Shown: one piece after another, positions 1 to 64,000 of the stretch | Numbering within the stretch: position 1 is the first letter of the stretch | Layout of the letters: each line of letters opens with the position of its first letter | Assembly (NCBI RefSeq): GCF_008064665.1 | Contig: NZ_VRZA01000002.1 | Span: 496,001 to 560,000 of the forward strand | Length of the DNA stretch: 64,000 nucleotides | Source of the DNA: Parahaliea maris | Lineage (GTDB): Bacteria; Pseudomonadota; Gammaproteobacteria; Pseudomonadales; Halieaceae | Direction of reading: 5' to 3' | Translations under genes and position numbers: made by a program | Notes under the pieces: model-generated | Database searches by the model: none | What the model was told of the DNA's origin: nothing | What the model saw: only the letters and a program-made list of their open reading frames with translations

Positions 1-1073
1 CGCTGGATACGCGCGTCGGTGTAGTAGCGGGAGATCGGGTACTCGGTGGTGTAGCCGTAGCCGCCGAACAGCTGCAGGCAGTCGTCGATGGTTTTGCACT
101 GCATTTCGCAGGCGGCCAGCTTGAGCATGGCGGCCTTGTCGGCGGTCAGCTCGCCGCGACTGTACTCGTCGGCGCACTGTTCGTACAGGGCGCGATTGAG
201 GGCGATCTCGGTGCGTACATCCGCCAGCTTGAAGCGGGTGTTCTGGAAACTGCTCACGCTCTGGCCAAAGGCCTTGCGTTCCTTCACGTACTCGACGGTG
301 CACGCCAGCGCGCCCTCGGCAGCGGAGACGGCCTGGGCGGCGATACCGAGGCGCTCCCGGGGGAGCTCTTCCATCATGATCATGAAGCCCTTGTTCTCCT
401 CTCCCAGCAGGGCGTTTGCAGGTACCCGTACGTCCTGGAAGAACAGCTGCGCAGTGTCGGAGGTGTGCTGGCCGATTTTCTCGATCTTCTTGCTCTTCTC
501 GAAGCCGGGCAGGCTGGCATCCACCAGGAACAGGCTGGTGCCCTTGGCGCCCTTGCCCGGGTCGGTGAGGGCGGCAACGATGACCACGTCGGCGTGGATG
601 CCGTTGGTGATGAAGATCTTGGAGCCGTTGATGACCCACTCGTCGCCGTCGCGTACCGCGGTGGTGCGAATACCCTGGACGTCGGAACCGGCGCCGGGTT
701 CGGTCATGGCGAGTGCGCCCACGGCCTCACCGGTCACCATTTTGGTGAGCCACTGCTGCTTCTGTTCTTCGGTACCGTGGCGGCTGATGTAGGGCGCCAC
801 GATGTTGGAGTGGATGCCGGTGCCGGTGGCGATACCGCCAAAGCCCATGGCAGAGAGCTCCTCGATCAGGGCCAGGGTGACGTGCGGCGTGGTACCGGCA
901 CCGCCGTAGGCCTCGTCGACGTCGGGGCACAACAGGCCGGCTGCGCCGAGGGTGTGCCATAGCTCGCGGGGGACCAGGTGATCTTCTTCCCACTGCTCGA
1001 AATGGGGGGCAATCTCCTGCTCGAAGGCCCGGCGGGCCATGTCTCTGAACAGGGTCAACTCTTCTTTGTCCAC
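1..1073 (-). CDS. Acyl-CoA dehydrogenase (partial, 3' end outside window)
   Basis: FAD-dependent acyl-CoA dehydrogenase, which oxidises an acyl-CoA to the trans-2-enoyl-CoA and passes electrons to electron transfer flavoprotein. About 357 residues are visible and the C-terminus lies beyond the window edge. The family signature AMTEPGAGSD is at residues 122-131, and the late motif GGYGYTTEYPI sits near the visible end. I chose the GTG at 1073 because GGAG lies six bases upstream; an in-frame TTG at 1085 is the alternative. It is divergent from an AraC-type regulator, which may control it. The substrate (straight-chain, branched or other acyl-CoA) cannot be told from what is visible. Confidence 0.93.
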   Translation of the reverse strand, partial: MDKEELTLFRDMARRAFEQEIAPHFEQWEEDHLVPRELWHTLGAAGLLCPDVDEAYGGAGTTPHVTLALIEELSAMGFGGIATGTGIHSNIVAPYISRHGTEEQKQQWLTKMVTGEAVGALAMTEPGAGSDVQGIRTTAVRDGDEWVINGSKIFITNGIHADVVIVAALTDPGKGAKGTSLFLVDASLPGFEKSKKIEKIGQHTSDTAQLFFQDVRVPANALLGEENKGFMIMMEELPRERLGIAAQAVSAAEGALACTVEYVKERKAFGQSVSSFQNTRFKLADVRTEIALNRALYEQCADEYSRGELTADKAAMLKLAACEMQCKTIDDCLQLFGGYGYTTEYPISRYYTDARIQ

Positions 1074-1236
1074 GACGTACTCCAAATGGTGAATTCAGGG
1101 GGGCAAATTTTGCGCAAAAGTGCCGGCCAAGACAATGACTCAACCCGCCAGTTTTTGATTATAGGTGACACTCGGTGGTTAAATCCTGCGCAGCAAGGGA
1201 ATAAACCCACAGCTATGAACCCGGATTTACCATTAA

Positions 1237-2250
1237 ATGACAGTATTGGCTGACCTCCACCGCCCGGGCATCGCCACCCATTTCGCCCGTGTCCTGGTAC
1301 AGCGGGCGGTGCCCCTGGGGGTGCCGGAGGCCGACCTGCTTGGCGCGGTTCGCCTGAACCGGGTACTGCTGGAGGAGGGGCGGGTGCGCATCAGTCCGGC
1401 CCAGCTCGGGGCGTTGATGCGCCTGGTGTGGCGCGAACTCGACGACGAATTGATGGGCTTTGGTGCAGGGCGGCACCGCTTCGGTACCTTTGCCCTGATG
1501 GCGCGGCAGATGGTCGACAGCAGTACGCTGGGGGAGGCCCTGCGCTACTCCGTGCGGTTTTACAATCTGACCTCACCCGCCCTGCGCTGGGAGCTGAGCG
1601 AAGGTGGCGTCTGCGAGCTGGCGCTGCGCCTGACCGAGCCCGAACGCGACCCCGACCACCTGCTGGAAGAGTTCCTGTTGCTCATGTGGCACCGCTTCTG
1701 CAACTGGCTGGTGGGTGAGCGCATGCCGCTGCGGCGCACGGGCTTCGCTTTCGAACCGCCTGCCCATCGCCCTGAGTACCGGCTGATGTTCCCCGGTCCG
1801 GTGTACTTTTCGCAGGAGGTTAGCAGTATCCAGGTGGACGGGGCCTGGTTGAAAGCGCCGGTGATCCGTTCGCGCCGTGACCTGAGGCGCTTTCTGCAGC
1901 GCCTGCCGGACGAGTGGTTCGTCAAACAGATCTTCGCCGACAGCGTCAGTGCGCGGGTATTGCGCGCGCTGGCGGATGCCTCTGCCTCCCTGAGCCTGGA
2001 ACAGCTGGCGGACCAGTGGCACGTGAGCAGCCGCACCCTGCACCGCCAGCTCAAGCGCGAAGGGCACAGTTTCCGGCGCCTGCGCGAGCAGTTCCGTCGG
2101 GAGCGGGCGGAGTCGCTGTTACTGGAAGGAAACGGCCCTATCGGTGAGGTGGCGCAGTCACTGGCGATGACCGAGCCGGCCTTTTCCCGGGCCTTCAAAC
2201 AGTGGACCGGCATGTCGCCACTGGCCTACCGCCGCGCCCGGGGGCGATAA
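1237..2250 (+). CDS. AraC-family transcriptional regulator
   Basis: A 337-residue regulator of the AraC type that carries the longer N-terminal ligand domain of the OruR/ArgR-like group (Arabinose_bd family), not the short sugar cupin. The C-terminal DNA-binding part, from about residue 248, has two helix-turn-helix units: EQLADQWHVSSRTLHRQL and a second one ending in FSRAFKQWTGMSPLAYRR, the classic AraC end signature. It is divergent from the acyl-CoA dehydrogenase and 112 bases upstream of the aldehyde dehydrogenase-glycerol kinase pair, so either could be its target. No clear Shine-Dalgarno precedes the ATG at 1237. The inducer is unknown. Confidence 0.9.
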   Translation: MTVLADLHRPGIATHFARVLVQRAVPLGVPEADLLGAVRLNRVLLEEGRVRISPAQLGALMRLVWRELDDELMGFGAGRHRFGTFALMARQMVDSSTLGEALRYSVRFYNLTSPALRWELSEGGVCELALRLTEPERDPDHLLEEFLLLMWHRFCNWLVGERMPLRRTGFAFEPPAHRPEYRLMFPGPVYFSQEVSSIQVDGAWLKAPVIRSRRDLRRFLQRLPDEWFVKQIFADSVSARVLRALADASASLSLEQLADQWHVSSRTLHRQLKREGHSFRRLREQFRRERAESLLLEGNGPIGEVAQSLAMTEPAFSRAFKQWTGMSPLAYRRARGR

Positions 2251-2362
2251 CCCCCTCGGGGAGGTAGCCAGTCTCGGGCGGAGTGCTACACTAGGTGCCC
2301 TCTGCACACTCTACGAACTGCAGTAAGAACCTGCATCACGAACCCGCAATCGGAGAATAACC

Positions 2363-3790
2363 ATGCACGAATTTACCAAGTTCTACATCGACGGCCAGTG
2401 GGTCGATCCCGAGACTCCGCGCACCCTTGAAGTGATCAACCCGGCGACCGAAGACGCCTGTGGGATTATCAGCATCGGCTCTGCGGCGGACGTGGACAAG
2501 GCAGTCGCCGCAGCGCGCAAGGCGTTTGAAACCTACGGTTACAGCTCCCGGGAAGAGCGTATCGCGGTGCTGGAGGCCTGCATCGCCTCCTACCAGAAGC
2601 GCTACGACGACATGGCTGCCGCCATCAGTGAAGAGATGGGCGCACCGAAAACCCTCGCCGTGCAGGCCCAGGCTGCCCTCGGCATTGGCCACCTCACCGA
2701 GGCGCTGAAAGTCCTCAAGGACTTCGAGTTCGAGGAAGACCTGGGCGCGCACCGCGTGTTCAAGGAACCGATCGGCGTCTGTGGCCTGATCACCCCGTGG
2801 AACTGGCCCGTCAACCAGATTGGCTGCAAAGTGGCCCCGGCCCTGGCGGTGGGGTGCACCATGATTCTCAAGCCCAGCGAAGTCGCGCCCCTGTCGGCCT
2901 ATATCTGGACTGAAATCATGCACGATGCGGGTGTGCCCGCCGGTGTCTTCAACCTGGTGAACGGCGACGGCCCCGGTGTGGGCACTGCCCTCAGCAGCCA
3001 CCCCGACGTGGACATGATGTCCTTCACCGGTTCTACCCGTGCCGGCACCCTGGTCGCGCAGAACGCGGCGCCGACCGTCAAGCGCGTGGCCCAGGAACTG
3101 GGTGGCAAGTCCCCCAATATCATTCTGGACGACGCCGACCTCGAAGCCGCCGTTACCCGCGGTGTGCTGCACATGTACCAGAACACCGGGCAATCCTGTA
3201 ACGCACCTTCCCGCATGTTGATCCCCCGGGCCAAGCTGGAGCAGGCGGAAGAGATCGCCAAGGGTGTCACTGCCGGTGTGGTAGTGGGCGACCCCCAGGA
3301 CGAGGCGACCACCATGGGTCCGGTCGTATCCGAACTGCAATTCAACAAGATTCAGGGCCTGATCGAGAAAGGCATCGAAGAAGGCGCCAAGCTGGTCGTC
3401 GGTGGCCCCGGCCGTCCGGAGGGTATCGACAAGGGCTACTTTATTCGCCCCACGGTGTTCTCCAACGTGACCAACGAGATGACCATTGCCCGGGAGGAAA
3501 TTTTCGGTCCGGTGCTGGCCATGATCCCCTACGACACCGAGGAAGAAGCACTGCGTATCGCCAACGATACGCCCTACGGCCTGGCCGGATATGTGCAAAG
3601 TGGTGATATCGAGCACGCCCGCAAGGTGGCCTCCCGGATTCGCGCGGGCAATGTCCACATTAACGGCGCTACGGGTGGCTTCGATGTACCCTTTGGCGGC
3701 TTCAAGCAGTCTGGCAACGGCCGCGAATGGGGCGCTCATGGCTTCACCGACTTCCTTGAAATCAAGGCTGTCGAGGGATACGCCGCCTGA
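2363..3790 (+). CDS. NAD(P)-dependent aldehyde dehydrogenase
   Basis: Aldehyde dehydrogenase superfamily enzyme of 475 residues, a normal length; it oxidises an aldehyde to the carboxylate with NAD(P). Visible key residues are the general base Glu245 in ELGGK (245-249), the nucleophile Cys279 in GQSCNA, the PWNWP loop at 145-149 and FTGS at 221-224. The start is well supported, with CGGAG nine to ten bases before the ATG. Its TGA overlaps the ATG of glycerol kinase by one base, so the two are translationally coupled. Substrate cannot be assigned: the pairing suggests glyceraldehyde or another glycerol-derived aldehyde, but that is inference. Confidence 0.95.
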   Translation: MHEFTKFYIDGQWVDPETPRTLEVINPATEDACGIISIGSAADVDKAVAAARKAFETYGYSSREERIAVLEACIASYQKRYDDMAAAISEEMGAPKTLAVQAQAALGIGHLTEALKVLKDFEFEEDLGAHRVFKEPIGVCGLITPWNWPVNQIGCKVAPALAVGCTMILKPSEVAPLSAYIWTEIMHDAGVPAGVFNLVNGDGPGVGTALSSHPDVDMMSFTGSTRAGTLVAQNAAPTVKRVAQELGGKSPNIILDDADLEAAVTRGVLHMYQNTGQSCNAPSRMLIPRAKLEQAEEIAKGVTAGVVVGDPQDEATTMGPVVSELQFNKIQGLIEKGIEEGAKLVVGGPGRPEGIDKGYFIRPTVFSNVTNEMTIAREEIFGPVLAMIPYDTEEEALRIANDTPYGLAGYVQSGDIEHARKVASRIRAGNVHINGATGGFDVPFGGFKQSGNGREWGAHGFTDFLEIKAVEGYAA

Positions 3791-5280
3791 TGAAAGACTT
3801 CGTTCTCGCCATCGATCAGGGCACCACCGGGTCCACCGTCGCCCTGATGGATGGGCGGGGGCGAATCTGTGCCAGCGTCAACTACGAGTTCCCCCAGCAC
3901 TTTCCCCAGCCGGGCTGGGTGGAACATCGTCCCGCGGACATCTGGCATTCGGTGGAGAAGGGCATCCGCGCAGTGCTGCGCAAACGGGTGTGCACGCCGG
4001 CGCAAATTGCCGCAATTGGCATTACCAACCAGCGCGAGACTACCGTCCTGTGGGACCGCGACACCGGAGAAGCGCTGAACAACGCCATTGTGTGGCAGTG
4101 CCGTCGCACCAGTGATTTCACCGAGTCTTTGAAATCCGCCGGGCATGAAAAAATGGTTCGCCGCAAGGCGGGCCTGGTACTCGATCCGTACTTTTCCGCC
4201 AGCAAGTTCCGCTGGCTACTGCAGAATACCCGAGGCATCGGTCGCAAGCTGCGCGCCGGCAAGGTGGCCGGGGGCACCATCGACAGCTACCTGATCTGGC
4301 AGCTGAGTGCGGGTGACGCCCATGTCACTGACGTCTCCAACGCCTCGCGCACCTCGCTGATGGACCTCAAGCGCTGTGACTGGGACAGCGAACTGCTGGA
4401 CCTGTTCGAAGTGCCGGGCAGTATCCTGCCCCGGGTGGTTCCCTCCAGTGCGGTGCTCGCTCACACCAAAGGGGTGAAAGGGCTGCCGGATGGCATTCCC
4501 ATCGCTGGCGTGGCCGGTGACCAGCAGGCCGCCCTGTTCGGGCAGGCCTGTTTTACCCCGGGTGATGTCAAATGCACCTACGGCACCGGTTCCTTCATCG
4601 TGATGAATACCGGCGACAAGGTGCTGCAGTCCCGCTCTCGCCTGCTGAGCACCCTGGCCTGGCAGCTGGGAGAGGGCGGCAAGCCGGTGTACGCCCTGGA
4701 GGGCGGTGCCTTTATCTGTGGTGCCGCCGTGCAGTGGTTGCGCGACGAATTGCAGATCATCAAGAGCGCCCCCGAGATCGAAGCCCTGGCCCGCCAGGTG
4801 GAAGATCACGCCGGCGTGGAGTTTGTGCCGGCGCTGACCGGCCTCGGTGCGCCCCACTGGGCACCGGAGGCGCGTGGTAGCCTGACCGGGCTGACCCGCG
4901 GCACCGGCCGCGCCCATATCGCCCGCGCCACCCTCGACGCCATGGCCCTGCAGAATGCCGATATCCTGCTGGCGATGGAGCGCGACCTGGGCAAGCGCAT
5001 GAAACCCCTGCGCGTGGATGGTGGCGCGGCTGCCAATAATCTGCTGATGCAGATCCAGGCCGATATCCTCGGCCGTAAACTGATTCGTCCCAAGGTGATC
5101 GAAACGACCGTCGCGGGTGCCTGCTATCTCGCGGGCCTTGGCGTTGGCATGTGGAGCGGCGTCGGGGAAATCCGGAAAATCTGGGAAGCGGAGCAGGAGT
5201 TCCGGGTGCAGATCAAACCCGCCCGTCGGCGGGAGCGTCTGGCCAGCTGGCAGAAGGCGCTGGAGCGCACGTTGCTTTAG
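3790..5280 (+). CDS. glpK: Glycerol kinase
   Basis: FGGY-family kinase of 496 residues, matching the usual length of GlpK; it phosphorylates glycerol to sn-glycerol 3-phosphate with ATP. The N-terminal phosphate-binding motif DQGTTGST starts at residue 9, and GDQQAALFGQ, typical of glycerol kinases, lies near residue 245. TNQRETTVLWD and WQCRRT in the N-terminal half also match GlpK. The start codon overlaps the stop of the upstream aldehyde dehydrogenase (TGATG). No glycerol facilitator or glycerol-3-phosphate dehydrogenase gene is next to it, so this is not a standard glp operon. Confidence 0.95.
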   Translation: MKDFVLAIDQGTTGSTVALMDGRGRICASVNYEFPQHFPQPGWVEHRPADIWHSVEKGIRAVLRKRVCTPAQIAAIGITNQRETTVLWDRDTGEALNNAIVWQCRRTSDFTESLKSAGHEKMVRRKAGLVLDPYFSASKFRWLLQNTRGIGRKLRAGKVAGGTIDSYLIWQLSAGDAHVTDVSNASRTSLMDLKRCDWDSELLDLFEVPGSILPRVVPSSAVLAHTKGVKGLPDGIPIAGVAGDQQAALFGQACFTPGDVKCTYGTGSFIVMNTGDKVLQSRSRLLSTLAWQLGEGGKPVYALEGGAFICGAAVQWLRDELQIIKSAPEIEALARQVEDHAGVEFVPALTGLGAPHWAPEARGSLTGLTRGTGRAHIARATLDAMALQNADILLAMERDLGKRMKPLRVDGGAAANNLLMQIQADILGRKLIRPKVIETTVAGACYLAGLGVGMWSGVGEIRKIWEAEQEFRVQIKPARRRERLASWQKALERTLL

Positions 5281-5311
5281 TTCCCAGCCGGGAACCAGCA
5301 AGAGTACTGCC

Positions 5312-5497
5312 GTGGCCGATATTCTCCCTTTCAAGAAGCCCTCCCTGCAGGAAAAGCACAAGGGCAAGACCCTGTGTAAGCACGGTCATCACAAATGGGT
5401 GGTGGACAAGGCAAAGCAATTTGACGTCAAGCAGGGCAAGCTGGTGACCCGCTACCGCTGCAGTCGCTGCGGCAAGGAACGGGTCAAGGCACACTGA
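5312..5497 (+). CDS. Small conserved Cys/His-rich protein (zinc-ribbon-like)
   Basis: A 61-residue basic protein starting from GTG at 5312, 31 bases after glpK. It contains LCKHGHHKW near residue 21 and YRCSRCGKERV near the C-terminus, so two cysteine-containing knuckles could bind one zinc ion, with histidines as possible further ligands. I recall similar uncharacterised short proteins in other gammaproteobacteria, but cannot give it a function. The lysine-rich composition would suit nucleic acid binding. It may be cotranscribed with glpK and ybaK. Confidence 0.7.
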   Translation: MADILPFKKPSLQEKHKGKTLCKHGHHKWVVDKAKQFDVKQGKLVTRYRCSRCGKERVKAH

Positions 5498-5529
5498 CAC
5501 CCCGGGAAAACTCAGCAGGGAAACACCGC

Positions 5530-5997
5530 ATGACGCCAGGCATCGACGCCGCCCGCAAGGCGGGCATTGCCTTTGACATCCACGAGTACGACCACGACCC
5601 GGCTGCGGCGTCCTATGGCCTCGAAGCGGCGGAAAAGCTGGGCGTGCCGGCGGAACAGGTGTTCAAGACCCTGGTGGTGGATGCCGGCGGAGCCCTTGTC
5701 GTCGCAATCCTGCCGGTGAATGAGACTCTCAACCTGAAAAAAATCGCCCGCGCGGCCGGCGCCAAGAAGGCCGCCATGGCCGACAGCAAGCGCGTTGAGC
5801 GCAGCAGCGGCTACGTGCTCGGCGGCGTCAGCCCGCTGGGCCAGAAGCGCGCGCTGGCGACCTATCTCGATGCCAGTGCAGACGAGCTGGACTCGATCTA
5901 TGTCAGTGCCGGGCGGCGCGGTCTGGAAATAGCGTTAGCACCAGCGGATTTACTGGCAATAACAAGGGGCTCGCTGGCGGACTTGTGTAACAGCTAG
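5530..5997 (+). CDS. ybaK: Cys-tRNA(Pro)/Cys-tRNA(Cys) deacylase YbaK
   Basis: Stand-alone editing-domain protein of the YbaK/ProX family, 155 residues. It hydrolyses Cys-tRNA(Pro) made in error by prolyl-tRNA synthetase, keeping proline codons accurate. The family pattern is visible: [18 protein letters not shown], then [19 protein letters not shown], with the substrate-pocket lysine of FKTL and the glycine-rich segment [13 protein letters not shown]. The gene follows the small Cys/His protein by 32 bases on the same strand and its end overlaps the end of mscL, which converges on it. Confidence 0.92.
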
Positions 5998-6428
5998 CGC
6001 TTGTTTCCGCTTTGAAGGCTGTCCCGTATTTCGCGCAACAGCAGGATATCCTCGCTCGGCTCCTTTGGCTTCGCCGGCGCCACTTCCTCTTCCCGCCTGA
6101 GGCGGTTGATGCTCTTGACCAGCAGGAACACGGCGAAGGCCACGATCAGGAAGCTGACCACGTTATTGATGAACAGGCCGTAGTTGATCGTAACCGCACC
6201 CTCTGCGGCGGCCTGTTCGACGGTCTGGAATTCTCCCGAGCCATCGATGACCCAAAACAGGTTGGAGAAGTCCACGCCCCGCAGCAGCAGGCCGATCGGC
6301 GGCATGATGATGTCGTTCACCAGGCTTTTGACAATGGTGCCAAAGGCGCCGCCGATGATAATCCCGACGGCCATATCGACGACGTTGCCCTTGACGGCAA
6401 ACTGCCTGAACTCGCTGATCATACCCAT
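5994..6428 (-). CDS. mscL: Large-conductance mechanosensitive channel MscL
   Basis: Inner-membrane homopentameric channel that opens under membrane tension to release solutes during hypo-osmotic shock. The 144-residue protein begins with [17 protein letters not shown], the highly conserved amphipathic N-terminal helix and first transmembrane segment, followed by [21 protein letters not shown] second membrane segment runs roughly from residue 86 to 107, and the C-terminal charged helix is present. The ATG at 6428 aligns with the E. coli start; an ATG two codons later is possible. It lies six bases after bioA on the same strand. Confidence 0.97.
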
Positions 6429-6434
6429 GATTTT

Positions 6435-7739
6435 CTAGCCTCCCAGGCTCGCTACCACGTCCACCATGGCCGCCGTCAGCGCCGCCAGGTCCTCGTCGTT
6501 CATGATGAAAGGCGGCATGACATAGACCAGCTTGCCAAAGGGCCTTACCCACACCCCGCGCTCGACAAACAGGGGCTGTACCACCTTCATATCCACGGGT
6601 TGTTTCAGTTCGATCACGCCGATGGCGCCCAGGGTCCGCACCTCCGCAACAGCGGGCAGGTCCCGCGCGGGCGCCAGCCCGGTCTCGAGCGCAGCGTTGA
6701 TTCTCTGTACGCTGCGCTGCCAGGGCTGTGACAGCAGCAGTTCGGTGCTGGCGATGGCTGCGCTGCAGGCCAGGGGATTGCCCATGAATGTCGGGCCATG
6801 CATAAAGGCCCCGGCCTCGCCTTCGCTGATGCCCTCGGCAATGCGGGAATTGCACAGGGTTGCCGCCAGGGTCATATAGCCCCCGGTGAGCGCCTTGCCG
6901 AGGCACAGGATGTCGGGGACGATGCCGGCGTGTTCCAGTGCAAACAGCTTGCCGGTGCGGCCAAATCCGGTGGCGATCTCGTCGAAAATCAACAGCACGT
7001 CGAAGGCATCACACAGCGCCCGCAACTTGACCAGGTATTCCGGCGAGTAAAACCGCATGCCGCCGGCGCCTTGGACTACAGGCTCTACGATGACCGCCGC
7101 GATCTCGTGGTGCCGGTCCGCCAGCAGGTCTGCCATGGCTTTGATGTCGCTGTCACTGCAAGGCTCGTCGAAGGGGCAGGGGGGCGCAGGGGCGAAGTGA
7201 TGTCGGGGAAGGACGTCACCGAACAGGTGGTGCATGCCGGTGACGGGATCACAGACCGCCATGGCGCCGAAGGTGTCGCCGTGATAGCCATTGCGCAGGG
7301 CCACCAGCTTTTGCTTGTCGGGACGGCCCACGGAGTACCAGTACTGCAGGGCCATCTTCAGCGCCACCTCCACCGCGACGGAGCCGGAATCGCTGAAGAA
7401 TACCCGATTGAGACTGGCCGGGGTGATGTCGGTGAGAATCCTGGCCAGCTTGACCGCGGGTGGATGGGTGAGGCCACCAAACATCACGTGGGACATCTGC
7501 TCGAGTTGCTCGCCCAGGGCACGATTCATCACCGGGTGGTTGTAGCCGTGAATGGCGCACCACCAGGAGGCCATACCGTCGACCAGTTCGCGGCCGTCAG
7601 CCAGGGTGAGGCGTACGCCCTTTGCCGAGACTACCGGGAACACATCCGGTGCCTGGGTGGCGGAAGCGTAGGGGTGCCACAGGGTGGCGCTGTCGGCCGC
7701 GACCAGTTCTTGCCAGTCCGGGTGGGAGAAATTTTTCAC
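6435..7739 (-). CDS. bioA: Adenosylmethionine-8-amino-7-oxononanoate aminotransferase
   Basis: PLP-dependent class III aminotransferase of biotin synthesis. It converts 7-keto-8-aminopelargonate to 7,8-diaminopelargonate using S-adenosylmethionine as amino donor. At 434 residues it has the normal length. Lys282 in [10 protein letters not shown] is the Schiff-base lysine and Asp253 in [13 protein letters not shown] contacts the PLP nitrogen; the N-terminal WHPYAS and DGMASWW segments are typical of BioA rather than other class III enzymes. Its start overlaps the end of the TesA-like gene by four bases. The other bio genes are not in this window. Confidence 0.96.
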
Positions 7740-8383
7740 AGTAACTCCATAATGGCCGCGCGGACGTTGTCCAACAGCAGCGGCTGGGCCTCGGCGGTCG
7801 GGTGGATGCCGTCTCCCTGCATCAGCGCGGGGTCGGTCGCCACCGCCTCCAGCAGGAAGGGGCCGAGGACGCTATCGGTTTCTTTTGTCACTGCCGGGTA
7901 GGACTCGCGGAACATTCCGGTGTATCGGCTGCCATAGTTGGGTGGAATCTCCATTGGCAGCAGCATGACCCGGGCGCCCGCGTCCTGGGCCAGGGCAACC
8001 ATTTGCCGCAGGTTGCTGCGCAGTTTGGCGATGGGATAACCGCGGAGGCCGTCGTTACCGCCGAGTTCAATGATCACGGCGGAGGGCTGGTGTTCCTCCA
8101 GCAGCGCGGGCAGGCGCCGGAGGCCACCGGCGGTGGTTTCACCGCTGATGCTGGCGTTGACCACGTCCACCGGTTTGCCGGACGACTGCAGCTCGTCGTC
8201 CAGCAGGCTCACCCAGCCCTGTTCCAGAGACAGGCCGTAGGCGGCGCTGATACTATCCCCGAGCACCAGCAGGGTTCCTGCTTTACCAGGTAGTGAAATC
8301 AGGCACAGCAATCCGAACAGCAAGGCGCTGCGTAGCTTTTGCCGGAGAAGGCTGCGCTGTAAACGAGAGAAAGGGTTACGCAT
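7736..8383 (-). CDS. tesA: Periplasmic SGNH esterase / lysophospholipase TesA-like
   Basis: SGNH-hydrolase of 215 residues with the four family blocks: the nucleophile Ser44 in GDSISAAYG, the block II glycine in SGET, GGND at 108-111, and the catalytic pair Asp191/His194 in DGIHP. These fit the multifunctional thioesterase I/lysophospholipase L1/arylesterase family. The N-terminus has a basic stretch followed by [16 protein letters not shown], a likely signal peptide, so it acts in the periplasm. It is divergent from the YbbA ATPase gene with the start codons overlapping, the same neighbourhood as tesA-ybbA-ybbP in enterobacteria. Confidence 0.92.
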
Positions 8384-9041
8384 GATCAGAGCCGAAGATC
8401 TTCAGAAACGGGTCCCCATGGCGGGGCGAGAGCTGGAGATACTGAAAGGGATTAACCTCGAAATCAAGTCGGGCGAGACGGTGGCCATTGTCGGCGCCTC
8501 GGGCTCCGGCAAGTCGACCCTGCTGGGGCTGCTGGCCGGGCTGGACGAGGCCTCCTCCGGCAGTGTGGTGATTGGCGAAACCGACCTGGCGGCGCTCGAC
8601 GAGGACGGGCGGGCAGCCTTCCGTGCGGAGAATGTCGGCTTTGTATTCCAGTCTTTCCAGTTACTGCCGGCGCTGACCGCGCTGGAAAATGTCATGTTGC
8701 CGCTGGAACTGAAGGGTCAGCAGGACGCCCGGCAGCAGGCCGAGCACTTCCTGGCGCGGGTGGAACTGGGCCAGCGCATGGATCACTACCCGAGGCAGCT
8801 GTCCGGAGGCGAGCAGCAGCGGGTGGCCATTGCCCGGGCCTTTGCCTCGCGTCCGGAGATCCTGTTCGCCGATGAGCCCACCGGCAATCTCGACAGTCGC
8901 ACCGGCGATCACATCATCGAGTTGCTGTTCCAGCTCAACCAGGAGCACGGCACCACCCTGGTACTGGTCACCCACGACCTCAAACTCGCCGACCGCTGCC
9001 AGCGCTGCCTGCAGCTGGATGGCGGTGAACTGGTAGCCTGA
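8382..9041 (+). CDS. ybbA: ABC transporter ATP-binding protein YbbA
   Basis: LolD/MacB-type ATPase of 219 residues that pairs with the large FtsX-like permease just downstream (three bases apart). Walker A GASGSGKS is at residues 38-45, the ABC signature [11 protein letters not shown] starts at 140 and Walker [13 protein letters not shown] at 161. This ATPase class usually drives mechanotransmission to the periplasm rather than classical import. The gene order beside tesA matches E. coli ybbA-ybbP; what it moves or signals is not established from sequence. Confidence 0.93.
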
Positions 9042-9044
9042 ACC

Positions 9045-11519
9045 ATGGCGATGACAGCAAGGCGTATGCTGGCGCGGGACTGGCGCGGGGGCGAACTGGG
9101 AATCCTGATCGCGGCACTGGTGCTGGCGGTAGCCGTGGTCACTGGAATCAGTGCCTTTACCACGCGCCTGCAAGTGGCGCTGGAGCAGGAGAGCCACCGA
9201 TTCCTGGCGGCAGACCTGGTGTTGCGCGGTGGGCGGGAACTGCCCGCCCGGTGGCGCGCGCAGGCCGAGGAAAGCGGGTTGGCCTTTGCCAGCACCCTGA
9301 GCTTTCCGTCGATGGTCTTTGCCGGCGATGAGGACATGATCCTCGCCTCGATCAAGGCGGTAAGTGAAGCCTATCCGCTGCGCGGGGAACTGACCTACAG
9401 CGATGAGCCCTTTGGCCCCGTGCTGCCGGCCACTACTGGTCCCGGCCCGGGAACCGTGTGGCTGGACTCGCGCCTGTTTGCCCTGCTGGATGTGGCCGTT
9501 GGCGAGCGCGTGACCATCGGCGAAGCGGACTTCGAAGTAGTAGCCGCCGCCCGCACCGAGCCGGACCAGTCGGCGGGCTTTTACAGCCTGGGGCCGCGGG
9601 TCCTGATGAACTACGCCGATATCCCGGCGACCGGTGTGGTACAGCCCGGCAGCCGGGTGGAGTATCGCCAGCTCTACGCTGGTGCGCCAGATACCCTGGC
9701 CGGGTTTCGAGCCTGGGTAGAACCTCAACTTGCCAGTGGCCAGCGCCTGCTTGACGTCAACCAGGGGCAACCCGGTATCGGCCGCGCCCTGGAGCGTGCG
9801 GAGCAGTTTCTGCTATTGGCAGGCAGCCTGGCAGTGGTATTGGCCGGGGTTGCCATCGCCCTCGCGGCCCGACGTTTCAGTGAGCGCCACACCGATTACG
9901 TCGCCATTATGAAGAGCCTCGGCGCCGCGTCCGGTGCAATTAACCGCCTGTATGGCAGCAGCCTGATGCTGCTCGGTGCGCTGGCTACCTTGCTTGGCTG
10001 TGCTGCAGGCTGGGCGCTGCAGGCGCTGTTTTTCGCCCTGTTTGCCGACCAGTTGCCGGTGATGCCCGGGCCGGCGGGTATCCGCCCCTACGCCATCGGC
10101 TTTGCGACGGCCTTCGCCTGCTTGCTGTGTTTTGCCTGGCCACCGCTCAGACGCCTTGGCCAGGCCAGCCCCCTGCGGGTACTGCGCCGCGACATGCCGA
10201 GCGAAAACCGCCGCACGCTGGGTGACTATCTGGCGGGCTTCGTCGCCGTGGCCGGACTGATGTGGTGGTACAGCGGAGACTGGAAACTGACCCTGGCGTT
10301 GCTGCTGGGCCTGTTTATTACTGCAGTGCTGGGACTCGGCCTCGCCTTGACCCTGTTGCGTGGCGGGCGCCTGGTGGGCATGAGCGCCGGCAGTATCTGG
10401 CGCCTGGCCCTGGCCGGCCTGCAGCGCCGGGGCACCGCCAACGCCCTGCAGGTGGTCATTTTCGCGATGGCCATCATGTTGCTGCTGGTACTGGTACTGG
10501 TGCGCACCAGCCTGATCCGCGAGTGGCAGGCCCAGTTGCCGTCCGACGCTCCCAATCACTTCATGCTCAATATTGCGCCGGAAGAAGTGCAGGACGTCGA
10601 ACAGATGCTGCGAGCCAACGCCGTCCCCAGCGAGGCGCTGTACCCTATGATTCGCGGGCGGGTGATGTCGGTGAATGGCGAGGAGCTGCCGTCGCACGAG
10701 GAAACGGATACCGAGCGCCACCAGCGCGGGGCCAATTTCACCTGGTCCGACGGGATACCCGTGGGCAATCAACTGGTCGCGGGGCAGTGGTGGCTGCCGG
10801 GCACGGAAGCCGATGTGGTATCGCTGGAAGAGGAGTTTGCCCAACGTCTTGGTGTCACGGTGGGTGATCGTATCGGTTTACTGATTGGCGCAGCACCACT
10901 CGAGGTCACCGTCACCAGCGTGCGCAAACTTGACTGGCAGTCCTTCAGGCCCAACTTCTTCATGGTGTTTCCGCCGCAAGTGCTCAAGGACTTTCCCGCC
11001 ACCTTCATGACCAGCTTCCACCTGGACGCGGCGGAGAAGCCCTTCCTGAACCAGTTTATCCGCCGCTTCCCCACCGTGACCGTGGTGGAGATGGACGTGG
11101 TGGTGGAACAGGTGCGCGGAATTATCGACCAGGTGTCAGCAGCGGTGGAGCTGGTGCTGGCGGTCATCCTCGCCGCGGGTTCGCTGGTGCTGGTGGCCGG
11201 TGTGCGGGCCAGCGTGGATACGCGTATGCACGAGAGCTCGGTACTGCGCGCCCTCGGAGCGCGCCGCAGCCTCATCCTCGGGGGCTTGGCCATCGAGTTT
11301 GCCTCCATGGGCCTGTTCGCCGGAATACTGGCCACGGTGGCCGCGGAGTTTTCAGTGTACGTCCTGCAGGCCTGGGTGCTGGACATGCGCTATGCGCCTT
11401 CGCCCTGGCTGTGGCCAATTGGTATCGGGTTGGGTACTGTGTTGATCTGTGCCCTCGGCGTTTACAGTTGTCGGGGGGTAGTATCGAGCCCGCCAGTGGC
11501 GGTGTTACGGGAACTGTGA
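9045..11519 (+). CDS. ybbP: FtsX-like ABC permease YbbP
   Basis: Inner-membrane protein of 824 residues with the ten-segment MacB/FtsX-duplicated plan. There is one membrane helix near residue 20, then a periplasmic domain. A cluster of helices begins near 250 (QFLLLAGSLAVVLAGVAIALAA) and continues through about 480, followed by a second periplasmic domain and a final trio of helices from about 700 to 820. The ending VVSSPPVAVLREL is typical of FtsX permeases. It forms an operon with ybbA. The family's job is poorly defined; links to lipid or envelope handling are inferred only from the neighbouring esterase. Confidence 0.92.
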   Translation: MAMTARRMLARDWRGGELGILIAALVLAVAVVTGISAFTTRLQVALEQESHRFLAADLVLRGGRELPARWRAQAEESGLAFASTLSFPSMVFAGDEDMILASIKAVSEAYPLRGELTYSDEPFGPVLPATTGPGPGTVWLDSRLFALLDVAVGERVTIGEADFEVVAAARTEPDQSAGFYSLGPRVLMNYADIPATGVVQPGSRVEYRQLYAGAPDTLAGFRAWVEPQLASGQRLLDVNQGQPGIGRALERAEQFLLLAGSLAVVLAGVAIALAARRFSERHTDYVAIMKSLGAASGAINRLYGSSLMLLGALATLLGCAAGWALQALFFALFADQLPVMPGPAGIRPYAIGFATAFACLLCFAWPPLRRLGQASPLRVLRRDMPSENRRTLGDYLAGFVAVAGLMWWYSGDWKLTLALLLGLFITAVLGLGLALTLLRGGRLVGMSAGSIWRLALAGLQRRGTANALQVVIFAMAIMLLLVLVLVRTSLIREWQAQLPSDAPNHFMLNIAPEEVQDVEQMLRANAVPSEALYPMIRGRVMSVNGEELPSHEETDTERHQRGANFTWSDGIPVGNQLVAGQWWLPGTEADVVSLEEEFAQRLGVTVGDRIGLLIGAAPLEVTVTSVRKLDWQSFRPNFFMVFPPQVLKDFPATFMTSFHLDAAEKPFLNQFIRRFPTVTVVEMDVVVEQVRGIIDQVSAAVELVLAVILAAGSLVLVAGVRASVDTRMHESSVLRALGARRSLILGGLAIEFASMGLFAGILATVAAEFSVYVLQAWVLDMRYAPSPWLWPIGIGLGTVLICALGVYSCRGVVSSPPVAVLREL

Positions 11520-11522
11520 ACG

Positions 11523-12320
11523 ATGCACTCCAACATCACGGACTACGTGGCGGAGCTGAAGCACAGGCGCCGGGCGCTACTGAAATCCTACGATGATGAA
11601 AACCTGCACCAACTGCGGGTGAACATACGTCGGCTACGGGGCCTGTTAAAGCAGCGACCCGACAAAGCGTCGCGGAAATTGCGACGCGAGCTGGGAAAAC
11701 TGGTGAAGCGTACGAATCGCGCTCGCGACTGGGACACACTGGCTGGCTACGCCGCCCGGGTTCTGACGCCCGGGCAGTTGACGGTGCTTCGCCCGGTGAT
11801 TGCTGCGCAGCAGGCTGAACCCCACCGGAAGGCACTCAGAATGCTCCAGACTCGCCGCTGGTCTTCCGCGCTGAAGCAGTTGAAAAAATATCGTGACAGC
11901 GGAGAACCCGGGGCTGTCGTCCTTCGGAGCCATACCGGGGAGTCCGCAAAAGCCCTCAAACGCGAGAAACAGGCCCGCCGGCAGGCACTGGCCCGGGGTG
12001 ATGACGACGACTGGCACGCGTTACGTATCGCCATCAAGGATCTCCGCTATACGCTTGAATCCCGGGCGCTGTCGGGCAAGGGCCCTAAAGCCGAAGTGCA
12101 GGCCACTATTCACCAGTGCAAGCAGCTCCAGGATGCACTCGGCGACTGGCACGATGCTGTAGTTCACCAATCGCTCCTGAAGGAGCTGGCGGCCAGCGCC
12201 CAGGCGCTGGAGGATCCTGAAGTGATGGCGGTCGTAGAACTGCTCGCTGGGACCCTGAGCGCCCGCAGCCGGGACTGCCTGAAGCCCGTGCGGGAAATCC
12301 TTGACCGGGCAGCGGAGTAG
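11523..12320 (+). CDS. CHAD domain protein
   Basis: A 265-residue alpha-helical protein matching the CHAD (conserved histidine alpha-helical) family: NLHQLRVNIRRLRGLLK near the N-terminus and DWHALRIAIKDLRYTLE in the second half are the two repeated basic histidine-helix motifs. CHAD proteins bind inorganic polyphosphate, often in polyphosphate granules or next to CYTH domains. No CYTH partner is present here. The start follows ybbP by three bases, so it may be the third gene of that operon, and an unusual pyruvate kinase follows 75 bases later. Confidence 0.88.
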   Translation: MHSNITDYVAELKHRRRALLKSYDDENLHQLRVNIRRLRGLLKQRPDKASRKLRRELGKLVKRTNRARDWDTLAGYAARVLTPGQLTVLRPVIAAQQAEPHRKALRMLQTRRWSSALKQLKKYRDSGEPGAVVLRSHTGESAKALKREKQARRQALARGDDDDWHALRIAIKDLRYTLESRALSGKGPKAEVQATIHQCKQLQDALGDWHDAVVHQSLLKELAASAQALEDPEVMAVVELLAGTLSARSRDCLKPVREILDRAAE

Positions 12321-12395
12321 CCGGCACAAAACATTCATCAACGCCACTCTCGTGCGCTGGTAGGATTTGTCCGAATACCGCAATGAGGACGGACC

Positions 12396-14270
12396 ATGCC
12401 TCAGGTCAACGAACCCGATGTTCCAGACGGGAAGAGTTTGCAAGCACTGATCAGCGAGCTGGCGACGATCAGGCGGGAAATGCTGGCAGCGGCAGGGCGA
12501 GTGCCGGGCAGCGTCCATCCTTCGCAGCGCGAAAGCGCGGTCAACCTCCTGCACTATCTCGCCCTGCGGCACAGGGACCTGAGGCCACTGCAGGCCCGGC
12601 TTGCCGTGCTGGGTCTGTCTTCCCTCGGGCGTTCCGAGTCCCACGTACTCGCGTCTATCGATGCTGTGCTGGGCACCCTGTGCAAACTGACCGGAACAAC
12701 CTGGGAAGAGGGTGATGAACTCGTCGGCGCGTTACAGTTTCGCCGCGGGGGTGAGCTGCTCGAGGAGCATACCCGGGCGCTGCTGGGTCCGCCCCCCGTT
12801 GGGCGCAACCCGCGAATCATGGTGACCATGCCCAGCGAGGCGGCGACCAACTACCCGCTGGTGCGGGACCTCGTGCAGGCCGGTATGGACTGTATGCGGA
12901 TCAACTGTGCTCACGACAGCGCGATAGAGTGGGGCTTGATGATCGACAACCTGCGCCGGGCAGAGGAAGAGCTGGGGCGTTCGTGCCGGGTCAGTATGGA
13001 CCTGGCGGGGCCCAAGCTGCGCACCGGGCAGATCGAGGGGGGATTGGCGGTGGCACGCTGTCGTCCGACGCGCAACGCCTTCGGCGAGGTCACCAGGGCC
13101 GCGCGCCTGTGGTTGAGTCCAAGGGACAATCCCGCCGCCTCGCCAACGCCCGCCGACCTGTGCCTGCAGGTGGATGCCGGTTGGCTGGCCGCACTGGCAC
13201 CGGGGGATGAGGTCTGCCTCACCGATACCCGCGGAGCGCATCGGCGGATGAGGGTGCTGGATGCGGCCCCATCCGGCGTGTGGTTGGAGGGATTGAAGAC
13301 GGCGTACTTCTCGCCAGATGTAGTGCTGCACCACCACCGTGCGAACGGCAAGGATTGCCAGACGCCGGTGTACGGCGTGCCCTGCATCGAGGCAGCGATA
13401 ACGCTCGCCCCGGGTGACCTTCTCATCCTCAAGCCGGGCCAGGAGCCGGGCCGGGCTGCCATTCGTGACAGTGGTGGCGCGCTGCTTACCCCGGCCAGTA
13501 TCAGCTGCACCCTGCCCGAGGTGCTCGCCTGCGTGAATACGGGGGAAGAGGTCTGGTTTGACGATGGCAAGATTGGCGGCGAAATCGAGAGCATCTGTGA
13601 CGGGCAGCTCTACGTACGGATACACCACACCGGGCCCGACGGCAGCAAACTGCGCGCCGACAAAGGCATCAATTTCCCCGGTAGCCGGCTCGACCTGGCG
13701 GCGATGACCGGGAAAGACGTGCTTGATCTCGATTTTGTCGCCCGCCGCGCACAGATGGTGGCGTTGTCATTCGCAAATACAGTGGACGACGTAGAGGCGC
13801 TTAAATCACGCCTGCTAGCGTTTGGCGAAGACGTTCCCGCCATCGTGCTGAAAATCGAGACCGTCGCGGGTTTCCATAACCTCCCAGCCATGCTGTTGGC
13901 GGCGATGGCCGCTCCGGTTTGCGGCGTGATGATCGCTCGGGGCGATCTGGCGGTAGAGGCCGGGTTCGAGCGCCTGGCGGAAGTGCAGGAAGAAATCCTC
14001 TGGCTGTGCGAGGCGGCGCATGTTCCCGTTATCTGGGCGACCCAGGTGCTGGAGACCCAGGCCAAGACTGGCGCCCCCACCCGGGCGGAGATCACCGACG
14101 CCGCCATGGGCCACCGCGCTGAGTGCGTGATGCTCAACAAGGGCCCGCACATCCATGAGACCGTGCGAACGCTGGACAACATACTGCGACGGATGCAGGG
14201 CCATCAATTCAAGAAACAGGCGATGCTGCGGGAGTTGAGCCTGGCGGGGGCGTTCAGCCTTGGAGGGTGA
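12396..14270 (+). CDS. Atypical pyruvate kinase-like protein with N-terminal extension
   Basis: A 624-residue protein whose middle and end match the pyruvate kinase barrel. The sequence MRINCAHDS near residue 168 leads into MDLAGPKLRTG; FDDGKIGGEI and KGINFPG come later; the active-site lysine is in VLKIET (about 484-489), ARGDLAVE is at about 513 and WATQVLETQAKTGAPTRAE follows. It differs from standard enzymes of about 470-480 residues in three ways: roughly 130 extra helical N-terminal residues, a long insertion in the B domain, and no C-terminal regulatory domain (it stops after the barrel). The kinase activity is likely but allostery is probably absent or different. The 3' end overlaps the convergent HNH gene by 17 bases. 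Confidence 0.85.
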   Translation: MPQVNEPDVPDGKSLQALISELATIRREMLAAAGRVPGSVHPSQRESAVNLLHYLALRHRDLRPLQARLAVLGLSSLGRSESHVLASIDAVLGTLCKLTGTTWEEGDELVGALQFRRGGELLEEHTRALLGPPPVGRNPRIMVTMPSEAATNYPLVRDLVQAGMDCMRINCAHDSAIEWGLMIDNLRRAEEELGRSCRVSMDLAGPKLRTGQIEGGLAVARCRPTRNAFGEVTRAARLWLSPRDNPAASPTPADLCLQVDAGWLAALAPGDEVCLTDTRGAHRRMRVLDAAPSGVWLEGLKTAYFSPDVVLHHHRANGKDCQTPVYGVPCIEAAITLAPGDLLILKPGQEPGRAAIRDSGGALLTPASISCTLPEVLACVNTGEEVWFDDGKIGGEIESICDGQLYVRIHHTGPDGSKLRADKGINFPGSRLDLAAMTGKDVLDLDFVARRAQMVALSFANTVDDVEALKSRLLAFGEDVPAIVLKIETVAGFHNLPAMLLAAMAAPVCGVMIARGDLAVEAGFERLAEVQEEILWLCEAAHVPVIWATQVLETQAKTGAPTRAEITDAAMGHRAECVMLNKGPHIHETVRTLDNILRRMQGHQFKKQAMLRELSLAGAFSLGG

Positions 14271-15708
14271 GTCGGAGTAACCCGTCGACTGCCATGCCAT
14301 AATCCATGGTCTCGCCGGTCCAGTAAGGCCGAATCGTGTTGGCCTCAACATTGGGCCCCAGTTTCCTGAGGGCCAGCGCTGACGTCTCCGCGGAGACGTC
14401 CGGATACTGCGGGAATAAGCTGCTCTTGATGGCAGAGCCGGCTGGTGTGGTAAAGCGCAGAGCCGGTGAGGCGTGACCTTCACTCGGTACCGCCTCGATA
14501 CGGAAGCCGCCCTGGTGCAGCAGACGGTGATGGTAGCGGCACAGGGTCACCAGGTTGTTCAGGCTGGTTTCGCCGCCATCGGCCCAGTGCTGGATATGGT
14601 GGGCATCCACGTAACGCGATTCGCAGCAGCCTGGCACGCGGCAGGTTTTGTCTCGCAGTGCCAGGGCCCGGCGAATGGCAGGCGGCACGGTGCGGGCGCG
14701 GCGGCCAATATTCAGCACTTCTCCATTGTTGTTTTCCAGCACGGTCACCAGGCTGGCGTCACAGGACAACCGGCGGGTGGTATCCGGGCTGAGCCATTGT
14801 TTATGTTCGAATTCACAGCAGTGGGGGCCGTGTGTATGCGTCGAGCCGCTCTTTTGCAGAGTGTCGATATCTATGTGCAGTATGATCTGGCAGCGTTCGG
14901 CACCTTTCAGGGCCTGAGGAGAAGTGCCACCTGCGCTGGTGGCGAGAAAGTGTTCGGTAATCTTGACCAGGGCATCGGCGCGGGTGTGTTCCAGTAACTC
15001 TCGAAACCGGTTGCCTGATTCCCGTTGTTCGCGCTCGACGGTTGCGGAAAACGTCTCCGCGGAGACGTCTCCAGCGGAATCGGCTGCGCAGCTTTCCTGA
15101 AGCGCCTGTTGATGCTCAGCCTGAATCGGCGCCGCCACAGCTTCCAGCGCCTTGATAACCTTCTCGCCCGCTTCAGGCGGCAGTTTGGCGTGAATGACCC
15201 ACATGCCATCGTCGTCCTGGTAGTACAGCAGCTTGCGGTTGTTCTCCTGTTCGTTCTCCCGGCGCCTATCCGACAGTTGCTTTTTAACCTTATCGAACTT
15301 GCCCACCAGTTTTTCCATATGGCTGGCGGTGCCGTGGCGGGCGATCATCAGCAGGTAGTCCTCATTGTCCGCAGTAGCTACGCGGGTCATGGCCCGGACT
15401 TTGGAATAACTGATTTCGCCTTTGGCGAAGGCGGAGTCGATCAATGGCAGTTCCTCCAGCCTGTGCGCCACCCGTATCTTTTCCCGGGCAGCCCCCAATG
15501 CAATGCCGCATTGCCAGTTGAGCCAGTGGGCACAGGTGCGCACCGTGCCGCCGCCGCTCCAGCCCTTGCAGTTGTCGAATTCGGCGATGAGTTTCAGCAA
15601 GCGATGGGTAGCGGCGTTGATCTGACCGGCGAGGAGGGTGATTTGCCGAGCGAGATCATCGGTGTCATCTGCGTGAAAAGGCTCTGTGATTCGGACTGGA
15701 AGGTTCAT
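14254..15708 (-). CDS. DUF222 / HNH endonuclease family protein
   Basis: A 484-residue protein with an N-terminal DUF222-type helical region (ALGAAREKIRVAHRLEELP is its typical core) and a C-terminal HNH nuclease fold with zinc-type cysteines: CRVPGC, then VDAHHIQHWADGG, then NLVTLCRYHHRLLHQ. These proteins are common, often multicopy, accessory genes whose biological role is not settled. I start it at the ATG at 15708 because a LexA-like box lies just upstream and the extra 36 residues from an ATG at 15816 are low-GC and unlike the rest. The gene contains two copies of a long perfect palindrome, each read in frame as DVSAET. Confidence 0.88.
   Translation of the reverse strand: MNLPVRITEPFHADDTDDLARQITLLAGQINAATHRLLKLIAEFDNCKGWSGGGTVRTCAHWLNWQCGIALGAAREKIRVAHRLEELPLIDSAFAKGEISYSKVRAMTRVATADNEDYLLMIARHGTASHMEKLVGKFDKVKKQLSDRRRENEQENNRKLLYYQDDDGMWVIHAKLPPEAGEKVIKALEAVAAPIQAEHQQALQESCAADSAGDVSAETFSATVEREQRESGNRFRELLEHTRADALVKITEHFLATSAGGTSPQALKGAERCQIILHIDIDTLQKSGSTHTHGPHCCEFEHKQWLSPDTTRRLSCDASLVTVLENNNGEVLNIGRRARTVPPAIRRALALRDKTCRVPGCCESRYVDAHHIQHWADGGETSLNNLVTLCRYHHRLLHQGGFRIEAVPSEGHASPALRFTTPAGSAIKSSLFPQYPDVSAETSALALRKLGPNVEANTIRPYWTGETMDYGMAVDGLLRLTLQG
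14381..14400. repeat. 20-bp perfect palindrome inside the HNH gene (copy 1)
   Basis: GACGTCTCCGCGGAGACGTC is its own reverse complement over all 20 bases. It lies in the 3' part of the DUF222-HNH gene, where the minus strand reads DVSAETSAL. The central 18 bases recur exactly at 15051-15068. I found no third copy in the window by eye. Confidence 0.9.
15051..15068. repeat. 18-bp perfect palindrome inside the HNH gene (copy 2)
   Basis: ACGTCTCCGCGGAGACGT, identical to the central 18 bases of the copy at 14381-14400 and in the same reading frame (here GDVSAETFSA). The two copies are about 650 bases apart and in the same gene; the protein sequence around them is otherwise not repeated, so this is not a duplicated domain. 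Confidence 0.9.
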
Positions 15709-15724
15709 GGTGACGCCATCGAAA

Positions 15725-15744
15725 TGCTGGTTGCATATACAGTA
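15725..15744 (-). promoter_or_regulatory. LexA-like (SOS) box upstream of the HNH gene
   Basis: Read on the minus strand the site is TACTGTATATGCAACCAGCA. The first ten bases match the E. coli LexA consensus exactly, and the second half keeps CAG of ACAG (CTGT-N8-CCAG, one mismatch in the core). It ends 17 bases before the ATG at 15708 in an A/T-rich gap, a normal place for a LexA operator. One core mismatch and an imperfect right half keep this tentative. Confidence 0.4.
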
Positions 15745-15811
15745 TTTATTGTGGTTCAACCTGCGGCGTATTTCAAAGTGTTCCGGGTGGGCTTTTATAT
15801 CGATTGTGCAT

Positions 15812-15826
15812 ATCACTGACAGTGAT
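15812..15826. promoter_or_regulatory. 15-bp palindrome, possible operator
   Basis: ATCACTGACAGTGAT is a perfect palindrome around a central A (arms of seven). It sits between the divergent HNH and CDGSH genes, 104 bases from the first and about 45 bases before the -35 region proposed for the second. Its form resembles phage-repressor-type operators, but no such regulator is next to it, so the binding protein is unknown. Confidence 0.4.
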
Positions 15827-15872
15827 CGGGATTTCTGAAATATGGGTATTTGAGGCCGCTTTCGCCTATATT

Positions 15873-15900
15873 CTGACTGCGCTTGTGGAGTCGCTATAAT
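15873..15900 (+). promoter_or_regulatory. Sigma-70-type promoter for the CDGSH gene
   Basis: A perfect -10 TATAAT at 15895-15900 is preceded after 16 bases by CTGACT (15873-15878), four of six matches to TTGACA. It would start transcription near 15907, giving a leader of about 44 bases before the ATG at 15951, which has its own GAGGGAGG ribosome site. Confidence 0.55.
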
Positions 15901-15950
15901 GCATCTTACGTTTGGATTATCGGATACGTTTTCAAGAGGGAGGATCGCAA

Positions 15951-16187
15951 ATGACTCAGCCGGTACTAGCCTCGGATACGCCTTACGCAGTGGAAGTAGA
16001 AGCGGGAAAATCGTATTTCTGGTGCGCCTGTGGTCGAAGTCAATCGCAGCCTTTTTGTGATGGCTCTCATAAAGACACTGGTTTTATACCTCTGAGATAT
16101 GAGGCACTCAAATCAGAGAAGGTCTTTTTTTGCGGCTGCAAGAGTACGAAATCGCAGCCAATGTGCGATGGCAGCCACAAAATATAG
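15951..16187 (+). CDS. Double-CDGSH iron-sulfur protein
   Basis: A 78-residue protein with two complete CDGSH iron-sulfur motifs: CACGRSQSQPFCDGSH and CGCKSTKSQPMCDGSH. Each carries the three cysteines and one histidine that hold a redox-active [2Fe-2S] cluster, so two clusters are expected per chain (class II/III CDGSH, MitoNEET-like). The start is the ATG at 15951 with a strong GAGGGAGG upstream; an in-frame ATG at 15912 lacks one. Likely soluble and cytoplasmic. It stands alone in the low-GC stretch behind its own promoter; no partner is evident. Confidence 0.9.
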   Translation: MTQPVLASDTPYAVEVEAGKSYFWCACGRSQSQPFCDGSHKDTGFIPLRYEALKSEKVFFCGCKSTKSQPMCDGSHKI

Positions 16188-16368
16188 GAATTGAAGGCTG
16201 CAGGAACTGTAGTCCATATACGCCTTTGCTACGGAATGGGTTCATCGGCAACGCCGGTTTTTGCGGAGCGAGCGACCGTGGCCGCTTTAGCCTACTGGCG
16301 GACTACTGGACTTCATTTATTGTCGTCAGCTAACCTCGTTTGGAAAGATTACTGGTCGGTGCGCGATA

Positions 16369-16848
16369 GTGAAGAAATTCAACCTCTCGGAATTGGCTGC
16401 CATAGCCGAAGTTGTCGGAACAGTTGCAGTAATAGTTTCATTGGTGTTTGTTGCATTTCAGTTGCAGCGAAACACGAATGAATTACAGGCTGGGCACTCA
16501 AATGACCTATACGACTCGCTTCGGGAAATTGAGCTTCTGATGCTATCTTCGCCTCGCCTTACGTCGGCATATTCCAAAGGGTGGAATGGCCTTAGAGACG
16601 AGATGTCGGAGGACGAGGCCGCAGTTTTCCAGATGTACCTGACGCAGGTTCTCAACGTCTGGGAACAGGCGTACTCTCGGTCAGTTGATGGCTCTATGTC
16701 AGCGGAGGAATACTCTGGCTGGGAGGGGACGTTTTCGGAATACGTACAACAGGGGATGACTGAAGAAGACCTTGAATACGTGCGAGCCTGGTTTGATCCG
16801 GAATTCATAACTCTCATCGAAGCAAAACTAAAATCCGGTCAGCATTAG
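16369..16848 (+). CDS. Uncharacterised single-pass membrane protein (paralogue of the one at 17659-18162)
   Basis: A 159-residue protein from a GTG start, with one N-terminal membrane helix (about residues 8-28: LAAIAEVVGTVAVIVSLVFV) followed by VAFQLQRNTNELQ and a soluble acidic helical domain. The pattern LxxxAEIVxxxxxxxSLxxVxxQxxxNT is shared with the minus-strand protein ending at 17659, so the two look like members of one family. I recall many such unnamed proteins in marine gammaproteobacteria; no function is known to me. Codon use and base composition are lower in G+C than the flanking core genes, suggesting acquired DNA. Confidence 0.65.
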   Translation: MKKFNLSELAAIAEVVGTVAVIVSLVFVAFQLQRNTNELQAGHSNDLYDSLREIELLMLSSPRLTSAYSKGWNGLRDEMSEDEAAVFQMYLTQVLNVWEQAYSRSVDGSMSAEEYSGWEGTFSEYVQQGMTEEDLEYVRAWFDPEFITLIEAKLKSGQH

Positions 16849-17038
16849 TCATGGGAGGCAGACCTTTGCTGCAAATCAGAGTGTCCCACATGAGGTGAAA
16901 GCGGTCCCCTTTGTCGGTCCAGGGGCGACTTATGGCAGTTTCCCGTTTCCGCCTACTTTGCGGCTTTTGGTCTACACTTCCTGCGATCTCTACATTTGAC
17001 CCCAGGCGGTCATTCATAGAAACCAAAAAGAGCCGTTT

Positions 17039-17581
17039 GTGTCCCAGTTTGAATTCATCTTCGTCCTGATTTCGATTATCGCTGGTCTGGCACTTGCCCA
17101 GCTTCTTTCTGGAATGACGCGTCCACCAAGAAATTCTCTCGGCCGGCTCGACCTTACACACGTGGCATTTTCGGCTGGAACGACCGTGCTCCTGATCACG
17201 ATTTGGTGGTCAACGTTTCGCTGGCAAACGTATGAGACGTGGACGGTTGTCGAGTTCCTTCTGCTCTGCGGCTATGTGTCGTTGTTTTATGTCAAATCGG
17301 TGATACTCAGCCCTTTGCGGACGGAGGAGTTGCCCGCGTTCGAGCAGATTCGAGGCAAGTTTTATGCTGTGCTTGCTCTGTACTGCATCGTGGAACCGGT
17401 GGTGATTTTCCTGCGGGATGGTGAATTGGCGCCTTGGTACTACGTACCAATGATGGTTCACTTCTTCGTGTTAGCAGGTCTGGGTATCTACATGGGCAAG
17501 GCGATCTTTGATCGGGTGTTTTCTGTCTGGTTTTTAATAGTCAATATTGCCTGGATATTCCTTGCACGATTTACCGGGTAG
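17039..17581 (+). CDS. Uncharacterised multi-pass membrane protein
   Basis: A 180-residue hydrophobic protein with five or six likely membrane helices: FEFIFVLISIIAGLALAQLL at the start, VAFSAGTTVLLITIWW, a segment near residue 75, YAVLALYCIVEPVVIFL, VPMMVHFFVLAGLGIYMG, and a last one near the C-terminus. The GTG at 17039 has no obvious ribosome site; it is the first usable start in the frame. I do not recognise the family with certainty. It sits between the two paralogous single-pass proteins in the low-GC stretch. Confidence 0.6.
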   Translation: MSQFEFIFVLISIIAGLALAQLLSGMTRPPRNSLGRLDLTHVAFSAGTTVLLITIWWSTFRWQTYETWTVVEFLLLCGYVSLFYVKSVILSPLRTEELPAFEQIRGKFYAVLALYCIVEPVVIFLRDGELAPWYYVPMMVHFFVLAGLGIYMGKAIFDRVFSVWFLIVNIAWIFLARFTG

Positions 17582-17658
17582 AAGCGACCGCTTCTGAATT
17601 CGCTTGATCAGCGAAATTGCGTCTGTTCTTTTCCACGGTCCCATCTGCCTGGTAGTCC

Positions 17659-18162
17659 TTACGCTGACTTAACATCCCTGTACAGCGCGTTGGCTTCTCC
17701 TTCCCGTTCGTACATCAACGTTTCTATGTATGTTTGGTATTCGGGGAAGAACAGCGACTTGCGGTTAGTCCAGTAATACTCGAAGCCGGGTGTACCCCGG
17801 ATGGTTCCCAGTGTGCTGTTGATCGCATCCAGCATCCTGGGGTCCAGCGTTCCTTCCTCGACCAGATAGAAGTTGTTCTGAAACTGCAGCATTACCGTAT
17901 GAAGGACAAAAACAAACCTTACCGCCTCAATATCAGTCAGGTTCTCCGGGTTTCTGATGCCACGCAGCCATATTTCCGCAAGTTCAGCGTTGCCGGACAC
18001 CATGTTGTAGAAACCGATGAACTCGGAATTTGCATGACTCGCTGTTTCTGAGCGAGTGGCGCTGGTGTTATCGGTGACCTGAACACCTACGTAGACAAGC
18101 GATACGATCAGGCCGACGGCAGAAACGATTTCCGCCCAACTTGCGGCTTCAGACAGTTTCAT
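17659..18162 (-). CDS. Uncharacterised single-pass membrane protein (paralogue of the one at 16369-16848)
   Basis: A 167-residue protein with one N-terminal membrane helix (SWAEIVSAVGLIVSLVYVGV), then QVTDNTSATRSETASHAN and a soluble domain rich in aromatic residues. Start chosen at the ATG at 18162: this places the helix at the N-terminus as in its relative, while the longer frame upstream adds an unrelated arginine/cysteine-rich stretch. It is convergent with the multi-pass protein gene. No function is known to me. Confidence 0.65.
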   Translation of the reverse strand: MKLSEAASWAEIVSAVGLIVSLVYVGVQVTDNTSATRSETASHANSEFIGFYNMVSGNAELAEIWLRGIRNPENLTDIEAVRFVFVLHTVMLQFQNNFYLVEEGTLDPRMLDAINSTLGTIRGTPGFEYYWTNRKSLFFPEYQTYIETLMYEREGEANALYRDVKSA

Positions 18163-18513
18163 ATTTTTTCTCGTTATCAAGAACAATTGTCGAGACGCTG
18201 TAAAAACCTCGAATTTTGGGCTGATCTCTAGCGGATTATCGGCGGTCGTCACCCGTAATGTAATGAAGCCGCCCGCTGATCTGTCTACAGGTAGGGCGCA
18301 GATATGGGTCCTACAAGACCTGCAGAGTGCCATAGTAGACAGTATAGTCCGGTGAGCAAGATGACAGCTGTGAGGTGGAAGGGGGCAGTACCTGGTTCAG
18401 CAAACTGTTATTGAGCGAACAATGCGTTTTCCTTGCCGTGTGATAGCTGGCGACTTAAGTCAGCTCTGTGCTACATCTCGTAGAAAGCCAAGAACAATAA
18501 CAGGAGTGATGCT
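18163..18513. other. Intergenic stretch without a convincing gene
   Basis: These 351 bases lie between the two divergent genes that start at 18162 and 18514. Short open frames on either strand lack plausible starts and composition. It probably holds the promoters of both neighbours; the only clear signal is AGGAG at 18502-18506, the ribosome site for the gene starting at 18514. Confidence 0.5.
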
Positions 18514-19701
18514 GTGGATAGACGTGAATTCCTTCAGGGTGCGGGTGCTTTGGGTGGACTGTCGTTGCTGGGCACAGCGATGGCCGCTGCCGAAGAGGGA
18601 GGCAGTGGCAGCCGTGGTGCTATGGCGGATTTGCTGGCGGCGATGGCCGAGGTGGAGCAGACCTATCTCAGCCCAGCATACGGCGTGGTCAGGCCCGATG
18701 ACGTCGCCGAGGGCGAGCGCTTGCTGGCCCATGTGTTGCACACCGGTCTCCAGTTCTGGCTGGAGGCCGACCTCGACCGACCACAATTCATCCCCTATGT
18801 GACGGATCGTCGCAAGCTGTTGGGTGATAACCCCGATGCGCTGTATTACTTTGCCGCCGTTCGTGGTGGGGCTCGCTACCGGATCAGAGGGCAGATCGGT
18901 GCGGCGACGTTCACCTCGTTTACTGTGGAGGCGGGCAGCGGAGAGGGGCGGGTAGCCACCGCCTCTCTGGCCGAACTGGATGACGGTAGCCTCGAGATCG
19001 CCGCTGATGGCTCCTTCGAAATCCAGCTGGGAGGAGAAAAACCAACCCGTGGTAACTGGCTGCCACTGCCTCCCGAGGCTGCCCAGGTGACGACCCGCCA
19101 TTACTACGAGACACCGGTCAGTGTGATGAAGGATCCTGCAGCGACGCAGGTGCTTTCCATCGAGCCCGTTGATCCGCCAGCCCTGAAGCCGTGGGGCGGT
19201 GACAGCGAGATCGCTACTCGACTGCGCCACGTCGCAAATTTCGTGCGCGGGCAGGTGGCCATGTCGATCCCCGACCCCGCCAAACGACCTCCGATTCCCT
19301 GGGTGTCCACTGTGCCCAACCAGTTCCAGAGCCCCGGCCAGTGGCGCAGTGAAACCGGCTACGGCAACCTGAGCGCCTGGTATGCCATGGCGCCCTATGT
19401 GTTGCTGCCCGGGCAGGTACTGGAAATCAGCGGGCGCTTTCCGCCCTGCCGCTTTGCCAATGTCGTGCTGTGGAACCGCTTTATGCAGAGTTACGACTAC
19501 CGCCAGCGGACTGTCTCGTTCAATCGCAACCAGCTGGCGTACGAAGACGACGGCAGTTTCCGACTCCTGCTCGCCCATGAAGATCCGGGGCATCCCAACT
19601 GGCTGGATACCGAGGGGCGCGTCTCCGGGCTGGTGTACTGGCGCTACCTGTTGCCACGGGAGACGCCGGAGGGAGTGACAACGCGTCTGCTGTCCGGCTA
19701 G
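18514..19701 (+). CDS. Tat-exported DUF1214-domain protein
   Basis: A 395-residue protein with a twin-arginine leader (DRREFLQGAG then GLSLLGTAMAAA), so it is likely folded in the cytoplasm and exported by Tat to the periplasm. The middle contains DNPDALYYFAAVRGGARYRI, typical of the DUF1214 family, and the C-terminal part has AYEDDGSFRLLLAHEDPG. The domain's biochemical role is unknown. The GTG start at 18514 is preceded by AGGAG. It is the first of a run of genes with oxygenase or lipid-oxidation signatures. Confidence 0.8.
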   Translation: MDRREFLQGAGALGGLSLLGTAMAAAEEGGSGSRGAMADLLAAMAEVEQTYLSPAYGVVRPDDVAEGERLLAHVLHTGLQFWLEADLDRPQFIPYVTDRRKLLGDNPDALYYFAAVRGGARYRIRGQIGAATFTSFTVEAGSGEGRVATASLAELDDGSLEIAADGSFEIQLGGEKPTRGNWLPLPPEAAQVTTRHYYETPVSVMKDPAATQVLSIEPVDPPALKPWGGDSEIATRLRHVANFVRGQVAMSIPDPAKRPPIPWVSTVPNQFQSPGQWRSETGYGNLSAWYAMAPYVLLPGQVLEISGRFPPCRFANVVLWNRFMQSYDYRQRTVSFNRNQLAYEDDGSFRLLLAHEDPGHPNWLDTEGRVSGLVYWRYLLPRETPEGVTTRLLSG

Positions 19702-19770
19702 CTCCAGGGCCGGGTGATGGCAGGCTGTGTATCAGGTGATATGCTCCGGGGGCGATGATGGAGAGTGCCC

Positions 19771-21111
19771 ATGCAAAGTCCCTATCCCGACAGTGTGCTG
19801 GCCCAGCGGCAACTGATACCGGAGATCTACGGCAAGGTTGATTTTTCCCTGGTGCCAGAACGCTTTACCGCAGAGCCGGATGCGGAGAGCGCGATTCGTC
19901 GTGAGTATCGGGCGCGGCGTGGCGCGCTGCTAGCAGACAGCGCCACGGTCAAGCTGATTCGGGATTACACGATGATGGGTGACAAGGTTGCGGACGCCTA
20001 CGCAGCCCTGATTCCCCAGTACGGTTTCAGGACCCTGGTCAGCCTGCTCGAAGCGGCCTGTGACAAGGGGCTCGACGCGTTGTCGTCGCCGCCGGTAGAA
20101 CTGGTTACCTTCATCCGTTCAATGGAAGAGAAGCCCGCCTGGCTCGACATGAGCCTGGTGGAGGAGGGCGCCTTCGAGGAGCGCAATGCATTTGTGAATC
20201 TCGGCCCCTATACGATTCGCGGGGCGTTTATCGCCACCTTCATGAACAAGTATTCGGCCCTGCCGATGGCCATGACCGGGGCGCTGTCGGGGGAGCTTTC
20301 CGCCAAGCGCGTATTCGAGACGGCGACGTTCTTCGGCGCCACGATACTGCCCGGCGCCCTGGATCGTTACGGTGAAGGCTTTAAAGCCGCAGCCAAAGTG
20401 CGTTTGATGCATTCCATGGTGCGGTTTCACGCCCTGCGCAGCGAGCGCTGGGACGTCGCGACCTATGGCATTCCCATTCCCCAGGTGGACCAGATGCCTG
20501 CCGGATTGATCTCGATCTACCTGCTGTCGATGAAAGTCCTCGGCGAGGGCCGCAAAACCTTCTCGGCATCGGAGCGGGCCCGGCTGGAGCTGTCGCGTTA
20601 CCGTTGCTTCCTGCTGGGCCTGCCGGAGGAGCTATTGGGAGAGACGCCGGAGGATATCGTCCGGCTGATGATGACCCGCAATGCAACCCTGCGGGCGGGC
20701 TTTGACGACGCAACCTGCGGTGAACTGGTGCGCGCTACCATGGCGGCGGACTTGCGCCGCAATCCTTCACAATGGGGCGCGGTGTCGAACCGCCTGGAGC
20801 AGGGCTTCTCCAAGTATTTCTTCGTCAAGAATTTTTGCGATGACGACTTCGCCCGGGCCCGGCGCATCGGTGTCACCCTCAGTCCGGGAGACTGGCTGGC
20901 GGTGGTGCTGACCGCACTGCTGATATTCGGCAAATTGCGCCTGTACCGGCTGGCTTTGGAGATACCCCCTTTGCGGGCCGTGGCGGGCAGGTCCCTGCTA
21001 CGTCGACTGCGCCTGCTGCTGTCGCGCTGGGGGCGGGCGGAGTTTGTGACGGACGCATCCAGTTACCGCGAGCCTGCTGACCCGGCTCCCCGGGTGTCGT
21101 CTCAGGAATAG
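19771..21111 (+). CDS. MpaB-type oxygenase (DUF2236)
   Basis: A 446-residue protein related to the ER-bound oxygenase MpaB/latex-clearing-protein family (DUF2236), helical haem b proteins that cleave C=C bonds of isoprenoid chains in characterised members. RLMHSMVRFHAL supplies a candidate haem-ligand histidine, and PYTIRGAFIATFMNKYS and GYGIPIPQ-like motifs (here YGIPIPQVDQM) are family features. The start is the ATG at 19771 after GGAGAG. No export signal is seen, but a hydrophobic segment near residue 375 may tether it to the membrane. Substrate unknown. It overlaps the convergent cupin gene by ten bases. Confidence 0.8.
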   Translation: MQSPYPDSVLAQRQLIPEIYGKVDFSLVPERFTAEPDAESAIRREYRARRGALLADSATVKLIRDYTMMGDKVADAYAALIPQYGFRTLVSLLEAACDKGLDALSSPPVELVTFIRSMEEKPAWLDMSLVEEGAFEERNAFVNLGPYTIRGAFIATFMNKYSALPMAMTGALSGELSAKRVFETATFFGATILPGALDRYGEGFKAAAKVRLMHSMVRFHALRSERWDVATYGIPIPQVDQMPAGLISIYLLSMKVLGEGRKTFSASERARLELSRYRCFLLGLPEELLGETPEDIVRLMMTRNATLRAGFDDATCGELVRATMAADLRRNPSQWGAVSNRLEQGFSKYFFVKNFCDDDFARARRIGVTLSPGDWLAVVLTALLIFGKLRLYRLALEIPPLRAVAGRSLLRRLRLLLSRWGRAEFVTDASSYREPADPAPRVSSQE

Positions 21112-21425
21112 AACACCGCCACCCAGACGGTCCGTCTGTCGGTAGCGGTCCAGGAGACCCGGTGCCTGCTGTGGGCCGGGATGGTGAGGTAGTCCCCTTT
21201 CTGTAAGCGGTGAACCATGCCGTCGTCGAAGGTCACTTCGGCTGCGCCCTGGATCACCAACACCCATTCGTGTTCCGCCTGGTCGTACCAGCCGGTCTCC
21301 GGGGAAGTCTGGCCGGTGGACACAATTCGCTCGATGCGTACTGTGTCTCCCCGGGCGAGGTCGGTGAAGATTTCCTTACCCCAGGAGGGCGGAATGGATT
21401 CCAGCAGGTTGCCATGCTGTTTCAT
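21102..21425 (-). CDS. Small cupin-domain protein
   Basis: A single-domain cupin of 107 residues. The two metal motifs are visible: EHEWVLVIQGAAEVTF and GDYLTIPAHSRHRV, giving His, Glu and His ligands for one metal ion. The spacing fits the short phosphoribosylaminoimidazole-like/ectoine-like cupins with no catalytic partner domain. Likely cytoplasmic. It is convergent with the MpaB-type gene. Function cannot be set from sequence. Confidence 0.8.
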   Translation of the reverse strand: MKQHGNLLESIPPSWGKEIFTDLARGDTVRIERIVSTGQTSPETGWYDQAEHEWVLVIQGAAEVTFDDGMVHRLQKGDYLTIPAHSRHRVSWTATDRRTVWVAVFYS

Positions 21426-21659
21426 TGAGTGCGTCCTCTGCGCTGGGGCGAGTCATGGGAGCCCGCCGGTCCTTTTCAGTTTGGAATAATACAAGCGCCG
21501 CGTCATGCCAATTCTATGGAATCCTTTCCGCTGTGGATGCTTTACCATCAGGTGAGCTGTGCCCTGACCTAGTGACCACAGGAGTGGGCCGCCAATCGCC
21601 GTAGCGCACAGTGAGCTGTTGCAGAGAACCCGATTGGTGGTATCCGGGGATGTGATTCG

Positions 21660-22619
21660 ATGACCGATCAGGCCGAGTCCGTCGAGGCGCCTGATGCCTC
21701 TGCAATGCCGGTGACCTCGTCGCCGGCGCATTCACGTTGGCACGATTTCCTGCTGACCCTGCCACAACCGCTACTCGTACTGGGCTCCATGTTTTCGGTG
21801 GCGCTGGTGTACACCTATCAGTGGTTCGACCCGGGCCTGTACGCCGTCATCATGACGGTGCTGCCCTTGCCCCTCGTCCTGATAGCGGAGCGCATCTGGG
21901 GCAAGCGCGAGGACTGGGAGTTGAGTCCGCGGGAGTTTGCGGAAGACGCCTTCTGGATTGCCGGTAGCGGTCTGTTGTGGGTGCCGCTGTACGTGGATTA
22001 TTACAAGACACCGATTTCCGAAGGCTTCAGAGCAGTGCGCGATCTTGCGCCCCTGGATATCGAACTGGCGCCGCAGTCCGTCATTGGACTGGTTTTCGGG
22101 GCGATCCTGGTCAGGACACTGGCCGAGTTTATCTACTACTGGCTGCACCGCGCCCAGCACGAGTCCCTGTTCTGGTGGCGAATTCACGCCACCCATCACC
22201 ACATCACCAAGATGGGCGCTGCGCGCAGCGACCGCACCCATCCCCTGGAATTCCTCGCCCTGATGATCGGCACGCCCATCATACTTGCGCTGACCGGGGC
22301 CAGCGACGCCCTGATCGCAGTCACCGGCGCTTTCGGATTCTTCAGTGGCTACCTCAATCACGCCAACCTGCCGCTGCGGTCTGGCATCTACGGGCTCTAT
22401 TTCACCACCGCGGAGCAGCATCACCTGCATCACTCCCGGGATATGGACAGCAGCAACTCCAATTACGGCTGCACCATCATCATCTGGGACCGTATCTTCG
22501 GCACCTACTCGGGCCGCACGGATATCGAGGCCATTGGCGCCGGCACAGGCAAGGCCCTGAGCATCTGGGACCAGTACAAAATGGCCTTTGTCTCGACGGA
22601 CCGACTCACCAAATACTAG
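21660..22619 (+). CDS. Sterol desaturase / fatty acid hydroxylase family protein
   Basis: Integral-membrane di-iron enzyme of 319 residues with the three histidine boxes of the family: HRAQH at 163-167, HATHHH at 176-181, and HHLHHSRD near 256. Four membrane helices are apparent: two near residues 35-75, one near 95-113 and one near 140-160, with more hydrophobic sequence at about 210-235. The family hydroxylates or desaturates lipids with O2. The actual lipid substrate is unknown. The next gene follows after 11 bases and is probably cotranscribed. Confidence 0.9.
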   Translation: MTDQAESVEAPDASAMPVTSSPAHSRWHDFLLTLPQPLLVLGSMFSVALVYTYQWFDPGLYAVIMTVLPLPLVLIAERIWGKREDWELSPREFAEDAFWIAGSGLLWVPLYVDYYKTPISEGFRAVRDLAPLDIELAPQSVIGLVFGAILVRTLAEFIYYWLHRAQHESLFWWRIHATHHHITKMGAARSDRTHPLEFLALMIGTPIILALTGASDALIAVTGAFGFFSGYLNHANLPLRSGIYGLYFTTAEQHHLHHSRDMDSSNSNYGCTIIIWDRIFGTYSGRTDIEAIGAGTGKALSIWDQYKMAFVSTDRLTKY

Positions 22620-22630
22620 GGGGCAAAACT

Positions 22631-23215
22631 GTGATTGAGGGGAGGGCAGTAGTGGGGGCGGCAGCACTGTTGATGGCGGCCACTGCCGTCCTGGCGCAGG
22701 CATCTCTGGCAAGCGATCAACAGCAGGCGCTGGAGGCCAACCGGAACACCGCGGAGGCATTTATCGACGCGTTTTACTCCTTCGACCCGGCACAGTTGGC
22801 GCCGCTGCTGGAGCATGCCGATGAGAGTGCCGGCAAGATTCTGCATTACCAGGGCTGGGCCGAGGGCGGAAACTACAAGGTCCTGCAGCGCCAGGCCTGC
22901 GAAGCCGAATCGGCGTGGAAGTTTCACTGTGCTGTCACCGTGCAGGACGATCCTGTGCTTGCCCTGCAGACCGGGTTCAATGTGACCGACACTTTCCACC
23001 TGACGTTTGCCGGCCAGGCTATCGCGTCAATTGAAACCAGCTCCAACGACCAGCCCATTTACTACGAGGCGCGGGAATGGGTGGAGCAGAATATGCCCGA
23101 AGTGATGGCGGGACCCTGCGCCGAGAGCGCGGCGACGCCGGCAGCCTGTGCCCGGGCCATGACGGAGGGCTACAAGGCGTTTTATGCCATCAGGCAGGAG
23201 AAGGGGGAGAATTAG
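22631..23215 (+). CDS. Exported protein of unknown function
   Basis: A 194-residue protein starting at GTG 22631 with GGGGG of the preceding stop region as a possible ribosome site. A signal peptide is clear (VVGAAALLMAATAVLAQA), so it is periplasmic. The mature part reads AEAFIDAFYSFDPAQLAPLL, which resembles the helical start of SnoaL/NTF2-like folds; this is a guess from pattern only. It directly follows the sterol-desaturase-type gene and its last codon overlaps the end of the convergent TetR gene. Confidence 0.7.
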   Translation: MIEGRAVVGAAALLMAATAVLAQASLASDQQQALEANRNTAEAFIDAFYSFDPAQLAPLLEHADESAGKILHYQGWAEGGNYKVLQRQACEAESAWKFHCAVTVQDDPVLALQTGFNVTDTFHLTFAGQAIASIETSSNDQPIYYEAREWVEQNMPEVMAGPCAESAATPAACARAMTEGYKAFYAIRQEKGEN

Positions 23216-23844
23216 CCTGGCCGGGTTTGTTCCCGGCGAATACCTGCAATAAACGTGCGCACACTCAGGTCCACCTGGCGCTCGAGGTCGATGTGGCGCT
23301 GGAACAGGTCCGGCACATCCACCCGCAGGGTGGCCAGGCCGTGGATGCCCGCCCAACCCGCATTGGCAAGATAGACGAGGTCCTGCTCGGCGAAGATACC
23401 GCGTTCCATACCGTGACGCAGGATGGTCTGTACCAGCAGGAAGGTGGCCCGGCTGGCTTCACGCAATTCAGGGTACTGCTCGGCTGGCTGGGTGGCGGGG
23501 CCGAACATCAGTTTGAACAGTTGGGGGTTTTCTGCGGCGTAGGCCACATAGGCGTGGGCGAAAGCCATCAACTCGGCTTCCGGGCAGTCACCGGCTTGCT
23601 GTCCGGCCTGCTTGAGGGCCGTGAGCAGCCCGCGGTAACCGCGGGCTGCCATGGCGGCGAACAGTTCGCCTTTGTCGGCAAAGTGACGGTAGGGCGCCGT
23701 CTGGGACACGCCGATGGCGCGCGCCAGGGCACGCAGGCTCAGGGTTTCGGCACCCTGTTCCCGCAGCTGGTCCACGGCGGTGTCGAGCAGTTCCGCCCGC
23801 AGGTTGCCGTGGTGGTAGCTTCGGCTGGCTCCCTCGTCACTCAT
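23212..23844 (-). CDS. TetR-family transcriptional regulator
   Basis: A 210-residue regulator with the N-terminal TetR helix-turn-helix, AELLDTAVDQLREQGAETLSLRALARAIGVSQTAPYRHF being split across residues about 18-56, where GVSQTAPYRHFADKGEL is the recognition-helix segment. The C-terminal ligand domain (QAGDCPEAELMAFAHAYVAY onward) resembles the TetR_C WHG group by its regular helices. It starts 15 bases before the malate dehydrogenase gene ends... the two are in tandem on the minus strand with mdh further upstream. Targets may be the lipid-oxidation genes that converge on it. Confidence 0.9.
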   Translation of the reverse strand: MSDEGASRSYHHGNLRAELLDTAVDQLREQGAETLSLRALARAIGVSQTAPYRHFADKGELFAAMAARGYRGLLTALKQAGQQAGDCPEAELMAFAHAYVAYAAENPQLFKLMFGPATQPAEQYPELREASRATFLLVQTILRHGMERGIFAEQDLVYLANAGWAGIHGLATLRVDVPDLFQRHIDLERQVDLSVRTFIAGIRREQTRPG

Positions 23845-23858
23845 TGCCCGGTCGCAGG

Positions 23859-24839
23859 TCAGGGCAGCAGGTGCTTGACCGCGTCGCGCTCTTCGGCCAG
23901 TTCGGTTTCCGTGGCCGTCATCTTGGCCTGACTGAACTCACCCACGTCCACGCCCTGGACGATTTCCCAGTCGCCACCCTTGCAGCGGCAGGGGAAGGAG
24001 TAGATCAGGCCTTCGGCGATGCCGTAGGAACCGTCGGAGTACACACCCATGGAGACCCAGTCGTCGCCCTCGGTGCCCAGCGCCCAGCTGCGCATGTGAT
24101 CGATGGCAGCGTTGGCGGCAGAGGCGGCGGAGGAAGCGCCACGGGCCTTGATGATGGCGGCACCGCGCTGCTGCACAGTGGGGATGAAGTCCGCTTCATA
24201 CCAGGCCTGGTCAACCAGTTCGATCGCCTTGGTGCCATCGACTTCGGCATTGAACAGGTCGGGGTACTGGGTGGCGGAGTGGTTGCCCCAGATGGTCATG
24301 CGCTTCACGTCGTTGACGGTCTTGCCGGTTTTCTGGGCAATCTGGGTCATGGCGCGGTTGTGATCCAGGCGGGTCATCGCAGTGAAGTTGCGCGGGTCGA
24401 TGCCCGGCGCGTTGCGCTGGGTGATCAGGGCGTTGGTGTTGGCGGGGTTGCCGACGACCAGGACCTTGATGTCCTTGCTGGCGTTGTCGTTGATCGCCTT
24501 GCCCTGCACGGAGAAGATCGCCGCGTTGGCTTCCAGCAGGTCCTTGCGCTCCATGCCCGGGCCGCGGGGGCGGGCGCCGACCAGCAGGGCGTAGTCGGTG
24601 TCCTTGAACGCCACGTTCGGGTCGTCGGAGCAGGTGATGCCGGCCAGCAGCGGGAAGGCGCAGTCGTCCAGCTCCATGCGAACGCCCTCGAGGGCTTCCA
24701 TGGCGGGGGTGATGTCCAGCAGTTGCAGGATCACGGGCTGGTCGTCGCCCAGCATGGCGCCGGAGGCGATACGGAACAGCAGGGCGTAGCCGATCTGGCC
24801 AGCGGCGCCAGTGACGGTGACTCGAACAGGTGCTTTCAT
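23859..24839 (-). CDS. mdh: Malate dehydrogenase (NAD)
   Basis: Cytosolic-type malate dehydrogenase of 326 residues, interconverting malate and oxaloacetate in the TCA cycle. The NAD-binding loop [14 protein letters not shown] starts at residue 9, substrate arginines are in [18 protein letters not shown] follows, and the catalytic histidine is in [12 protein letters not shown]. It resembles the group 2 (GAAGQIGY) enzymes found in many proteobacteria and actinobacteria rather than the E. coli form. It stands alone, divergent from ttcA. Confidence 0.97.
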
Positions 24840-24963
24840 GGAGAGGCGTCCTCAGTCGGATGGTGGGGGAAATTGGGGCGCACATTGTCCGGGGAAATGG
24901 ATGAAAAAACAAGCAGCCCCCTGTAAAATGCGCCGCGAATCAATGACATGACGAAAACCCTTT

Positions 24964-25821
24964 ATGCGCGAACTCTCTCGCAAGGAAAAAACCGAGTTCA
25001 ACAAGCTGCAGAAACGGCTGCGCCGCAACGTGGGCAACGCCATTGCCGACTACAACATGATCGAGGATGGCGACCGGATCATGGTGTGCCTGTCCGGCGG
25101 CAAGGACTCCTACGGCATGCTCGATGTGCTGATGAACCTGCGCCAGAGCGCGCCGGTGGACTTCGAGCTGGTGGCGGTGAATCTCGATCAGAAGCAGCCC
25201 GGTTTCCCCGAGGAAGTCCTGCCGGCCTACCTCGAGGCACTCGATATTCCCTACTACATCCTCGAGAAGGACACCTACAGCATCGTGCGCGAAGTGGTGC
25301 CCGAGGGCAAAACCACCTGCGGCCTGTGCTCACGCCTGCGCCGGGGCAGCCTGTACGGCTTCGCCGCGGACATCGGCGCCAACAAGATCGCCCTGGGTCA
25401 CCACCGGGACGACATTGTCGAAACCCTGTTCCTCAACATGTTCTTTCAGGGTACCCTCAAGGCCATGCCCCCCAAGCTGTTGAGCGATGACGGTAAAAAT
25501 GTGGTTATCCGGCCCCTGGCATACTGCAAGGAGAAGGACCTGATGGCCTACGCCGATTACAAGGCCTTCCCCATCATTCCCTGTAACCTCTGCGGTTCCC
25601 AGGAAAACCTCCAGCGCCAGCAGGTGAAACTCATGCTGGCGGAGTGGGAGCGGCAGTACCCCGGCCGCACCGAGACTATCTTCCGCGCCATCAAGAATGT
25701 GGCGCCTTCCCAGCTGGCAGACACAGGATTGTTTGACTTTGCCGGCCTGCGCTCAGGCAGCCTGCGCGCGGAGGTCGACAACGACCTTCACCTCCCTGGC
25801 ATCCGGGTCGTCAATCTCTAG
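24964..25821 (+). CDS. ttcA: tRNA 2-thiocytidine(32) synthetase TtcA
   Basis: ATP- and Fe-S-dependent enzyme of 285 residues that puts sulfur on cytidine 32 of certain tRNAs. The PP-loop SGGKDS is at 44-49 and the cluster-binding CxxC at Cys119/Cys122 ([11 protein letters not shown]), with a further pair in IPCNLCGSQ. These features separate TtcA from the related TilS. The last base of its stop codon is the first base of the ccmA GTG, so ccmA may be translationally coupled to it. Upstream, a TAAAAT hexamer near 24927 could be a -10. Confidence 0.96.
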
Positions 25822-26420
25822 TGGCCTCCCTGCTGGAGGCCGTGGACCTCGGCCTGGTGCGGGGTGGCCGGGACCTGTTCCAGCAACTCAGCTTCGAGGT
25901 CGGCCCCGGCCAGCTGGTGCAGATTGAAGGCGTTAACGGCGCCGGCAAGACCAGCCTGTTGCGGATTCTCGCGGGTCTGTCCCGCTACGGCTTCAGCGGC
26001 AGGGTGATCCGCCACGCCCCCCTGATGTATCTGGGGCATCATAGCGCGGTGAAGGGCATGCTGACGCCGCGCGAGAATCTGGCGTGGCATATCTCGGGGG
26101 AGGGGAGTTACAGCCCCGGGGAGATTGACGACGCCCTCGCCCGAGTCGGGCTGTACGGTTACGAAGACGTTCCCAGCCATGCGCTGTCCGCTGGCCAGCA
26201 TCGCCGGGTCAACCTGGCGCGGCTGTACCTGTCCCGGGCCCCCCTGTGGCTGCTGGATGAGCCCTTTACCGCTATCGACAAGGGCGGCGTCGCGGAGCTG
26301 GAAGCCCTGCTGGTGCGACATGCCACCGCCGGCAACGCGGTCATACTGACATCTCACCAGAGCCTGTCGGTCAGCTACCCGGTGGCCATGCTCGACCTGC
26401 TGACGGGCCTGGCCGCGTGA
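25821..26420 (+). CDS. ccmA: Cytochrome c maturation ATPase CcmA
   Basis: ATPase of the haem-handling ABC complex CcmABCD of System I, 199 residues. ATP hydrolysis releases holo-CcmE from CcmC. Walker A is GVNGAGKTS at 37-45, the signature is LSAGQHRRVNLARL and Walker B is LWLLDEPFTAID. The GTG start overlaps the ttcA stop. The stop overlaps ccmB. It heads a complete ccmA-I run, which continues to 32755. Confidence 0.95.
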   Translation: MASLLEAVDLGLVRGGRDLFQQLSFEVGPGQLVQIEGVNGAGKTSLLRILAGLSRYGFSGRVIRHAPLMYLGHHSAVKGMLTPRENLAWHISGEGSYSPGEIDDALARVGLYGYEDVPSHALSAGQHRRVNLARLYLSRAPLWLLDEPFTAIDKGGVAELEALLVRHATAGNAVILTSHQSLSVSYPVAMLDLLTGLAA

Positions 26421-27103
26421 TGGCTCCCGGCGCCCTGGCGTTCTGCAGCCGCATCCTGCGCCGTCAACTGGTGCTGGCCCTGCGCCGCCCGGTGGATATC
26501 GGCAACCCGCTGCTGTTCTTTGCCATGGTGGTGGCCCTGTTCCCGCTGGGGCTGGGCCCGGCGCCGGCGGCGCTGGCGGGCTTCGCCCCCGGCATCCTGT
26601 GGATTATTGCCCTGCTGGCCAACCTGCTGACGGCAGACAACCTGTTTCGCGGCGATTTCGAGGACGGCAGCCTGGAGCAACTGCTGTTGTCACCCCAGCC
26701 CCTGTACCTGTCGGTGCTGGCCTACACCCTGGCGCAATGGCTGGTGACCGGCCTGCTGCTGGCCCTGGTGTCGCCGCTGTTTGCAGTGATGCTGGGCTTG
26801 TCAGCCAGCGCGATCCCGGTGCTGATGTTCAGCCTGCTGCTGGGTTCTGCGGTACTGAGCCTGGTGGGCGGTATTGGCGCCGCACTCACTGTGGGCCTGA
26901 AGCGTGGCGGCATGCTGATTGCGCTGCTGATCCTGCCCTTCTATATGCCGGTGCTGATCTTCGGCAGTGCTGCGGTACAGGCGGTGGCGGGGGGCATGGA
27001 TGCCTCTGCCCACCTGGCGATACTCGGGGCCATGCTCTGTTTTGCCATCGCTCTGGCGCCGCTGGCCATCGGCGCTGCACTGAGGATCAGTATCGATGCC
27101 TGA
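26420..27103 (+). CDS. ccmB: Cytochrome c maturation permease CcmB
   Basis: Six-helix inner-membrane partner of CcmA, about 227 residues. Typical family sequences are seen: FEDGSLEQLLLSPQPL near residue 75 and GGMLIALLILPFYMPVLIFG in the C-terminal half. The ATG at 26420 overlaps the ccmA TGA by one base; a GTG one codon earlier is equally in frame. An 80-base gap separates it from ccmC. Confidence 0.95.
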   Translation: MAPGALAFCSRILRRQLVLALRRPVDIGNPLLFFAMVVALFPLGLGPAPAALAGFAPGILWIIALLANLLTADNLFRGDFEDGSLEQLLLSPQPLYLSVLAYTLAQWLVTGLLLALVSPLFAVMLGLSASAIPVLMFSLLLGSAVLSLVGGIGAALTVGLKRGGMLIALLILPFYMPVLIFGSAAVQAVAGGMDASAHLAILGAMLCFAIALAPLAIGAALRISIDA

Positions 27104-27146
27104 TGTCACACTCTTTGGTCATCCTGTGAACACTGACAGGGCGTTA

Positions 27147-27174
27147 TTGTTGGCCCCCTTACTCGGAGTATAAT
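27147..27174 (+). promoter_or_regulatory. Possible promoter in the ccmB-ccmC gap
   Basis: A perfect TATAAT at 27169-27174 follows TTGTTG (27147-27152) after 16 bases. If used, transcription would begin about three bases before the ccmC ATG, leaving no room for a ribosome site, and no good one exists. It may therefore be chance, or drive a leaderless ccmC message. Confidence 0.3.
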
Positions 27175-27183
27175 GCCGCCGCT

Positions 27184-27918
27184 ATGTGGTCCTTCTTCCA
27201 TAAACTCGGTTCTCCCCCCTGGTTGTATCGCATCGCCGGCAGCATCCTGAGCTGGCTGTTGCCCCTGACCCTGGTGGCGCTTGCGGCAGGGGCGGTGTGG
27301 GGCCTGCTGTACACCGCGCCCGATTTTCGCCAGGGCAACAGCTACCGCATTATCTATATCCACGTTCCCGCTGCGGTGGTGGCTCTCGCCGGGTATTACG
27401 TGATGGCCATCGCCGGCGGTATCAGCCTGATCTGGAAAATGAAAATGGCCGATGTGGCCATGAAGTCCTGCGCGCCGGTGGGCGCCGCCCTGACCTTTAT
27501 CGCCCTGGTGACGGGTTCCATCTGGGGTAAGCCCACATGGGGCACCTGGTGGGTGTGGGATGCCCGCATCACCTCCATGTTGATCCTGCTGTTCCTCTAC
27601 CTCGGGGTCATCGCCCTGTATGAGGCCTACGACAACAAGGACGCGGCGGGCAAGGCCTGTGCCGTCCTGAGCCTGGTCGGTACGGTGAACATTCCCATCA
27701 TCTACAAGTCGGTGGACTGGTGGTACAGCCTGCACCAGCCGGCCTCGATCAAGTTCACCGGCGAATCGAGCATCGACCCCAGCATGCTGTATCCTCTGCT
27801 GTTGATGATCGGCAGCTTCTACGCCCTGTTCACCTGCGCCCTGCTGATGAACATGCGGCTGGAAATTCTGCGCCGCGAGGCCCGTACCGGCTGGGTACGC
27901 AAATTGGTGGGAGCCTGA
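27184..27918 (+). CDS. ccmC: Haem-handling protein CcmC
   Basis: Six-helix inner-membrane protein of 244 residues that loads haem onto CcmE. The WWD signature WGTWWVWD is at 119-126, flanked by the external histidines in YIHVPA (His60) and in the late KSVDWWYSLHQ segment, which ligate haem in characterised homologues. The N-terminus FHKLGSPPWLYRIAG matches the family. It overlaps ccmD (TGATG). Confidence 0.96.
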   Translation: MWSFFHKLGSPPWLYRIAGSILSWLLPLTLVALAAGAVWGLLYTAPDFRQGNSYRIIYIHVPAAVVALAGYYVMAIAGGISLIWKMKMADVAMKSCAPVGAALTFIALVTGSIWGKPTWGTWWVWDARITSMLILLFLYLGVIALYEAYDNKDAAGKACAVLSLVGTVNIPIIYKSVDWWYSLHQPASIKFTGESSIDPSMLYPLLLMIGSFYALFTCALLMNMRLEILRREARTGWVRKLVGA

Positions 27919-28130
27919 TGTATTTCGACAGTTTTCACGCCGCCCTGGTGATGGATGGCCACGGTGCGTTCGTCTGGGCCGCCTATGCGATTACCGCGAT
28001 GGTGCTGATAATTCTGCTGCTGACGCCGGTGCTTCGCAGCCGGCGCCTGCGCCGGGAGCTGGCCGGGGAAATCCGCCGCCGGGAGATGACGCAAACCGGG
28101 AGGGAGGGCCCCCATGCATCCAGTACGTAA
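27918..28130 (+). CDS. ccmD: Haem exporter accessory protein CcmD
   Basis: Small single-pass protein of 70 residues that stabilises the CcmABC complex and aids holo-CcmE release. It has [20 protein letters not shown], typical of CcmD, with the membrane helix running to about residue 37, then a basic tail ([17 protein letters not shown]). Coupled to ccmC at its start and overlapping ccmE by 17 bases at its end. Confidence 0.92.
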
Positions 28131-28575
28131 ACAACGCCTGATCATCGTGCTCTGTGTGGTGGTGTTTTCCAGCGCTGCCATCGGCCTGATGGCCTACGCC
28201 CTGCGCGGCAATATCAATCTCTTTTTCCCGCCGGTCGAAGTGGCAGCGGGCAAGGCGCCGGTGGGCCAGCCGATTCGGGTCGGCGGCATGGTGGTGGACG
28301 GCTCGGTACAGCGCAGCGACAACAGCCTGCATATCCGCTTTGAAGTGACGGACTACCAGGCCTCGGTGCCGGTGGTGTACGAGGGCATCCTGCCGGACCT
28401 GTTTGATGAGGGGCAGGGGGCGGTGGCCGCCGGTGTGCTGGATGAGAACGGTGTGCTACAGGCCACCGAAGTGCTCGCCAAGCACGACGAAAACTACATG
28501 CCGCCAGAAGTGGCCGAGGCCCTGGAGGCCTCCAAAGCCATGGATGCGGCGAAGGCCAAGGGAGCGGGCGAATGA
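28114..28575 (+). CDS. ccmE: Haem chaperone CcmE
   Basis: Periplasmic membrane-anchored haem chaperone of 153 residues. Haem is bound covalently through His124, in [10 protein letters not shown] with the conserved Tyr128 four residues on. The N-terminal anchor is about residues 9-29 and the OB-fold ([14 protein letters not shown] onward) follows. Overlaps ccmD and ccmF. Confidence 0.96.
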
Positions 28576-30548
28576 TTCCGGAGTTTGGGCATTTCTCACT
28601 GATCATCGCCCTGTGCCTGGCGGTGCTGCTGGCCACGGTCCCCCTGTGGGGCGCCTGGCGTCGCAATACCGGCGCCATGGCACTGGCACCCGGGCTGGCA
28701 ATGGGACTGCTGGTGTTTACCGCGATCAGCTTTGTCTGCCTGACCATCGCCTTCCTGCAGGATGATTTCTCGGTCGAGGTCGTTGCCAACAACAGCAACA
28801 GCCTGCTGCCGCCCATCTACAAGTTTTCCGCGGTGTGGGGCAACCACGAGGGTTCCCTGTTGCTGTGGGCCCTGACCCTTGCCGGCTGGACGGCGGCCGT
28901 GGCCACCTTCAGCCGCCAGCTGCCGTTGATGGTACTGTCGCGGGTGCTGGCGGTCATGGGTTTCGTCGGGGTGGGCTTCCTCTCCTTCTCCCTGTTCACC
29001 TCAAACCCCTTTGCGCGGCTGATACCGGGCACCCCGTCCGACGGCCAGGACCTCAACCCGCTGCTGCAGGACCCGGGCCTGATCATTCACCCGCCGATTC
29101 TCTACATGGGTTACGTGGGCTTTTCCGTGGCCTTCGCCTTCGCCATCGCCGCCCTGCTGGGCGGGCGCCTCGACGCCGCCTGGGCCCGCTGGTCGCGGCC
29201 CTGGACCAACGTGGCCTGGGCCTTCCTGACCCTGGGCATCATGCTGGGCAGCTGGTGGGCCTACTATGAACTGGGCTGGGGCGGCTGGTGGTTCTGGGAC
29301 CCGGTGGAAAATGCCTCCTTCATGCCCTGGCTGGCAGGCACCGCGCTCATTCACTCGCTGGCGGTAACCGAAAAGCGCGGCCTGTTCAAAAGCTGGACAG
29401 TCCTGCTGGCGATTTTTGCGTTTTCCCTCAGCCTGCTGGGGACCTTCCTGGTGCGCTCCGGGGTGCTGACCTCGGTGCATGCCTTCGCCACCGATCCCGC
29501 CCGCGGCCTGTTCGTACTGGTGTTCCTGGCCATCGTCGTCGGCGGCTCGCTAACGCTCTACGCCCTGCGCGCGCCTGCGGTCAACAGCCGGGTGGGCTTT
29601 GCCGGCCTGTCCCGGGAGACCCTGTTACTGGTCAACAACGTGGTGTTCCTGGTGGCCACCCTCACGGTGCTGTTTGGCACCCTGTTCCCGCTGCTGATGG
29701 ACGCCCTGGGGCAAGGCAAGTACTCGGTGGGTCCGCCTTACTTCAACGCCGTGTTCGTGCCCCTGATGGCGCTGCTGATTCCCTTTATGGGGCTGGGCCC
29801 GGTGTCGCGCTGGAAGCGCGACAGCGCCAGCCGCTGGAAGGCGGAACTGCTGGTGCCGGCGCTGGCCGCGCTGGCCTGTGGCCTCACCCTGCCGCTGCTC
29901 CACGGTGACTACAACATCTGGGTCGCCCTGGCGCTGGTGCTGGCGGGCTGGCTGTTGCTGGGCCTGGTGCGGGATGTGTGGCAGCGCCTGCGGTCGGCGC
30001 CCTCGCTGGCCCGCGGCCTGCGTCGCACCCCGGCCAGCTATTGGGGCATGGTCCTCGCCCATCTCGGCTTTGCCGCCGCAGTGGTTGGCGTCGTCGTGAC
30101 CAGCCAGTACAACATCGAGCGCGACCTGAAAATGGAAGTCGGGCAGGCGGAAACCCTGGCCGGCTACCGCTTCGAATTTACCGAGCTGGCCAATTTCCGC
30201 GGTCCCAACTACCTCGCTGACGAAGCCCGGTTCGTGGTGACCCGCGATGGCCGGGAAATCGCTCGCCTGGCTCCCCAGAAGCGCCGTTACCTGGCCAGTG
30301 GGCAGATCATGACCGAGGCCGCGATAGACGACGGCCTGTTCCGCGATCTCTTCGTGGCCATGGGTGAACCGGTAGGCCAGGGCGGCGCCTGGGCCATCCG
30401 CCTGCACTACAAACCCATGGTGCGCTGGATGTGGCTGGGGGCGATCATGATGGCCGTTGGCGGCTTCGTTACGGTGGTGGATAAACGCTATCGGCGCCAG
30501 CGCGCGGCGAGTGCGGCAGGGGAGGTGGCCCATGGCGCCCAGGCTTAA
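28572..30548 (+). CDS. ccmF: Cytochrome c haem lyase subunit CcmF
   Basis: Large inner-membrane protein of 658 residues, which transfers haem from CcmE to apocytochromes. The WWD motif WGGWWFWD is at 236-243, followed by [11 protein letters not shown]. Family features WGNHEGS (89-95) and [11 protein letters not shown] are present, and a periplasmic domain precedes the last helix. Length is normal. It overlaps ccmE by four bases and ccmG by 17. Confidence 0.97.
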
Positions 30549-31092
30549 GCTGTTCCTGCCGCTCATCCTGTTTGTGGTGCTGGCCCTGTTCCTGTTTCGC
30601 GGCTTGTCGCTGGACCCGCGGGCGATGCCTTCGGCGCTGATCGACAAGCCGTTTCCCTCCTTTACGCTGCCAGCCCTGCAGCGGGAGCAGACCCTCGACC
30701 GCAGCCTGTTGCTGGGCAAGGTCAGCCTGGTGAACATCTGGGCCACCTGGTGTATCTCCTGCCGCGTCGAGCATCCCTACCTCAACCAGCTGACCGAGGC
30801 CGGGGTGCATATCGTAGGGGTGAACTACAAGGATGACAGCGATGCCGCGAAACGCTGGCTGGCGGATCTCGGTGACCCCTACAGCATCAATGTCGTCGAT
30901 GCCGAGGGTAGCCTGGGCATCGATCTGGGCGTCTACGGCGCGCCGGAAACCTACTTTGTCGATGCCGAAGGGGTGATCCGCTATCGCCATGTGGGTGTTA
31001 TCGACGAACGGGTGTGGAACAGCAAGCTGGCGGCTATCTATCGGGAGATCGGTGGCGAGCTGCCGCAGCAACTGGCGGAGGCATCCCCATGA
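30532..31092 (+). CDS. ccmG: Thiol:disulfide interchange protein CcmG/DsbE
   Basis: Membrane-anchored thioredoxin-like protein of 186 residues that keeps the CXXCH cysteines of apocytochromes reduced in the periplasm. The active site is WCISC (Cys74, Cys77). The anchor is at residues 7-23 and the GVNYKDDSDAAKRWL and GVYGAPETYFVD segments, with the cis-proline, match DsbE. Starts inside the end of ccmF and ends in an ATGA overlap with ccmH. Confidence 0.95.
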   Translation: MAPRLKLFLPLILFVVLALFLFRGLSLDPRAMPSALIDKPFPSFTLPALQREQTLDRSLLLGKVSLVNIWATWCISCRVEHPYLNQLTEAGVHIVGVNYKDDSDAAKRWLADLGDPYSINVVDAEGSLGIDLGVYGAPETYFVDAEGVIRYRHVGVIDERVWNSKLAAIYREIGGELPQQLAEASP

Positions 31093-31544
31093 GAACGCTA
31101 CTTGGCCTGGTCCTGCTGTGTTATGCCCTGGCGGCAGCGGCGGTGATCGAAACCTATGAATTCAGCGACCCGGCGCTGGAAGAACGCTACCACGCCCTGA
31201 GCCAGGAGTTGCGCTGTCCGAAATGCCAGAACCAGAACATCGCCGACTCCAATGCCCCCATCGCCCAGGACCTGCGCAAGCAGCTCTACCAGCAACTGGA
31301 GGCCGGGGCGTCGGACGAGGAGATCCTCGAGTACATGGTGGCTCGCTACGGTGAGTTCGTGCGCTACCGGCCCGAGATGGGCGGCGCCACCCTGATCCTG
31401 TGGCTGGCTCCGCTGTTGTTACTGGTGCTGGCCGCCGGCGTTGCGGTGGCGGTAGTGCGGTCCCGCCGCAATGCCGCCGAGGCGCTGAGTGACGAAGAGC
31501 AGCGCAAGCTGCAGGAAATGCTGGAGCGGGAGCAAGACGCTTGA
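31089..31544 (+). CDS. ccmH: Cytochrome c maturation protein CcmH
   Basis: A 151-residue thiol-oxidoreductase-like protein with the diagnostic LRCPKCQNQNI (Cys43, Cys46), which works on the disulfide of the apocytochrome together with CcmG and CcmF. It has a signal/anchor helix at the start and a second helix near 98-122 (TLILWLAPLLLLVLAAGVAV). This is the short N-terminal form; the TPR part is a separate gene, ccmI. Confidence 0.95.
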   Translation: MRTLLGLVLLCYALAAAAVIETYEFSDPALEERYHALSQELRCPKCQNQNIADSNAPIAQDLRKQLYQQLEAGASDEEILEYMVARYGEFVRYRPEMGGATLILWLAPLLLLVLAAGVAVAVVRSRRNAAEALSDEEQRKLQEMLEREQDA

Positions 31545-32755
31545 CCACTTTTATCCTGGCCTGTGCGGGGCTCGTCCTGCTCAGCGGGCTTTTCTATCTG
31601 TTTCCCTCCCGCCGCGGTAGCGGTGCACAGGAGCTGGAACGCGCCAACTTCGAGTGGTACCGCCTGCGCCAGCAGGAGCTGGCAGAGCAGGGCGACGATG
31701 CCCTCGACGACGATGCGCGCCTGCGCCTGCTGGAAGAGGAGCAGGCGCGGGCTGCCAACAAGTCCGAGCCGATGCCGGAGAGCCGGCGCTTTCCCGGCTG
31801 GCTGTTGCTGCCGGTGGTGGCGGTGGGTTCCGGTGCGTTGTACTACCTGCTCGGCGCCGCTCCCGACGTCCTCCTCAATGCCCGCCTGCAGCAACTGGAT
31901 GAAACCGCGACCGCCACCGAAGTCTACTCGGTCATGTCTGCGGTAGAGCAGCGCTCCTCCCAGCGTCCTGACAACCTGCACTATCGCGCCCTGCTGGGCC
32001 GCTATTACATGGGGCAGGAGGAGTACGTACAGGCGGCCGATACCTACACTGCCATGGCCGAGGCCGCGCCGGGGGATGCCTATGCCCTGGCCTACGCAGC
32101 CCAGGCCCGCTACCTGGCAGCTGGCCGGGTACTGGACGGTGAATCCCAGCGCATGGCGGAAGCGGCGCTGGCGATCAATCCGCACCAGCGTACGGCCCTG
32201 GGCCTGCTGGGCATGGTGTCTTTCGAATCCGGGCAGTATCGCGCCGCGATCCAGTACTGGGAGCGCCTGCGCGCGACCGAGCAACCGGGCTCCGAAAGCG
32301 ACAACATGATCGCGGGCGTCATCGCCCAGGCCCGGGAGCGTCTCGGCGAAGCGCCGGAGGAGGCGGTTGAACCCGCCGCGGCACCGGTTGCCAGTGGCGA
32401 GTCGGTTGCCTCGGCAGGCGTCACCGTTCACGTGAGCCTGCCGGCGGGTGCCAGCGTGAACCCGGATGACACGGTGTTCGTACTGGCCCGCAATCCCACC
32501 AGTGGCAGCCGCATGCCCATTGCGGTACAGCGTCTGCGCGCGGCCCAGCTGCCCATGACCCTGCGCCTGGATGACCGGCACTCCATGGCCGGGCAGAAAA
32601 TCTCCACCAGTGACGAAGTGATTGTCGTGGTGCAGGTATCACCCAGCGGCCAGCCCGGTGAGTCCAATGCCAGCTGGCTTGGGCAGGGTGGTCCGCTGCA
32701 GCCTTCGGCCTCCGGTGAGCCCGTGGAGATCGAACTGACGCAACGGCGGGGATAG
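31541..32755 (+). CDS. ccmI: Apocytochrome c chaperone CcmI
   Basis: A 404-residue protein that holds apocytochrome c C-termini for haem ligation. Two membrane helices (about 1-20 and 86-108) precede TPR-like repeats around residues 125-260 (YRALLGRYYMGQEEYVQAAD and similar) and a C-terminal periplasmic domain. The start is a TTG at 31541 overlapping the ccmH TGA, the only sensible start because the frame opens there. It closes the ccm operon. Confidence 0.88.
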   Translation: MTTFILACAGLVLLSGLFYLFPSRRGSGAQELERANFEWYRLRQQELAEQGDDALDDDARLRLLEEEQARAANKSEPMPESRRFPGWLLLPVVAVGSGALYYLLGAAPDVLLNARLQQLDETATATEVYSVMSAVEQRSSQRPDNLHYRALLGRYYMGQEEYVQAADTYTAMAEAAPGDAYALAYAAQARYLAAGRVLDGESQRMAEAALAINPHQRTALGLLGMVSFESGQYRAAIQYWERLRATEQPGSESDNMIAGVIAQARERLGEAPEEAVEPAAAPVASGESVASAGVTVHVSLPAGASVNPDDTVFVLARNPTSGSRMPIAVQRLRAAQLPMTLRLDDRHSMAGQKISTSDEVIVVVQVSPSGQPGESNASWLGQGGPLQPSASGEPVEIELTQRRG

Positions 32756-32807
32756 ATCCGCCGCTGGCCCGGGTTGACGCCAGCCACCGGTAGCCTAAAT
32801 TTCTGGC

Positions 32808-35117
32808 ATGGCCAAAAGATGGGTTTGCCTGCTTTTGTGCCTGGCGTTTGCGGTTACCAGCCGGGCGCAATCCAACCTCTCGACCCTGGGTGATCTGCTC
32901 GGGGCCTTGAGTGAGCGCGGCTACCGGATTGTCTACAGCGACAGTAGCGTGCCGTTGCAGCAGCCCCTGCAACAACCTTTATCCGGGGCCGATGTCAGTC
33001 TCGATTCCCTGCGGGATGTACTCCAGGTGCTCGACCTGGAACTGCGGCCGGTCGACGGTGCCTGGGTGATTGTCCGGGCAGAAGATGAGCCCCCCGCCGA
33101 GCCTTCCGCCCGGGTCGATGATCCCCCCGTCCTTGAAACGGTGATCGTCACCGGCACCCTGCATCGCTTCCCCGCTGGCGGGACGGCCGCCTCCCGGTTC
33201 AGCTTCAAGGCCCAGGATCTCTCGCGCCTGCCGTCGCTGGCCTCCGATGCGCTGCGGGCCAGCCTGCGGGTGCCGGGTGTGTCCTCGGTAGGCGTTTCGG
33301 CTCGACCGCGGGTGCGCGGCGGGCTTCCCGACGAAGTACTGGTCATACAGGACGGGGTGGAGCTGCTGGAGCCCTTCCACCTGGCCGATTACCACAGCGC
33401 CTACAGCGCCATTGACTACCGCACTGTGGAGTCCCTGGATTTCTACACCGGAGGGTTTCCCTCCCGCTACGGCAATCGCATGAGCGGGGTCATGGACATC
33501 CGCCAGCAGTGGCAGGAGGAGCAGTACCACACTGACCTGGGCGTCTCCTCCTTCGCCAACTTTGTCCATCATCGGGGCACCTTCGGGGAGCAGCATCCGG
33601 GAGGCTGGCTGTTTTCCTGGCGCCAGGGTGACCTCTCGGACCTGACCGACTACATCGAGACGCGTTCCGGGCAGCCCCGATACCGGGACGCCGGCCTGCG
33701 GGGCAGTGTGGATGTGTCGCCACAGTGGTCGCTCAGCGGCGGCTTCGTGTACAGCGAGGACGACATCGACTTCAGTGATGAAGAGGAGGCCGCCGCGTCC
33801 GAGGTCGACATGCGCTACGCCTGGGTAGGTACCGACCTGTCGCTGCAGGAGCACCTTGAAAGCCGTTTTACGCTGTCCTGGCTGTCCCTCGACCGCCGCC
33901 GTTTCCAGGCCAGCTTTGAACAGCCGGACCCCGAAGACCCGGAGCCCCAAGACCCTGAGAAAGGCGGGTTCCTCGATCACCGGCAGGAAGTCGAGCGCCT
34001 GGCGCTGCGCAATGACTGGTCTCTGCTGCGCGGTGACTGGTTGTGGGAAGCCGGCTGGCAGGCGGACTACAGCCGGGCGGATTATCGCCACCAAAGCCTG
34101 TTCAATCGGGGTGAGCTGGCGGATCTGCTCGGCTCCGAACGGGAGGTGGACCGGAGCCTGCGGGTGCGGCCCTCGGGCTGGGCGGGCGGGCTGTACCTGC
34201 AGACCCAGTGGCCACTGGTGCCGGGTTTGATCGTACAGCCAAGCCTGCGCTGGGATCGCCAGGATTACTACCAGAACGGGGGTTCCGACAGCCAGTTCTC
34301 CCCCCGCCTGGGGTTGCGCTGGGAGCTCGGCGACCAGCTCCACCTGTCCCTCAGCCTGGGCCGTTTCCACCAGCCCGAGGCGATCAACGAACTGCAGGTG
34401 CTGGACGGCGTGACGGAGTTCTTTCCGGCCCAGGAATCCGACCAGGCCGTGCTGGGGCTGTACTGGGGGCATGGCCGGGTAGCCTTCAATGTCGAGCTGT
34501 ACCAGAAGCGCTATCGCGAGCAGAAAGACCGCTTCGAGAATATCTTCAATCCCTTTGTACTGCTGCCCGAACTGGAGCCGGATCGGGTCGCCCTGAGTCC
34601 GGACCGCGCCCGCGCCAGGGGGCTGGATATCGACACGGCGCTGGAGTTGACGCCGTCACTGACTGCGGTGCTGCGCTACAGCTACATGGACGCCTCCGAT
34701 CGCATCGATGGCCGCTGGGTGGACCGTCGTTGGTCCCAGGAACAGACGGTCAATGCAGGAATCGGCTGGGAGCGGGACGGGTTCAGTATTGGCCTGGCAC
34801 TCACCTGGCACTCGGGCTGGCGCAGCTCGGAATTGCCCGCATTTGTTTCGGAAGATACGGAGATTCCGGTGGCCTCGGTGCTCAACAACACCCAGTTACG
34901 CGAGTATTTTTCCCTGGACCTGGGGGTTAGCAAGTCCTGGGAGATTGGCCCTACGCGCCTCAAGCTCTATACCGATATCAGTAACCTCACCGACCGCAAA
35001 AACCAGGCCGGTATCGATTTCGATATCGAGGAGGTGGACGGCGGTTACCTGCTGCTCCAGGATCCGGAAACCCTGCTTCCCCGGGTTGTCTCGGTGGGCG
35101 CGACGCTGTCGTTCTGA
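32808..35117 (+). CDS. TonB-dependent receptor with STN signalling domain
   Basis: Outer-membrane receptor of 769 residues. After a signal peptide (CLLLCLAFAVTSRA) comes an STN/secretin-type domain (residues about 25-90, GDLLGALSERGYRIVYSD), the plug (about 120-230, RVRGGLPDEVLVIQDGVELL) and a beta-barrel ending in VGATLSF. STN domains usually contact a FecR-type anti-sigma factor. A FecR gene and an ECF sigma gene lie directly downstream, convergent. The ligand is unknown; the plug lacks features that would point to siderophores. Confidence 0.9.
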   Translation: MAKRWVCLLLCLAFAVTSRAQSNLSTLGDLLGALSERGYRIVYSDSSVPLQQPLQQPLSGADVSLDSLRDVLQVLDLELRPVDGAWVIVRAEDEPPAEPSARVDDPPVLETVIVTGTLHRFPAGGTAASRFSFKAQDLSRLPSLASDALRASLRVPGVSSVGVSARPRVRGGLPDEVLVIQDGVELLEPFHLADYHSAYSAIDYRTVESLDFYTGGFPSRYGNRMSGVMDIRQQWQEEQYHTDLGVSSFANFVHHRGTFGEQHPGGWLFSWRQGDLSDLTDYIETRSGQPRYRDAGLRGSVDVSPQWSLSGGFVYSEDDIDFSDEEEAAASEVDMRYAWVGTDLSLQEHLESRFTLSWLSLDRRRFQASFEQPDPEDPEPQDPEKGGFLDHRQEVERLALRNDWSLLRGDWLWEAGWQADYSRADYRHQSLFNRGELADLLGSEREVDRSLRVRPSGWAGGLYLQTQWPLVPGLIVQPSLRWDRQDYYQNGGSDSQFSPRLGLRWELGDQLHLSLSLGRFHQPEAINELQVLDGVTEFFPAQESDQAVLGLYWGHGRVAFNVELYQKRYREQKDRFENIFNPFVLLPELEPDRVALSPDRARARGLDIDTALELTPSLTAVLRYSYMDASDRIDGRWVDRRWSQEQTVNAGIGWERDGFSIGLALTWHSGWRSSELPAFVSEDTEIPVASVLNNTQLREYFSLDLGVSKSWEIGPTRLKLYTDISNLTDRKNQAGIDFDIEEVDGGYLLLQDPETLLPRVVSVGATLSF

Positions 35118-35138
35118 CGTTTTCCTACAGACGTTCCC

Positions 35139-36125
35139 TCAGCGCAGTGCAATGCGCAATTGACCCTGGCCGCGGCTGGCGACGAGGTCGGTGGCGAGCA
35201 GTACCGGGTCGATGGCCTGTTCCGGGTTCCAGTCACCCAGTTCACCGTGCAAGGTGGTACGTGCCGCCTCCTCACGCGCGCCGGTGCTGCTGAACTCCAG
35301 CCGCAGGCCGGTCTCCGCGCTGACCCACTCGAGAAATGCCAGGGCGCTGCTGCCCTCCAGTTCGAAGGCGGTCGCGCTCTGGTAGATCCAGTCCCAGGCG
35401 GTACCGCGGGAACCGACTGCTCGCTCGCTGATCCGGGCCCCGGAGTCGATGCGCAGTTGCACGGCCGAGCCGCTCGTGGCTGCCGCGCGCTGTTGGATCT
35501 GTCCCTGGCGCAATTCAATGGCCCCGAGGCGCACGGTGGCGACGGTCTCCCGCTCGCCGACCTGCACCATAAACTGGGTGCCGATGTCCCTGATACTGCC
35601 CCATGGCGTGGAGACCGAAAACGAACGTACCGCCTGGCTCAGGCCGTCACTGGCGTAAAGGCGCCCCCGGTGCAGGAACACACCGTCGGCCTGGAGGGTA
35701 ATCCGGGAGTCGCTATCCAGGCGGACCCGGTGGGCTCCGAGCACAATGGCGGCGTAGCCGTTCACACCGCTGTGGAGTACGCTGCCCACGGCGAGCATCT
35801 GGCCGCCGGCGATGGGCTGTCGCTCAGCGCCGGAGATCACGCTGACCTGTCCCCGGGTCGACTCGACACTGGCGGTCACAGCTTGGGGACGGGGTTGCTC
35901 CTGCTCTGGGTAGATCAGCACCAGCAGCAAGGCAGCGACAGCGGCCAGGCTGCCGGCAATAAGCCTGCGCTGGCGCCGGCGCCGTTGCACTACGGGCGCC
36001 AGTTCCGCCCGGAATCGGGACTCCCAGCGCTGCATCGCCTCGGGGGTTGCCGTCTCGCGTCGACCCGCTGTGCGCAGGAGAACACCGATGTCCGGCTCCT
36101 TGGGTTGCTGTGTTTCGTCACTCAT
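35139..36125 (-). CDS. FecR-family anti-sigma regulator
   Basis: A 328-residue single-pass inner-membrane protein. A short cytoplasmic N-terminal part (about 55 residues) is followed by a membrane helix (AGSLAAVAALLLVLIYP, about 57-73) and a periplasmic FecR domain with STRGQVSVISGAERQ and STPWGSIRDIGTQF, then a C-terminal domain related to the STN fold (FLEWVSAETGLRLEFS). It lies eight bases after the sigma factor gene, as in fecIR pairs, and should gate that sigma factor in response to the nearby TonB receptor. Confidence 0.92.
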   Translation of the reverse strand: MSDETQQPKEPDIGVLLRTAGRRETATPEAMQRWESRFRAELAPVVQRRRRQRRLIAGSLAAVAALLLVLIYPEQEQPRPQAVTASVESTRGQVSVISGAERQPIAGGQMLAVGSVLHSGVNGYAAIVLGAHRVRLDSDSRITLQADGVFLHRGRLYASDGLSQAVRSFSVSTPWGSIRDIGTQFMVQVGERETVATVRLGAIELRQGQIQQRAAATSGSAVQLRIDSGARISERAVGSRGTAWDWIYQSATAFELEGSSALAFLEWVSAETGLRLEFSSTGAREEAARTTLHGELGDWNPEQAIDPVLLATDLVASRGQGQLRIALR

Positions 36126-36133
36126 GGTTCGTG

Positions 36134-36760
36134 TTACTCCCAGGCCTGGTGCAGGGCCTCTCCACAGATTTCCCGGAACGCGCGGCGCGCCCGGGCGAGC
36201 AGCGACTGGGTGGCGGCGTCACTCAGCCCGAGACGGGAACCGATTTCCAGCGAGCTGAAACCCTCGATGTACTTCAGTTCCAGTGCCGTAGCGTAGTGCT
36301 CCGGCAGTTGGTCCAGGGTGAGCTGGACCAGCTGTGTGACCTCCTGTCGGCGGCGCTGCCACTCCGGTGACGCTTCGCTCTCCGAGGCCAGCGCTTCCAC
36401 CACCGCGCTGAGTAACTCGTCGTTGAGGAAGGTCGTGGTGCGGTCCTCGCGGGCAGCTTCACGCTGCAGGTGGCGGTGCATTTCGTGGCGGGCAATGGTG
36501 ATCAGCCAGGTCAGCAGGCTCGCCTCGCCGCGATAGGTCTCCAGCTTGCGTGCCGCCTGGGTCAGGGTGACCTGGACCAGATCCTCGACGTCATCGCGAT
36601 TGCGCATGCGCAATACGAGGTAGCGATAAAGGCGCGGAAAATACTCATCCATGAAGCGCCGCAGGGCGCGCTCATCACCCGCGAGCATGCGCCGCACGAG
36701 CCGCCGGTCACGGCTCCACTGGATTGGGCTGACGGCCCCTGTATCGTCGTTGTGCCACAT
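36134..36760 (-). CDS. ECF-family RNA polymerase sigma factor
   Basis: A 208-residue extracytoplasmic-function sigma factor. Region 2 is visible around residues 37-100 (FPRLYRYLVLRMRNRDDVEDLVQ, then TWLITIARHEMHRHLQ), and region 4 around 148-200 (LDQLPEHYATALELKYIEGF and SSLEIGSRLGLSDAATQSLL). It probably directs transcription of the neighbouring receptor or of itself. Upstream is a divergent secreted-protein gene across a gap holding a nine-base inverted repeat. Confidence 0.93.
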   Translation of the reverse strand: MWHNDDTGAVSPIQWSRDRRLVRRMLAGDERALRRFMDEYFPRLYRYLVLRMRNRDDVEDLVQVTLTQAARKLETYRGEASLLTWLITIARHEMHRHLQREAAREDRTTTFLNDELLSAVVEALASESEASPEWQRRRQEVTQLVQLTLDQLPEHYATALELKYIEGFSSLEIGSRLGLSDAATQSLLARARRAFREICGEALHQAWE

Positions 36761-36790
36761 AGCAAAAGTATAGAGGGCCGCTGTGGTAAT

Positions 36791-36835
36791 AATCTGTCGG
36801 CCCAGGCCGATATTTTTACCCCGGTGCGACAGATT
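36791..36835. promoter_or_regulatory. Nine-base inverted repeat between the sigma factor and a secreted protein
   Basis: AATCTGTCG (36791-36799) and CGACAGATT (36827-36835) are perfect reverse complements separated by 27 bases, in the gap between the divergent genes at 36760 and 36905. No terminator is needed here, so paired regulatory sites or back-to-back promoter elements are more likely. Confidence 0.45.
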
Positions 36836-36904
36836 TCCCGCCAGGGGGCACTCCTACATGGCACTTGCCCAGCAAACGGGTGAGCAGAAACCAAGGAGGC
36901 TGTT

Positions 36905-37642
36905 ATGAATATGCTGCAAACCCATTCCCTCGCTGTGGCGGCCATATCGGTGGTCTCGCTGTCAGCGTTGGCATCATTGCCCGGCCACGACAAACGCGAG
37001 TTCACCGACGAATTCAGTTGCCCGAGCGGGGCGTACATCAATAGCGGGGGAGTAAACCAGTACTTTCCCCTGAATGTGGGCACGGTTGCCTACCTGAACA
37101 ACCAGGCCTGCGTGGACGAGGGCGAATGTGACGAACTGGAGGAGGTCACGATTACCGTGACTCCCAATACCGAGCTGGTCGACGGTGTATTGGCTCGAGT
37201 GGTTGAGGAACTCGAACTGGAAGGCGGTGAAGTAGTAGAAACCTCGCTGAATTACTACGCGGAGTGTGATGGCACTGGCGATGTTTTCTATTTTGGTGAA
37301 ACCGTCGTTGATGGTGACAACAATCCACTACCCGACGGCTGGCTCGCCGGCGAGAACGGTGCCCGGGCGGGGATCATCATGCCCGGTGGCAGCTTCCTGC
37401 TGGGAGCCCGCTATTTCCAGGAGGTGGCGCCGGGAGTGGCACTCGATCGCGGCGAGCACGTTGGTATGGGGTTGAGCTTTCCCAACCCGAATGACGGCCC
37501 GGACTTCGAGAATTGTGTGCTGGTCAGCGACACCAACTTCCTCTCCGACCCCAAGGGCAAGGAAAGTGATGAGAAAGTCTATTGCCCGGGCGTTGGCCTG
37601 GTAATGGATGAGGAACTGGAACTGGTCACGTTTTCTCCGTGA
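36905..37642 (+). CDS. Secreted acidic protein of unknown function
   Basis: A 245-residue protein with an N-terminal signal (LAVAAISVVSLSALA) and a mature part rich in Asp, Glu and Gly with several cysteines (DEFSCPSGAYI, QACVDEGECDELEE, YAECDGTGDVF, ENCVLVS, KVYCPGVG), so disulfides in the periplasm or outside are likely. AAGGAGG lies just before the ATG. I do not recognise the family. It is divergent from the ECF sigma factor and convergent with the decaheme lipoprotein gene, and could be a target of either control region. Confidence 0.8.
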   Translation: MNMLQTHSLAVAAISVVSLSALASLPGHDKREFTDEFSCPSGAYINSGGVNQYFPLNVGTVAYLNNQACVDEGECDELEEVTITVTPNTELVDGVLARVVEELELEGGEVVETSLNYYAECDGTGDVFYFGETVVDGDNNPLPDGWLAGENGARAGIIMPGGSFLLGARYFQEVAPGVALDRGEHVGMGLSFPNPNDGPDFENCVLVSDTNFLSDPKGKESDEKVYCPGVGLVMDEELELVTFSP

Positions 37643-37653
37643 ACGTCCGACAC

Positions 37654-37678
37654 CCGGTCAGGGTAGCTCCCTGACCGG
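37654..37678. terminator. Bidirectional hairpin terminator between convergent genes
   Basis: CCGGTCAGGG (37654-37663) and CCCTGACCGG (37669-37678) form a perfect ten-base stem with a five-base loop. It lies between the secreted-protein gene and the decaheme gene and includes the stop codon of the latter. No T-run follows on either strand, so it may act by itself or with Rho. Confidence 0.6.
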
Positions 37679-39955
37679 ATGCACCTCCGCGACATCGGCC
37701 GTTCGGCCCTCGCCGTGACACACGCTGCACTGCTCGACAACTTCCGCGTTGTCGAGGGCGGCCTGTGTCGTGTCGAAGCTACCGCCATTGGCGGTCATGT
37801 GGGCCCGGGCCACGCTGTCGTCATGGCAGCTCGAGCATACGGCGGTGGTCGGGGTGACTACCGTATCGTCCCGCGGGTCGTCGTGCAGGTCGCCGGTATC
37901 CACCGTGCTGCCGAGCACGGTACTCGCCAGGGGCAGGGTAAAGCCGCTCTCTGTATGACAGGCGCGGCAATTGCCGATATTGCCGGGGTAGTGCACCGTG
38001 TCTTCGTCATACACGTAGGTGGTGAAGCCGCGGAAGCCAACGATCTGCAGGGGGTTCTCGCGGATACCCGCGGCGTGGATGCCGTGAATCATGGTCTTGA
38101 AGTCCAGTGATTCTTCTGCCTTGCCATCGGTCGGTGGTGTGGCGGCGATTGCGCGGACTTCGCGGTCGGTATTGCGGGGGTTGTGGCAGGTCACACAGCT
38201 GTCGATATTGTTACTGCGGTTATCGCCGTGCAGCGACAGAGACTGGTGACAGACCAGGCACTGGCCGATGGCCACTGACTGGCGGCGGGCCGTCGCCTGG
38301 CCATCCGCTTCGTCAATGGAGAAGAAGCCGTGGGCATTGTCCAGCGGGACTCTCAGGCTCTCGCCTTCGTCATCCTCTATCACAGCCCGCCCTTCAACAA
38401 CGGCTACGCCACTGCCGGAGGCTGCGATACCCGGCGCCGTTGAAGCGTCAGGGATCGGCTGGCCGAGGGTGACCCGGAAGCTGCCGTCACCGTTGGGGGT
38501 CGAGCCGGAGGCGCTGACCGCAACCGAACTGGCGTCGTCGGCACCGTTACCGGTGTTGTGATAATCGCCGGTGTCCCAGGCCACGCGAACGTTGAGTGAC
38601 GCGCCGGAGCCTGTCCACACCGGGTCGTTCAGCAGGTCGTAGTCCTCGCCGGTCTGCGGGTTGCTCACCCGGAAATTGATGGTGGGCGCCTCCCCTGGTG
38701 CACCGCCATCCACACTGATGACCTCCGCAGCAAACTGCGCACGGGCTTCGTCCACGGGAATGCTGTGGCTGTCGGCGATGCTGCCGACGAAGCCGGTGCT
38801 GGAGTGGCAGCTGGCGCAGCGGCTGTCGTCTTCCTGGCCACCGGCGTGGCGGCTGAAGTCCAGGTCGTCGTGGCAACTGCCGCAGGCCGCCTGGCTGGGG
38901 TACTCGTTCCAGTTGTCGCCCTGGGCGGTCAGCAGCAGGTCGTCGCGATCCCCTATGGTGCCGGTGCCGACGTGACAGTTGGTGCAATTGCGAATGTCCT
39001 GGGGATAGTGCAGCAGGGAATAGTCGTGAGCCCTGCTGCCAAATCCATAGATCACGTATTCGCCCCCGGCCTGGACACTCGGCAGGTTGGCGCCGCGGTG
39101 AATTTTGTGGGCCATGACCTTGAGGTCGACCGTATTGCCGCTGTTGGCGTCGGTCGTGCCCGGGTTGTGGCAGGTGACGCAGTATTCGATCTCCACCCGG
39201 CCGCTGCCGTGGAGCGCGAGCTTGTCGTGGCAGCGATTGCAGTTGCTGGTGGCGGCGATGTCGCGATGGAGTATGCCGTCGGTGGCGCCGCTGGCCGGTA
39301 CCCAGTCGTACACCGGGTTGGCAGTTCCGCCGCTGTTACCGAATTGAATCGCGATGCGATGGGTAAGGCCGGTTTCTACGCTCAGGTCCAGGCCTTCGGA
39401 TTCCGCCTGGGCCAGAATATCCTCCGGAAGGGTAGAGATATCGGTGGCAAAACGGTAACGGTAGCTGCCGTCCCCGCTATTGGTCAGTTCGCCACTGGAT
39501 TCGGTGGTGGCCTGCAGTTTCGGTTCGGTGCCCGGCCCCACGCTCCCGGCCTGTTCGATGCGGTTGATATAGGACTGCCAGTTTCCGGTGAAATTGCCCA
39601 GTGGGCTGGTGCGTAACTTGGCGATGATGAAACGTACGTCGTCTCCGGTCAGGTCGGTGATGGCGATGTTGTTTTCGTTGGCGAGCTGGAAGTCCACCAC
39701 CGGTTGACCATCGTCCGGGATCGTTGCGCCGGTGATGGCGGCCCGCAACTCCAGGGCCTCGGCGTAGGGTGCCGGGCTGGGCTCGGGTACTTCCGGCGGC
39801 AGGGGTACCTGGCCCCCGGGGGCCTCGGGTCCGGGCTCGACGCCGGCGGCGCGGTCACCGCCACCGCCGCCGCCACAGGCAGCCAGCAGACAAACAGCCA
39901 GTGCCATTACGGCCTGGCGCAGCGGTCGTCCCCAGTGTCGTCGTATCGGTTTCAT
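37658..39955 (-). CDS. OmcA/MtrC-type decaheme surface lipoprotein
   Basis: A 765-residue lipoprotein (leader ending LAVCLLAAC) with ten CXXCH haem sites: CNRCH, CVTCH, CTNCH, CGSCH, CASCH, CLVCH, CVTCH, CRACH, CSSCH, CSVCH, split into two groups of five by a beta-rich domain, as in the OmcA/MtrC family. In Shewanella such proteins sit on the outer face of the outer membrane and reduce metals, flavins or electrodes. Start is the ATG at 39955, with AGAGGAC upstream; the longer frame adds six residues in front of the leader. It is the last gene of a five-gene electron-transfer operon. Confidence 0.92.
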   Translation of the reverse strand: MKPIRRHWGRPLRQAVMALAVCLLAACGGGGGGDRAAGVEPGPEAPGGQVPLPPEVPEPSPAPYAEALELRAAITGATIPDDGQPVVDFQLANENNIAITDLTGDDVRFIIAKLRTSPLGNFTGNWQSYINRIEQAGSVGPGTEPKLQATTESSGELTNSGDGSYRYRFATDISTLPEDILAQAESEGLDLSVETGLTHRIAIQFGNSGGTANPVYDWVPASGATDGILHRDIAATSNCNRCHDKLALHGSGRVEIEYCVTCHNPGTTDANSGNTVDLKVMAHKIHRGANLPSVQAGGEYVIYGFGSRAHDYSLLHYPQDIRNCTNCHVGTGTIGDRDDLLLTAQGDNWNEYPSQAACGSCHDDLDFSRHAGGQEDDSRCASCHSSTGFVGSIADSHSIPVDEARAQFAAEVISVDGGAPGEAPTINFRVSNPQTGEDYDLLNDPVWTGSGASLNVRVAWDTGDYHNTGNGADDASSVAVSASGSTPNGDGSFRVTLGQPIPDASTAPGIAASGSGVAVVEGRAVIEDDEGESLRVPLDNAHGFFSIDEADGQATARRQSVAIGQCLVCHQSLSLHGDNRSNNIDSCVTCHNPRNTDREVRAIAATPPTDGKAEESLDFKTMIHGIHAAGIRENPLQIVGFRGFTTYVYDEDTVHYPGNIGNCRACHTESGFTLPLASTVLGSTVDTGDLHDDPRDDTVVTPTTAVCSSCHDDSVARAHMTANGGSFDTTQAALDNAEVVEQCSVCHGEGRTADVAEVHPVRELP

Positions 39956-39983
39956 AGTCCTCTGCCCTCTCAAACCATGGGGG

Positions 39984-42254
39984 TCATTGCCAGCGGTAAA
40001 TCACCGACGCCCCCAGGTAGTGGATGCTGTCGTTGGGATTGCGCTGGCCGGAGCCGAGCACCTTGTCGAGGGTATCTACCTCGACGTTGCGCCAGGCCCA
40101 GTCGTTGGTGTCGTAGCGGTAGTACTGGTAGTTCAGCGCCAGGGTCAGGTCGTCGCGCAGGTGCCATTGGCCTGTGGCGTCCAGCTGCTGCAGTTGGGTA
40201 TCCACGTCCGGCAGGTCAGCGGGGTTGAGATCCGCGGCGCCCGCGGCGGACATGCGCTGGCGGGCCCGGGTATCCACAAAACTGTAGGCCAGTTGAAGGT
40301 CCAGGCGTTCCGCCGGTTGCCACTGCAGGGAGGCGCCGAGATTGAGGCTGTCGTCCTGGGCCGCCAGCGACCAGTTGCGAGTGGGATCGCTGGACTGGGG
40401 CAGGGGCGGCGTGACGGCGAAGGCATTCTTTTCCTGGCCGCCGCGGAAGGCGCGAGAGCGCTGGTCCGCCCGATAGCGATCGAAACCGCCGTACAGGGTG
40501 GCGGTCAGTGCAGCAGCGGGGTGATAGCTGGCGCTAAGCTGGAGGGTCTGCCAGTCGGCGCCGGTCAGCCCCAGCTCGGTCTTGTCGTAATCGTCATCCC
40601 GCCAGCGCAGGTCGAGGTCGAAGCTCCAGCTGGCGATGGGGCTGTAGTTCAGCCCCAAGCGGGCGCCCAGCTGTTCGCGGTTGGCGAGGTAAAACTGGCT
40701 GAGCTCTGGGTGATTGTTAAAACGCTGATTGTCGGGCGTCGCGTTGATCAACCCGGCGTCGAGCAGGGCGTAGTAGGACTGATCCCAGTAATAGGTACTG
40801 GCGGCGCGATCCGCCCAGCTCAGTTCCAGGCGACCCTGCAGTCCCGCGGCGAGCCTGATCCTGTAAGAGGCCGTGAGGCGGTCCTCCTCGGTGGTTTCCA
40901 CCGCGGCGTTACGCCGGTCGATCTCCTCGTATTCATACTCCAGGCCAAACCGGTGGCGGCTGGACAGGCGGTAGCGAAGCTCGCCGCCGATTTGCTGTGA
41001 CAGGTAATCGTGGGCGGTGTTATACACCGCGAGAGCGTCCCGGGGCTGGCTGCCGCCATCGCCGCGAATGTAGAGGTAGCGGTTGCGGTCAACGTCGTAA
41101 TCACGTTCCCGGGCGCGGAACCAGCCCTCCACCTCCAGCCCGGACAGGGGGCGCCACCAGAGCTTGCCATTGACCACCGAGCTCGCTACCTCGCCGTCCA
41201 GGCTAGCGGTCGGTAGCGGCTGGGTGACATTCAGGGCGCTGTTTACGCTGTAATCCAACAGGGCCTCATCCTGGGTAGCCAGGGCGTGGTAGCCGTCAAA
41301 GCTCAGGCGCAGGGTCGGTGCCAGCAACCAGGTACCGCTGAGCCGCCCGCTCCACTGTTCGTTGTCCGGTGCCAGGGCCAACCCGCCGTAGCCCTGGGGG
41401 TAGCGTACCGCGGGGCTGAAGCTGCTGTAGGGGTTCTGCCAACTCAGCAATGAGTCCTGGTTGTCAAAACCGCTGTATTGCAGCATGGCATCCAGTTGCA
41501 GGGCGTTGCCGGCAAAGCGCAGGCCCAGCTCGCCCTCCTGGTTGCGGTAATCCACGGGGTAGGGCAGGAGGGTGGCGTCGGCAGAGGCGCCATCGATATA
41601 GATACCGGCGCCGATATCACCCGTGCCCTGCTTCTCTTCGTACAGCCAGCTGCCATAGAGCATCCAGGCTTCGTTGAGCCTGCCTTCGAGGGCCAGGCGA
41701 TAACGGTCGCGCTCCAGTTCCCGGTTCAGGGTTCTGAGGCTGCTCTGCAGATTCTGGAAACCACTGGTTTGCAAGGCACTTTGCCAGTCGCCGGGGAGTG
41801 TGAGGGCGGTGGTTCCCCGAAAGGGGGTGGCGCCACTGTCGTTGCGTACCTGGCGCTGTGAATCCAGTTCAAGTTCCAGTTTCAGGCGCTGGCCGAGGCC
41901 CCAGGTCACCCGGCCCTCCCGGGTAGGCAGCCCCAGGTCCGTCAACTGGATATCCCAGGTGCTGTCAGCGTTGCCGTAATCGCGCCACTGCAGGTTGCCG
42001 ATCAGGTTCACGCCCTGCTCATCCAGCCCGTTGTACTGGCCGAAGGTGAAATTGTCGTCGCTGGTATAGGCCGCGCCCAGCTCGACCGCGCCGCGGTAAT
42101 CGGTTTGCCAGCGGGTGCTGAGGGGGCGGGTCTCCCGTGCGAGGGGGGCGAAAGGATCCCCGGGATCTGCGGCCTGGGCCGGGAGCACGAGTGCGCACAG
42201 GGTCAGGCCGCAGCCCGGCCAGCGCAGGGAGTTGCCAGCGCCTCGGCGAATCAC
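39984..42254 (-). CDS. MtrB/PioB-type outer-membrane beta-barrel
   Basis: A 756-residue beta-barrel protein. A signal peptide (GCGLTLCALVLPAQA) is followed by many alternating amphipathic strands with aromatic ends, no cysteine that I can see in the mature chain, and the C-terminal strand GASVIYRWQ. In MtrCAB systems this protein encases the periplasmic decaheme and fixes the surface decaheme. It lacks the CXXC that Shewanella MtrB carries near its mature N-terminus. The start is a GTG at 42254 overlapping the stop of the upstream cytochrome by four bases (GTGA), which fits the operon order. Confidence 0.88.
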   Translation of the reverse strand: MIRRGAGNSLRWPGCGLTLCALVLPAQAADPGDPFAPLARETRPLSTRWQTDYRGAVELGAAYTSDDNFTFGQYNGLDEQGVNLIGNLQWRDYGNADSTWDIQLTDLGLPTREGRVTWGLGQRLKLELELDSQRQVRNDSGATPFRGTTALTLPGDWQSALQTSGFQNLQSSLRTLNRELERDRYRLALEGRLNEAWMLYGSWLYEEKQGTGDIGAGIYIDGASADATLLPYPVDYRNQEGELGLRFAGNALQLDAMLQYSGFDNQDSLLSWQNPYSSFSPAVRYPQGYGGLALAPDNEQWSGRLSGTWLLAPTLRLSFDGYHALATQDEALLDYSVNSALNVTQPLPTASLDGEVASSVVNGKLWWRPLSGLEVEGWFRARERDYDVDRNRYLYIRGDGGSQPRDALAVYNTAHDYLSQQIGGELRYRLSSRHRFGLEYEYEEIDRRNAAVETTEEDRLTASYRIRLAAGLQGRLELSWADRAASTYYWDQSYYALLDAGLINATPDNQRFNNHPELSQFYLANREQLGARLGLNYSPIASWSFDLDLRWRDDDYDKTELGLTGADWQTLQLSASYHPAAALTATLYGGFDRYRADQRSRAFRGGQEKNAFAVTPPLPQSSDPTRNWSLAAQDDSLNLGASLQWQPAERLDLQLAYSFVDTRARQRMSAAGAADLNPADLPDVDTQLQQLDATGQWHLRDDLTLALNYQYYRYDTNDWAWRNVEVDTLDKVLGSGQRNPNDSIHYLGASVIYRWQ

Positions 42255-43126
42255 CGCGTGAGCCTCGCGCCGGAGGGGTGATTGGAGCCGTGGACCTGGC
42301 CGTGGCAGTTCAGGCAGTTCTTGCCCAGCACGTTCTGGTTGGGGCTGCCGCCGGCCAGCCCCTCGGCCCCGTAGGGCAGGCTGGGGTGGAAGGCGGCGGC
42401 GTGGCACTGCTGGCACAGGGCGGGCCCGCGGGCCGTCAGCAGGCGATCGTGGACCGAGCCGTGGGGTTGGTGACACAGACTGCAGTCCTCACTGGCCGGG
42501 GGGTGCTCCCAGAGGAATGGACCGCGTTTTTCACTGTGGCAGCTCAGGCAGTTGTCGTTGAGCGTGACCTGGCGCAGCAGTGCCGGCGTGGAGGATCCGT
42601 GGGGGTTGTGGCAATCAGTGCATTCGGTTTTGCCCTCGGCAATCGGGTGGCGCGATGGCAGCCGCAGCTCCGCCCGCACGCTGCTGTGGCAGTTCAGGCA
42701 GCCCGTGGTGGCCGGGTCCTGGGCCACGCTGAACTGTGACTGCCGGTGGAGGGTGTGGCAGTCACTGCAGGCGAGGTCGGCCGATTCGTGGCTGCTGCCC
42801 GCCCAGTGCATCTGCTCACCACCCGCGTGACAGCCGAGGCAGGCGCCACTGGCATCCGTGGACGCCAGCGGCCAGCGCGGGCCAAAACTGAGGTCAGGGG
42901 CCGCGTTGGTGGGGGCGGCGACGTGTGAGGCGCTGCTGCCATGGCAGGCCATGCAGGCATCGCTGCCACCGCCCGCCAGGCTGGCGTGGGGTGTGTGCAG
43001 AATGGCGTTTACCGGGTGGTCGGCGCTGTCCAGGTGGCAGTCGAGGCAACTGTCGGCGGCGCTCGCGCTAACACTCCACAAGCACAGGAGCAGTATGGCG
43101 AACAGGCCCTGTAATCGCAGTGGCAT
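42251..43126 (-). CDS. DmsE/MtrA-type periplasmic decaheme cytochrome c
   Basis: A 291-residue cytochrome with a signal peptide (LFAILLLCLWSVSASA) and ten CXXCH sites: CLDCH (27-31), CMACH, CLGCH, CSDCH, CLNCH, CTDCH, CLSCH, CSLCH, CQQCH, CLNCH. Size and haem count match the DmsE/MtrA family, which carries electrons through the MtrB barrel. Start at the ATG at 43126, four bases after the preceding gene. Its stop overlaps the barrel gene. Confidence 0.93.
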   Translation of the reverse strand: MPLRLQGLFAILLLCLWSVSASAADSCLDCHLDSADHPVNAILHTPHASLAGGGSDACMACHGSSASHVAAPTNAAPDLSFGPRWPLASTDASGACLGCHAGGEQMHWAGSSHESADLACSDCHTLHRQSQFSVAQDPATTGCLNCHSSVRAELRLPSRHPIAEGKTECTDCHNPHGSSTPALLRQVTLNDNCLSCHSEKRGPFLWEHPPASEDCSLCHQPHGSVHDRLLTARGPALCQQCHAAAFHPSLPYGAEGLAGGSPNQNVLGKNCLNCHGQVHGSNHPSGARLTR

Positions 43127-43130
43127 CGTC

Positions 43131-44723
43131 TTACTCGGCCTTGAAGTCCGTATCGTCGCCCTGGAAGCCGAGCGTCTGGGGCAGTGATACCCAGTGCTTT
43201 CCGCCCGGGTTGTCGCTGCCGTGCAGGGCGATACCGAAGGTGTAGGTGTCGTTCTCCAGCAGGGCGCGCTGGCCTTCACTGCCCGCCATCGGCCGGCGTA
43301 GCACGACCTGCCAGCGTCCGTCGCGATAGTTTGCGCTGCCCGTCAGCGTGCTGGCTTCATGCCACACGGGTTGGGAAAGCAGTACAGCGCTCTCTATCCG
43401 GCCGGATGCTTCACCCTGCAGCTTCACGCGCCACAATTCCCCGTACTGACCCGCGTCCTGCAGGGCGCGCAGTTCTCCCGCGTCCTTCAGCAGGGCCGGG
43501 CGGCCTATCGCCTGTTGCTGGGCCCGGGAGGCCAGCAGATATTTGCCGGTGTCCTGGCCGCGGTCGCGACTCATGCCGGGCATATCGCTGTGACAGGCGG
43601 CAAAACAACCGGCGCGCTGGATGGTCGGGGTCTGGCTGTCTCCCCAGAGCAGGGCGATATCGGCATCGTCCGGTGGGCCGGCCCATGCCAGTTGGACTTC
43701 CAGTGTATTGCCGCTGCGGCCAACGCTGACTTGCACCGCGCGGGTGGCCGGCCGGAAGTCACCGGCGAGGTCGCTGCCCATGCGGGCTTCATCACCGCGG
43801 TGACACTGCTGGCAACTGGCACCGTGACGCAGGGGCTGTGAACCGGGGTGTATGCCCAGCAACCACTCGCTGTCGGACTGGCCGGGGAAGAACAGGTTGA
43901 CTTCCTTGCTGGCGACGGCGGTGGGCACCATGGGGGGGACGGCATCGGCAGGGCCGTGAGCGATCCCCTGGTGGCAATCCAGGCAGCTGCGGTCTTCGCG
44001 AACCATGACTTTGTGGTAGCTCCTGGCCTTGTCGCTCACCGTTGGCTCATTGGCCATGGCGGTCAGGTCGTGGCAGGTGCGACAGCCTTCGGAGCGTGTT
44101 TCCAGCGCAGTGGCCACGACCGGTTGCGCATCGTGGGGGCTGTGGCAGCTGGTGCAGGCCGGGTTGTTGTCGCGGTGACTCGCCAGCCCGTGGACGCCGT
44201 CACGCTGCACCTTGTGGCACACCGTGCAGACCTCGGTTTGCGAGGAACTCGCCAGCACCTTGTCCGGCATCTGGTGAATGTCGTGGCAGGTAACGCAGGT
44301 GATGTCTGCCTGGTTGTGGGGGGCACTGTCCCAGTGCCCGACCGGTTTGTCCTGGTGGCAGGCCAGGCACTGGCCGTCCTGGCTGTTCTTGGCGGCCGTC
44401 CAGCGCGGGCCGAAACTGATTCCGGGGGCTACCTGGGTTGGCGCGCCGGCGTGGCCCGCGCTGGGGCCGTGGCAGCTTTCACAGCCGCGATTGGCCATCG
44501 GTGTGTCCGGGTTGTCGGCCTGTCCGTGGGGGCTCTCCAGCATGGGATGCACCGGAGAGTCAGGGCCGAAATCGTGGCAACCCAGGCACTGCTGGCTACC
44601 GCCCGCGGAGAAGCCGTCCGCCGATTGCGCGGGAGCCTGCGCCGCAAGCAGGAGTAGCAGCGCCAGCAGGGGGAGGCGCCACCAGGTGGCGGGTGAAATG
44701 GCGACACTCGGCGTTTGACCCAT
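43131..44723 (-). CDS. Multiheme cytochrome c with nine CXXCH, one CX3CH and an EB_dh-like C-terminal domain
   Basis: A 530-residue exported protein (signal LLALLLLLAAQAPAQSA). Residues 46-308 hold nine CXXCH sites (CLGCH, CESCH, CLACH, CVTCH, CTVCH, CTSCH, CRTCH, CLDCH, CQQCH) in a DmsE/NapC-like arrangement. From about residue 325 the sequence changes to a beta-rich domain similar to ethylbenzene-dehydrogenase-type haem domains, carrying CFAACH at 373-378, a CX3CH form. Within the operon it lies between the CymA-type and MtrA-type genes, so it probably carries periplasmic electrons. The ATG at 44723 has AAAGGA upstream. Confidence 0.88.
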   Translation of the reverse strand: MGQTPSVAISPATWWRLPLLALLLLLAAQAPAQSADGFSAGGSQQCLGCHDFGPDSPVHPMLESPHGQADNPDTPMANRGCESCHGPSAGHAGAPTQVAPGISFGPRWTAAKNSQDGQCLACHQDKPVGHWDSAPHNQADITCVTCHDIHQMPDKVLASSSQTEVCTVCHKVQRDGVHGLASHRDNNPACTSCHSPHDAQPVVATALETRSEGCRTCHDLTAMANEPTVSDKARSYHKVMVREDRSCLDCHQGIAHGPADAVPPMVPTAVASKEVNLFFPGQSDSEWLLGIHPGSQPLRHGASCQQCHRGDEARMGSDLAGDFRPATRAVQVSVGRSGNTLEVQLAWAGPPDDADIALLWGDSQTPTIQRAGCFAACHSDMPGMSRDRGQDTGKYLLASRAQQQAIGRPALLKDAGELRALQDAGQYGELWRVKLQGEASGRIESAVLLSQPVWHEASTLTGSANYRDGRWQVVLRRPMAGSEGQRALLENDTYTFGIALHGSDNPGGKHWVSLPQTLGFQGDDTDFKAE

Positions 44724-44749
44724 GCTGAAAATCCTTTGCTGGTCTGCGG

Positions 44750-45322
44750 CTAGTGGCTCGCTGCCACACCGGGCAGGTTGCGCGGGTGCGCAATACCGGC
44801 GTGACAGTCGATACAGGTTTTGCCCTGGCTCTCCATGGAGAGATGGTATTTGCGGGCCTTGGCGGTTTGAGAAGTTTCCAGCATCCGCTCTACTTCGTGG
44901 CAGTTGCGGCACTCCTGGGAGTTGTTGGCCTTGAGACGGGCCACTTCCCGGGCCTTCATGGCAGGAGCGTGGGCGGCGTACTTCTCGGGCGTGTCGATGA
45001 CCCCGGTGAAGTGACCCCAGACCTCGCGCGAGGCCTGGATCTTGCGGATCATCTTGGGCACAAATTCCTTCGGCACATGGCAGTCGGAACAGGAGGCGTG
45101 GACGCCGCTGGGGTTGCTGAAGTGGGTGGTTTCCTGCAGCTGCGGGAAGGGATTGCTGCCCATTTCATGGCAACTGGTGCAGAACGCTTCGGTGTTGGTG
45201 GCATGCATGGTGGCGTTGAAACCGAGCACGCCCACGACGCCGAGTACCAGACCGGCACCCACCAGTGCGAGCACCGAGTATTTCGCTGACGGGCGTAGCA
45301 AACCTCGCAACCAGGACAGCAT
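44750..45322 (-). CDS. NapC/NirT (CymA)-type tetraheme quinol dehydrogenase
   Basis: A 190-residue membrane-anchored cytochrome. One helix (about 15-37) is followed by four CXXCH sites at 48-52 (CTSCH), 78-82 (CSDCH), 138-142 (CRNCH) and 170-174 (CIDCH). Size and spacing fit the NapC/NirT/CymA family, which oxidises menaquinol or ubiquinol and feeds periplasmic cytochromes. It is the first gene of the operon that ends with the surface decaheme, so it is the likely entry point for electrons. Confidence 0.94.
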   Translation of the reverse strand: MLSWLRGLLRPSAKYSVLALVGAGLVLGVVGVLGFNATMHATNTEAFCTSCHEMGSNPFPQLQETTHFSNPSGVHASCSDCHVPKEFVPKMIRKIQASREVWGHFTGVIDTPEKYAAHAPAMKAREVARLKANNSQECRNCHEVERMLETSQTAKARKYHLSMESQGKTCIDCHAGIAHPRNLPGVAASH

Positions 45323-45331
45323 TCCTTTCCC

Positions 45332-45356
45332 CCAATACCCACAAGCTTTGTATTGG
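45332..45356. promoter_or_regulatory. Seven-base inverted repeat just upstream of the tetraheme gene
   Basis: CCAATAC (45332-45338) and GTATTGG (45350-45356) are perfect reverse complements around an 11-base loop. They lie in the leader of the tetraheme gene, directly before its ribosome site. This may be an operator or an mRNA hairpin controlling the operon. Confidence 0.4.
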
Positions 45357-45510
45357 TATTAAGTTAGTGCAGCCGGCGCCATGGTGCAACAGCCCACGCG
45401 GATTGTAATAGACAATTAATTATCCCGATCAGCGCGGGGAGAGCGTTCTGAGCGGGTGATCGATCGACCCGAAAGCCCGGGCGACCGGGCTTCGGGAGGG
45501 AGACTTAAGC

Positions 45511-47052
45511 CTAGAAGGATACGTCCCACTGCAGGCGGACGCGGTTGTCCGAGACATCCCGGGAGAGGAACTCGTCTTCCAGGGTGAGGTGGGAGTAGTC
45601 CAGGGTCAGCTTGTTGTTGTGACCGTTGAAGAACCAGTTCAAGCCCATTGTGTACTCCCTGCGCTCGTTCTCCAGCATGCGATCGCTCGCGTTGGGCTCA
45701 TCCACGAAGGCGTAACGGAAGGCGACCTCGAGCGGCGCTGGCACTACCGGGAACAAGTGGTGGAAGAAGTAGCCGGCCTGAGCGTAGCCGCCGGTCAGTT
45801 CCTCCTCAGTACCCCGGTCTGAGTCCTTGATGGTTTTGTTGTGATATTCCTGCAGGGCAGAGAAACCGCGCCACTTGAAGGAAAACTCCTGGGTCCACTG
45901 GTCGATCTCGTACAGCCCTGGCTGGTCGACGAGAGGTGATGCGTAGCCGTCGAGGCGGCCGCAACCGGAGGATGACCAGCGGGTGCAGACACCCTCGTTG
46001 GTGAAGCCGGCAAAGGCGAGGGCGCCGGTGGGCTGTTCGGTGTATTCGACATCGGTCATGCGCCAGGGCATATCCCGGCCGAGGAAGTTCCATTGCAGGC
46101 GACCCATGTACATCAGGTTGTCGTCGTCGTTGGCAACACCGCGGCCCTCGCCGGTGAAGGCGCCCACGTAGTAGCGCATGTCGGCCGGCGTTTCCTGGAA
46201 CAAGTGGCCGCGCAACTGCACGCCCATCTGGCGATCGATGGTAAACACCCGGTTGGCGATGGAGCGTTCGACAAATTGCTGGCGGCCGGAGGAGGCAACA
46301 CGTTCCTGGTTGAGGTCCACCTTCCACTGGCCGAGGCGCAGGGTCGCCCAGTCCCATTTGGCGATGTCGGCGCGCCAGGTGATCAGGCGGGAACTGGCCG
46401 CGTAGCTCTCGTCGTCCGAGTCCCGGGTGGGCTGCAGATCCACCTCGAAGTAGTACTTCAGCCAGGGCTGGTAGCCGTGGCCGCCAATTTTCATCCGCAG
46501 CCGGCGAGTCTCAAAGTCGCGGGTCTCGGGTTCCTCAAAGCTGGCCACCTGGCGGGGGTCGCTCCGAAAGGGCTCGCTGTAGCGCATCTGTGCGCGCCAC
46601 TGCAGGTTGGTCTGGAAACGGCCGTCTTTGGTCTCGAGGCGGAAGCCCTTGTCGGTGTAGTCGGCATTGACCGGGAAGCTGTCGGCGACCTGGCTGGCGA
46701 AGCTCTGCATGAAGCCGCCCTCGCTGTCATCGCTCAGGCGCCTGTCTACCGCATCGGCAACGGCGACATCGATCTGGCGGGCCACGTCAGGGGATACCGG
46801 CTGTTCGGCCAGCTTGGCGGGGGCCGGCGGTGGTGCCGGTGAGGCAGCGGCGCCGCCGAGGATGTCCTCGCTGGTCAGGGCCGGTTTCTGCATCAGGCTG
46901 TCGTACTGTTCCTGGGTGATCACGCCATTACCCAGGAGAATGTCCAGCAGTGCCTTGTCTGCTGCGGCAGCGGGCACGGTGGTTCCGGCCAGCGAAAACA
47001 GTAGAGGCACGCCGGCAAGGGAGCGGAGCGGCGAAGGCTTCTTCACGGTCAT
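45511..47052 (-). CDS. Phosphate-selective-porin (OprO/OprP) family porin
   Basis: A 513-residue outer-membrane porin. The signal peptide ends near AGTTVPAAAA, followed by DKALLDILLGNGVITQEQYD, the short N-terminal helical segment typical of OprP/OprO-like porins, and a beta-barrel ending NRVRLQWDVSF, with the usual C-terminal Phe. The family takes up phosphate or polyphosphate in Pseudomonas; members elsewhere are less well defined. The start is the ATG at 47052 after AAAGGATG. The gap upstream has a triple Pho-box-like repeat, which supports a phosphate role. It is near, but not part of, the cytochrome operon. Confidence 0.85.
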   Translation of the reverse strand: MTVKKPSPLRSLAGVPLLFSLAGTTVPAAAADKALLDILLGNGVITQEQYDSLMQKPALTSEDILGGAAASPAPPPAPAKLAEQPVSPDVARQIDVAVADAVDRRLSDDSEGGFMQSFASQVADSFPVNADYTDKGFRLETKDGRFQTNLQWRAQMRYSEPFRSDPRQVASFEEPETRDFETRRLRMKIGGHGYQPWLKYYFEVDLQPTRDSDDESYAASSRLITWRADIAKWDWATLRLGQWKVDLNQERVASSGRQQFVERSIANRVFTIDRQMGVQLRGHLFQETPADMRYYVGAFTGEGRGVANDDDNLMYMGRLQWNFLGRDMPWRMTDVEYTEQPTGALAFAGFTNEGVCTRWSSSGCGRLDGYASPLVDQPGLYEIDQWTQEFSFKWRGFSALQEYHNKTIKDSDRGTEEELTGGYAQAGYFFHHLFPVVPAPLEVAFRYAFVDEPNASDRMLENERREYTMGLNWFFNGHNNKLTLDYSHLTLEDEFLSRDVSDNRVRLQWDVSF

Positions 47053-47188
47053 GTCATCCTTTGGTCGTTCAATTGCTATCTGAAAGCTGAGATGACGTTC
47101 ACAGGGTGGTCGCAGCTGCCGAAGTTTAAAACGGCTGCAAAGGGCGGAGTCGACGCTCGTACTGCGTGGCTGGATCAACGTCCCTTTT

Positions 47189-47222
47189 ATAATGTGACAT
47201 TTTTGTGAACGTTATGTGACGC
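47189..47222 (-). promoter_or_regulatory. Triple Pho-box-like repeat upstream of the porin
   Basis: On the plus strand TGTGA occurs at 47193, 47204 and 47215, exactly 11 bases apart. Read towards the porin these are GTCAC, TTCAC, GTCAC units, matching the 11-base direct-repeat period of PhoB sites (consensus CTGTCAT). TATAAA follows directly as a -10 candidate. Direct rather than inverted repeats argue against a CRP site. Confidence 0.55.
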
Positions 47223-47289
47223 GAAATATACGGTAATTTGGTATCCGTTGTTACCGGTTTTGGTGGCAATAATGACGTTTCAAGCGGGA

Positions 47290-47317
47290 GCGCACCGCCC
47301 GGCCGGGCGGCGTGCGC
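47290..47317 (-). terminator. GC-rich hairpin downstream of the prenyltransferase gene
   Basis: Outer arms GCGCAC and GTGCGC and inner arms CGCCCGG and CCGGGCG make a long GC stem, with two unpaired bases on one side. It lies 45 bases after the stop of the gene at 47363 and before the porin promoter. There is no T-run, so termination strength is uncertain. Confidence 0.45.
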
Positions 47318-47362
47318 AGTGTTGAAAGGTGTGTCGCGGCGCCGTTGCCCGGTGTAGAAGGT

Positions 47363-48361
47363 TCAGCGCAACAGGGTGTCGAGTACCAACCCCAGCAGGA
47401 ACAGCCCACTGAAGGGGCGGGTATGGCGAAAGGCGTGGGCTGAGAACCACAGGGGCCAGATGGCCTCGGGGTAGCCCTCCGGGCGCTCCGCGGGTTTGGG
47501 GCGACCAAACACGGCCCACAGGTGCCGCAGTTTCGGCAGTGCCAGCAGCACCAGCAACAGGGGCCAGCCGAAACTGCCGGTGGCTACCAGCAGCACGCAC
47601 AGCAGGTACTGGGCCGCCAGCATGAGGCGGGTTGCCTGCCGCGACAGCTTGTCCCCGAGCAGTACCGGCAGGGTATGGACGCCCTTGGCGAGATCGGCGG
47701 GGGCCTTGTCAGTGTGCTTGCCGAATAGCACCGTGGTCGGGCCCAGGGCGAACACCACGCTGAGCCAGCATACGTCCCAGCTCCAGTGGCCCGCCGTCAC
47801 ATAGTAGGTGCCACCCACCATCAGAGGGCCCCATACCAGCAGTACCGCCGGCTCGCCGAGGCCGTAGTACTTGAGTGGCCAGGTGTAGAACAGCACGAAG
47901 AAGGCGCCGGCCAGCATGAGATCGAGGGTCAGTCCGCTGCGCAGCCAGACCAGCCACAGGCCGAGGGCAATGGCCACGCCGCCGGTGAAGCCGAGGTAGC
48001 CCCAGAACTGGCGCTGGCTGACCAGGCCGTCCTCCAGCACGTGAACGCCGTACTGGTTGCGGTAGTAGTTGTTGCGGTCGATGCCGCGGCGTGAATCGGT
48101 GTAGTCGTTGAGCAGGTTGTTGGTGGCATGGGCAAACAGCAGGCCGAGGGTGGCCAGCAGCCAGGGGGTGAGGGCAAAGGCGCCGGCGCGCCAGGCCAGC
48201 AGGCCTCCCAGGGCCGCGGCAGAGAGCGTCATCACCAGTACCGACGCCCGACAGGCGATCAGCCAGCGGGCGACGATGTCGAGGGACTCCCATTCTGCCG
48301 GTTGCAGTTTGGGCATCTTGTTCAGGGCTCGGCCCCACATCTGCAGGTCTAAGGTCGCCAT
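47363..48361 (-). CDS. UbiA-family prenyltransferase (MenA-like)
   Basis: A 332-residue polytopic membrane protein of the UbiA superfamily. The first Mg-diphosphate motif is NNLLNDYTDSRRG (residues 81-93) and the second is GKHTDKAPADLAKG near 215. Eight or nine membrane helices are apparent. The NDYTD form resembles MenA (1,4-dihydroxy-2-naphthoate prenyltransferase, menaquinone synthesis) more than UbiA, but no menaquinone gene is next to it, so substrate is tentative. Divergent from smc. Confidence 0.75.
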   Translation of the reverse strand: MATLDLQMWGRALNKMPKLQPAEWESLDIVARWLIACRASVLVMTLSAAALGGLLAWRAGAFALTPWLLATLGLLFAHATNNLLNDYTDSRRGIDRNNYYRNQYGVHVLEDGLVSQRQFWGYLGFTGGVAIALGLWLVWLRSGLTLDLMLAGAFFVLFYTWPLKYYGLGEPAVLLVWGPLMVGGTYYVTAGHWSWDVCWLSVVFALGPTTVLFGKHTDKAPADLAKGVHTLPVLLGDKLSRQATRLMLAAQYLLCVLLVATGSFGWPLLLVLLALPKLRHLWAVFGRPKPAERPEGYPEAIWPLWFSAHAFRHTRPFSGLFLLGLVLDTLLR

Positions 48362-48523
48362 CGTCCTCCCCGGCGTTGATTTCAGGATTTATAGGCTGCG
48401 GGCATAGTGTTACCGAATTAAGTCCGATACACTAGATGTAGTGCTCCGGGGTCGCTGAAAAACCGCATGCTTTCGGCATAAAGCCTTATAAAACAACAGG
48501 GTGTGAAAGTTACTTAAGGTTCT

Positions 48524-51500
48524 ATGAGACTCAAGTCCATCAAGTTGGCCGGGTTCAAGTCATTTGTAGACCCGACGACTGTCAGCTTTCCCAGCAATAT
48601 GTGTGCGGTGGTCGGCCCCAACGGCTGCGGCAAATCCAATGTGATCGACGCTGTACGCTGGGTCATGGGTGAGAGCTCGGCCAAGAACCTGCGCGGCGAA
48701 TCCATGACCGACGTCATTTTCAATGGCTCGGTCAACCGCCAGCCCGTGGGGCAGGCGTCCATCGAACTGGTGTTCGACAACAGCGACGGTGGCGTCGGTG
48801 GCGAGTACGCCAGCTACGCGGAAATCTCCATCAAGCGCCTGGTTACCCGCGAGGGTCAGTCCGAATATTTCCTCAATGGCACCAAGTGCCGCCGGCGCGA
48901 CATCACCGACATCTTCCTCGGCACCGGCCTCGGCCCCCGCAGCTACGCCATTATTGAGCAGGGCATGATTTCGCGCCTGATCGAGTCCAAGCCCGAAGAG
49001 CTGCGCATCTTTATTGAAGAAGCGGCAGGTATCTCCAAGTACAAGGAACGGCGCAAGGAAACCGAGAGCCGGATGCGGCGCACGCTGGAGAACCTCGAGC
49101 GCCTCACCGACCTGCGCGACGAACTCGAACGCCAGTTACAGCATTTGCAACGCCAGGCCCAGGCGGCGGAAAAATACAGCGAATTCAAGGAAGAAGAGCG
49201 CACTTTTAAAGCGCAACTTCAGGCCCTGCAATGGCGCGAACTGGACGCGCAGGTGCGCACGGCGAGCCAGTCCATTGGCGAGCTGGAAGTCAAACTGGAG
49301 TCGGTGCATGCGGAACACCAGCAGGTAGACACCGCCATCGAGCAGTACCGGGTCGACCACGCCGACCGCAACGACGCCTTCAACAAGGTGCAGGCCAACT
49401 ACTACGCCCTGGGTTCCGAGGTCGCGCGCATCGAGCAGACCATCAAGCACCAGCAGGAGCGCGGCCGCCAGTTGCACGAGGACCTGAGCCAGACCTTGGC
49501 CAGCCTGTCCCAGTCCGAGACCCACCTCGAGGACGACCGGCGCAAGCTGGCGGTCTGGGAGGAGGAGCTGGAGGGTCTGGCGCCGGACATGGAAATGCTG
49601 CAGGCGGTGGAGCAGGGCTCCGCCGAAGCCCTGTTGCTGGCCGAGGAAGCCATGCACGAGTGGCAGCAGCGCTGGGACGAGTTCAACCAGCACGCCGCCG
49701 AACCGCGCCAGCAGGCCGAGGTGCAGCAGTCGCGTATCCAGCACCTCGAGCAGGCCACCCAGCGCCTGCAAAACCGTATCAACCAGCTGGACCAGGAGCG
49801 CCAGAACCTGGCTCCCGGGCCGGCGGACGACGATATTGACACCCTCTCCGAGCAACTGGCCGAGACCGAGATGGTCATGGCCGAGCACGAGCAGCGCGGT
49901 GAAGCGCTGGTGGAGGAGCTCGGCAGCCGCCGGGAGCGCGGCGAGGCGCTGGGCGGTGAACTGGACGCATTGCGCTCCTCCCTGCAGCAGAAACGCGGCC
50001 GGCTCGCCTCCCTCGAGGCCCTGCAGCAGGCGGCGATGGAAGACAGCGACCAGGCGGTCGGCGAGTGGTTGCGCGGGGCGCAGCTGGAAGACCGTCCGCG
50101 CCTGCTGGAACAGCTCGATGTTGACGAGGGCTGGCAACTGGCGGTGGAAACCGTGCTGGGCGACTACCTGCAGGCCGTCTGTGTGGATGACCTGGCGGGC
50201 CTGGGCGACAGCCTGGGCGCCCTTGAGCGCGGCCAGCTGGCGCTGGTACAGAGCGGTGCCGCGGTGCCGGCGGGAGCCGACGATCTGGCCGCCAAAGTAC
50301 GCCACGGCGGGCTGGCGGGGCACCTGTTGTCCGGTGTGAAAGTCGCCGCCGACCTGCCCGCGGCCATGGCCCTGCGCGGTACCCTGGCCCCGGGCGAATC
50401 GGTCATCACGCCGGAAGGTATCTGGCTGGGCGCCAACTGGCTGCGGGTTACCCGGCTGGCGGACCAGCAGGGCGGCGTTATCCAGCGTCAGCAGGAACTC
50501 GAAAGCCTGGGCGCAGAGGTCGAATCACTTGCCGGGCGCATTGCCGACCTGGAGTCGGAACAGCAGAGCGTGCGGGAGCAGGTTCGGCAACTGGAAGAAC
50601 AGCGCCAGCAGGGCCAGCGCGAGCTGCAGGCGGTGACCCGCCAGCACGCGGATTACAGCGCCCAGCTGTCGGCCCATCGCGCCAAGGTGGAACAGATCAC
50701 CGCCCGCCGTGAGCGTCTGCAGGCGGACATCGAAGAAGCCCGGGCCCAGTTTGGCCAGGAGCAGGAGAGTATCGCCGAGGCCCGCCAGATCCTGGCCGAG
50801 GCCATCGAGCGCATGGAAACCGATTCCCGCGAGCGCGAGATGTTGCTGTCCACCCGCGACGAAACCCGCTCCAACCTGGATTCCGTGCGGCAGAAGGCGC
50901 GTCACGACAAGGACGCGGCCCACCAGTCCGCCATGCGCTACCAGTCGCTGGAAACCCAGCTCAATGCGGTGCGCCAGACCATCGAGCGCACCCAGGGCCA
51001 GGTGGCCCAGCTACAGGAGCGGCGGGAGAGTCTCGAGAGCAGCCTGAACGACAACGACAACCCGCTGGACTCCCTGCAGGAAGAACTGGAAGCCCAGCTC
51101 GAACTGCGCCTGCAGTCGGAGGGCGAGCTCACCGAAGCCCGCCAGGCCATGTCGGAAGTCGAGCACCAGCTGCGCCAGGCGGAACAGCAACGCGCAGCCA
51201 TCGAGCAGCGCGCCCAGGGCGTGCGCGGTGAGCTGGAGCAGTTGCGCCTCAAACACCAGGGCCTGCAGGTCCAGCGCGAGAACATCCAGCGCCAGCTCAA
51301 CGAGGGCGAGCACGACGTGCAGCAGGTCCTCGAGACCATGCCCGAGGAGGCCAACGAAGCCGAGTGGCAGCGCTCCCTCGAGCGCGTCGCCAATCGCATC
51401 GCGCGGCTGGGCCCGATCAACCTCGCGGCCATCGACGAATACAGTCTGCAGTCTGAGCGCAAGAACTACCTGGACGCCCAGAACGAAGACCTGGAAACCG

Positions 51501-52021
51501 CGCTGGAAACCCTGGAGTCGGCGATCCGCAAGATCGACAAGGAAACCCGCAACCGATTCCGCGACACCTTCGACCGGGTGAACAGCGGCCTGCAGGAGTT
51601 GTTCCCGCGGGTGTTCGGCGGCGGCAGCGCCTACCTGGAGCTAACCGGTGAGGACTTGCTCGACACGGGCATCTCCATCATGGCGCGCCCGCCGGGCAAG
51701 AAAAACAGCACGATTCACCTGTTGTCGGGCGGCGAGAAAGCGTTGACGGCCATTGCCCTGGTGTTCTCGATTTTTCAGCTCAACCCGGCGCCTTTCTGCA
51801 TGCTGGACGAGGTGGACGCGCCGCTGGACGATGCCAACGTGGGTCGCTACGCCCGCATGGTCAAGGAGATGTCGGAGAAAGTGCAGTTCATCTACATTAC
51901 CCACAACAAAATTTCCATGGAGCTGGCGGACCAGCTCATGGGCGTCACCATGCACGAGCCGGGGGTTTCCCGTCTGGTGACGGTAGACGTGGAAGAAGCG
52001 GCCGAACTGGCCGCAAGCTGA
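48524..52021 (+). CDS. smc: Chromosome segregation ATPase SMC
   Basis: A 1165-residue SMC protein, normal length. Walker A GPNGCGKS is at 31-38, the long coiled coils flank a hinge around residues 510-650, and the C-terminal half-ATPase has LSGGEKALTAIAL and Walker B FCMLDEVDAPLDD. It entraps DNA with ScpA/ScpB to organise chromosomes. It starts the smc-zipA-ligA block; the coding sequence is GC-rich and uninterrupted. Confidence 0.97.
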   Translation: MRLKSIKLAGFKSFVDPTTVSFPSNMCAVVGPNGCGKSNVIDAVRWVMGESSAKNLRGESMTDVIFNGSVNRQPVGQASIELVFDNSDGGVGGEYASYAEISIKRLVTREGQSEYFLNGTKCRRRDITDIFLGTGLGPRSYAIIEQGMISRLIESKPEELRIFIEEAAGISKYKERRKETESRMRRTLENLERLTDLRDELERQLQHLQRQAQAAEKYSEFKEEERTFKAQLQALQWRELDAQVRTASQSIGELEVKLESVHAEHQQVDTAIEQYRVDHADRNDAFNKVQANYYALGSEVARIEQTIKHQQERGRQLHEDLSQTLASLSQSETHLEDDRRKLAVWEEELEGLAPDMEMLQAVEQGSAEALLLAEEAMHEWQQRWDEFNQHAAEPRQQAEVQQSRIQHLEQATQRLQNRINQLDQERQNLAPGPADDDIDTLSEQLAETEMVMAEHEQRGEALVEELGSRRERGEALGGELDALRSSLQQKRGRLASLEALQQAAMEDSDQAVGEWLRGAQLEDRPRLLEQLDVDEGWQLAVETVLGDYLQAVCVDDLAGLGDSLGALERGQLALVQSGAAVPAGADDLAAKVRHGGLAGHLLSGVKVAADLPAAMALRGTLAPGESVITPEGIWLGANWLRVTRLADQQGGVIQRQQELESLGAEVESLAGRIADLESEQQSVREQVRQLEEQRQQGQRELQAVTRQHADYSAQLSAHRAKVEQITARRERLQADIEEARAQFGQEQESIAEARQILAEAIERMETDSREREMLLSTRDETRSNLDSVRQKARHDKDAAHQSAMRYQSLETQLNAVRQTIERTQGQVAQLQERRESLESSLNDNDNPLDSLQEELEAQLELRLQSEGELTEARQAMSEVEHQLRQAEQQRAAIEQRAQGVRGELEQLRLKHQGLQVQRENIQRQLNEGEHDVQQVLETMPEEANEAEWQRSLERVANRIARLGPINLAAIDEYSLQSERKNYLDAQNEDLETALETLESAIRKIDKETRNRFRDTFDRVNSGLQELFPRVFGGGSAYLELTGEDLLDTGISIMARPPGKKNSTIHLLSGGEKALTAIALVFSIFQLNPAPFCMLDEVDAPLDDANVGRYARMVKEMSEKVQFIYITHNKISMELADQLMGVTMHEPGVSRLVTVDVEEAAELAAS

Positions 52022-52049
52022 AATCGAGTCAGATACGGGCGCGAGGGAT

Positions 52050-53096
52050 ATGGCGGACTTAACGATTCGGGACTGGATGGTCATCATCGGGGCGCTGCTG
52101 ATACTGGCAGTGCTCGCGGATGCCTGGCGGCGAATCTACCAGGACCGGCGGGCGCCGGTGCGTATGAAACTCGCCACCGCTGGAGACAGTGGTGACAGCG
52201 AGGGCGGCGAGCGGCGCGAGCGGGATATCGACCTGGCGTGGCTGAAAGAACTGCCCAACGGCGGCGCGCGGGTGGTCGATCGCGGCGCCGACGACGAGTA
52301 TGAGGACGCGTACGAGAACGACTTCGACGAGCGCCCGGAGCCTGCTCCCGCCCGAGTGGCGAAAGCCGAGGCGGCCGAGGTGAAAGCGGCAGTGGCAAAG
52401 GAAGCCGCACAGCAAACTGAACAAGAGCGTAGCGCCCAGCCGGCGGAGCCCGCCCAGCCTGTGCCTCGCGACACCGTTGTGGAAAAGCCTGCCCCGGCCA
52501 GCCGGAAACCGGCACCGCCCCCGGTGGAAGACGAGGTGGAATTGCTCACCGGCATGAGTTCCAGCGACGAGCCGGAAAACTTGGACTGGCTGGATGCCCT
52601 GGAAGCAGAGTCGAAACCGGAACCCCAGGTCAGCCAGGCCCGTGCCCACCTGCCCCGGGACATCGACCCCGAAGTGTTCATGCTCAACGTGGTCGCCCGG
52701 GACCCCCAGGGCTTCCGCGGTGATGACATCATGCAAATCCTGCTCGCCTGCGGGCTGCGGTTTGGTGACATGAACTTCTTCCATCGCCACGAGCATGACA
52801 CCGGCCGCGGCCCCATCCAGTTCAGCGTGGCCAACATGTTGCAGCCGGGTGTGTTCGACATCGACAACATGGCCGACTTCACCACCCAGGGCCTGGTGTT
52901 CTTTGTCACCCTGCCCGGGCCGGACGACATGATGAAAGCCTACGACTACATGCTGGAAACCGCCCAGGCTGTGGCCCGTAACCTCAAGGGCGACGTGCTG
53001 GACGAGACCCGCAGCGTGCTGACCCGGCAGACCCTGGAGCACGCCCGCCAGCAGATTCGCGACCTGGAGAGGCGCCTGCTGGCGAAGGCTCGCTGA
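52050..53096 (+). CDS. zipA: Cell division protein ZipA
   Basis: A 348-residue bitopic division protein. The N-terminal membrane helix (about 8-24) is followed by a basic/acidic region, a Pro/Ala/Glu-rich linker to about residue 200 and the C-terminal FtsZ-binding domain (from about 206, EVFMLNVVARDPQGFRGDDI). It tethers FtsZ to the membrane. Lies 28 bases after smc, in the order common to gammaproteobacteria. Confidence 0.94.
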   Translation: MADLTIRDWMVIIGALLILAVLADAWRRIYQDRRAPVRMKLATAGDSGDSEGGERRERDIDLAWLKELPNGGARVVDRGADDEYEDAYENDFDERPEPAPARVAKAEAAEVKAAVAKEAAQQTEQERSAQPAEPAQPVPRDTVVEKPAPASRKPAPPPVEDEVELLTGMSSSDEPENLDWLDALEAESKPEPQVSQARAHLPRDIDPEVFMLNVVARDPQGFRGDDIMQILLACGLRFGDMNFFHRHEHDTGRGPIQFSVANMLQPGVFDIDNMADFTTQGLVFFVTLPGPDDMMKAYDYMLETAQAVARNLKGDVLDETRSVLTRQTLEHARQQIRDLERRLLAKAR

Positions 53097-53130
53097 AGCA
53101 GCCCGGCGAGCCACGGCGACCGGCACGTAA

Positions 53131-55799
<2,669 letters not shown>

Positions 55800-55909
55800 G
55801 GTCCCGGGCAACGCGGTTTAACATCCCACCCGTGCACTGTCATTGGGCGTGAAGTGTCGGTAATTTCACCGAAAAGCCTTGCATCAGCGGGTGAAAATCC
55901 ACGGTAGCT

Positions 55910-55936
55910 GTGACAAACTCGGCACACGTTTATAAC
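55910..55936 (+). promoter_or_regulatory. Weak sigma-70-like promoter before the oxidoreductase module
   Basis: GTGACA (55910-55915, five of six to TTGACA) and TATAAC (55931-55936) are separated by 15 bases, shorter than usual. It lies 42 bases before the GTG start of the next gene, in a 178-base gap otherwise without features. Confidence 0.35.
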
Positions 55937-55977
55937 AGGCGCGGAGCAAAGCTACCGCGCGGGAGTAAAGCGCTGCC

Positions 55978-57756
55978 GTGGAACCAACAGATGTAAAGAA
56001 CCCCGAGTACTTTCACAAGGTGGTGGACTGCCAGTACGCCTGTCCTGCCCACACCCCGGTACCGGAATACATTCGCCTGATTGCCGCCCAGCGGTACACC
56101 GAAGCCTACATGATCAACTGGGAATCGAATGTGTTTCCCGGTGTGCTCGGCCGTACCTGCGACAGACCCTGCGAACCAGCCTGCCGCCGCGGCCGGGTGG
56201 AGAAGGAGCCGGTGGCCATCTGCCGCCTGAAACGGGTGGCGGCCGACAACAAGGACAGCATTGCCGATCTCCTGCCGGAGATACCGCGACAGAAAAACGG
56301 CAAGCGCATCGCCTGCATTGGTGCCGGCCCGGCCTCGTTGACCGTGGCTCGCGACCTGATGCCGCTGGGTTACGACATCGACATTTACGACAACCAGATG
56401 GCCGGCGGCGGCATGATGCGCAGCCAGATTCCCTCCTTCCGCTTGCCGATCCAGGTGCTCGACGAGGAGGTCAACTACATCCTCGACATGGGGGTGACCA
56501 CCTTCTTCGACACCGAAGTGACCAGCATGCGCTCGATCCTGGACAAGGGTTACGACGCGGTGTTTGTCGGCACCGGTGCGCCCCGCGGCAAGGGGCTCGA
56601 CCTGCCGGGCCTGGAAGAGGCCGGCGACGCGGTGCATATCGGCATCGACTGGCTGTCCAGTGTGGCCTTCGAACACACCCACAAGATCGGCAAGAGAGTG
56701 CTGGTGCTCGGTGGTGGTAACACCGCGATGGACTGTTGCCGTACCTCGAAACGCCTGGGTGGCGAGGATGTCCGGGTGGTGGTGCGCAGTCCCTTTGCCG
56801 ATATGAAGGCCTCCCCCTGGGAGAAGGAGGATGCCATGCATGAGGGGATCCCGATCTACGACAACCACACGCCGAAAGAGTTTGTCCTCGAGGATGGTGA
56901 ACTCAAGGGTATGCTGTTTGAAAAGGTCGAGGCGAAGTACGACGAGAACGGCAAGCGCAGCCTGGTGCCCACCGGTGAAGACCTGGTATTCATGGAAGCG
57001 GATGACGTCCTCATGGCCATTGGCCAGGAAAACGCCTTCCCCTGGATTGAGCGCGACGTCGATATCGACTTCGACAAGTGGGACATGCCGGTGGTGGACG
57101 CCACCAGTTTCCAGTCCACTAACGAGAAAGTATTCTTCGGCGGCGACGCGGCCTTTGGCCCGGAAAACGTGATTACCGCAGTGGCCCACGGTCACCAGGC
57201 CGCCATCAGCATCGACCTGTACTGTCGAGGCGAGTCTGTGCAGAACCGCCCGGCGCCGTTCACCAACCTGGTCAGCCAGAAGATGGGTATCCACGAGTGG
57301 AGTTACGACAACGCCGTGGAATCCGACGAGCGCTACGTGGTGCCCCTGGCACCCCTGGCAAAGGCCCTCGGCGATCGCAAGGTGGAGGTTGAACTCGGCT
57401 TTGACCAGGGCATGGGCTTCAAGGAGGCGGAGCGCTGTCTCAACTGCGACGTGCAGACGGTATTCCAGGAAGATCGCTGCATCGAGTGCGACGCCTGTGT
57501 GGATATATGCCCAACGGACTGCATCAGCTTTGTCGGCAACGCCGGGGAAGAGGAACTGCGAACCCGGCTCAGCGCGCCTGCGGGTAACCTGGCCCAGGAC
57601 CTGTACGTTTCCGAGTCACTGCCCACCACGCGGGTAATGGTCAAGGATGAAAACGTGTGCCTGCACTGCGGGCTGTGTGCCGAGCGTTGTCCGACCACGG
57701 CCTGGGACATGCAGAAATTTTTCTACGGCGTGACCAAAGCGGGGCAAACAGCATGA
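55978..57756 (+). CDS. GltD-like FAD oxidoreductase with C-terminal 2[4Fe-4S] domain
   Basis: A 592-residue flavoprotein resembling the glutamate synthase small subunit. The N-terminal cluster-binding cysteines (18, 22, 61, 65, 69; GRTCDRPCEPAC) precede the FAD site GAGPAS (115-120) and the NAD(P) site VLVLGGGNTAMD (about 241). The C-terminus has two ferredoxin motifs, CIECDACVDICP (about 501) and CLHCGLCAERCP (about 560). It probably moves electrons between NAD(P)H and the 2-oxoacid oxidoreductase encoded by the next two genes; its stop overlaps the next ATG. A GTG start (55978) with a distant GGGAG is used. Confidence 0.88.
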   Translation: MEPTDVKNPEYFHKVVDCQYACPAHTPVPEYIRLIAAQRYTEAYMINWESNVFPGVLGRTCDRPCEPACRRGRVEKEPVAICRLKRVAADNKDSIADLLPEIPRQKNGKRIACIGAGPASLTVARDLMPLGYDIDIYDNQMAGGGMMRSQIPSFRLPIQVLDEEVNYILDMGVTTFFDTEVTSMRSILDKGYDAVFVGTGAPRGKGLDLPGLEEAGDAVHIGIDWLSSVAFEHTHKIGKRVLVLGGGNTAMDCCRTSKRLGGEDVRVVVRSPFADMKASPWEKEDAMHEGIPIYDNHTPKEFVLEDGELKGMLFEKVEAKYDENGKRSLVPTGEDLVFMEADDVLMAIGQENAFPWIERDVDIDFDKWDMPVVDATSFQSTNEKVFFGGDAAFGPENVITAVAHGHQAAISIDLYCRGESVQNRPAPFTNLVSQKMGIHEWSYDNAVESDERYVVPLAPLAKALGDRKVEVELGFDQGMGFKEAERCLNCDVQTVFQEDRCIECDACVDICPTDCISFVGNAGEEELRTRLSAPAGNLAQDLYVSESLPTTRVMVKDENVCLHCGLCAERCPTTAWDMQKFFYGVTKAGQTA

Positions 57757-59606
57757 AGTCTCTGGAAGCCGTCAACGAATTTGTTATCAAGTTCGCCAAC
57801 GTCAACGGTACCGGTTCCGCCAGTGCCAACAACCTGTTCGCCAAGGCCCTGTTCCGCATGGGGCTGCCAGTCAGCCCCAAGAACATTTTTCCCTCCAATA
57901 TCCAGGGCCTGCCGACATGGTATGAAGTCCGGGTGAGTGAGAAGGGTTACCTCGGGCGCCGTGGCGGTATCGATATCATGCTCTCGGTCAATCCCCAGAG
58001 CATGCCCCAGGACATCCGCGAAGTGGAGCCGGGCGGTTACTTCATCTACGACAACACCAAGCCGCTGGACCTGCGGCTGATCCGCAACGACGTCAATATC
58101 ATCGGTCTGCCACTGACCCGGATCTGTAACGAGCAGTACAAGGACCCGCGCCAGCGGCAGCTGTTCAAGAACGTGATCTACGTCGGCGCGCTGGCGGCGC
58201 TGCTGGATATGGACTTCGGCGTGATCACTGAACTGGTGGGTGACCAGTTCAAGGGCAAGGAAAAACTGGTGCTGCCCAATATCCACGCACTGGAACTCGG
58301 CCACCAGTACGTCAAGGCCAACCTCGAGTGCCCCATTGGCATCCGCGTGCGCAAGAGCGACAAGGTGGGCGACAAGATCCTGCTTGATGGCAACACTGCC
58401 CTGGGCCTCGGTGCTGTCTATGGCGGCGCCACGGTGGCCGCCTGGTACCCGATTACCCCGTCCACCTCGGTGGTGGACGCTTTCGAGCGCTATGCCAAGC
58501 GCCTGCGCATCGATCCGGGCACGGGCTCGCGCAATTACGCCATTGTCCAGGCAGAGGACGAACTCGCCGCCATGGGGATGGTGATTGGTGCCAGCTGGAA
58601 CGGGGCCCGCGCCTTTACCGCCACCAGCGGCCCCGGCCTGTCGCTGATGAGCGAGTTCCTCGGCCTCGCCTATTTTGCGGAAATTCCCACCGTGCTGTTC
58701 GATGTGCAGCGGGCGGGGCCGTCAACCGGCATGCCCACCCGCACCCAGCAGTCGGACGTACTGTCGGCGGCCTATGCCTCCCACGGCGACACCAAACAGG
58801 TTCTGCTGTTCCCGTCGACGCCGAAAGAGTGCTTCGACATGGGGGCCGCGTCTTTCGACCTGGCCGAGCGTCTGCAGACGCCGATCATCCTGATGACGGA
58901 CCTGGACCTGGGCATGAACGACAACATGTCCGAGCCGCTGGACTGGGACGACGATCGCAAGTACGACCGGGGCAAGGTGCTGAGCGCCGAGGACCTGGAC
59001 CAGATGGAGCGCTACGGGCGCTACCTGGACGTGGACGGAGACGCCATCTGCTACCGCACCTATCCCGGTACCCATCCGGAGAAGGGCGCCTTCTTTACCC
59101 GGGGAACCTCCCGCGACGAGTACGCCGTGTACACCGAGCGCGGCGAGGAATACGAAAAGAACATGCATCGCCTGATGGCGAAATGGGAAACCATCAAGCA
59201 GCACGTGCCGAAGCCGGAAGTGGTCCGTTGCGGCAGCGACACCGACACCGCGGTGTTGTTCTACGGTACCAGCGAGGAGTCCTCCCGGGAGGCCATGGAC
59301 TACCTGGCCGAAGAAGGGATCTACCTGAATGCCATGCGGGTCCGGGCCTTCCCTTTCAACGACGAGGTGGAGGCCTTCCTGGCGGAGCACGAGCGGGTGT
59401 TTGTCATCGAGCAGAACCGCGACGCCCAGCTGCGCACCCTGTTGATGGCCGAGTTCGAACTGGGGCCGGACAAGCTGAAGTCCGTGCTCTGCTTCGACGG
59501 CACCCCCATCAGCGCCCGCAACATCCGCAAGCAGATCCTGATGCAGATGCCCGGCCACAATGTCACGCCGCTGCACCGCGAGCGCGTGGTCGGCAATGGA
59601 GAATAA
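57753..59606 (+). CDS. 2-oxoacid:acceptor oxidoreductase, fused gamma-alpha subunit
   Basis: A 617-residue subunit of a 2-oxoglutarate/2-oxoacid:ferredoxin-type oxidoreductase. The gamma (POR_gamma) domain comes first (about 20-185: VNGTGSASANNLF), then the alpha domain (about 215 on: GNTALGLGAVYGGATVAAWYP, TATSGPGLSLMSEF). With the TPP subunit it oxidatively decarboxylates a 2-oxoacid to the acyl-CoA. Lacks its own Fe-S cysteines, which the first gene supplies. Starts on the TGA of the flavoprotein. Confidence 0.9.
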   Translation: MKSLEAVNEFVIKFANVNGTGSASANNLFAKALFRMGLPVSPKNIFPSNIQGLPTWYEVRVSEKGYLGRRGGIDIMLSVNPQSMPQDIREVEPGGYFIYDNTKPLDLRLIRNDVNIIGLPLTRICNEQYKDPRQRQLFKNVIYVGALAALLDMDFGVITELVGDQFKGKEKLVLPNIHALELGHQYVKANLECPIGIRVRKSDKVGDKILLDGNTALGLGAVYGGATVAAWYPITPSTSVVDAFERYAKRLRIDPGTGSRNYAIVQAEDELAAMGMVIGASWNGARAFTATSGPGLSLMSEFLGLAYFAEIPTVLFDVQRAGPSTGMPTRTQQSDVLSAAYASHGDTKQVLLFPSTPKECFDMGAASFDLAERLQTPIILMTDLDLGMNDNMSEPLDWDDDRKYDRGKVLSAEDLDQMERYGRYLDVDGDAICYRTYPGTHPEKGAFFTRGTSRDEYAVYTERGEEYEKNMHRLMAKWETIKQHVPKPEVVRCGSDTDTAVLFYGTSEESSREAMDYLAEEGIYLNAMRVRAFPFNDEVEAFLAEHERVFVIEQNRDAQLRTLLMAEFELGPDKLKSVLCFDGTPISARNIRKQILMQMPGHNVTPLHRERVVGNGE

Positions 59607-59609
59607 ACG

Positions 59610-60662
59610 ATGAGCTACCAGGTTCCGAAGTTTCGCCACCCCGACCTCCCGGTCAATGAGCTGGGTTACACCCGCGCCGACTACGAGGGCGCCATTTCCA
59701 CACTCTGTGCCGGCTGTGGCCACGATTCCATTTCCGGCTCCATTGTTCGCGCCTGCCACGAGCTGTCGCTGGAGCCCCACAAGATTGCCAAGCTTTCCGG
59801 CATCGGCTGCTCCTCCAAGGCGCCCACCTATTTCCTGGGCAAGTCCCACGGCTTCAACTCCGTGCACGGGCGCATGCCTTCGGTAGTGACCGGGGCAGCC
59901 ATGGCCAATCGCGAGCTGATGTACCTGGGGGTATCGGGAGACGGCGATACGGCGTCCATCGGCATGGGGCAGTTCACCCACGCCATCCGCCGCAACCTCA
60001 ACATGGTGTACATCGTCATGAACAACGGTTGCTACGGTCTCACCAAGGGCCAGGATTCGGCCACCGCCGACGAGGGCTCCGCCAGCAAGAAGGGCGACCC
60101 CAACCCCTTCGGCGCCATCGACCTCCCGGGGCTGGCGCTGCAGCTGGGGGCGACCTTCGTGGCACGGTCCTTTTCCGGTGACAAGGACCAGCTGGTGCCG
60201 CTGATCAAGGCGGCCATGACCCATCGCGGTTTCGCCCTTATTGATGTGGTCTCTCCCTGCGTGACGTTCAACAACAACGCCGCCTCCACCAAGAGCTACG
60301 AGTTTGTTCGCGAGCACGCAGCGGCCACCGGCACCGTGGACTTCGTGCCCATGCGCGAGGAAATCACCACCTCCTATGAGCCGGGCCACAGCCAGGAAGT
60401 CACCCTGCACGACGGCTCGGTCCTGCACCTGCACAAGCTGTCCGATGACCTGGACCCCTTCGATCGCAGCTCCGCCATGCTGGCGCTGGAGCGCTATCGC
60501 AGTGCCGGCCAGATCCTCACCGGGCTGATCTACATGAACAAGGACTCCCACGACCTGCACGAGGTGCTGGAGACCAGCCGTCGGCCCCTGAACACCCTGG
60601 TGGAGGAAGACCTGTGCCCGGGGAACAAGGTTTTGCAGAATATCAACGCCAGCCTGCGTTGA
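59610..60662 (+). CDS. 2-oxoacid:acceptor oxidoreductase, TPP-binding beta subunit
   Basis: A 350-residue TPP subunit: CAGCGHDS near 33, GDGD at 110-113, NN at 138-139 followed by GCYGLTKGQ. It holds thiamine diphosphate and the 2-oxoacid for the decarboxylation. Three bases separate it from the alpha subunit. The 2-oxoacid (2-oxoglutarate or pyruvate) cannot be told from these motifs alone; KOR is more usual in aerobes of this form. Confidence 0.92.
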   Translation: MSYQVPKFRHPDLPVNELGYTRADYEGAISTLCAGCGHDSISGSIVRACHELSLEPHKIAKLSGIGCSSKAPTYFLGKSHGFNSVHGRMPSVVTGAAMANRELMYLGVSGDGDTASIGMGQFTHAIRRNLNMVYIVMNNGCYGLTKGQDSATADEGSASKKGDPNPFGAIDLPGLALQLGATFVARSFSGDKDQLVPLIKAAMTHRGFALIDVVSPCVTFNNNAASTKSYEFVREHAAATGTVDFVPMREEITTSYEPGHSQEVTLHDGSVLHLHKLSDDLDPFDRSSAMLALERYRSAGQILTGLIYMNKDSHDLHEVLETSRRPLNTLVEEDLCPGNKVLQNINASLR

Positions 60663-60691
60663 TCGCGGCTGTTTTGGCGGATTTGGGGGTG

Positions 60692-60714
60692 AATGCCACC
60701 GCTATGGTGGCATT
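60692..60714 (+). terminator. Hairpin terminator after the oxidoreductase module
   Basis: AATGCCACC (60692-60700) and GGTGGCATT (60706-60714) make a nine-base perfect stem with a five-base loop, 29 bases after the beta-subunit stop and just before the phoB promoter. Only two T's follow the stem, so it is a modest terminator. Confidence 0.6.
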
Positions 60715-60722
60715 TGCCCTGC

Positions 60723-60756
60723 ATGTCATGAGCTTGTCATAATTTCATCATCTAAT
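60723..60756 (+). promoter_or_regulatory. Pho box and -10 of phoB
   Basis: TGTCAT at 60724-60729 and 60735-60740 are exactly 11 bases apart, the direct-repeat form of a PhoB site, with a weaker third unit after them. TCTAAT (60751-60756), five of six to TATAAT, starts 17 bases after the second unit, the spacing I recall for E. coli phoB. So phoB should be activated by its own product under low phosphate. Confidence 0.8.
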
Positions 60757-60794
60757 AGACTCCCTGAAATGGAGCTATCGGGAATTATTGACCC

Positions 60795-61505
60795 ATGAAT
60801 GAACGTAAGGTACTGATTGTCGACGACGAATTCGCCATTCGCGACATGCTGCGGATGGCGCTGGAGATCGCCGAGTTTCGCTGCCTGGAGGCTGAAAACA
60901 TCCACGACGCCTTTACCCAGGTGGTGGATGAGCGCCCCGATATCATTCTGCTGGACTGGATGCTGCCGGGTGGCAGCGGCCTCGAACTGTTGCGACGCCT
61001 GAAGCGGAATGACACCACCAGGGATATTCCGGTGGTCATGCTCACTGCCAAGACGGCCGAGGACAACGTGATCCAGGGACTGGATGTCGGCGCCGACGAC
61101 TACATCACCAAACCCTTCGCCCCGCGGGAGCTGATTGCCCGCATCAAGGCCCTGCTGCGCCGGGTAGCCGGTGGCGACGAGGAGGACCGCATCCAGGTGG
61201 CCGACCTGGTGCTCGACGGCGAGAGCCGGCGCATTTTCCTCGCCGATGAGCCGGTCGATATGGGCCCCACGGAGTTCAACCTGCTGCAGTTTTTCATGTC
61301 GCACCCGGAGCGGGCCTATACCCGCAACCAGTTGCTCGACCAGGTGTGGGGCGCCAATGTCTATGTGGAAGAGCGCACGGTGGACGTGCATATTCGCCGC
61401 CTGCGCAAGGCCCTGCAGACCCCTGAGCACGACTACAGCGACCTCATCCAGACGGTGCGCGGCACCGGCTACCGCTTCTCCAGCCGGGGAGTCCCCGCGC
61501 GGTGA
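60795..61505 (+). CDS. phoB: Phosphate regulon response regulator PhoB
   Basis: A 236-residue OmpR/PhoB-class response regulator. The acidic pocket Asp10, Asp11 and phospho-acceptor Asp54 (ILLDWMLPGG) are visible, with VMLTAK and the lysine in ITKPFAPREL. The C-terminal winged helix ends RTVDVHIRRLRKAL and VRGTGYRFS. It binds Pho boxes after phosphorylation by PhoR. It overlaps phoR by four bases. Confidence 0.97.
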   Translation: MNERKVLIVDDEFAIRDMLRMALEIAEFRCLEAENIHDAFTQVVDERPDIILLDWMLPGGSGLELLRRLKRNDTTRDIPVVMLTAKTAEDNVIQGLDVGADDYITKPFAPRELIARIKALLRRVAGGDEEDRIQVADLVLDGESRRIFLADEPVDMGPTEFNLLQFFMSHPERAYTRNQLLDQVWGANVYVEERTVDVHIRRLRKALQTPEHDYSDLIQTVRGTGYRFSSRGVPAR

Positions 61506-62791
61506 GAGCCCCGGGTAGCTGGCTGCTGGAGCTCCAGCGACTCGGCTTGTTAGTCCTCGTCAGTGCCGGCCTCGGCTGGTTGGTCGGGCGCCCGTGGCTG
61601 GCCCTGGCCATCGCCCTGGTGGGCATCACCCTGTACTGGCTGCGCCAGTTACTGCGTGTTCACCGCTGGCTCGAGAACCCGGAACAACTCGCCCCCGAGG
61701 GCGTGGGTATCTGGGGCGAGGTCTACGACGAGATCTATCACCTGCAACGCCGCAACCGCGAGAGCTACCAGCGCTTGCAGTCCACGGTGGACTACCTGCA
61801 GGATTCTTTCGCCGCCATGCGCGACGGCGTGGTCATGGTGGACGGTACCGGCGCCATCGAGTGGAGCAATACGGCGGCGCAGAAAATGCTCGGCCTGCAG
61901 ATTCCCCGTGACCAGGGCCAGGCGCTGCTCAACCTGGTGCGTATCCCCGCCTTTAACCAGTACTTTCTGTCCGGTGATTTCAGCGAGCCACTGAAGTTGA
62001 ACCTGGGTAACGAGCGCCGCCAGATCGTGCAGTTCGAAATCACGACCTTCGGTGAAGGCGACCGCCTGGTGTTCGCCCGCGATATCACCAAGGTGGCCCA
62101 GCTGGAACAGATGCGCCGTGATTTCGTCGGCAACGTCTCCCACGAGTTGCGCACACCGCTGACGGTGATCAAGGGTTACCTGGAAACCATACTCGCCTAT
62201 GGCGACCAGCTCGAGCCCCGCTTCGTGCGCCCGCTGCAGCAGATGGACCAGCAGGCCCAGCGCATGGAAAACCTGCTCAAGGACCTGCTCTGGCTGTCGC
62301 GCATCGAGAGCGTGGAGAGCACGCCCAAGCACAAGCAGGTGGACGTACCCGCCCTGTTGCAGGAGCTGCACGACGAGCTGTTCACCACCTATCCGGAGCG
62401 GCGCCTGGACCTGGAACTGGAATGTGACTGCAAGGTGCTCGGCGACTACCGGGAACTGCACAGCGCGGTGTCCAACCTGGTAATCAATGCCTTCAAGTAC
62501 AGCCCCGAGGACACGCCGGTGACCCTGCGCTGGCAACGCTGGGGCGAACTGGAGGGGCAAAAGGCGGCGCTGTCGGTGGTGGACCGGGGTATGGGAATCG
62601 CCGAGAGCCACTTGCCGCGTTTGACCGAGCGCTTCTACCGGGTCGACGACAGCCGCTCGTCGCAAACCGGCGGCACCGGGCTGGGGCTTGCGATCGTCAA
62701 ACACGTGGCTGCCTCCCACCAGGCGGAGTTGCAGATTGAAAGCCGACTGGGAGAGGGCAGCACCTTCAGGATGGTGTTTCCATTGCCCTGA
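61502..62791 (+). CDS. phoR: Phosphate regulon sensor kinase PhoR
   Basis: A 429-residue histidine kinase that phosphorylates PhoB under phosphate limitation. Two N-terminal membrane helices (about 8-50) precede a PAS domain (about 90-195), the H-box with His214 in NVSHELRTPL, and the ATPase with NLVINAFKYSPED, DRGMGI and TGLGLAIVKH. Start is a GTG at 61502 overlapping the phoB end (GTGA); this is the usual order. Confidence 0.96.
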   Translation: MRAPGSWLLELQRLGLLVLVSAGLGWLVGRPWLALAIALVGITLYWLRQLLRVHRWLENPEQLAPEGVGIWGEVYDEIYHLQRRNRESYQRLQSTVDYLQDSFAAMRDGVVMVDGTGAIEWSNTAAQKMLGLQIPRDQGQALLNLVRIPAFNQYFLSGDFSEPLKLNLGNERRQIVQFEITTFGEGDRLVFARDITKVAQLEQMRRDFVGNVSHELRTPLTVIKGYLETILAYGDQLEPRFVRPLQQMDQQAQRMENLLKDLLWLSRIESVESTPKHKQVDVPALLQELHDELFTTYPERRLDLELECDCKVLGDYRELHSAVSNLVINAFKYSPEDTPVTLRWQRWGELEGQKAALSVVDRGMGIAESHLPRLTERFYRVDDSRSSQTGGTGLGLAIVKHVAASHQAELQIESRLGEGSTFRMVFPLP

Positions 62792-62850
62792 ACCCGGCGG
62801 GTCCGTAGCATTCGGGAGTGAACAATAAAACGGGCATTCAGGAGCCATTC

Positions 62851-63816
62851 ATGAGATCGATCAGGACCATTGTCGTTGCCCTCGGGTTGGCGCTCGCCGC
62901 CCCGCTGGCGGCTGCGGGGGTCGATCAGGCACTGAAGGATTACCAGGTCGCCAGCGGGGTGTCGGGGAAACTGTCGAGTATTGGCTCGGACACCCTGGCC
63001 AACCTGATGACCCTCTGGGCGGAAGAGTTCAAGCGCGCCTATCCCAACGTCACCATACAGATTCAGGCCGCCGGCTCGTCTACGGCGCCCCCGGCCCTCA
63101 CTGAGGGCACGGCTAACCTGGGGCCGATGAGCCGCAAGATGAAGGACAAGGAAATCGAGGCCTTCGAAAGCCGTTATGGTTACAAGCCCACCGCGGTCCC
63201 CCTGGCGATCGATGCCCTTGCGGTCTATGTGCACAGTGACAACCCCATTGGTGGCATGTCACTTGAGGATGTGGATGCCGTCTTTTCCTCCACCCGGCTG
63301 TGTGGCCGCAGCGGTGACATTCGGCGTTGGGGAGCGCTGGGGCTCGGGGGCTCCTGGGCCACGCGTGATATGCAATTGTTCGGCCGCAACTCAGTGTCGG
63401 GTACCTACGGTTATTTCAAGGAAGAGGCCCTGTGCAAGGGCGATTTCAAAAATAACGTGAATGAGCAGCCAGGTTCCGCATCCGTCGTCCAGTCGGTTTC
63501 GACCTCCCTGAATGGCATTGGTTATTCCGGCATCGGCTACAACACCTCCAGCGTCCGCGCGGTACCGCTGAGCAGGCACTCTGGCGGTGAAACCGTGGCC
63601 GCGACTGCGGAGAATGCAGTCACCGGTGCCTATCCGCTGGCACGCTTTCTCTACGTTTATGTCAACAAGGAGCCCAGCAAGCCCCTGGCCCCGATGGAGC
63701 GGGAATTCCTGCGTCTCGTTTACTCCCGGCAGGGCCAGGAAGTCGTCGTGAAAGATGGTTACATCCCTCTACCAGCAATGATGGTAGAGCGCTTTGCTGC
63801 CGAGCTGGGGCTGTAG
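62851..63816 (+). CDS. pstS: Phosphate ABC transporter substrate-binding protein PstS
   Basis: A 321-residue periplasmic phosphate-binding protein with signal peptide [32 protein letters not shown] and [14 protein letters not shown] hold the phosphate-contacting serine/threonine positions of the PstS fold. I start at the ATG at 62851, which has CAGGAG upstream; a GTG at 62818 adds 11 residues with no signal character. The 59-base gap to phoR has no Pho box, so it is probably expressed from the phoB promoter. Confidence 0.93.
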
Positions 63817-63818
63817 TG

Positions 63819-64000
63819 ATGGTAGACCTGTCACTGCATATTCCCGCGAACCGGGAAAAGGCCCGGCGCTACAGGGACAGGTTGGCCACGGTGGGAGTCA
63901 CCGCCGGGGGGGCCGCCGTGCTGCTGGCCATTCTCCTGATTTTCTTTTATTTGCTCTATGAAGTGTTGCCGCTGTTTGGTGGCACTTCGGTAGCGGACAA
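63819..64000 (+). CDS. pstC: Phosphate ABC permease PstC (partial, runs off the window)
   Basis: Only the first 60 residues are visible: a basic start (NREKARRYRDRLATVG) and one membrane helix (about 27-53, AVLLAILLIFFYLLYEVLPL). Place and character fit PstC of the PstSCAB phosphate importer, but identity rests mainly on position after pstS. It begins two bases after the pstS stop, so it is cotranscribed. Confidence 0.75.
   Translation, partial: MVDLSLHIPANREKARRYRDRLATVGVTAGGAAVLLAILLIFFYLLYEVLPLFGGTSVAD

What the first reader, a model, noticed from the sequence alone, without database searches (positions are those of the whole stretch)
37658..45322. Complete Mtr-type extracellular electron transfer operon
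Seen directly: five minus-strand genes with gaps of 28 bases or less encode, in order, a tetraheme NapC/CymA-type cytochrome, a nine-CXXCH cytochrome, a decaheme DmsE/MtrA-type cytochrome, a cysteine-free barrel and a decaheme lipoprotein. That is an inner-membrane-to-surface chain (33 CXXCH sites plus one CX3CH). Known from Shewanella: CymA, MtrA, MtrB and MtrC do this job. The inference is that this aerobe-looking organism can send electrons to an outside acceptor, or take them up. The extra cytochrome between CymA and MtrA is not part of the standard set.
Basis: partly seen in the sequence, partly recalled or inferred. Interest (0 to 1): 0.75.

Follow-up and report, generated by a model that had tools for sequence, protein, structure and literature searches.

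The report
Bacterial outside-wiring operon with orphan quinone enzyme
This is a real five-gene electron conduit across a marine bacterium's cell envelope, of a kind already described in its family, and its overlooked companion is a vitamin-K-type prenyltransferase that accompanies this kind of conduit in nearly every genome tested, although known routes to vitamin K are missing there.

Summary
In detail: a tight minus-strand operon (gaps 26, 4, -4, 28 nt) encodes a NapC-type tetraheme, a 9 CXXCH + 1 CX3CH cytochrome ('X'), MtrA, MtrB and MtrC; the last three pass their NCBIfam cut-offs. The reading is largely right but published: Baker et al. 2022 (PMC8805035) describe this 'Group 6' cluster of Halieaceae, X included ('mtrA-DOMON'). 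X fuses an MtrA-like part, a NapC-like heme segment and an ethylbenzene-dehydrogenase/DOMON heme domain; all ten heme sites are invariant in 10 aligned proteins.

Beyond that: two genes upstream of napC lies a MenA-like prenyltransferase (P0007). It is rare (13 of 194 genomes of the order; no other genome in a 369-genome class sample) yet present in 12 of 13 X-type Mtr genomes tested. In two it overlaps the X gene by 4 nt. In those 12, MenD and MenB are below cut-off and MqnA/D unmatched; the exception passes both. A relative with a split DOMON protein has a different MenA-like gene beside its Mtr genes. Against: six genomes have P0007 without Mtr. Best reading: outward quinol-to-surface conduit. 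Boldest: it runs on its own quinone, made from a scavenged or unknown ring.

The parts
44750..45322 (-). NapC/NirT-family tetraheme, inner-membrane quinol oxidoreductase (CymA-like role)
   Evidence: PF03264 220.4 bits; TIGR02161 238.7, below cut-off 310.6; 4 CXXCH
43131..44723 (-). X ('mtrA-DOMON'): MtrA-like part (42-218), NapC-like heme segment (202-258), ethylbenzene dehydrogenase/DOMON heme domain (356-505); 9 CXXCH + 1 CX3CH
42251..43126 (-). MtrA, periplasmic decaheme
   Evidence: TIGR03508 256.7 bits, cut-off 192.2; 6r2q_A 2e-63
39984..42254 (-). MtrB/PioB barrel, GTG start, overlaps mtrA by 4 nt
   Evidence: TIGR03509 329 bits, cut-off 240.05; PF11854 354 bits; 6r2q_B
37658..39955 (-). 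MtrC/OmcA-family decaheme surface lipoprotein
   Evidence: TIGR03507 521.6 bits, cut-off 209.3; MtrF 3pmq, OmcA 4lmh
47363..48361 (-). P0007, MenA-like UbiA-superfamily prenyltransferase; companion gene, in other genomes part of the mtr operon
   Evidence: PF01040 99 bits; MenA models up to 94.4 bits, all below cut-off; co-occurrence; junctions
45511..47052 (-). Porin_O_P-type porin between P0007 and napC; own unit likely (gaps 310 and 188 nt); part in the system unproven
   Evidence: PF07396 76 bits; ExtI model 39.6, cut-off 150; gaps
25821..32755 (+). Cytochrome c maturation (ccm) cluster near the operon
   Evidence: ABC_tran, CcmB, CcmC-type, CcmE, CcmH, CcmI-type by Pfam; CcmF (28572-30548) and CcmG (30457-31092) by eye only

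Best explanation
A Group-6-type Mtr conduit. A NapC-family tetraheme takes electrons from a membrane quinol; X (MtrA-like part + NapC-like heme segment + DOMON heme domain) carries them across the periplasm to MtrA, which sits in the MtrB barrel and passes them to the surface decaheme MtrC, most likely to an outside acceptor when oxygen is short. Shown: gene order, family membership, heme sites, conservation. Inferred: localisation, docking of X to MtrA, direction, acceptor. The MenA-like prenyltransferase is a recurrent companion and probably supplies or tunes the quinone used (inferred, less certain).
For: Curated cut-offs passed for MtrA, MtrB, MtrC; 6r2q matched by all three; same order in 7 of 11 loci, two more cut by contig ends; all nine CXXCH and the CX3CH of X invariant in 10 of 10 aligned proteins, 9 + 1 sites in 13 of 13 full-length X proteins; X combines MtrA-like and NapC-like parts, as a go-between would; ccm genes nearby; Baker et al. 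propose the same roles.
Against: No activity data. Halieaceae strains in one paper are listed with ubiquinone Q-8, whose potential is high for ferric-oxide reduction (recalled). G158 lacks the DOMON domain of X. G106 and G158 show no P0005-type napC before X, so the quinol step differs there. A Haliea MAG titled Biocath_Gamma_022 could point to uptake instead.
Confidence: 0.77

Rival explanations
1. The conduit runs inward: electrons from a reduced mineral, a cathode or partner cells enter through MtrC and reach the quinone pool and the oxidase.
For: A Haliea MAG with this cluster is titled Biocath_Gamma_022; reported Q-8 suits uptake energetically (inference); MtrB is kin to PioB by the shared family model.
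Against: RuBisCO in 1 of 17 genomes searched (G173), not in this one; no mtoC/mtoD-like gene recognised in the operon (which do not test for them by name).
Confidence: 0.25
2. The NapC protein simply uses ubiquinol and the MenA-like gene is an unrelated neighbour with another product.
For: Six genomes carry P0007 without MtrB or OmcA/MtrC (0 of 6); in this window a porin gene and gaps of 310 and 188 nt separate it from napC; P0007 is below every MenA cut-off; related genomes share both genes partly by descent.
Against: 12 of 13 X genomes have it against 13 of 194 in the order; 4-nt overlaps with X in G106 and G158 and a 54-nt gap to napC in G180 and G200; G114 has a different MenA-like gene beside its Mtr cluster.
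Confidence: 0.5
3. X is not a wire but a terminal reductase, sensor or docking partner: its DOMON domain meets a soluble substrate or enzyme.
For: The domain resembles heme subunits of ethylbenzene dehydrogenase and nitrite oxidoreductase (on a low-confidence model), which partner molybdenum enzymes.
Against: No molybdenum-enzyme subunit among the eight proteins scanned around the operon; ten invariant heme sites and the MtrA-like part point to electron transfer; G158 does without the domain.
Confidence: 0.1

Closest known systems
Group 6 mtrCAB clusters of Halieaceae (Baker et al. 2022, PMC8805035; section 8 part 1 and passages read)
   Same: mtrCAB with a nonaheme MtrA-family DOMON cytochrome and an inner-membrane tetraheme; single mtrC in Halieaceae; one member (Parahaliea aestuarii HSLHS9) beside a native ccmA-I operon
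   Different: Here a tenth, CX3CH heme site is shown to be invariant; the MenA-like companion is not named in that main text (no hit for UbiA or prenyltransferase)
Shewanella CymA-MtrCAB
   Same: MtrA, MtrB and MtrC families; NapC-type quinol oxidoreductase; S. baltica 6r2q matched
   Different: X in the operon, cymA-like gene in the operon, no CX8C pair in MtrC, no men or futalosine route detected
MenA (1,4-dihydroxy-2-naphthoate prenyltransferase)
   Same: UbiA superfamily; matches E. coli MenA (1.8e-13 over 219 residues), not E. coli UbiA; both Asp-rich motifs kept
   Different: Below every MenA equivalog cut-off; 19 rows set apart from E. coli and Neiella MenA by long branches; rest of the pathway not detected
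FLEET-type extracellular electron transfer of Lactiplantibacillus plantarum (PMC10746273; passages)
   Same: A DHNA prenyltransferase gene (dmkA) in the EET locus of an organism lacking the rest of the pathway; imported DHNA drives EET
   Different: Gram-positive flavin-based route without Mtr; dmkA mutants there still performed EET, somewhat reduced

Membership tests
MtrCAB | MtrA, MtrB, MtrC over curated cut-offs and contiguous | tested here: met
MtrCAB | Ten CXXCH in MtrA and in MtrC; lipobox on MtrC | tested here: met
   lipobox by eye
MtrCAB | Electron exchange with an outside acceptor or donor | not testable with these tools
   needs mutants and electrodes
MtrCAB (Shewanella subtype) | CX8C pair in MtrC/MtrF | tested here: not met
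   absent in the alignment to MtrF 3pmq; no non-heme Cys beyond the N-terminal part in 8 of 8 MtrC orthologues
CymA / NapC-NirT | NapC/NirT profile | tested here: inconclusive
   PF03264 220 bits over cut-off; TIGR02161 238.7 below cut-off 310.6
Group 6 mtrCAB | MtrA-family DOMON cytochrome and tetraheme beside mtrCAB; a single mtrC | tested here: met
   definition
Group 6 mtrCAB | Place in the concatenated MtrCAB tree | not tested
   no such tree was built; only trees of X and P0007
MenA equivalog | Score over a MenA model's cut-off | tested here: not met
   94.4 vs 264 (NF004751); 54.4 vs 102.15 (TIGR00751)
MenA equivalog | Two Asp-rich motifs of MenA type | tested here: met
   alignment with E. 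coli MenA, by eye
MenA equivalog | Rest of a naphthoate route in the genome | tested here: not met
   MenD over cut-off in 1 of 16, MenB in 1 of 20, both Neiella; MqnA/D 0 of 16

The most novel reading that the evidence does not exclude
This Mtr conduit runs on its own quinone. In bacteria with no detected menaquinone route, the MenA-like enzyme prenylates a scavenged naphthoate (or a ring from an undescribed route) into a low-potential quinone that the NapC protein or X uses, so that extracellular respiration is tied to cross-fed vitamin-K precursors. A different MenA-like gene beside the split-DOMON Mtr cluster of G114 suggests the pairing arose more than once.
Probability: 0.3. Interest if true: 0.78.

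Novelty: new member of a known kind. Interest (0 to 1): 0.46.

Why it matters
The operon extends a published group. The prenyltransferase link bears on a plain question: how do bacteria reported with ubiquinone-8 drive an Mtr chain that in Shewanella runs on menaquinone (recalled)? If the enzyme makes a dedicated quinone, Mtr transfer depends on a second, possibly cross-fed pool, and horizontal spread of mtr would need such a gene wherever men genes are missing. The one X genome tested without P0007 has MenD and MenB, as that idea predicts, though it is a single genome. One quinone extraction from a cultured carrier would test it.

Tried and rejected
Set aside: Calvin-cycle electron uptake (RuBisCO in 1 of 17 genomes, not this one). 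Chlorophyll synthase as identity of P0007 (21.5 bits against 313). 4-hydroxybenzoate UbiA (no significant match to E. coli UbiA). FNR or CRP control: the window's napC upstream has no FNR-like site better than 3 mismatches; 6 of 8 napC upstream regions have one with at most 2, against 21 of 400 random window stretches, but three of the six are close relatives, lengths differ and the background is not AT-rich intergenic DNA; none of four upstream regions of operon-first prenyltransferase genes has one. Promoter and terminator scan near chance (3 vs 1.7; 6 vs 7.4). Neighbours of P0007 in genomes without Mtr gave no common pathway; most were named by eye, not by profile.

The AlphaFold model of X is poor (pLDDT 56.1, pTM 0.43); only the DOMON match is used. 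MtrA in MtrB was not modelled. Not tested: menaquinone genes in Mtr genomes without X and in G114 (12 of 12 genome searches used); P0007 in the genome of L030.

Searches show a split DOMON protein and a different MenA-like gene there. For this I raised the odds of the bold reading from 0.27 to 0.30. G031's two genes both lie at contig ends, so 'elsewhere' became 'cannot be judged'.
Full report
Five minus-strand ORFs fill 37658-45322. With the most plausible starts the gaps are 26, 4, -4 and 28 nt, and there are 33 CXXCH plus one CX3CH. The barrel is cysteine-free once its signal-peptide region is removed.

Families. MtrC (TIGR03507 521.6 bits, cut-off 209.3), MtrB (TIGR03509 329, cut-off 240.05) and MtrA (TIGR03508 256.7, cut-off 192.2) pass their thresholds. 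S. baltica 6r2q is matched by A, B and C. The first gene is NapC/NirT-family by Pfam (220 bits) but misses the NCBIfam cut-off (238.7 vs 310.6), so 'CymA' is a role, not a proven identity. The genome has one OmcA/MtrC match, this one.

The extra cytochrome, X. Residues 42-218 match the first two thirds of the MtrA model (129.4 bits, below cut-off), 202-258 the C-terminal heme segment of NapC, and 356-505 the ethylbenzene dehydrogenase heme domain (43 bits, cut-off 33.3); 10 of 10 aligned proteins match that domain. The nine CXXCH, the CX3CH (C373, C377, H378) and M381 and M384 are invariant in 10 of 10; 13 of 13 full-length X proteins carry 9 + 1 sites. A tenth heme is likely (inference). The model is poor (pLDDT 56.1), but Foldseek finds EbdC 2ivf_C (3.1e-9) and the NXR heme subunit 7b04. 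The module varies: in G158 X stops before the DOMON domain (8 CXXCH), and in G051 and G114 a separate protein with one CXXCH and one CX3CH carries it beside mtrA and mtrB.

Relatives. The genome-contig scan gave 11 loci: seven with the complete order, two short contigs (L028, which has the same coordinates as contig C151 of G031 and is taken as the same genome; L030), and two distant multiheme clusters (L034, L035). Titles name Haliea, Kineobactrum, Litorirhabdus, Seongchinamella, Neiella and several MAGs. L031 (Neiella) and L032 (a Pseudomonadales MAG) have a second mtrC in line, as Baker et al. state for non-Halieaceae members.

What is known. Baker et al. 2022 (PMC8805035; [quoted passage not shown] This window has a ccm cluster at 25821-32755, so it is that genome or a close relative (inference). 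The finding as first written is published.

What I did not find in print. That paper's main text has no hit for UbiA or prenyltransferase (supplements not read), and searches listed no paper that joins such an enzyme to Mtr, as far as titles and abstract starts show. At 48361-47363 lies P0007, a UbiA-superfamily protein that matches E. coli MenA (1.8e-13 over 219 residues), not E. coli UbiA, and keeps both Asp-rich motifs, but stays below every MenA cut-off.

Co-occurrence. P0007 orthologues: 13 of 194 genomes of the order, 1 of 369 in a class-wide sample, that one being this genome (E <= 1e-40; the weakest orthologue has 1.7e-91). All six X-type genomes of the 194 have it (G000, G031, G106, G158 with truncated X, G173, G180); so does G051 (split DOMON). 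Of seven further X genomes six have an orthologue of 57-74% identity; Neiella has only a 28% match. Together 12 of 13.

The other Mtr genomes. MtrB gave 21 matches in 194 genomes: 12 over cut-off, three substantial below it (G051, G077, G105) and six marginal (E 1e-5 to 7e-4; left out). Besides the seven P0007 carriers, eight have a real MtrB and no P0007 orthologue. I read the surroundings of these eight. Seven show neither an X or DOMON match nor a P0007-like one in the 6-12 kb fetched (G046, G077, G082, G090, G093, G105, G119; G082 and G119 are short contigs, and G119 is 74% complete). The eighth, G114 (83% complete), has on one strand mtrB, mtrA, a split DOMON protein, an 85-residue NapC piece with two CXXCH, and a 300-residue prenyltransferase 171 nt upstream of that piece. 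This enzyme is only 31% identical to P0007 over 204 residues; its ten NCBIfam matches are nine MenA-named models and one named prenyltransferase, none over cut-off. So 8 of 8 DOMON-type Mtr genomes in the sample (fused, truncated or split) hold a MenA-like gene, seven of one type, one of another; 0 of 7 without it hold the P0007 type. Hypergeometric values for X and P0007, made before G114 was read, are 2.5e-8 by genome, 1e-5 by genus and 1.2e-3 by family, not corrected for descent; 47 families was read off the handles and is approximate.

Operon evidence. P0007's gene overlaps X by 4 nt in G106 (ATGA) and G158 (GTGA) and lies 54 nt before napC in G180 and G200; here a porin gene and gaps of 310 and 188 nt stand between. 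In G031 both genes lie at contig ends and adjacency cannot be judged. In G173, G194, G195, G196, G197 and G199 it lies elsewhere. In G199 a 102-residue ORF with three CXXCH lies directly upstream of it.

Against. Six genomes carry P0007 with no MtrB match (G003, G048, G070, G111, G126, G184) and no OmcA/MtrC match (0 of 6), so the enzyme has a use outside Mtr or outlasts it; G070 shares a genus with G031 and G126 with G173. On the P0007 tree the X-type rows need three changes, so they are not one clade.

Menaquinone. MenD passes its cut-off in 1 of 16 genomes and MenB in 1 of 20, both Neiella (G198); every genome has weaker matches, as expected of large enzyme families (best other MenB-type: G051, 242.7 bits, cut-off 342.7). 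MqnA/D: 0 of 16. A paper on a Halieaceae isolate lists ubiquinone Q-8 for it and the compared strains (PMC6440738, passages). So a MenA-like enzyme sits in genomes with no detected route to MenA's substrate. In L. plantarum dmkA lies in the EET locus of an organism that lacks the rest of the pathway and uses imported DHNA, although dmkA mutants still performed EET, somewhat reduced (PMC10746273, passages). In Mesorhizobium huakuii MK-7 was reported under microaerobic and UQ-10 under aerobic conditions (PMC3237581, abstract). Both show that a second quinone can be conditional; neither shows it here.

Mechanism. I take electrons to run from quinol through the NapC protein and X to MtrA in MtrB and on to MtrC (0.77 for the conduit, less for direction). 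RuBisCO was found in 1 of 17 genomes, G173, which argues against Calvin-cycle uptake here; a MAG titled Biocath_Gamma_022 keeps uptake open. MtrC lacks the CX8C pair of MtrF and 8 of 8 orthologues have no non-heme Cys beyond the N-terminal part, so a switch that depends on that disulfide (recalled from Shewanella work) should be absent.

Verdict. Confirmed and, as an operon, already described; the prenyltransferase association is the part worth following.

Noticed in passing
L025, L026, L027 upstream of napC: Shared FNR-like site TTGATCTSGCACAA about 100-117 nt before the end of the stretch scanned; the window has only a 3-mismatch site.
   Followed up: partly
window 47052-47372 (upstream of the porin gene): CRP-like site with one mismatch, TGTGAACGTCATCTCA; 4 of 400 random window stretches did as well.
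   Followed up: no
L034:9305-12420: Desulfuromonas MAG: neighbouring ORFs with 26 and 16 CXXCH, both with repeated MtrA-like matches.
   Followed up: no
L035: Krumholzibacteriia MAG: cluster of multiheme ORFs, one with 6 CXXCH and a CX3CH.
   Followed up: no
L031:14716-17037 and L032:14711-16951: Extra MtrC-family proteins with two pairs of non-heme Cys spaced CX12C, unlike the Group 6 MtrC beside them.
   Followed up: no
L087:6111-7987: Genome G106: divergent pair beside the operon, an 8-CXXCH protein and a distant NapC (27% identity), probably the 'ohc' and tetraheme of Baker et al.
   Followed up: partly
L095:9792-10100: 102-residue ORF with three CXXCH directly upstream of the P0007 orthologue in G199.
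   Followed up: no
window 57657-60662: Two-gene 2-oxoacid:ferredoxin oxidoreductase (POR_N/POR and TPP_enzyme_C).
   Followed up: no
window 32808-36760: TonB-dependent receptor, FecR and ECF sigma factor between the ccm cluster and the mtr operon.
   Followed up: no
window 36905-37642: 245-residue ORF just past mtrC on the other strand; no Pfam or NCBIfam match at E 0.1.
   Followed up: no
L104 (G173): The one RuBisCO large-subunit match among 17 genomes, in an X-type Mtr genome.
   Followed up: no
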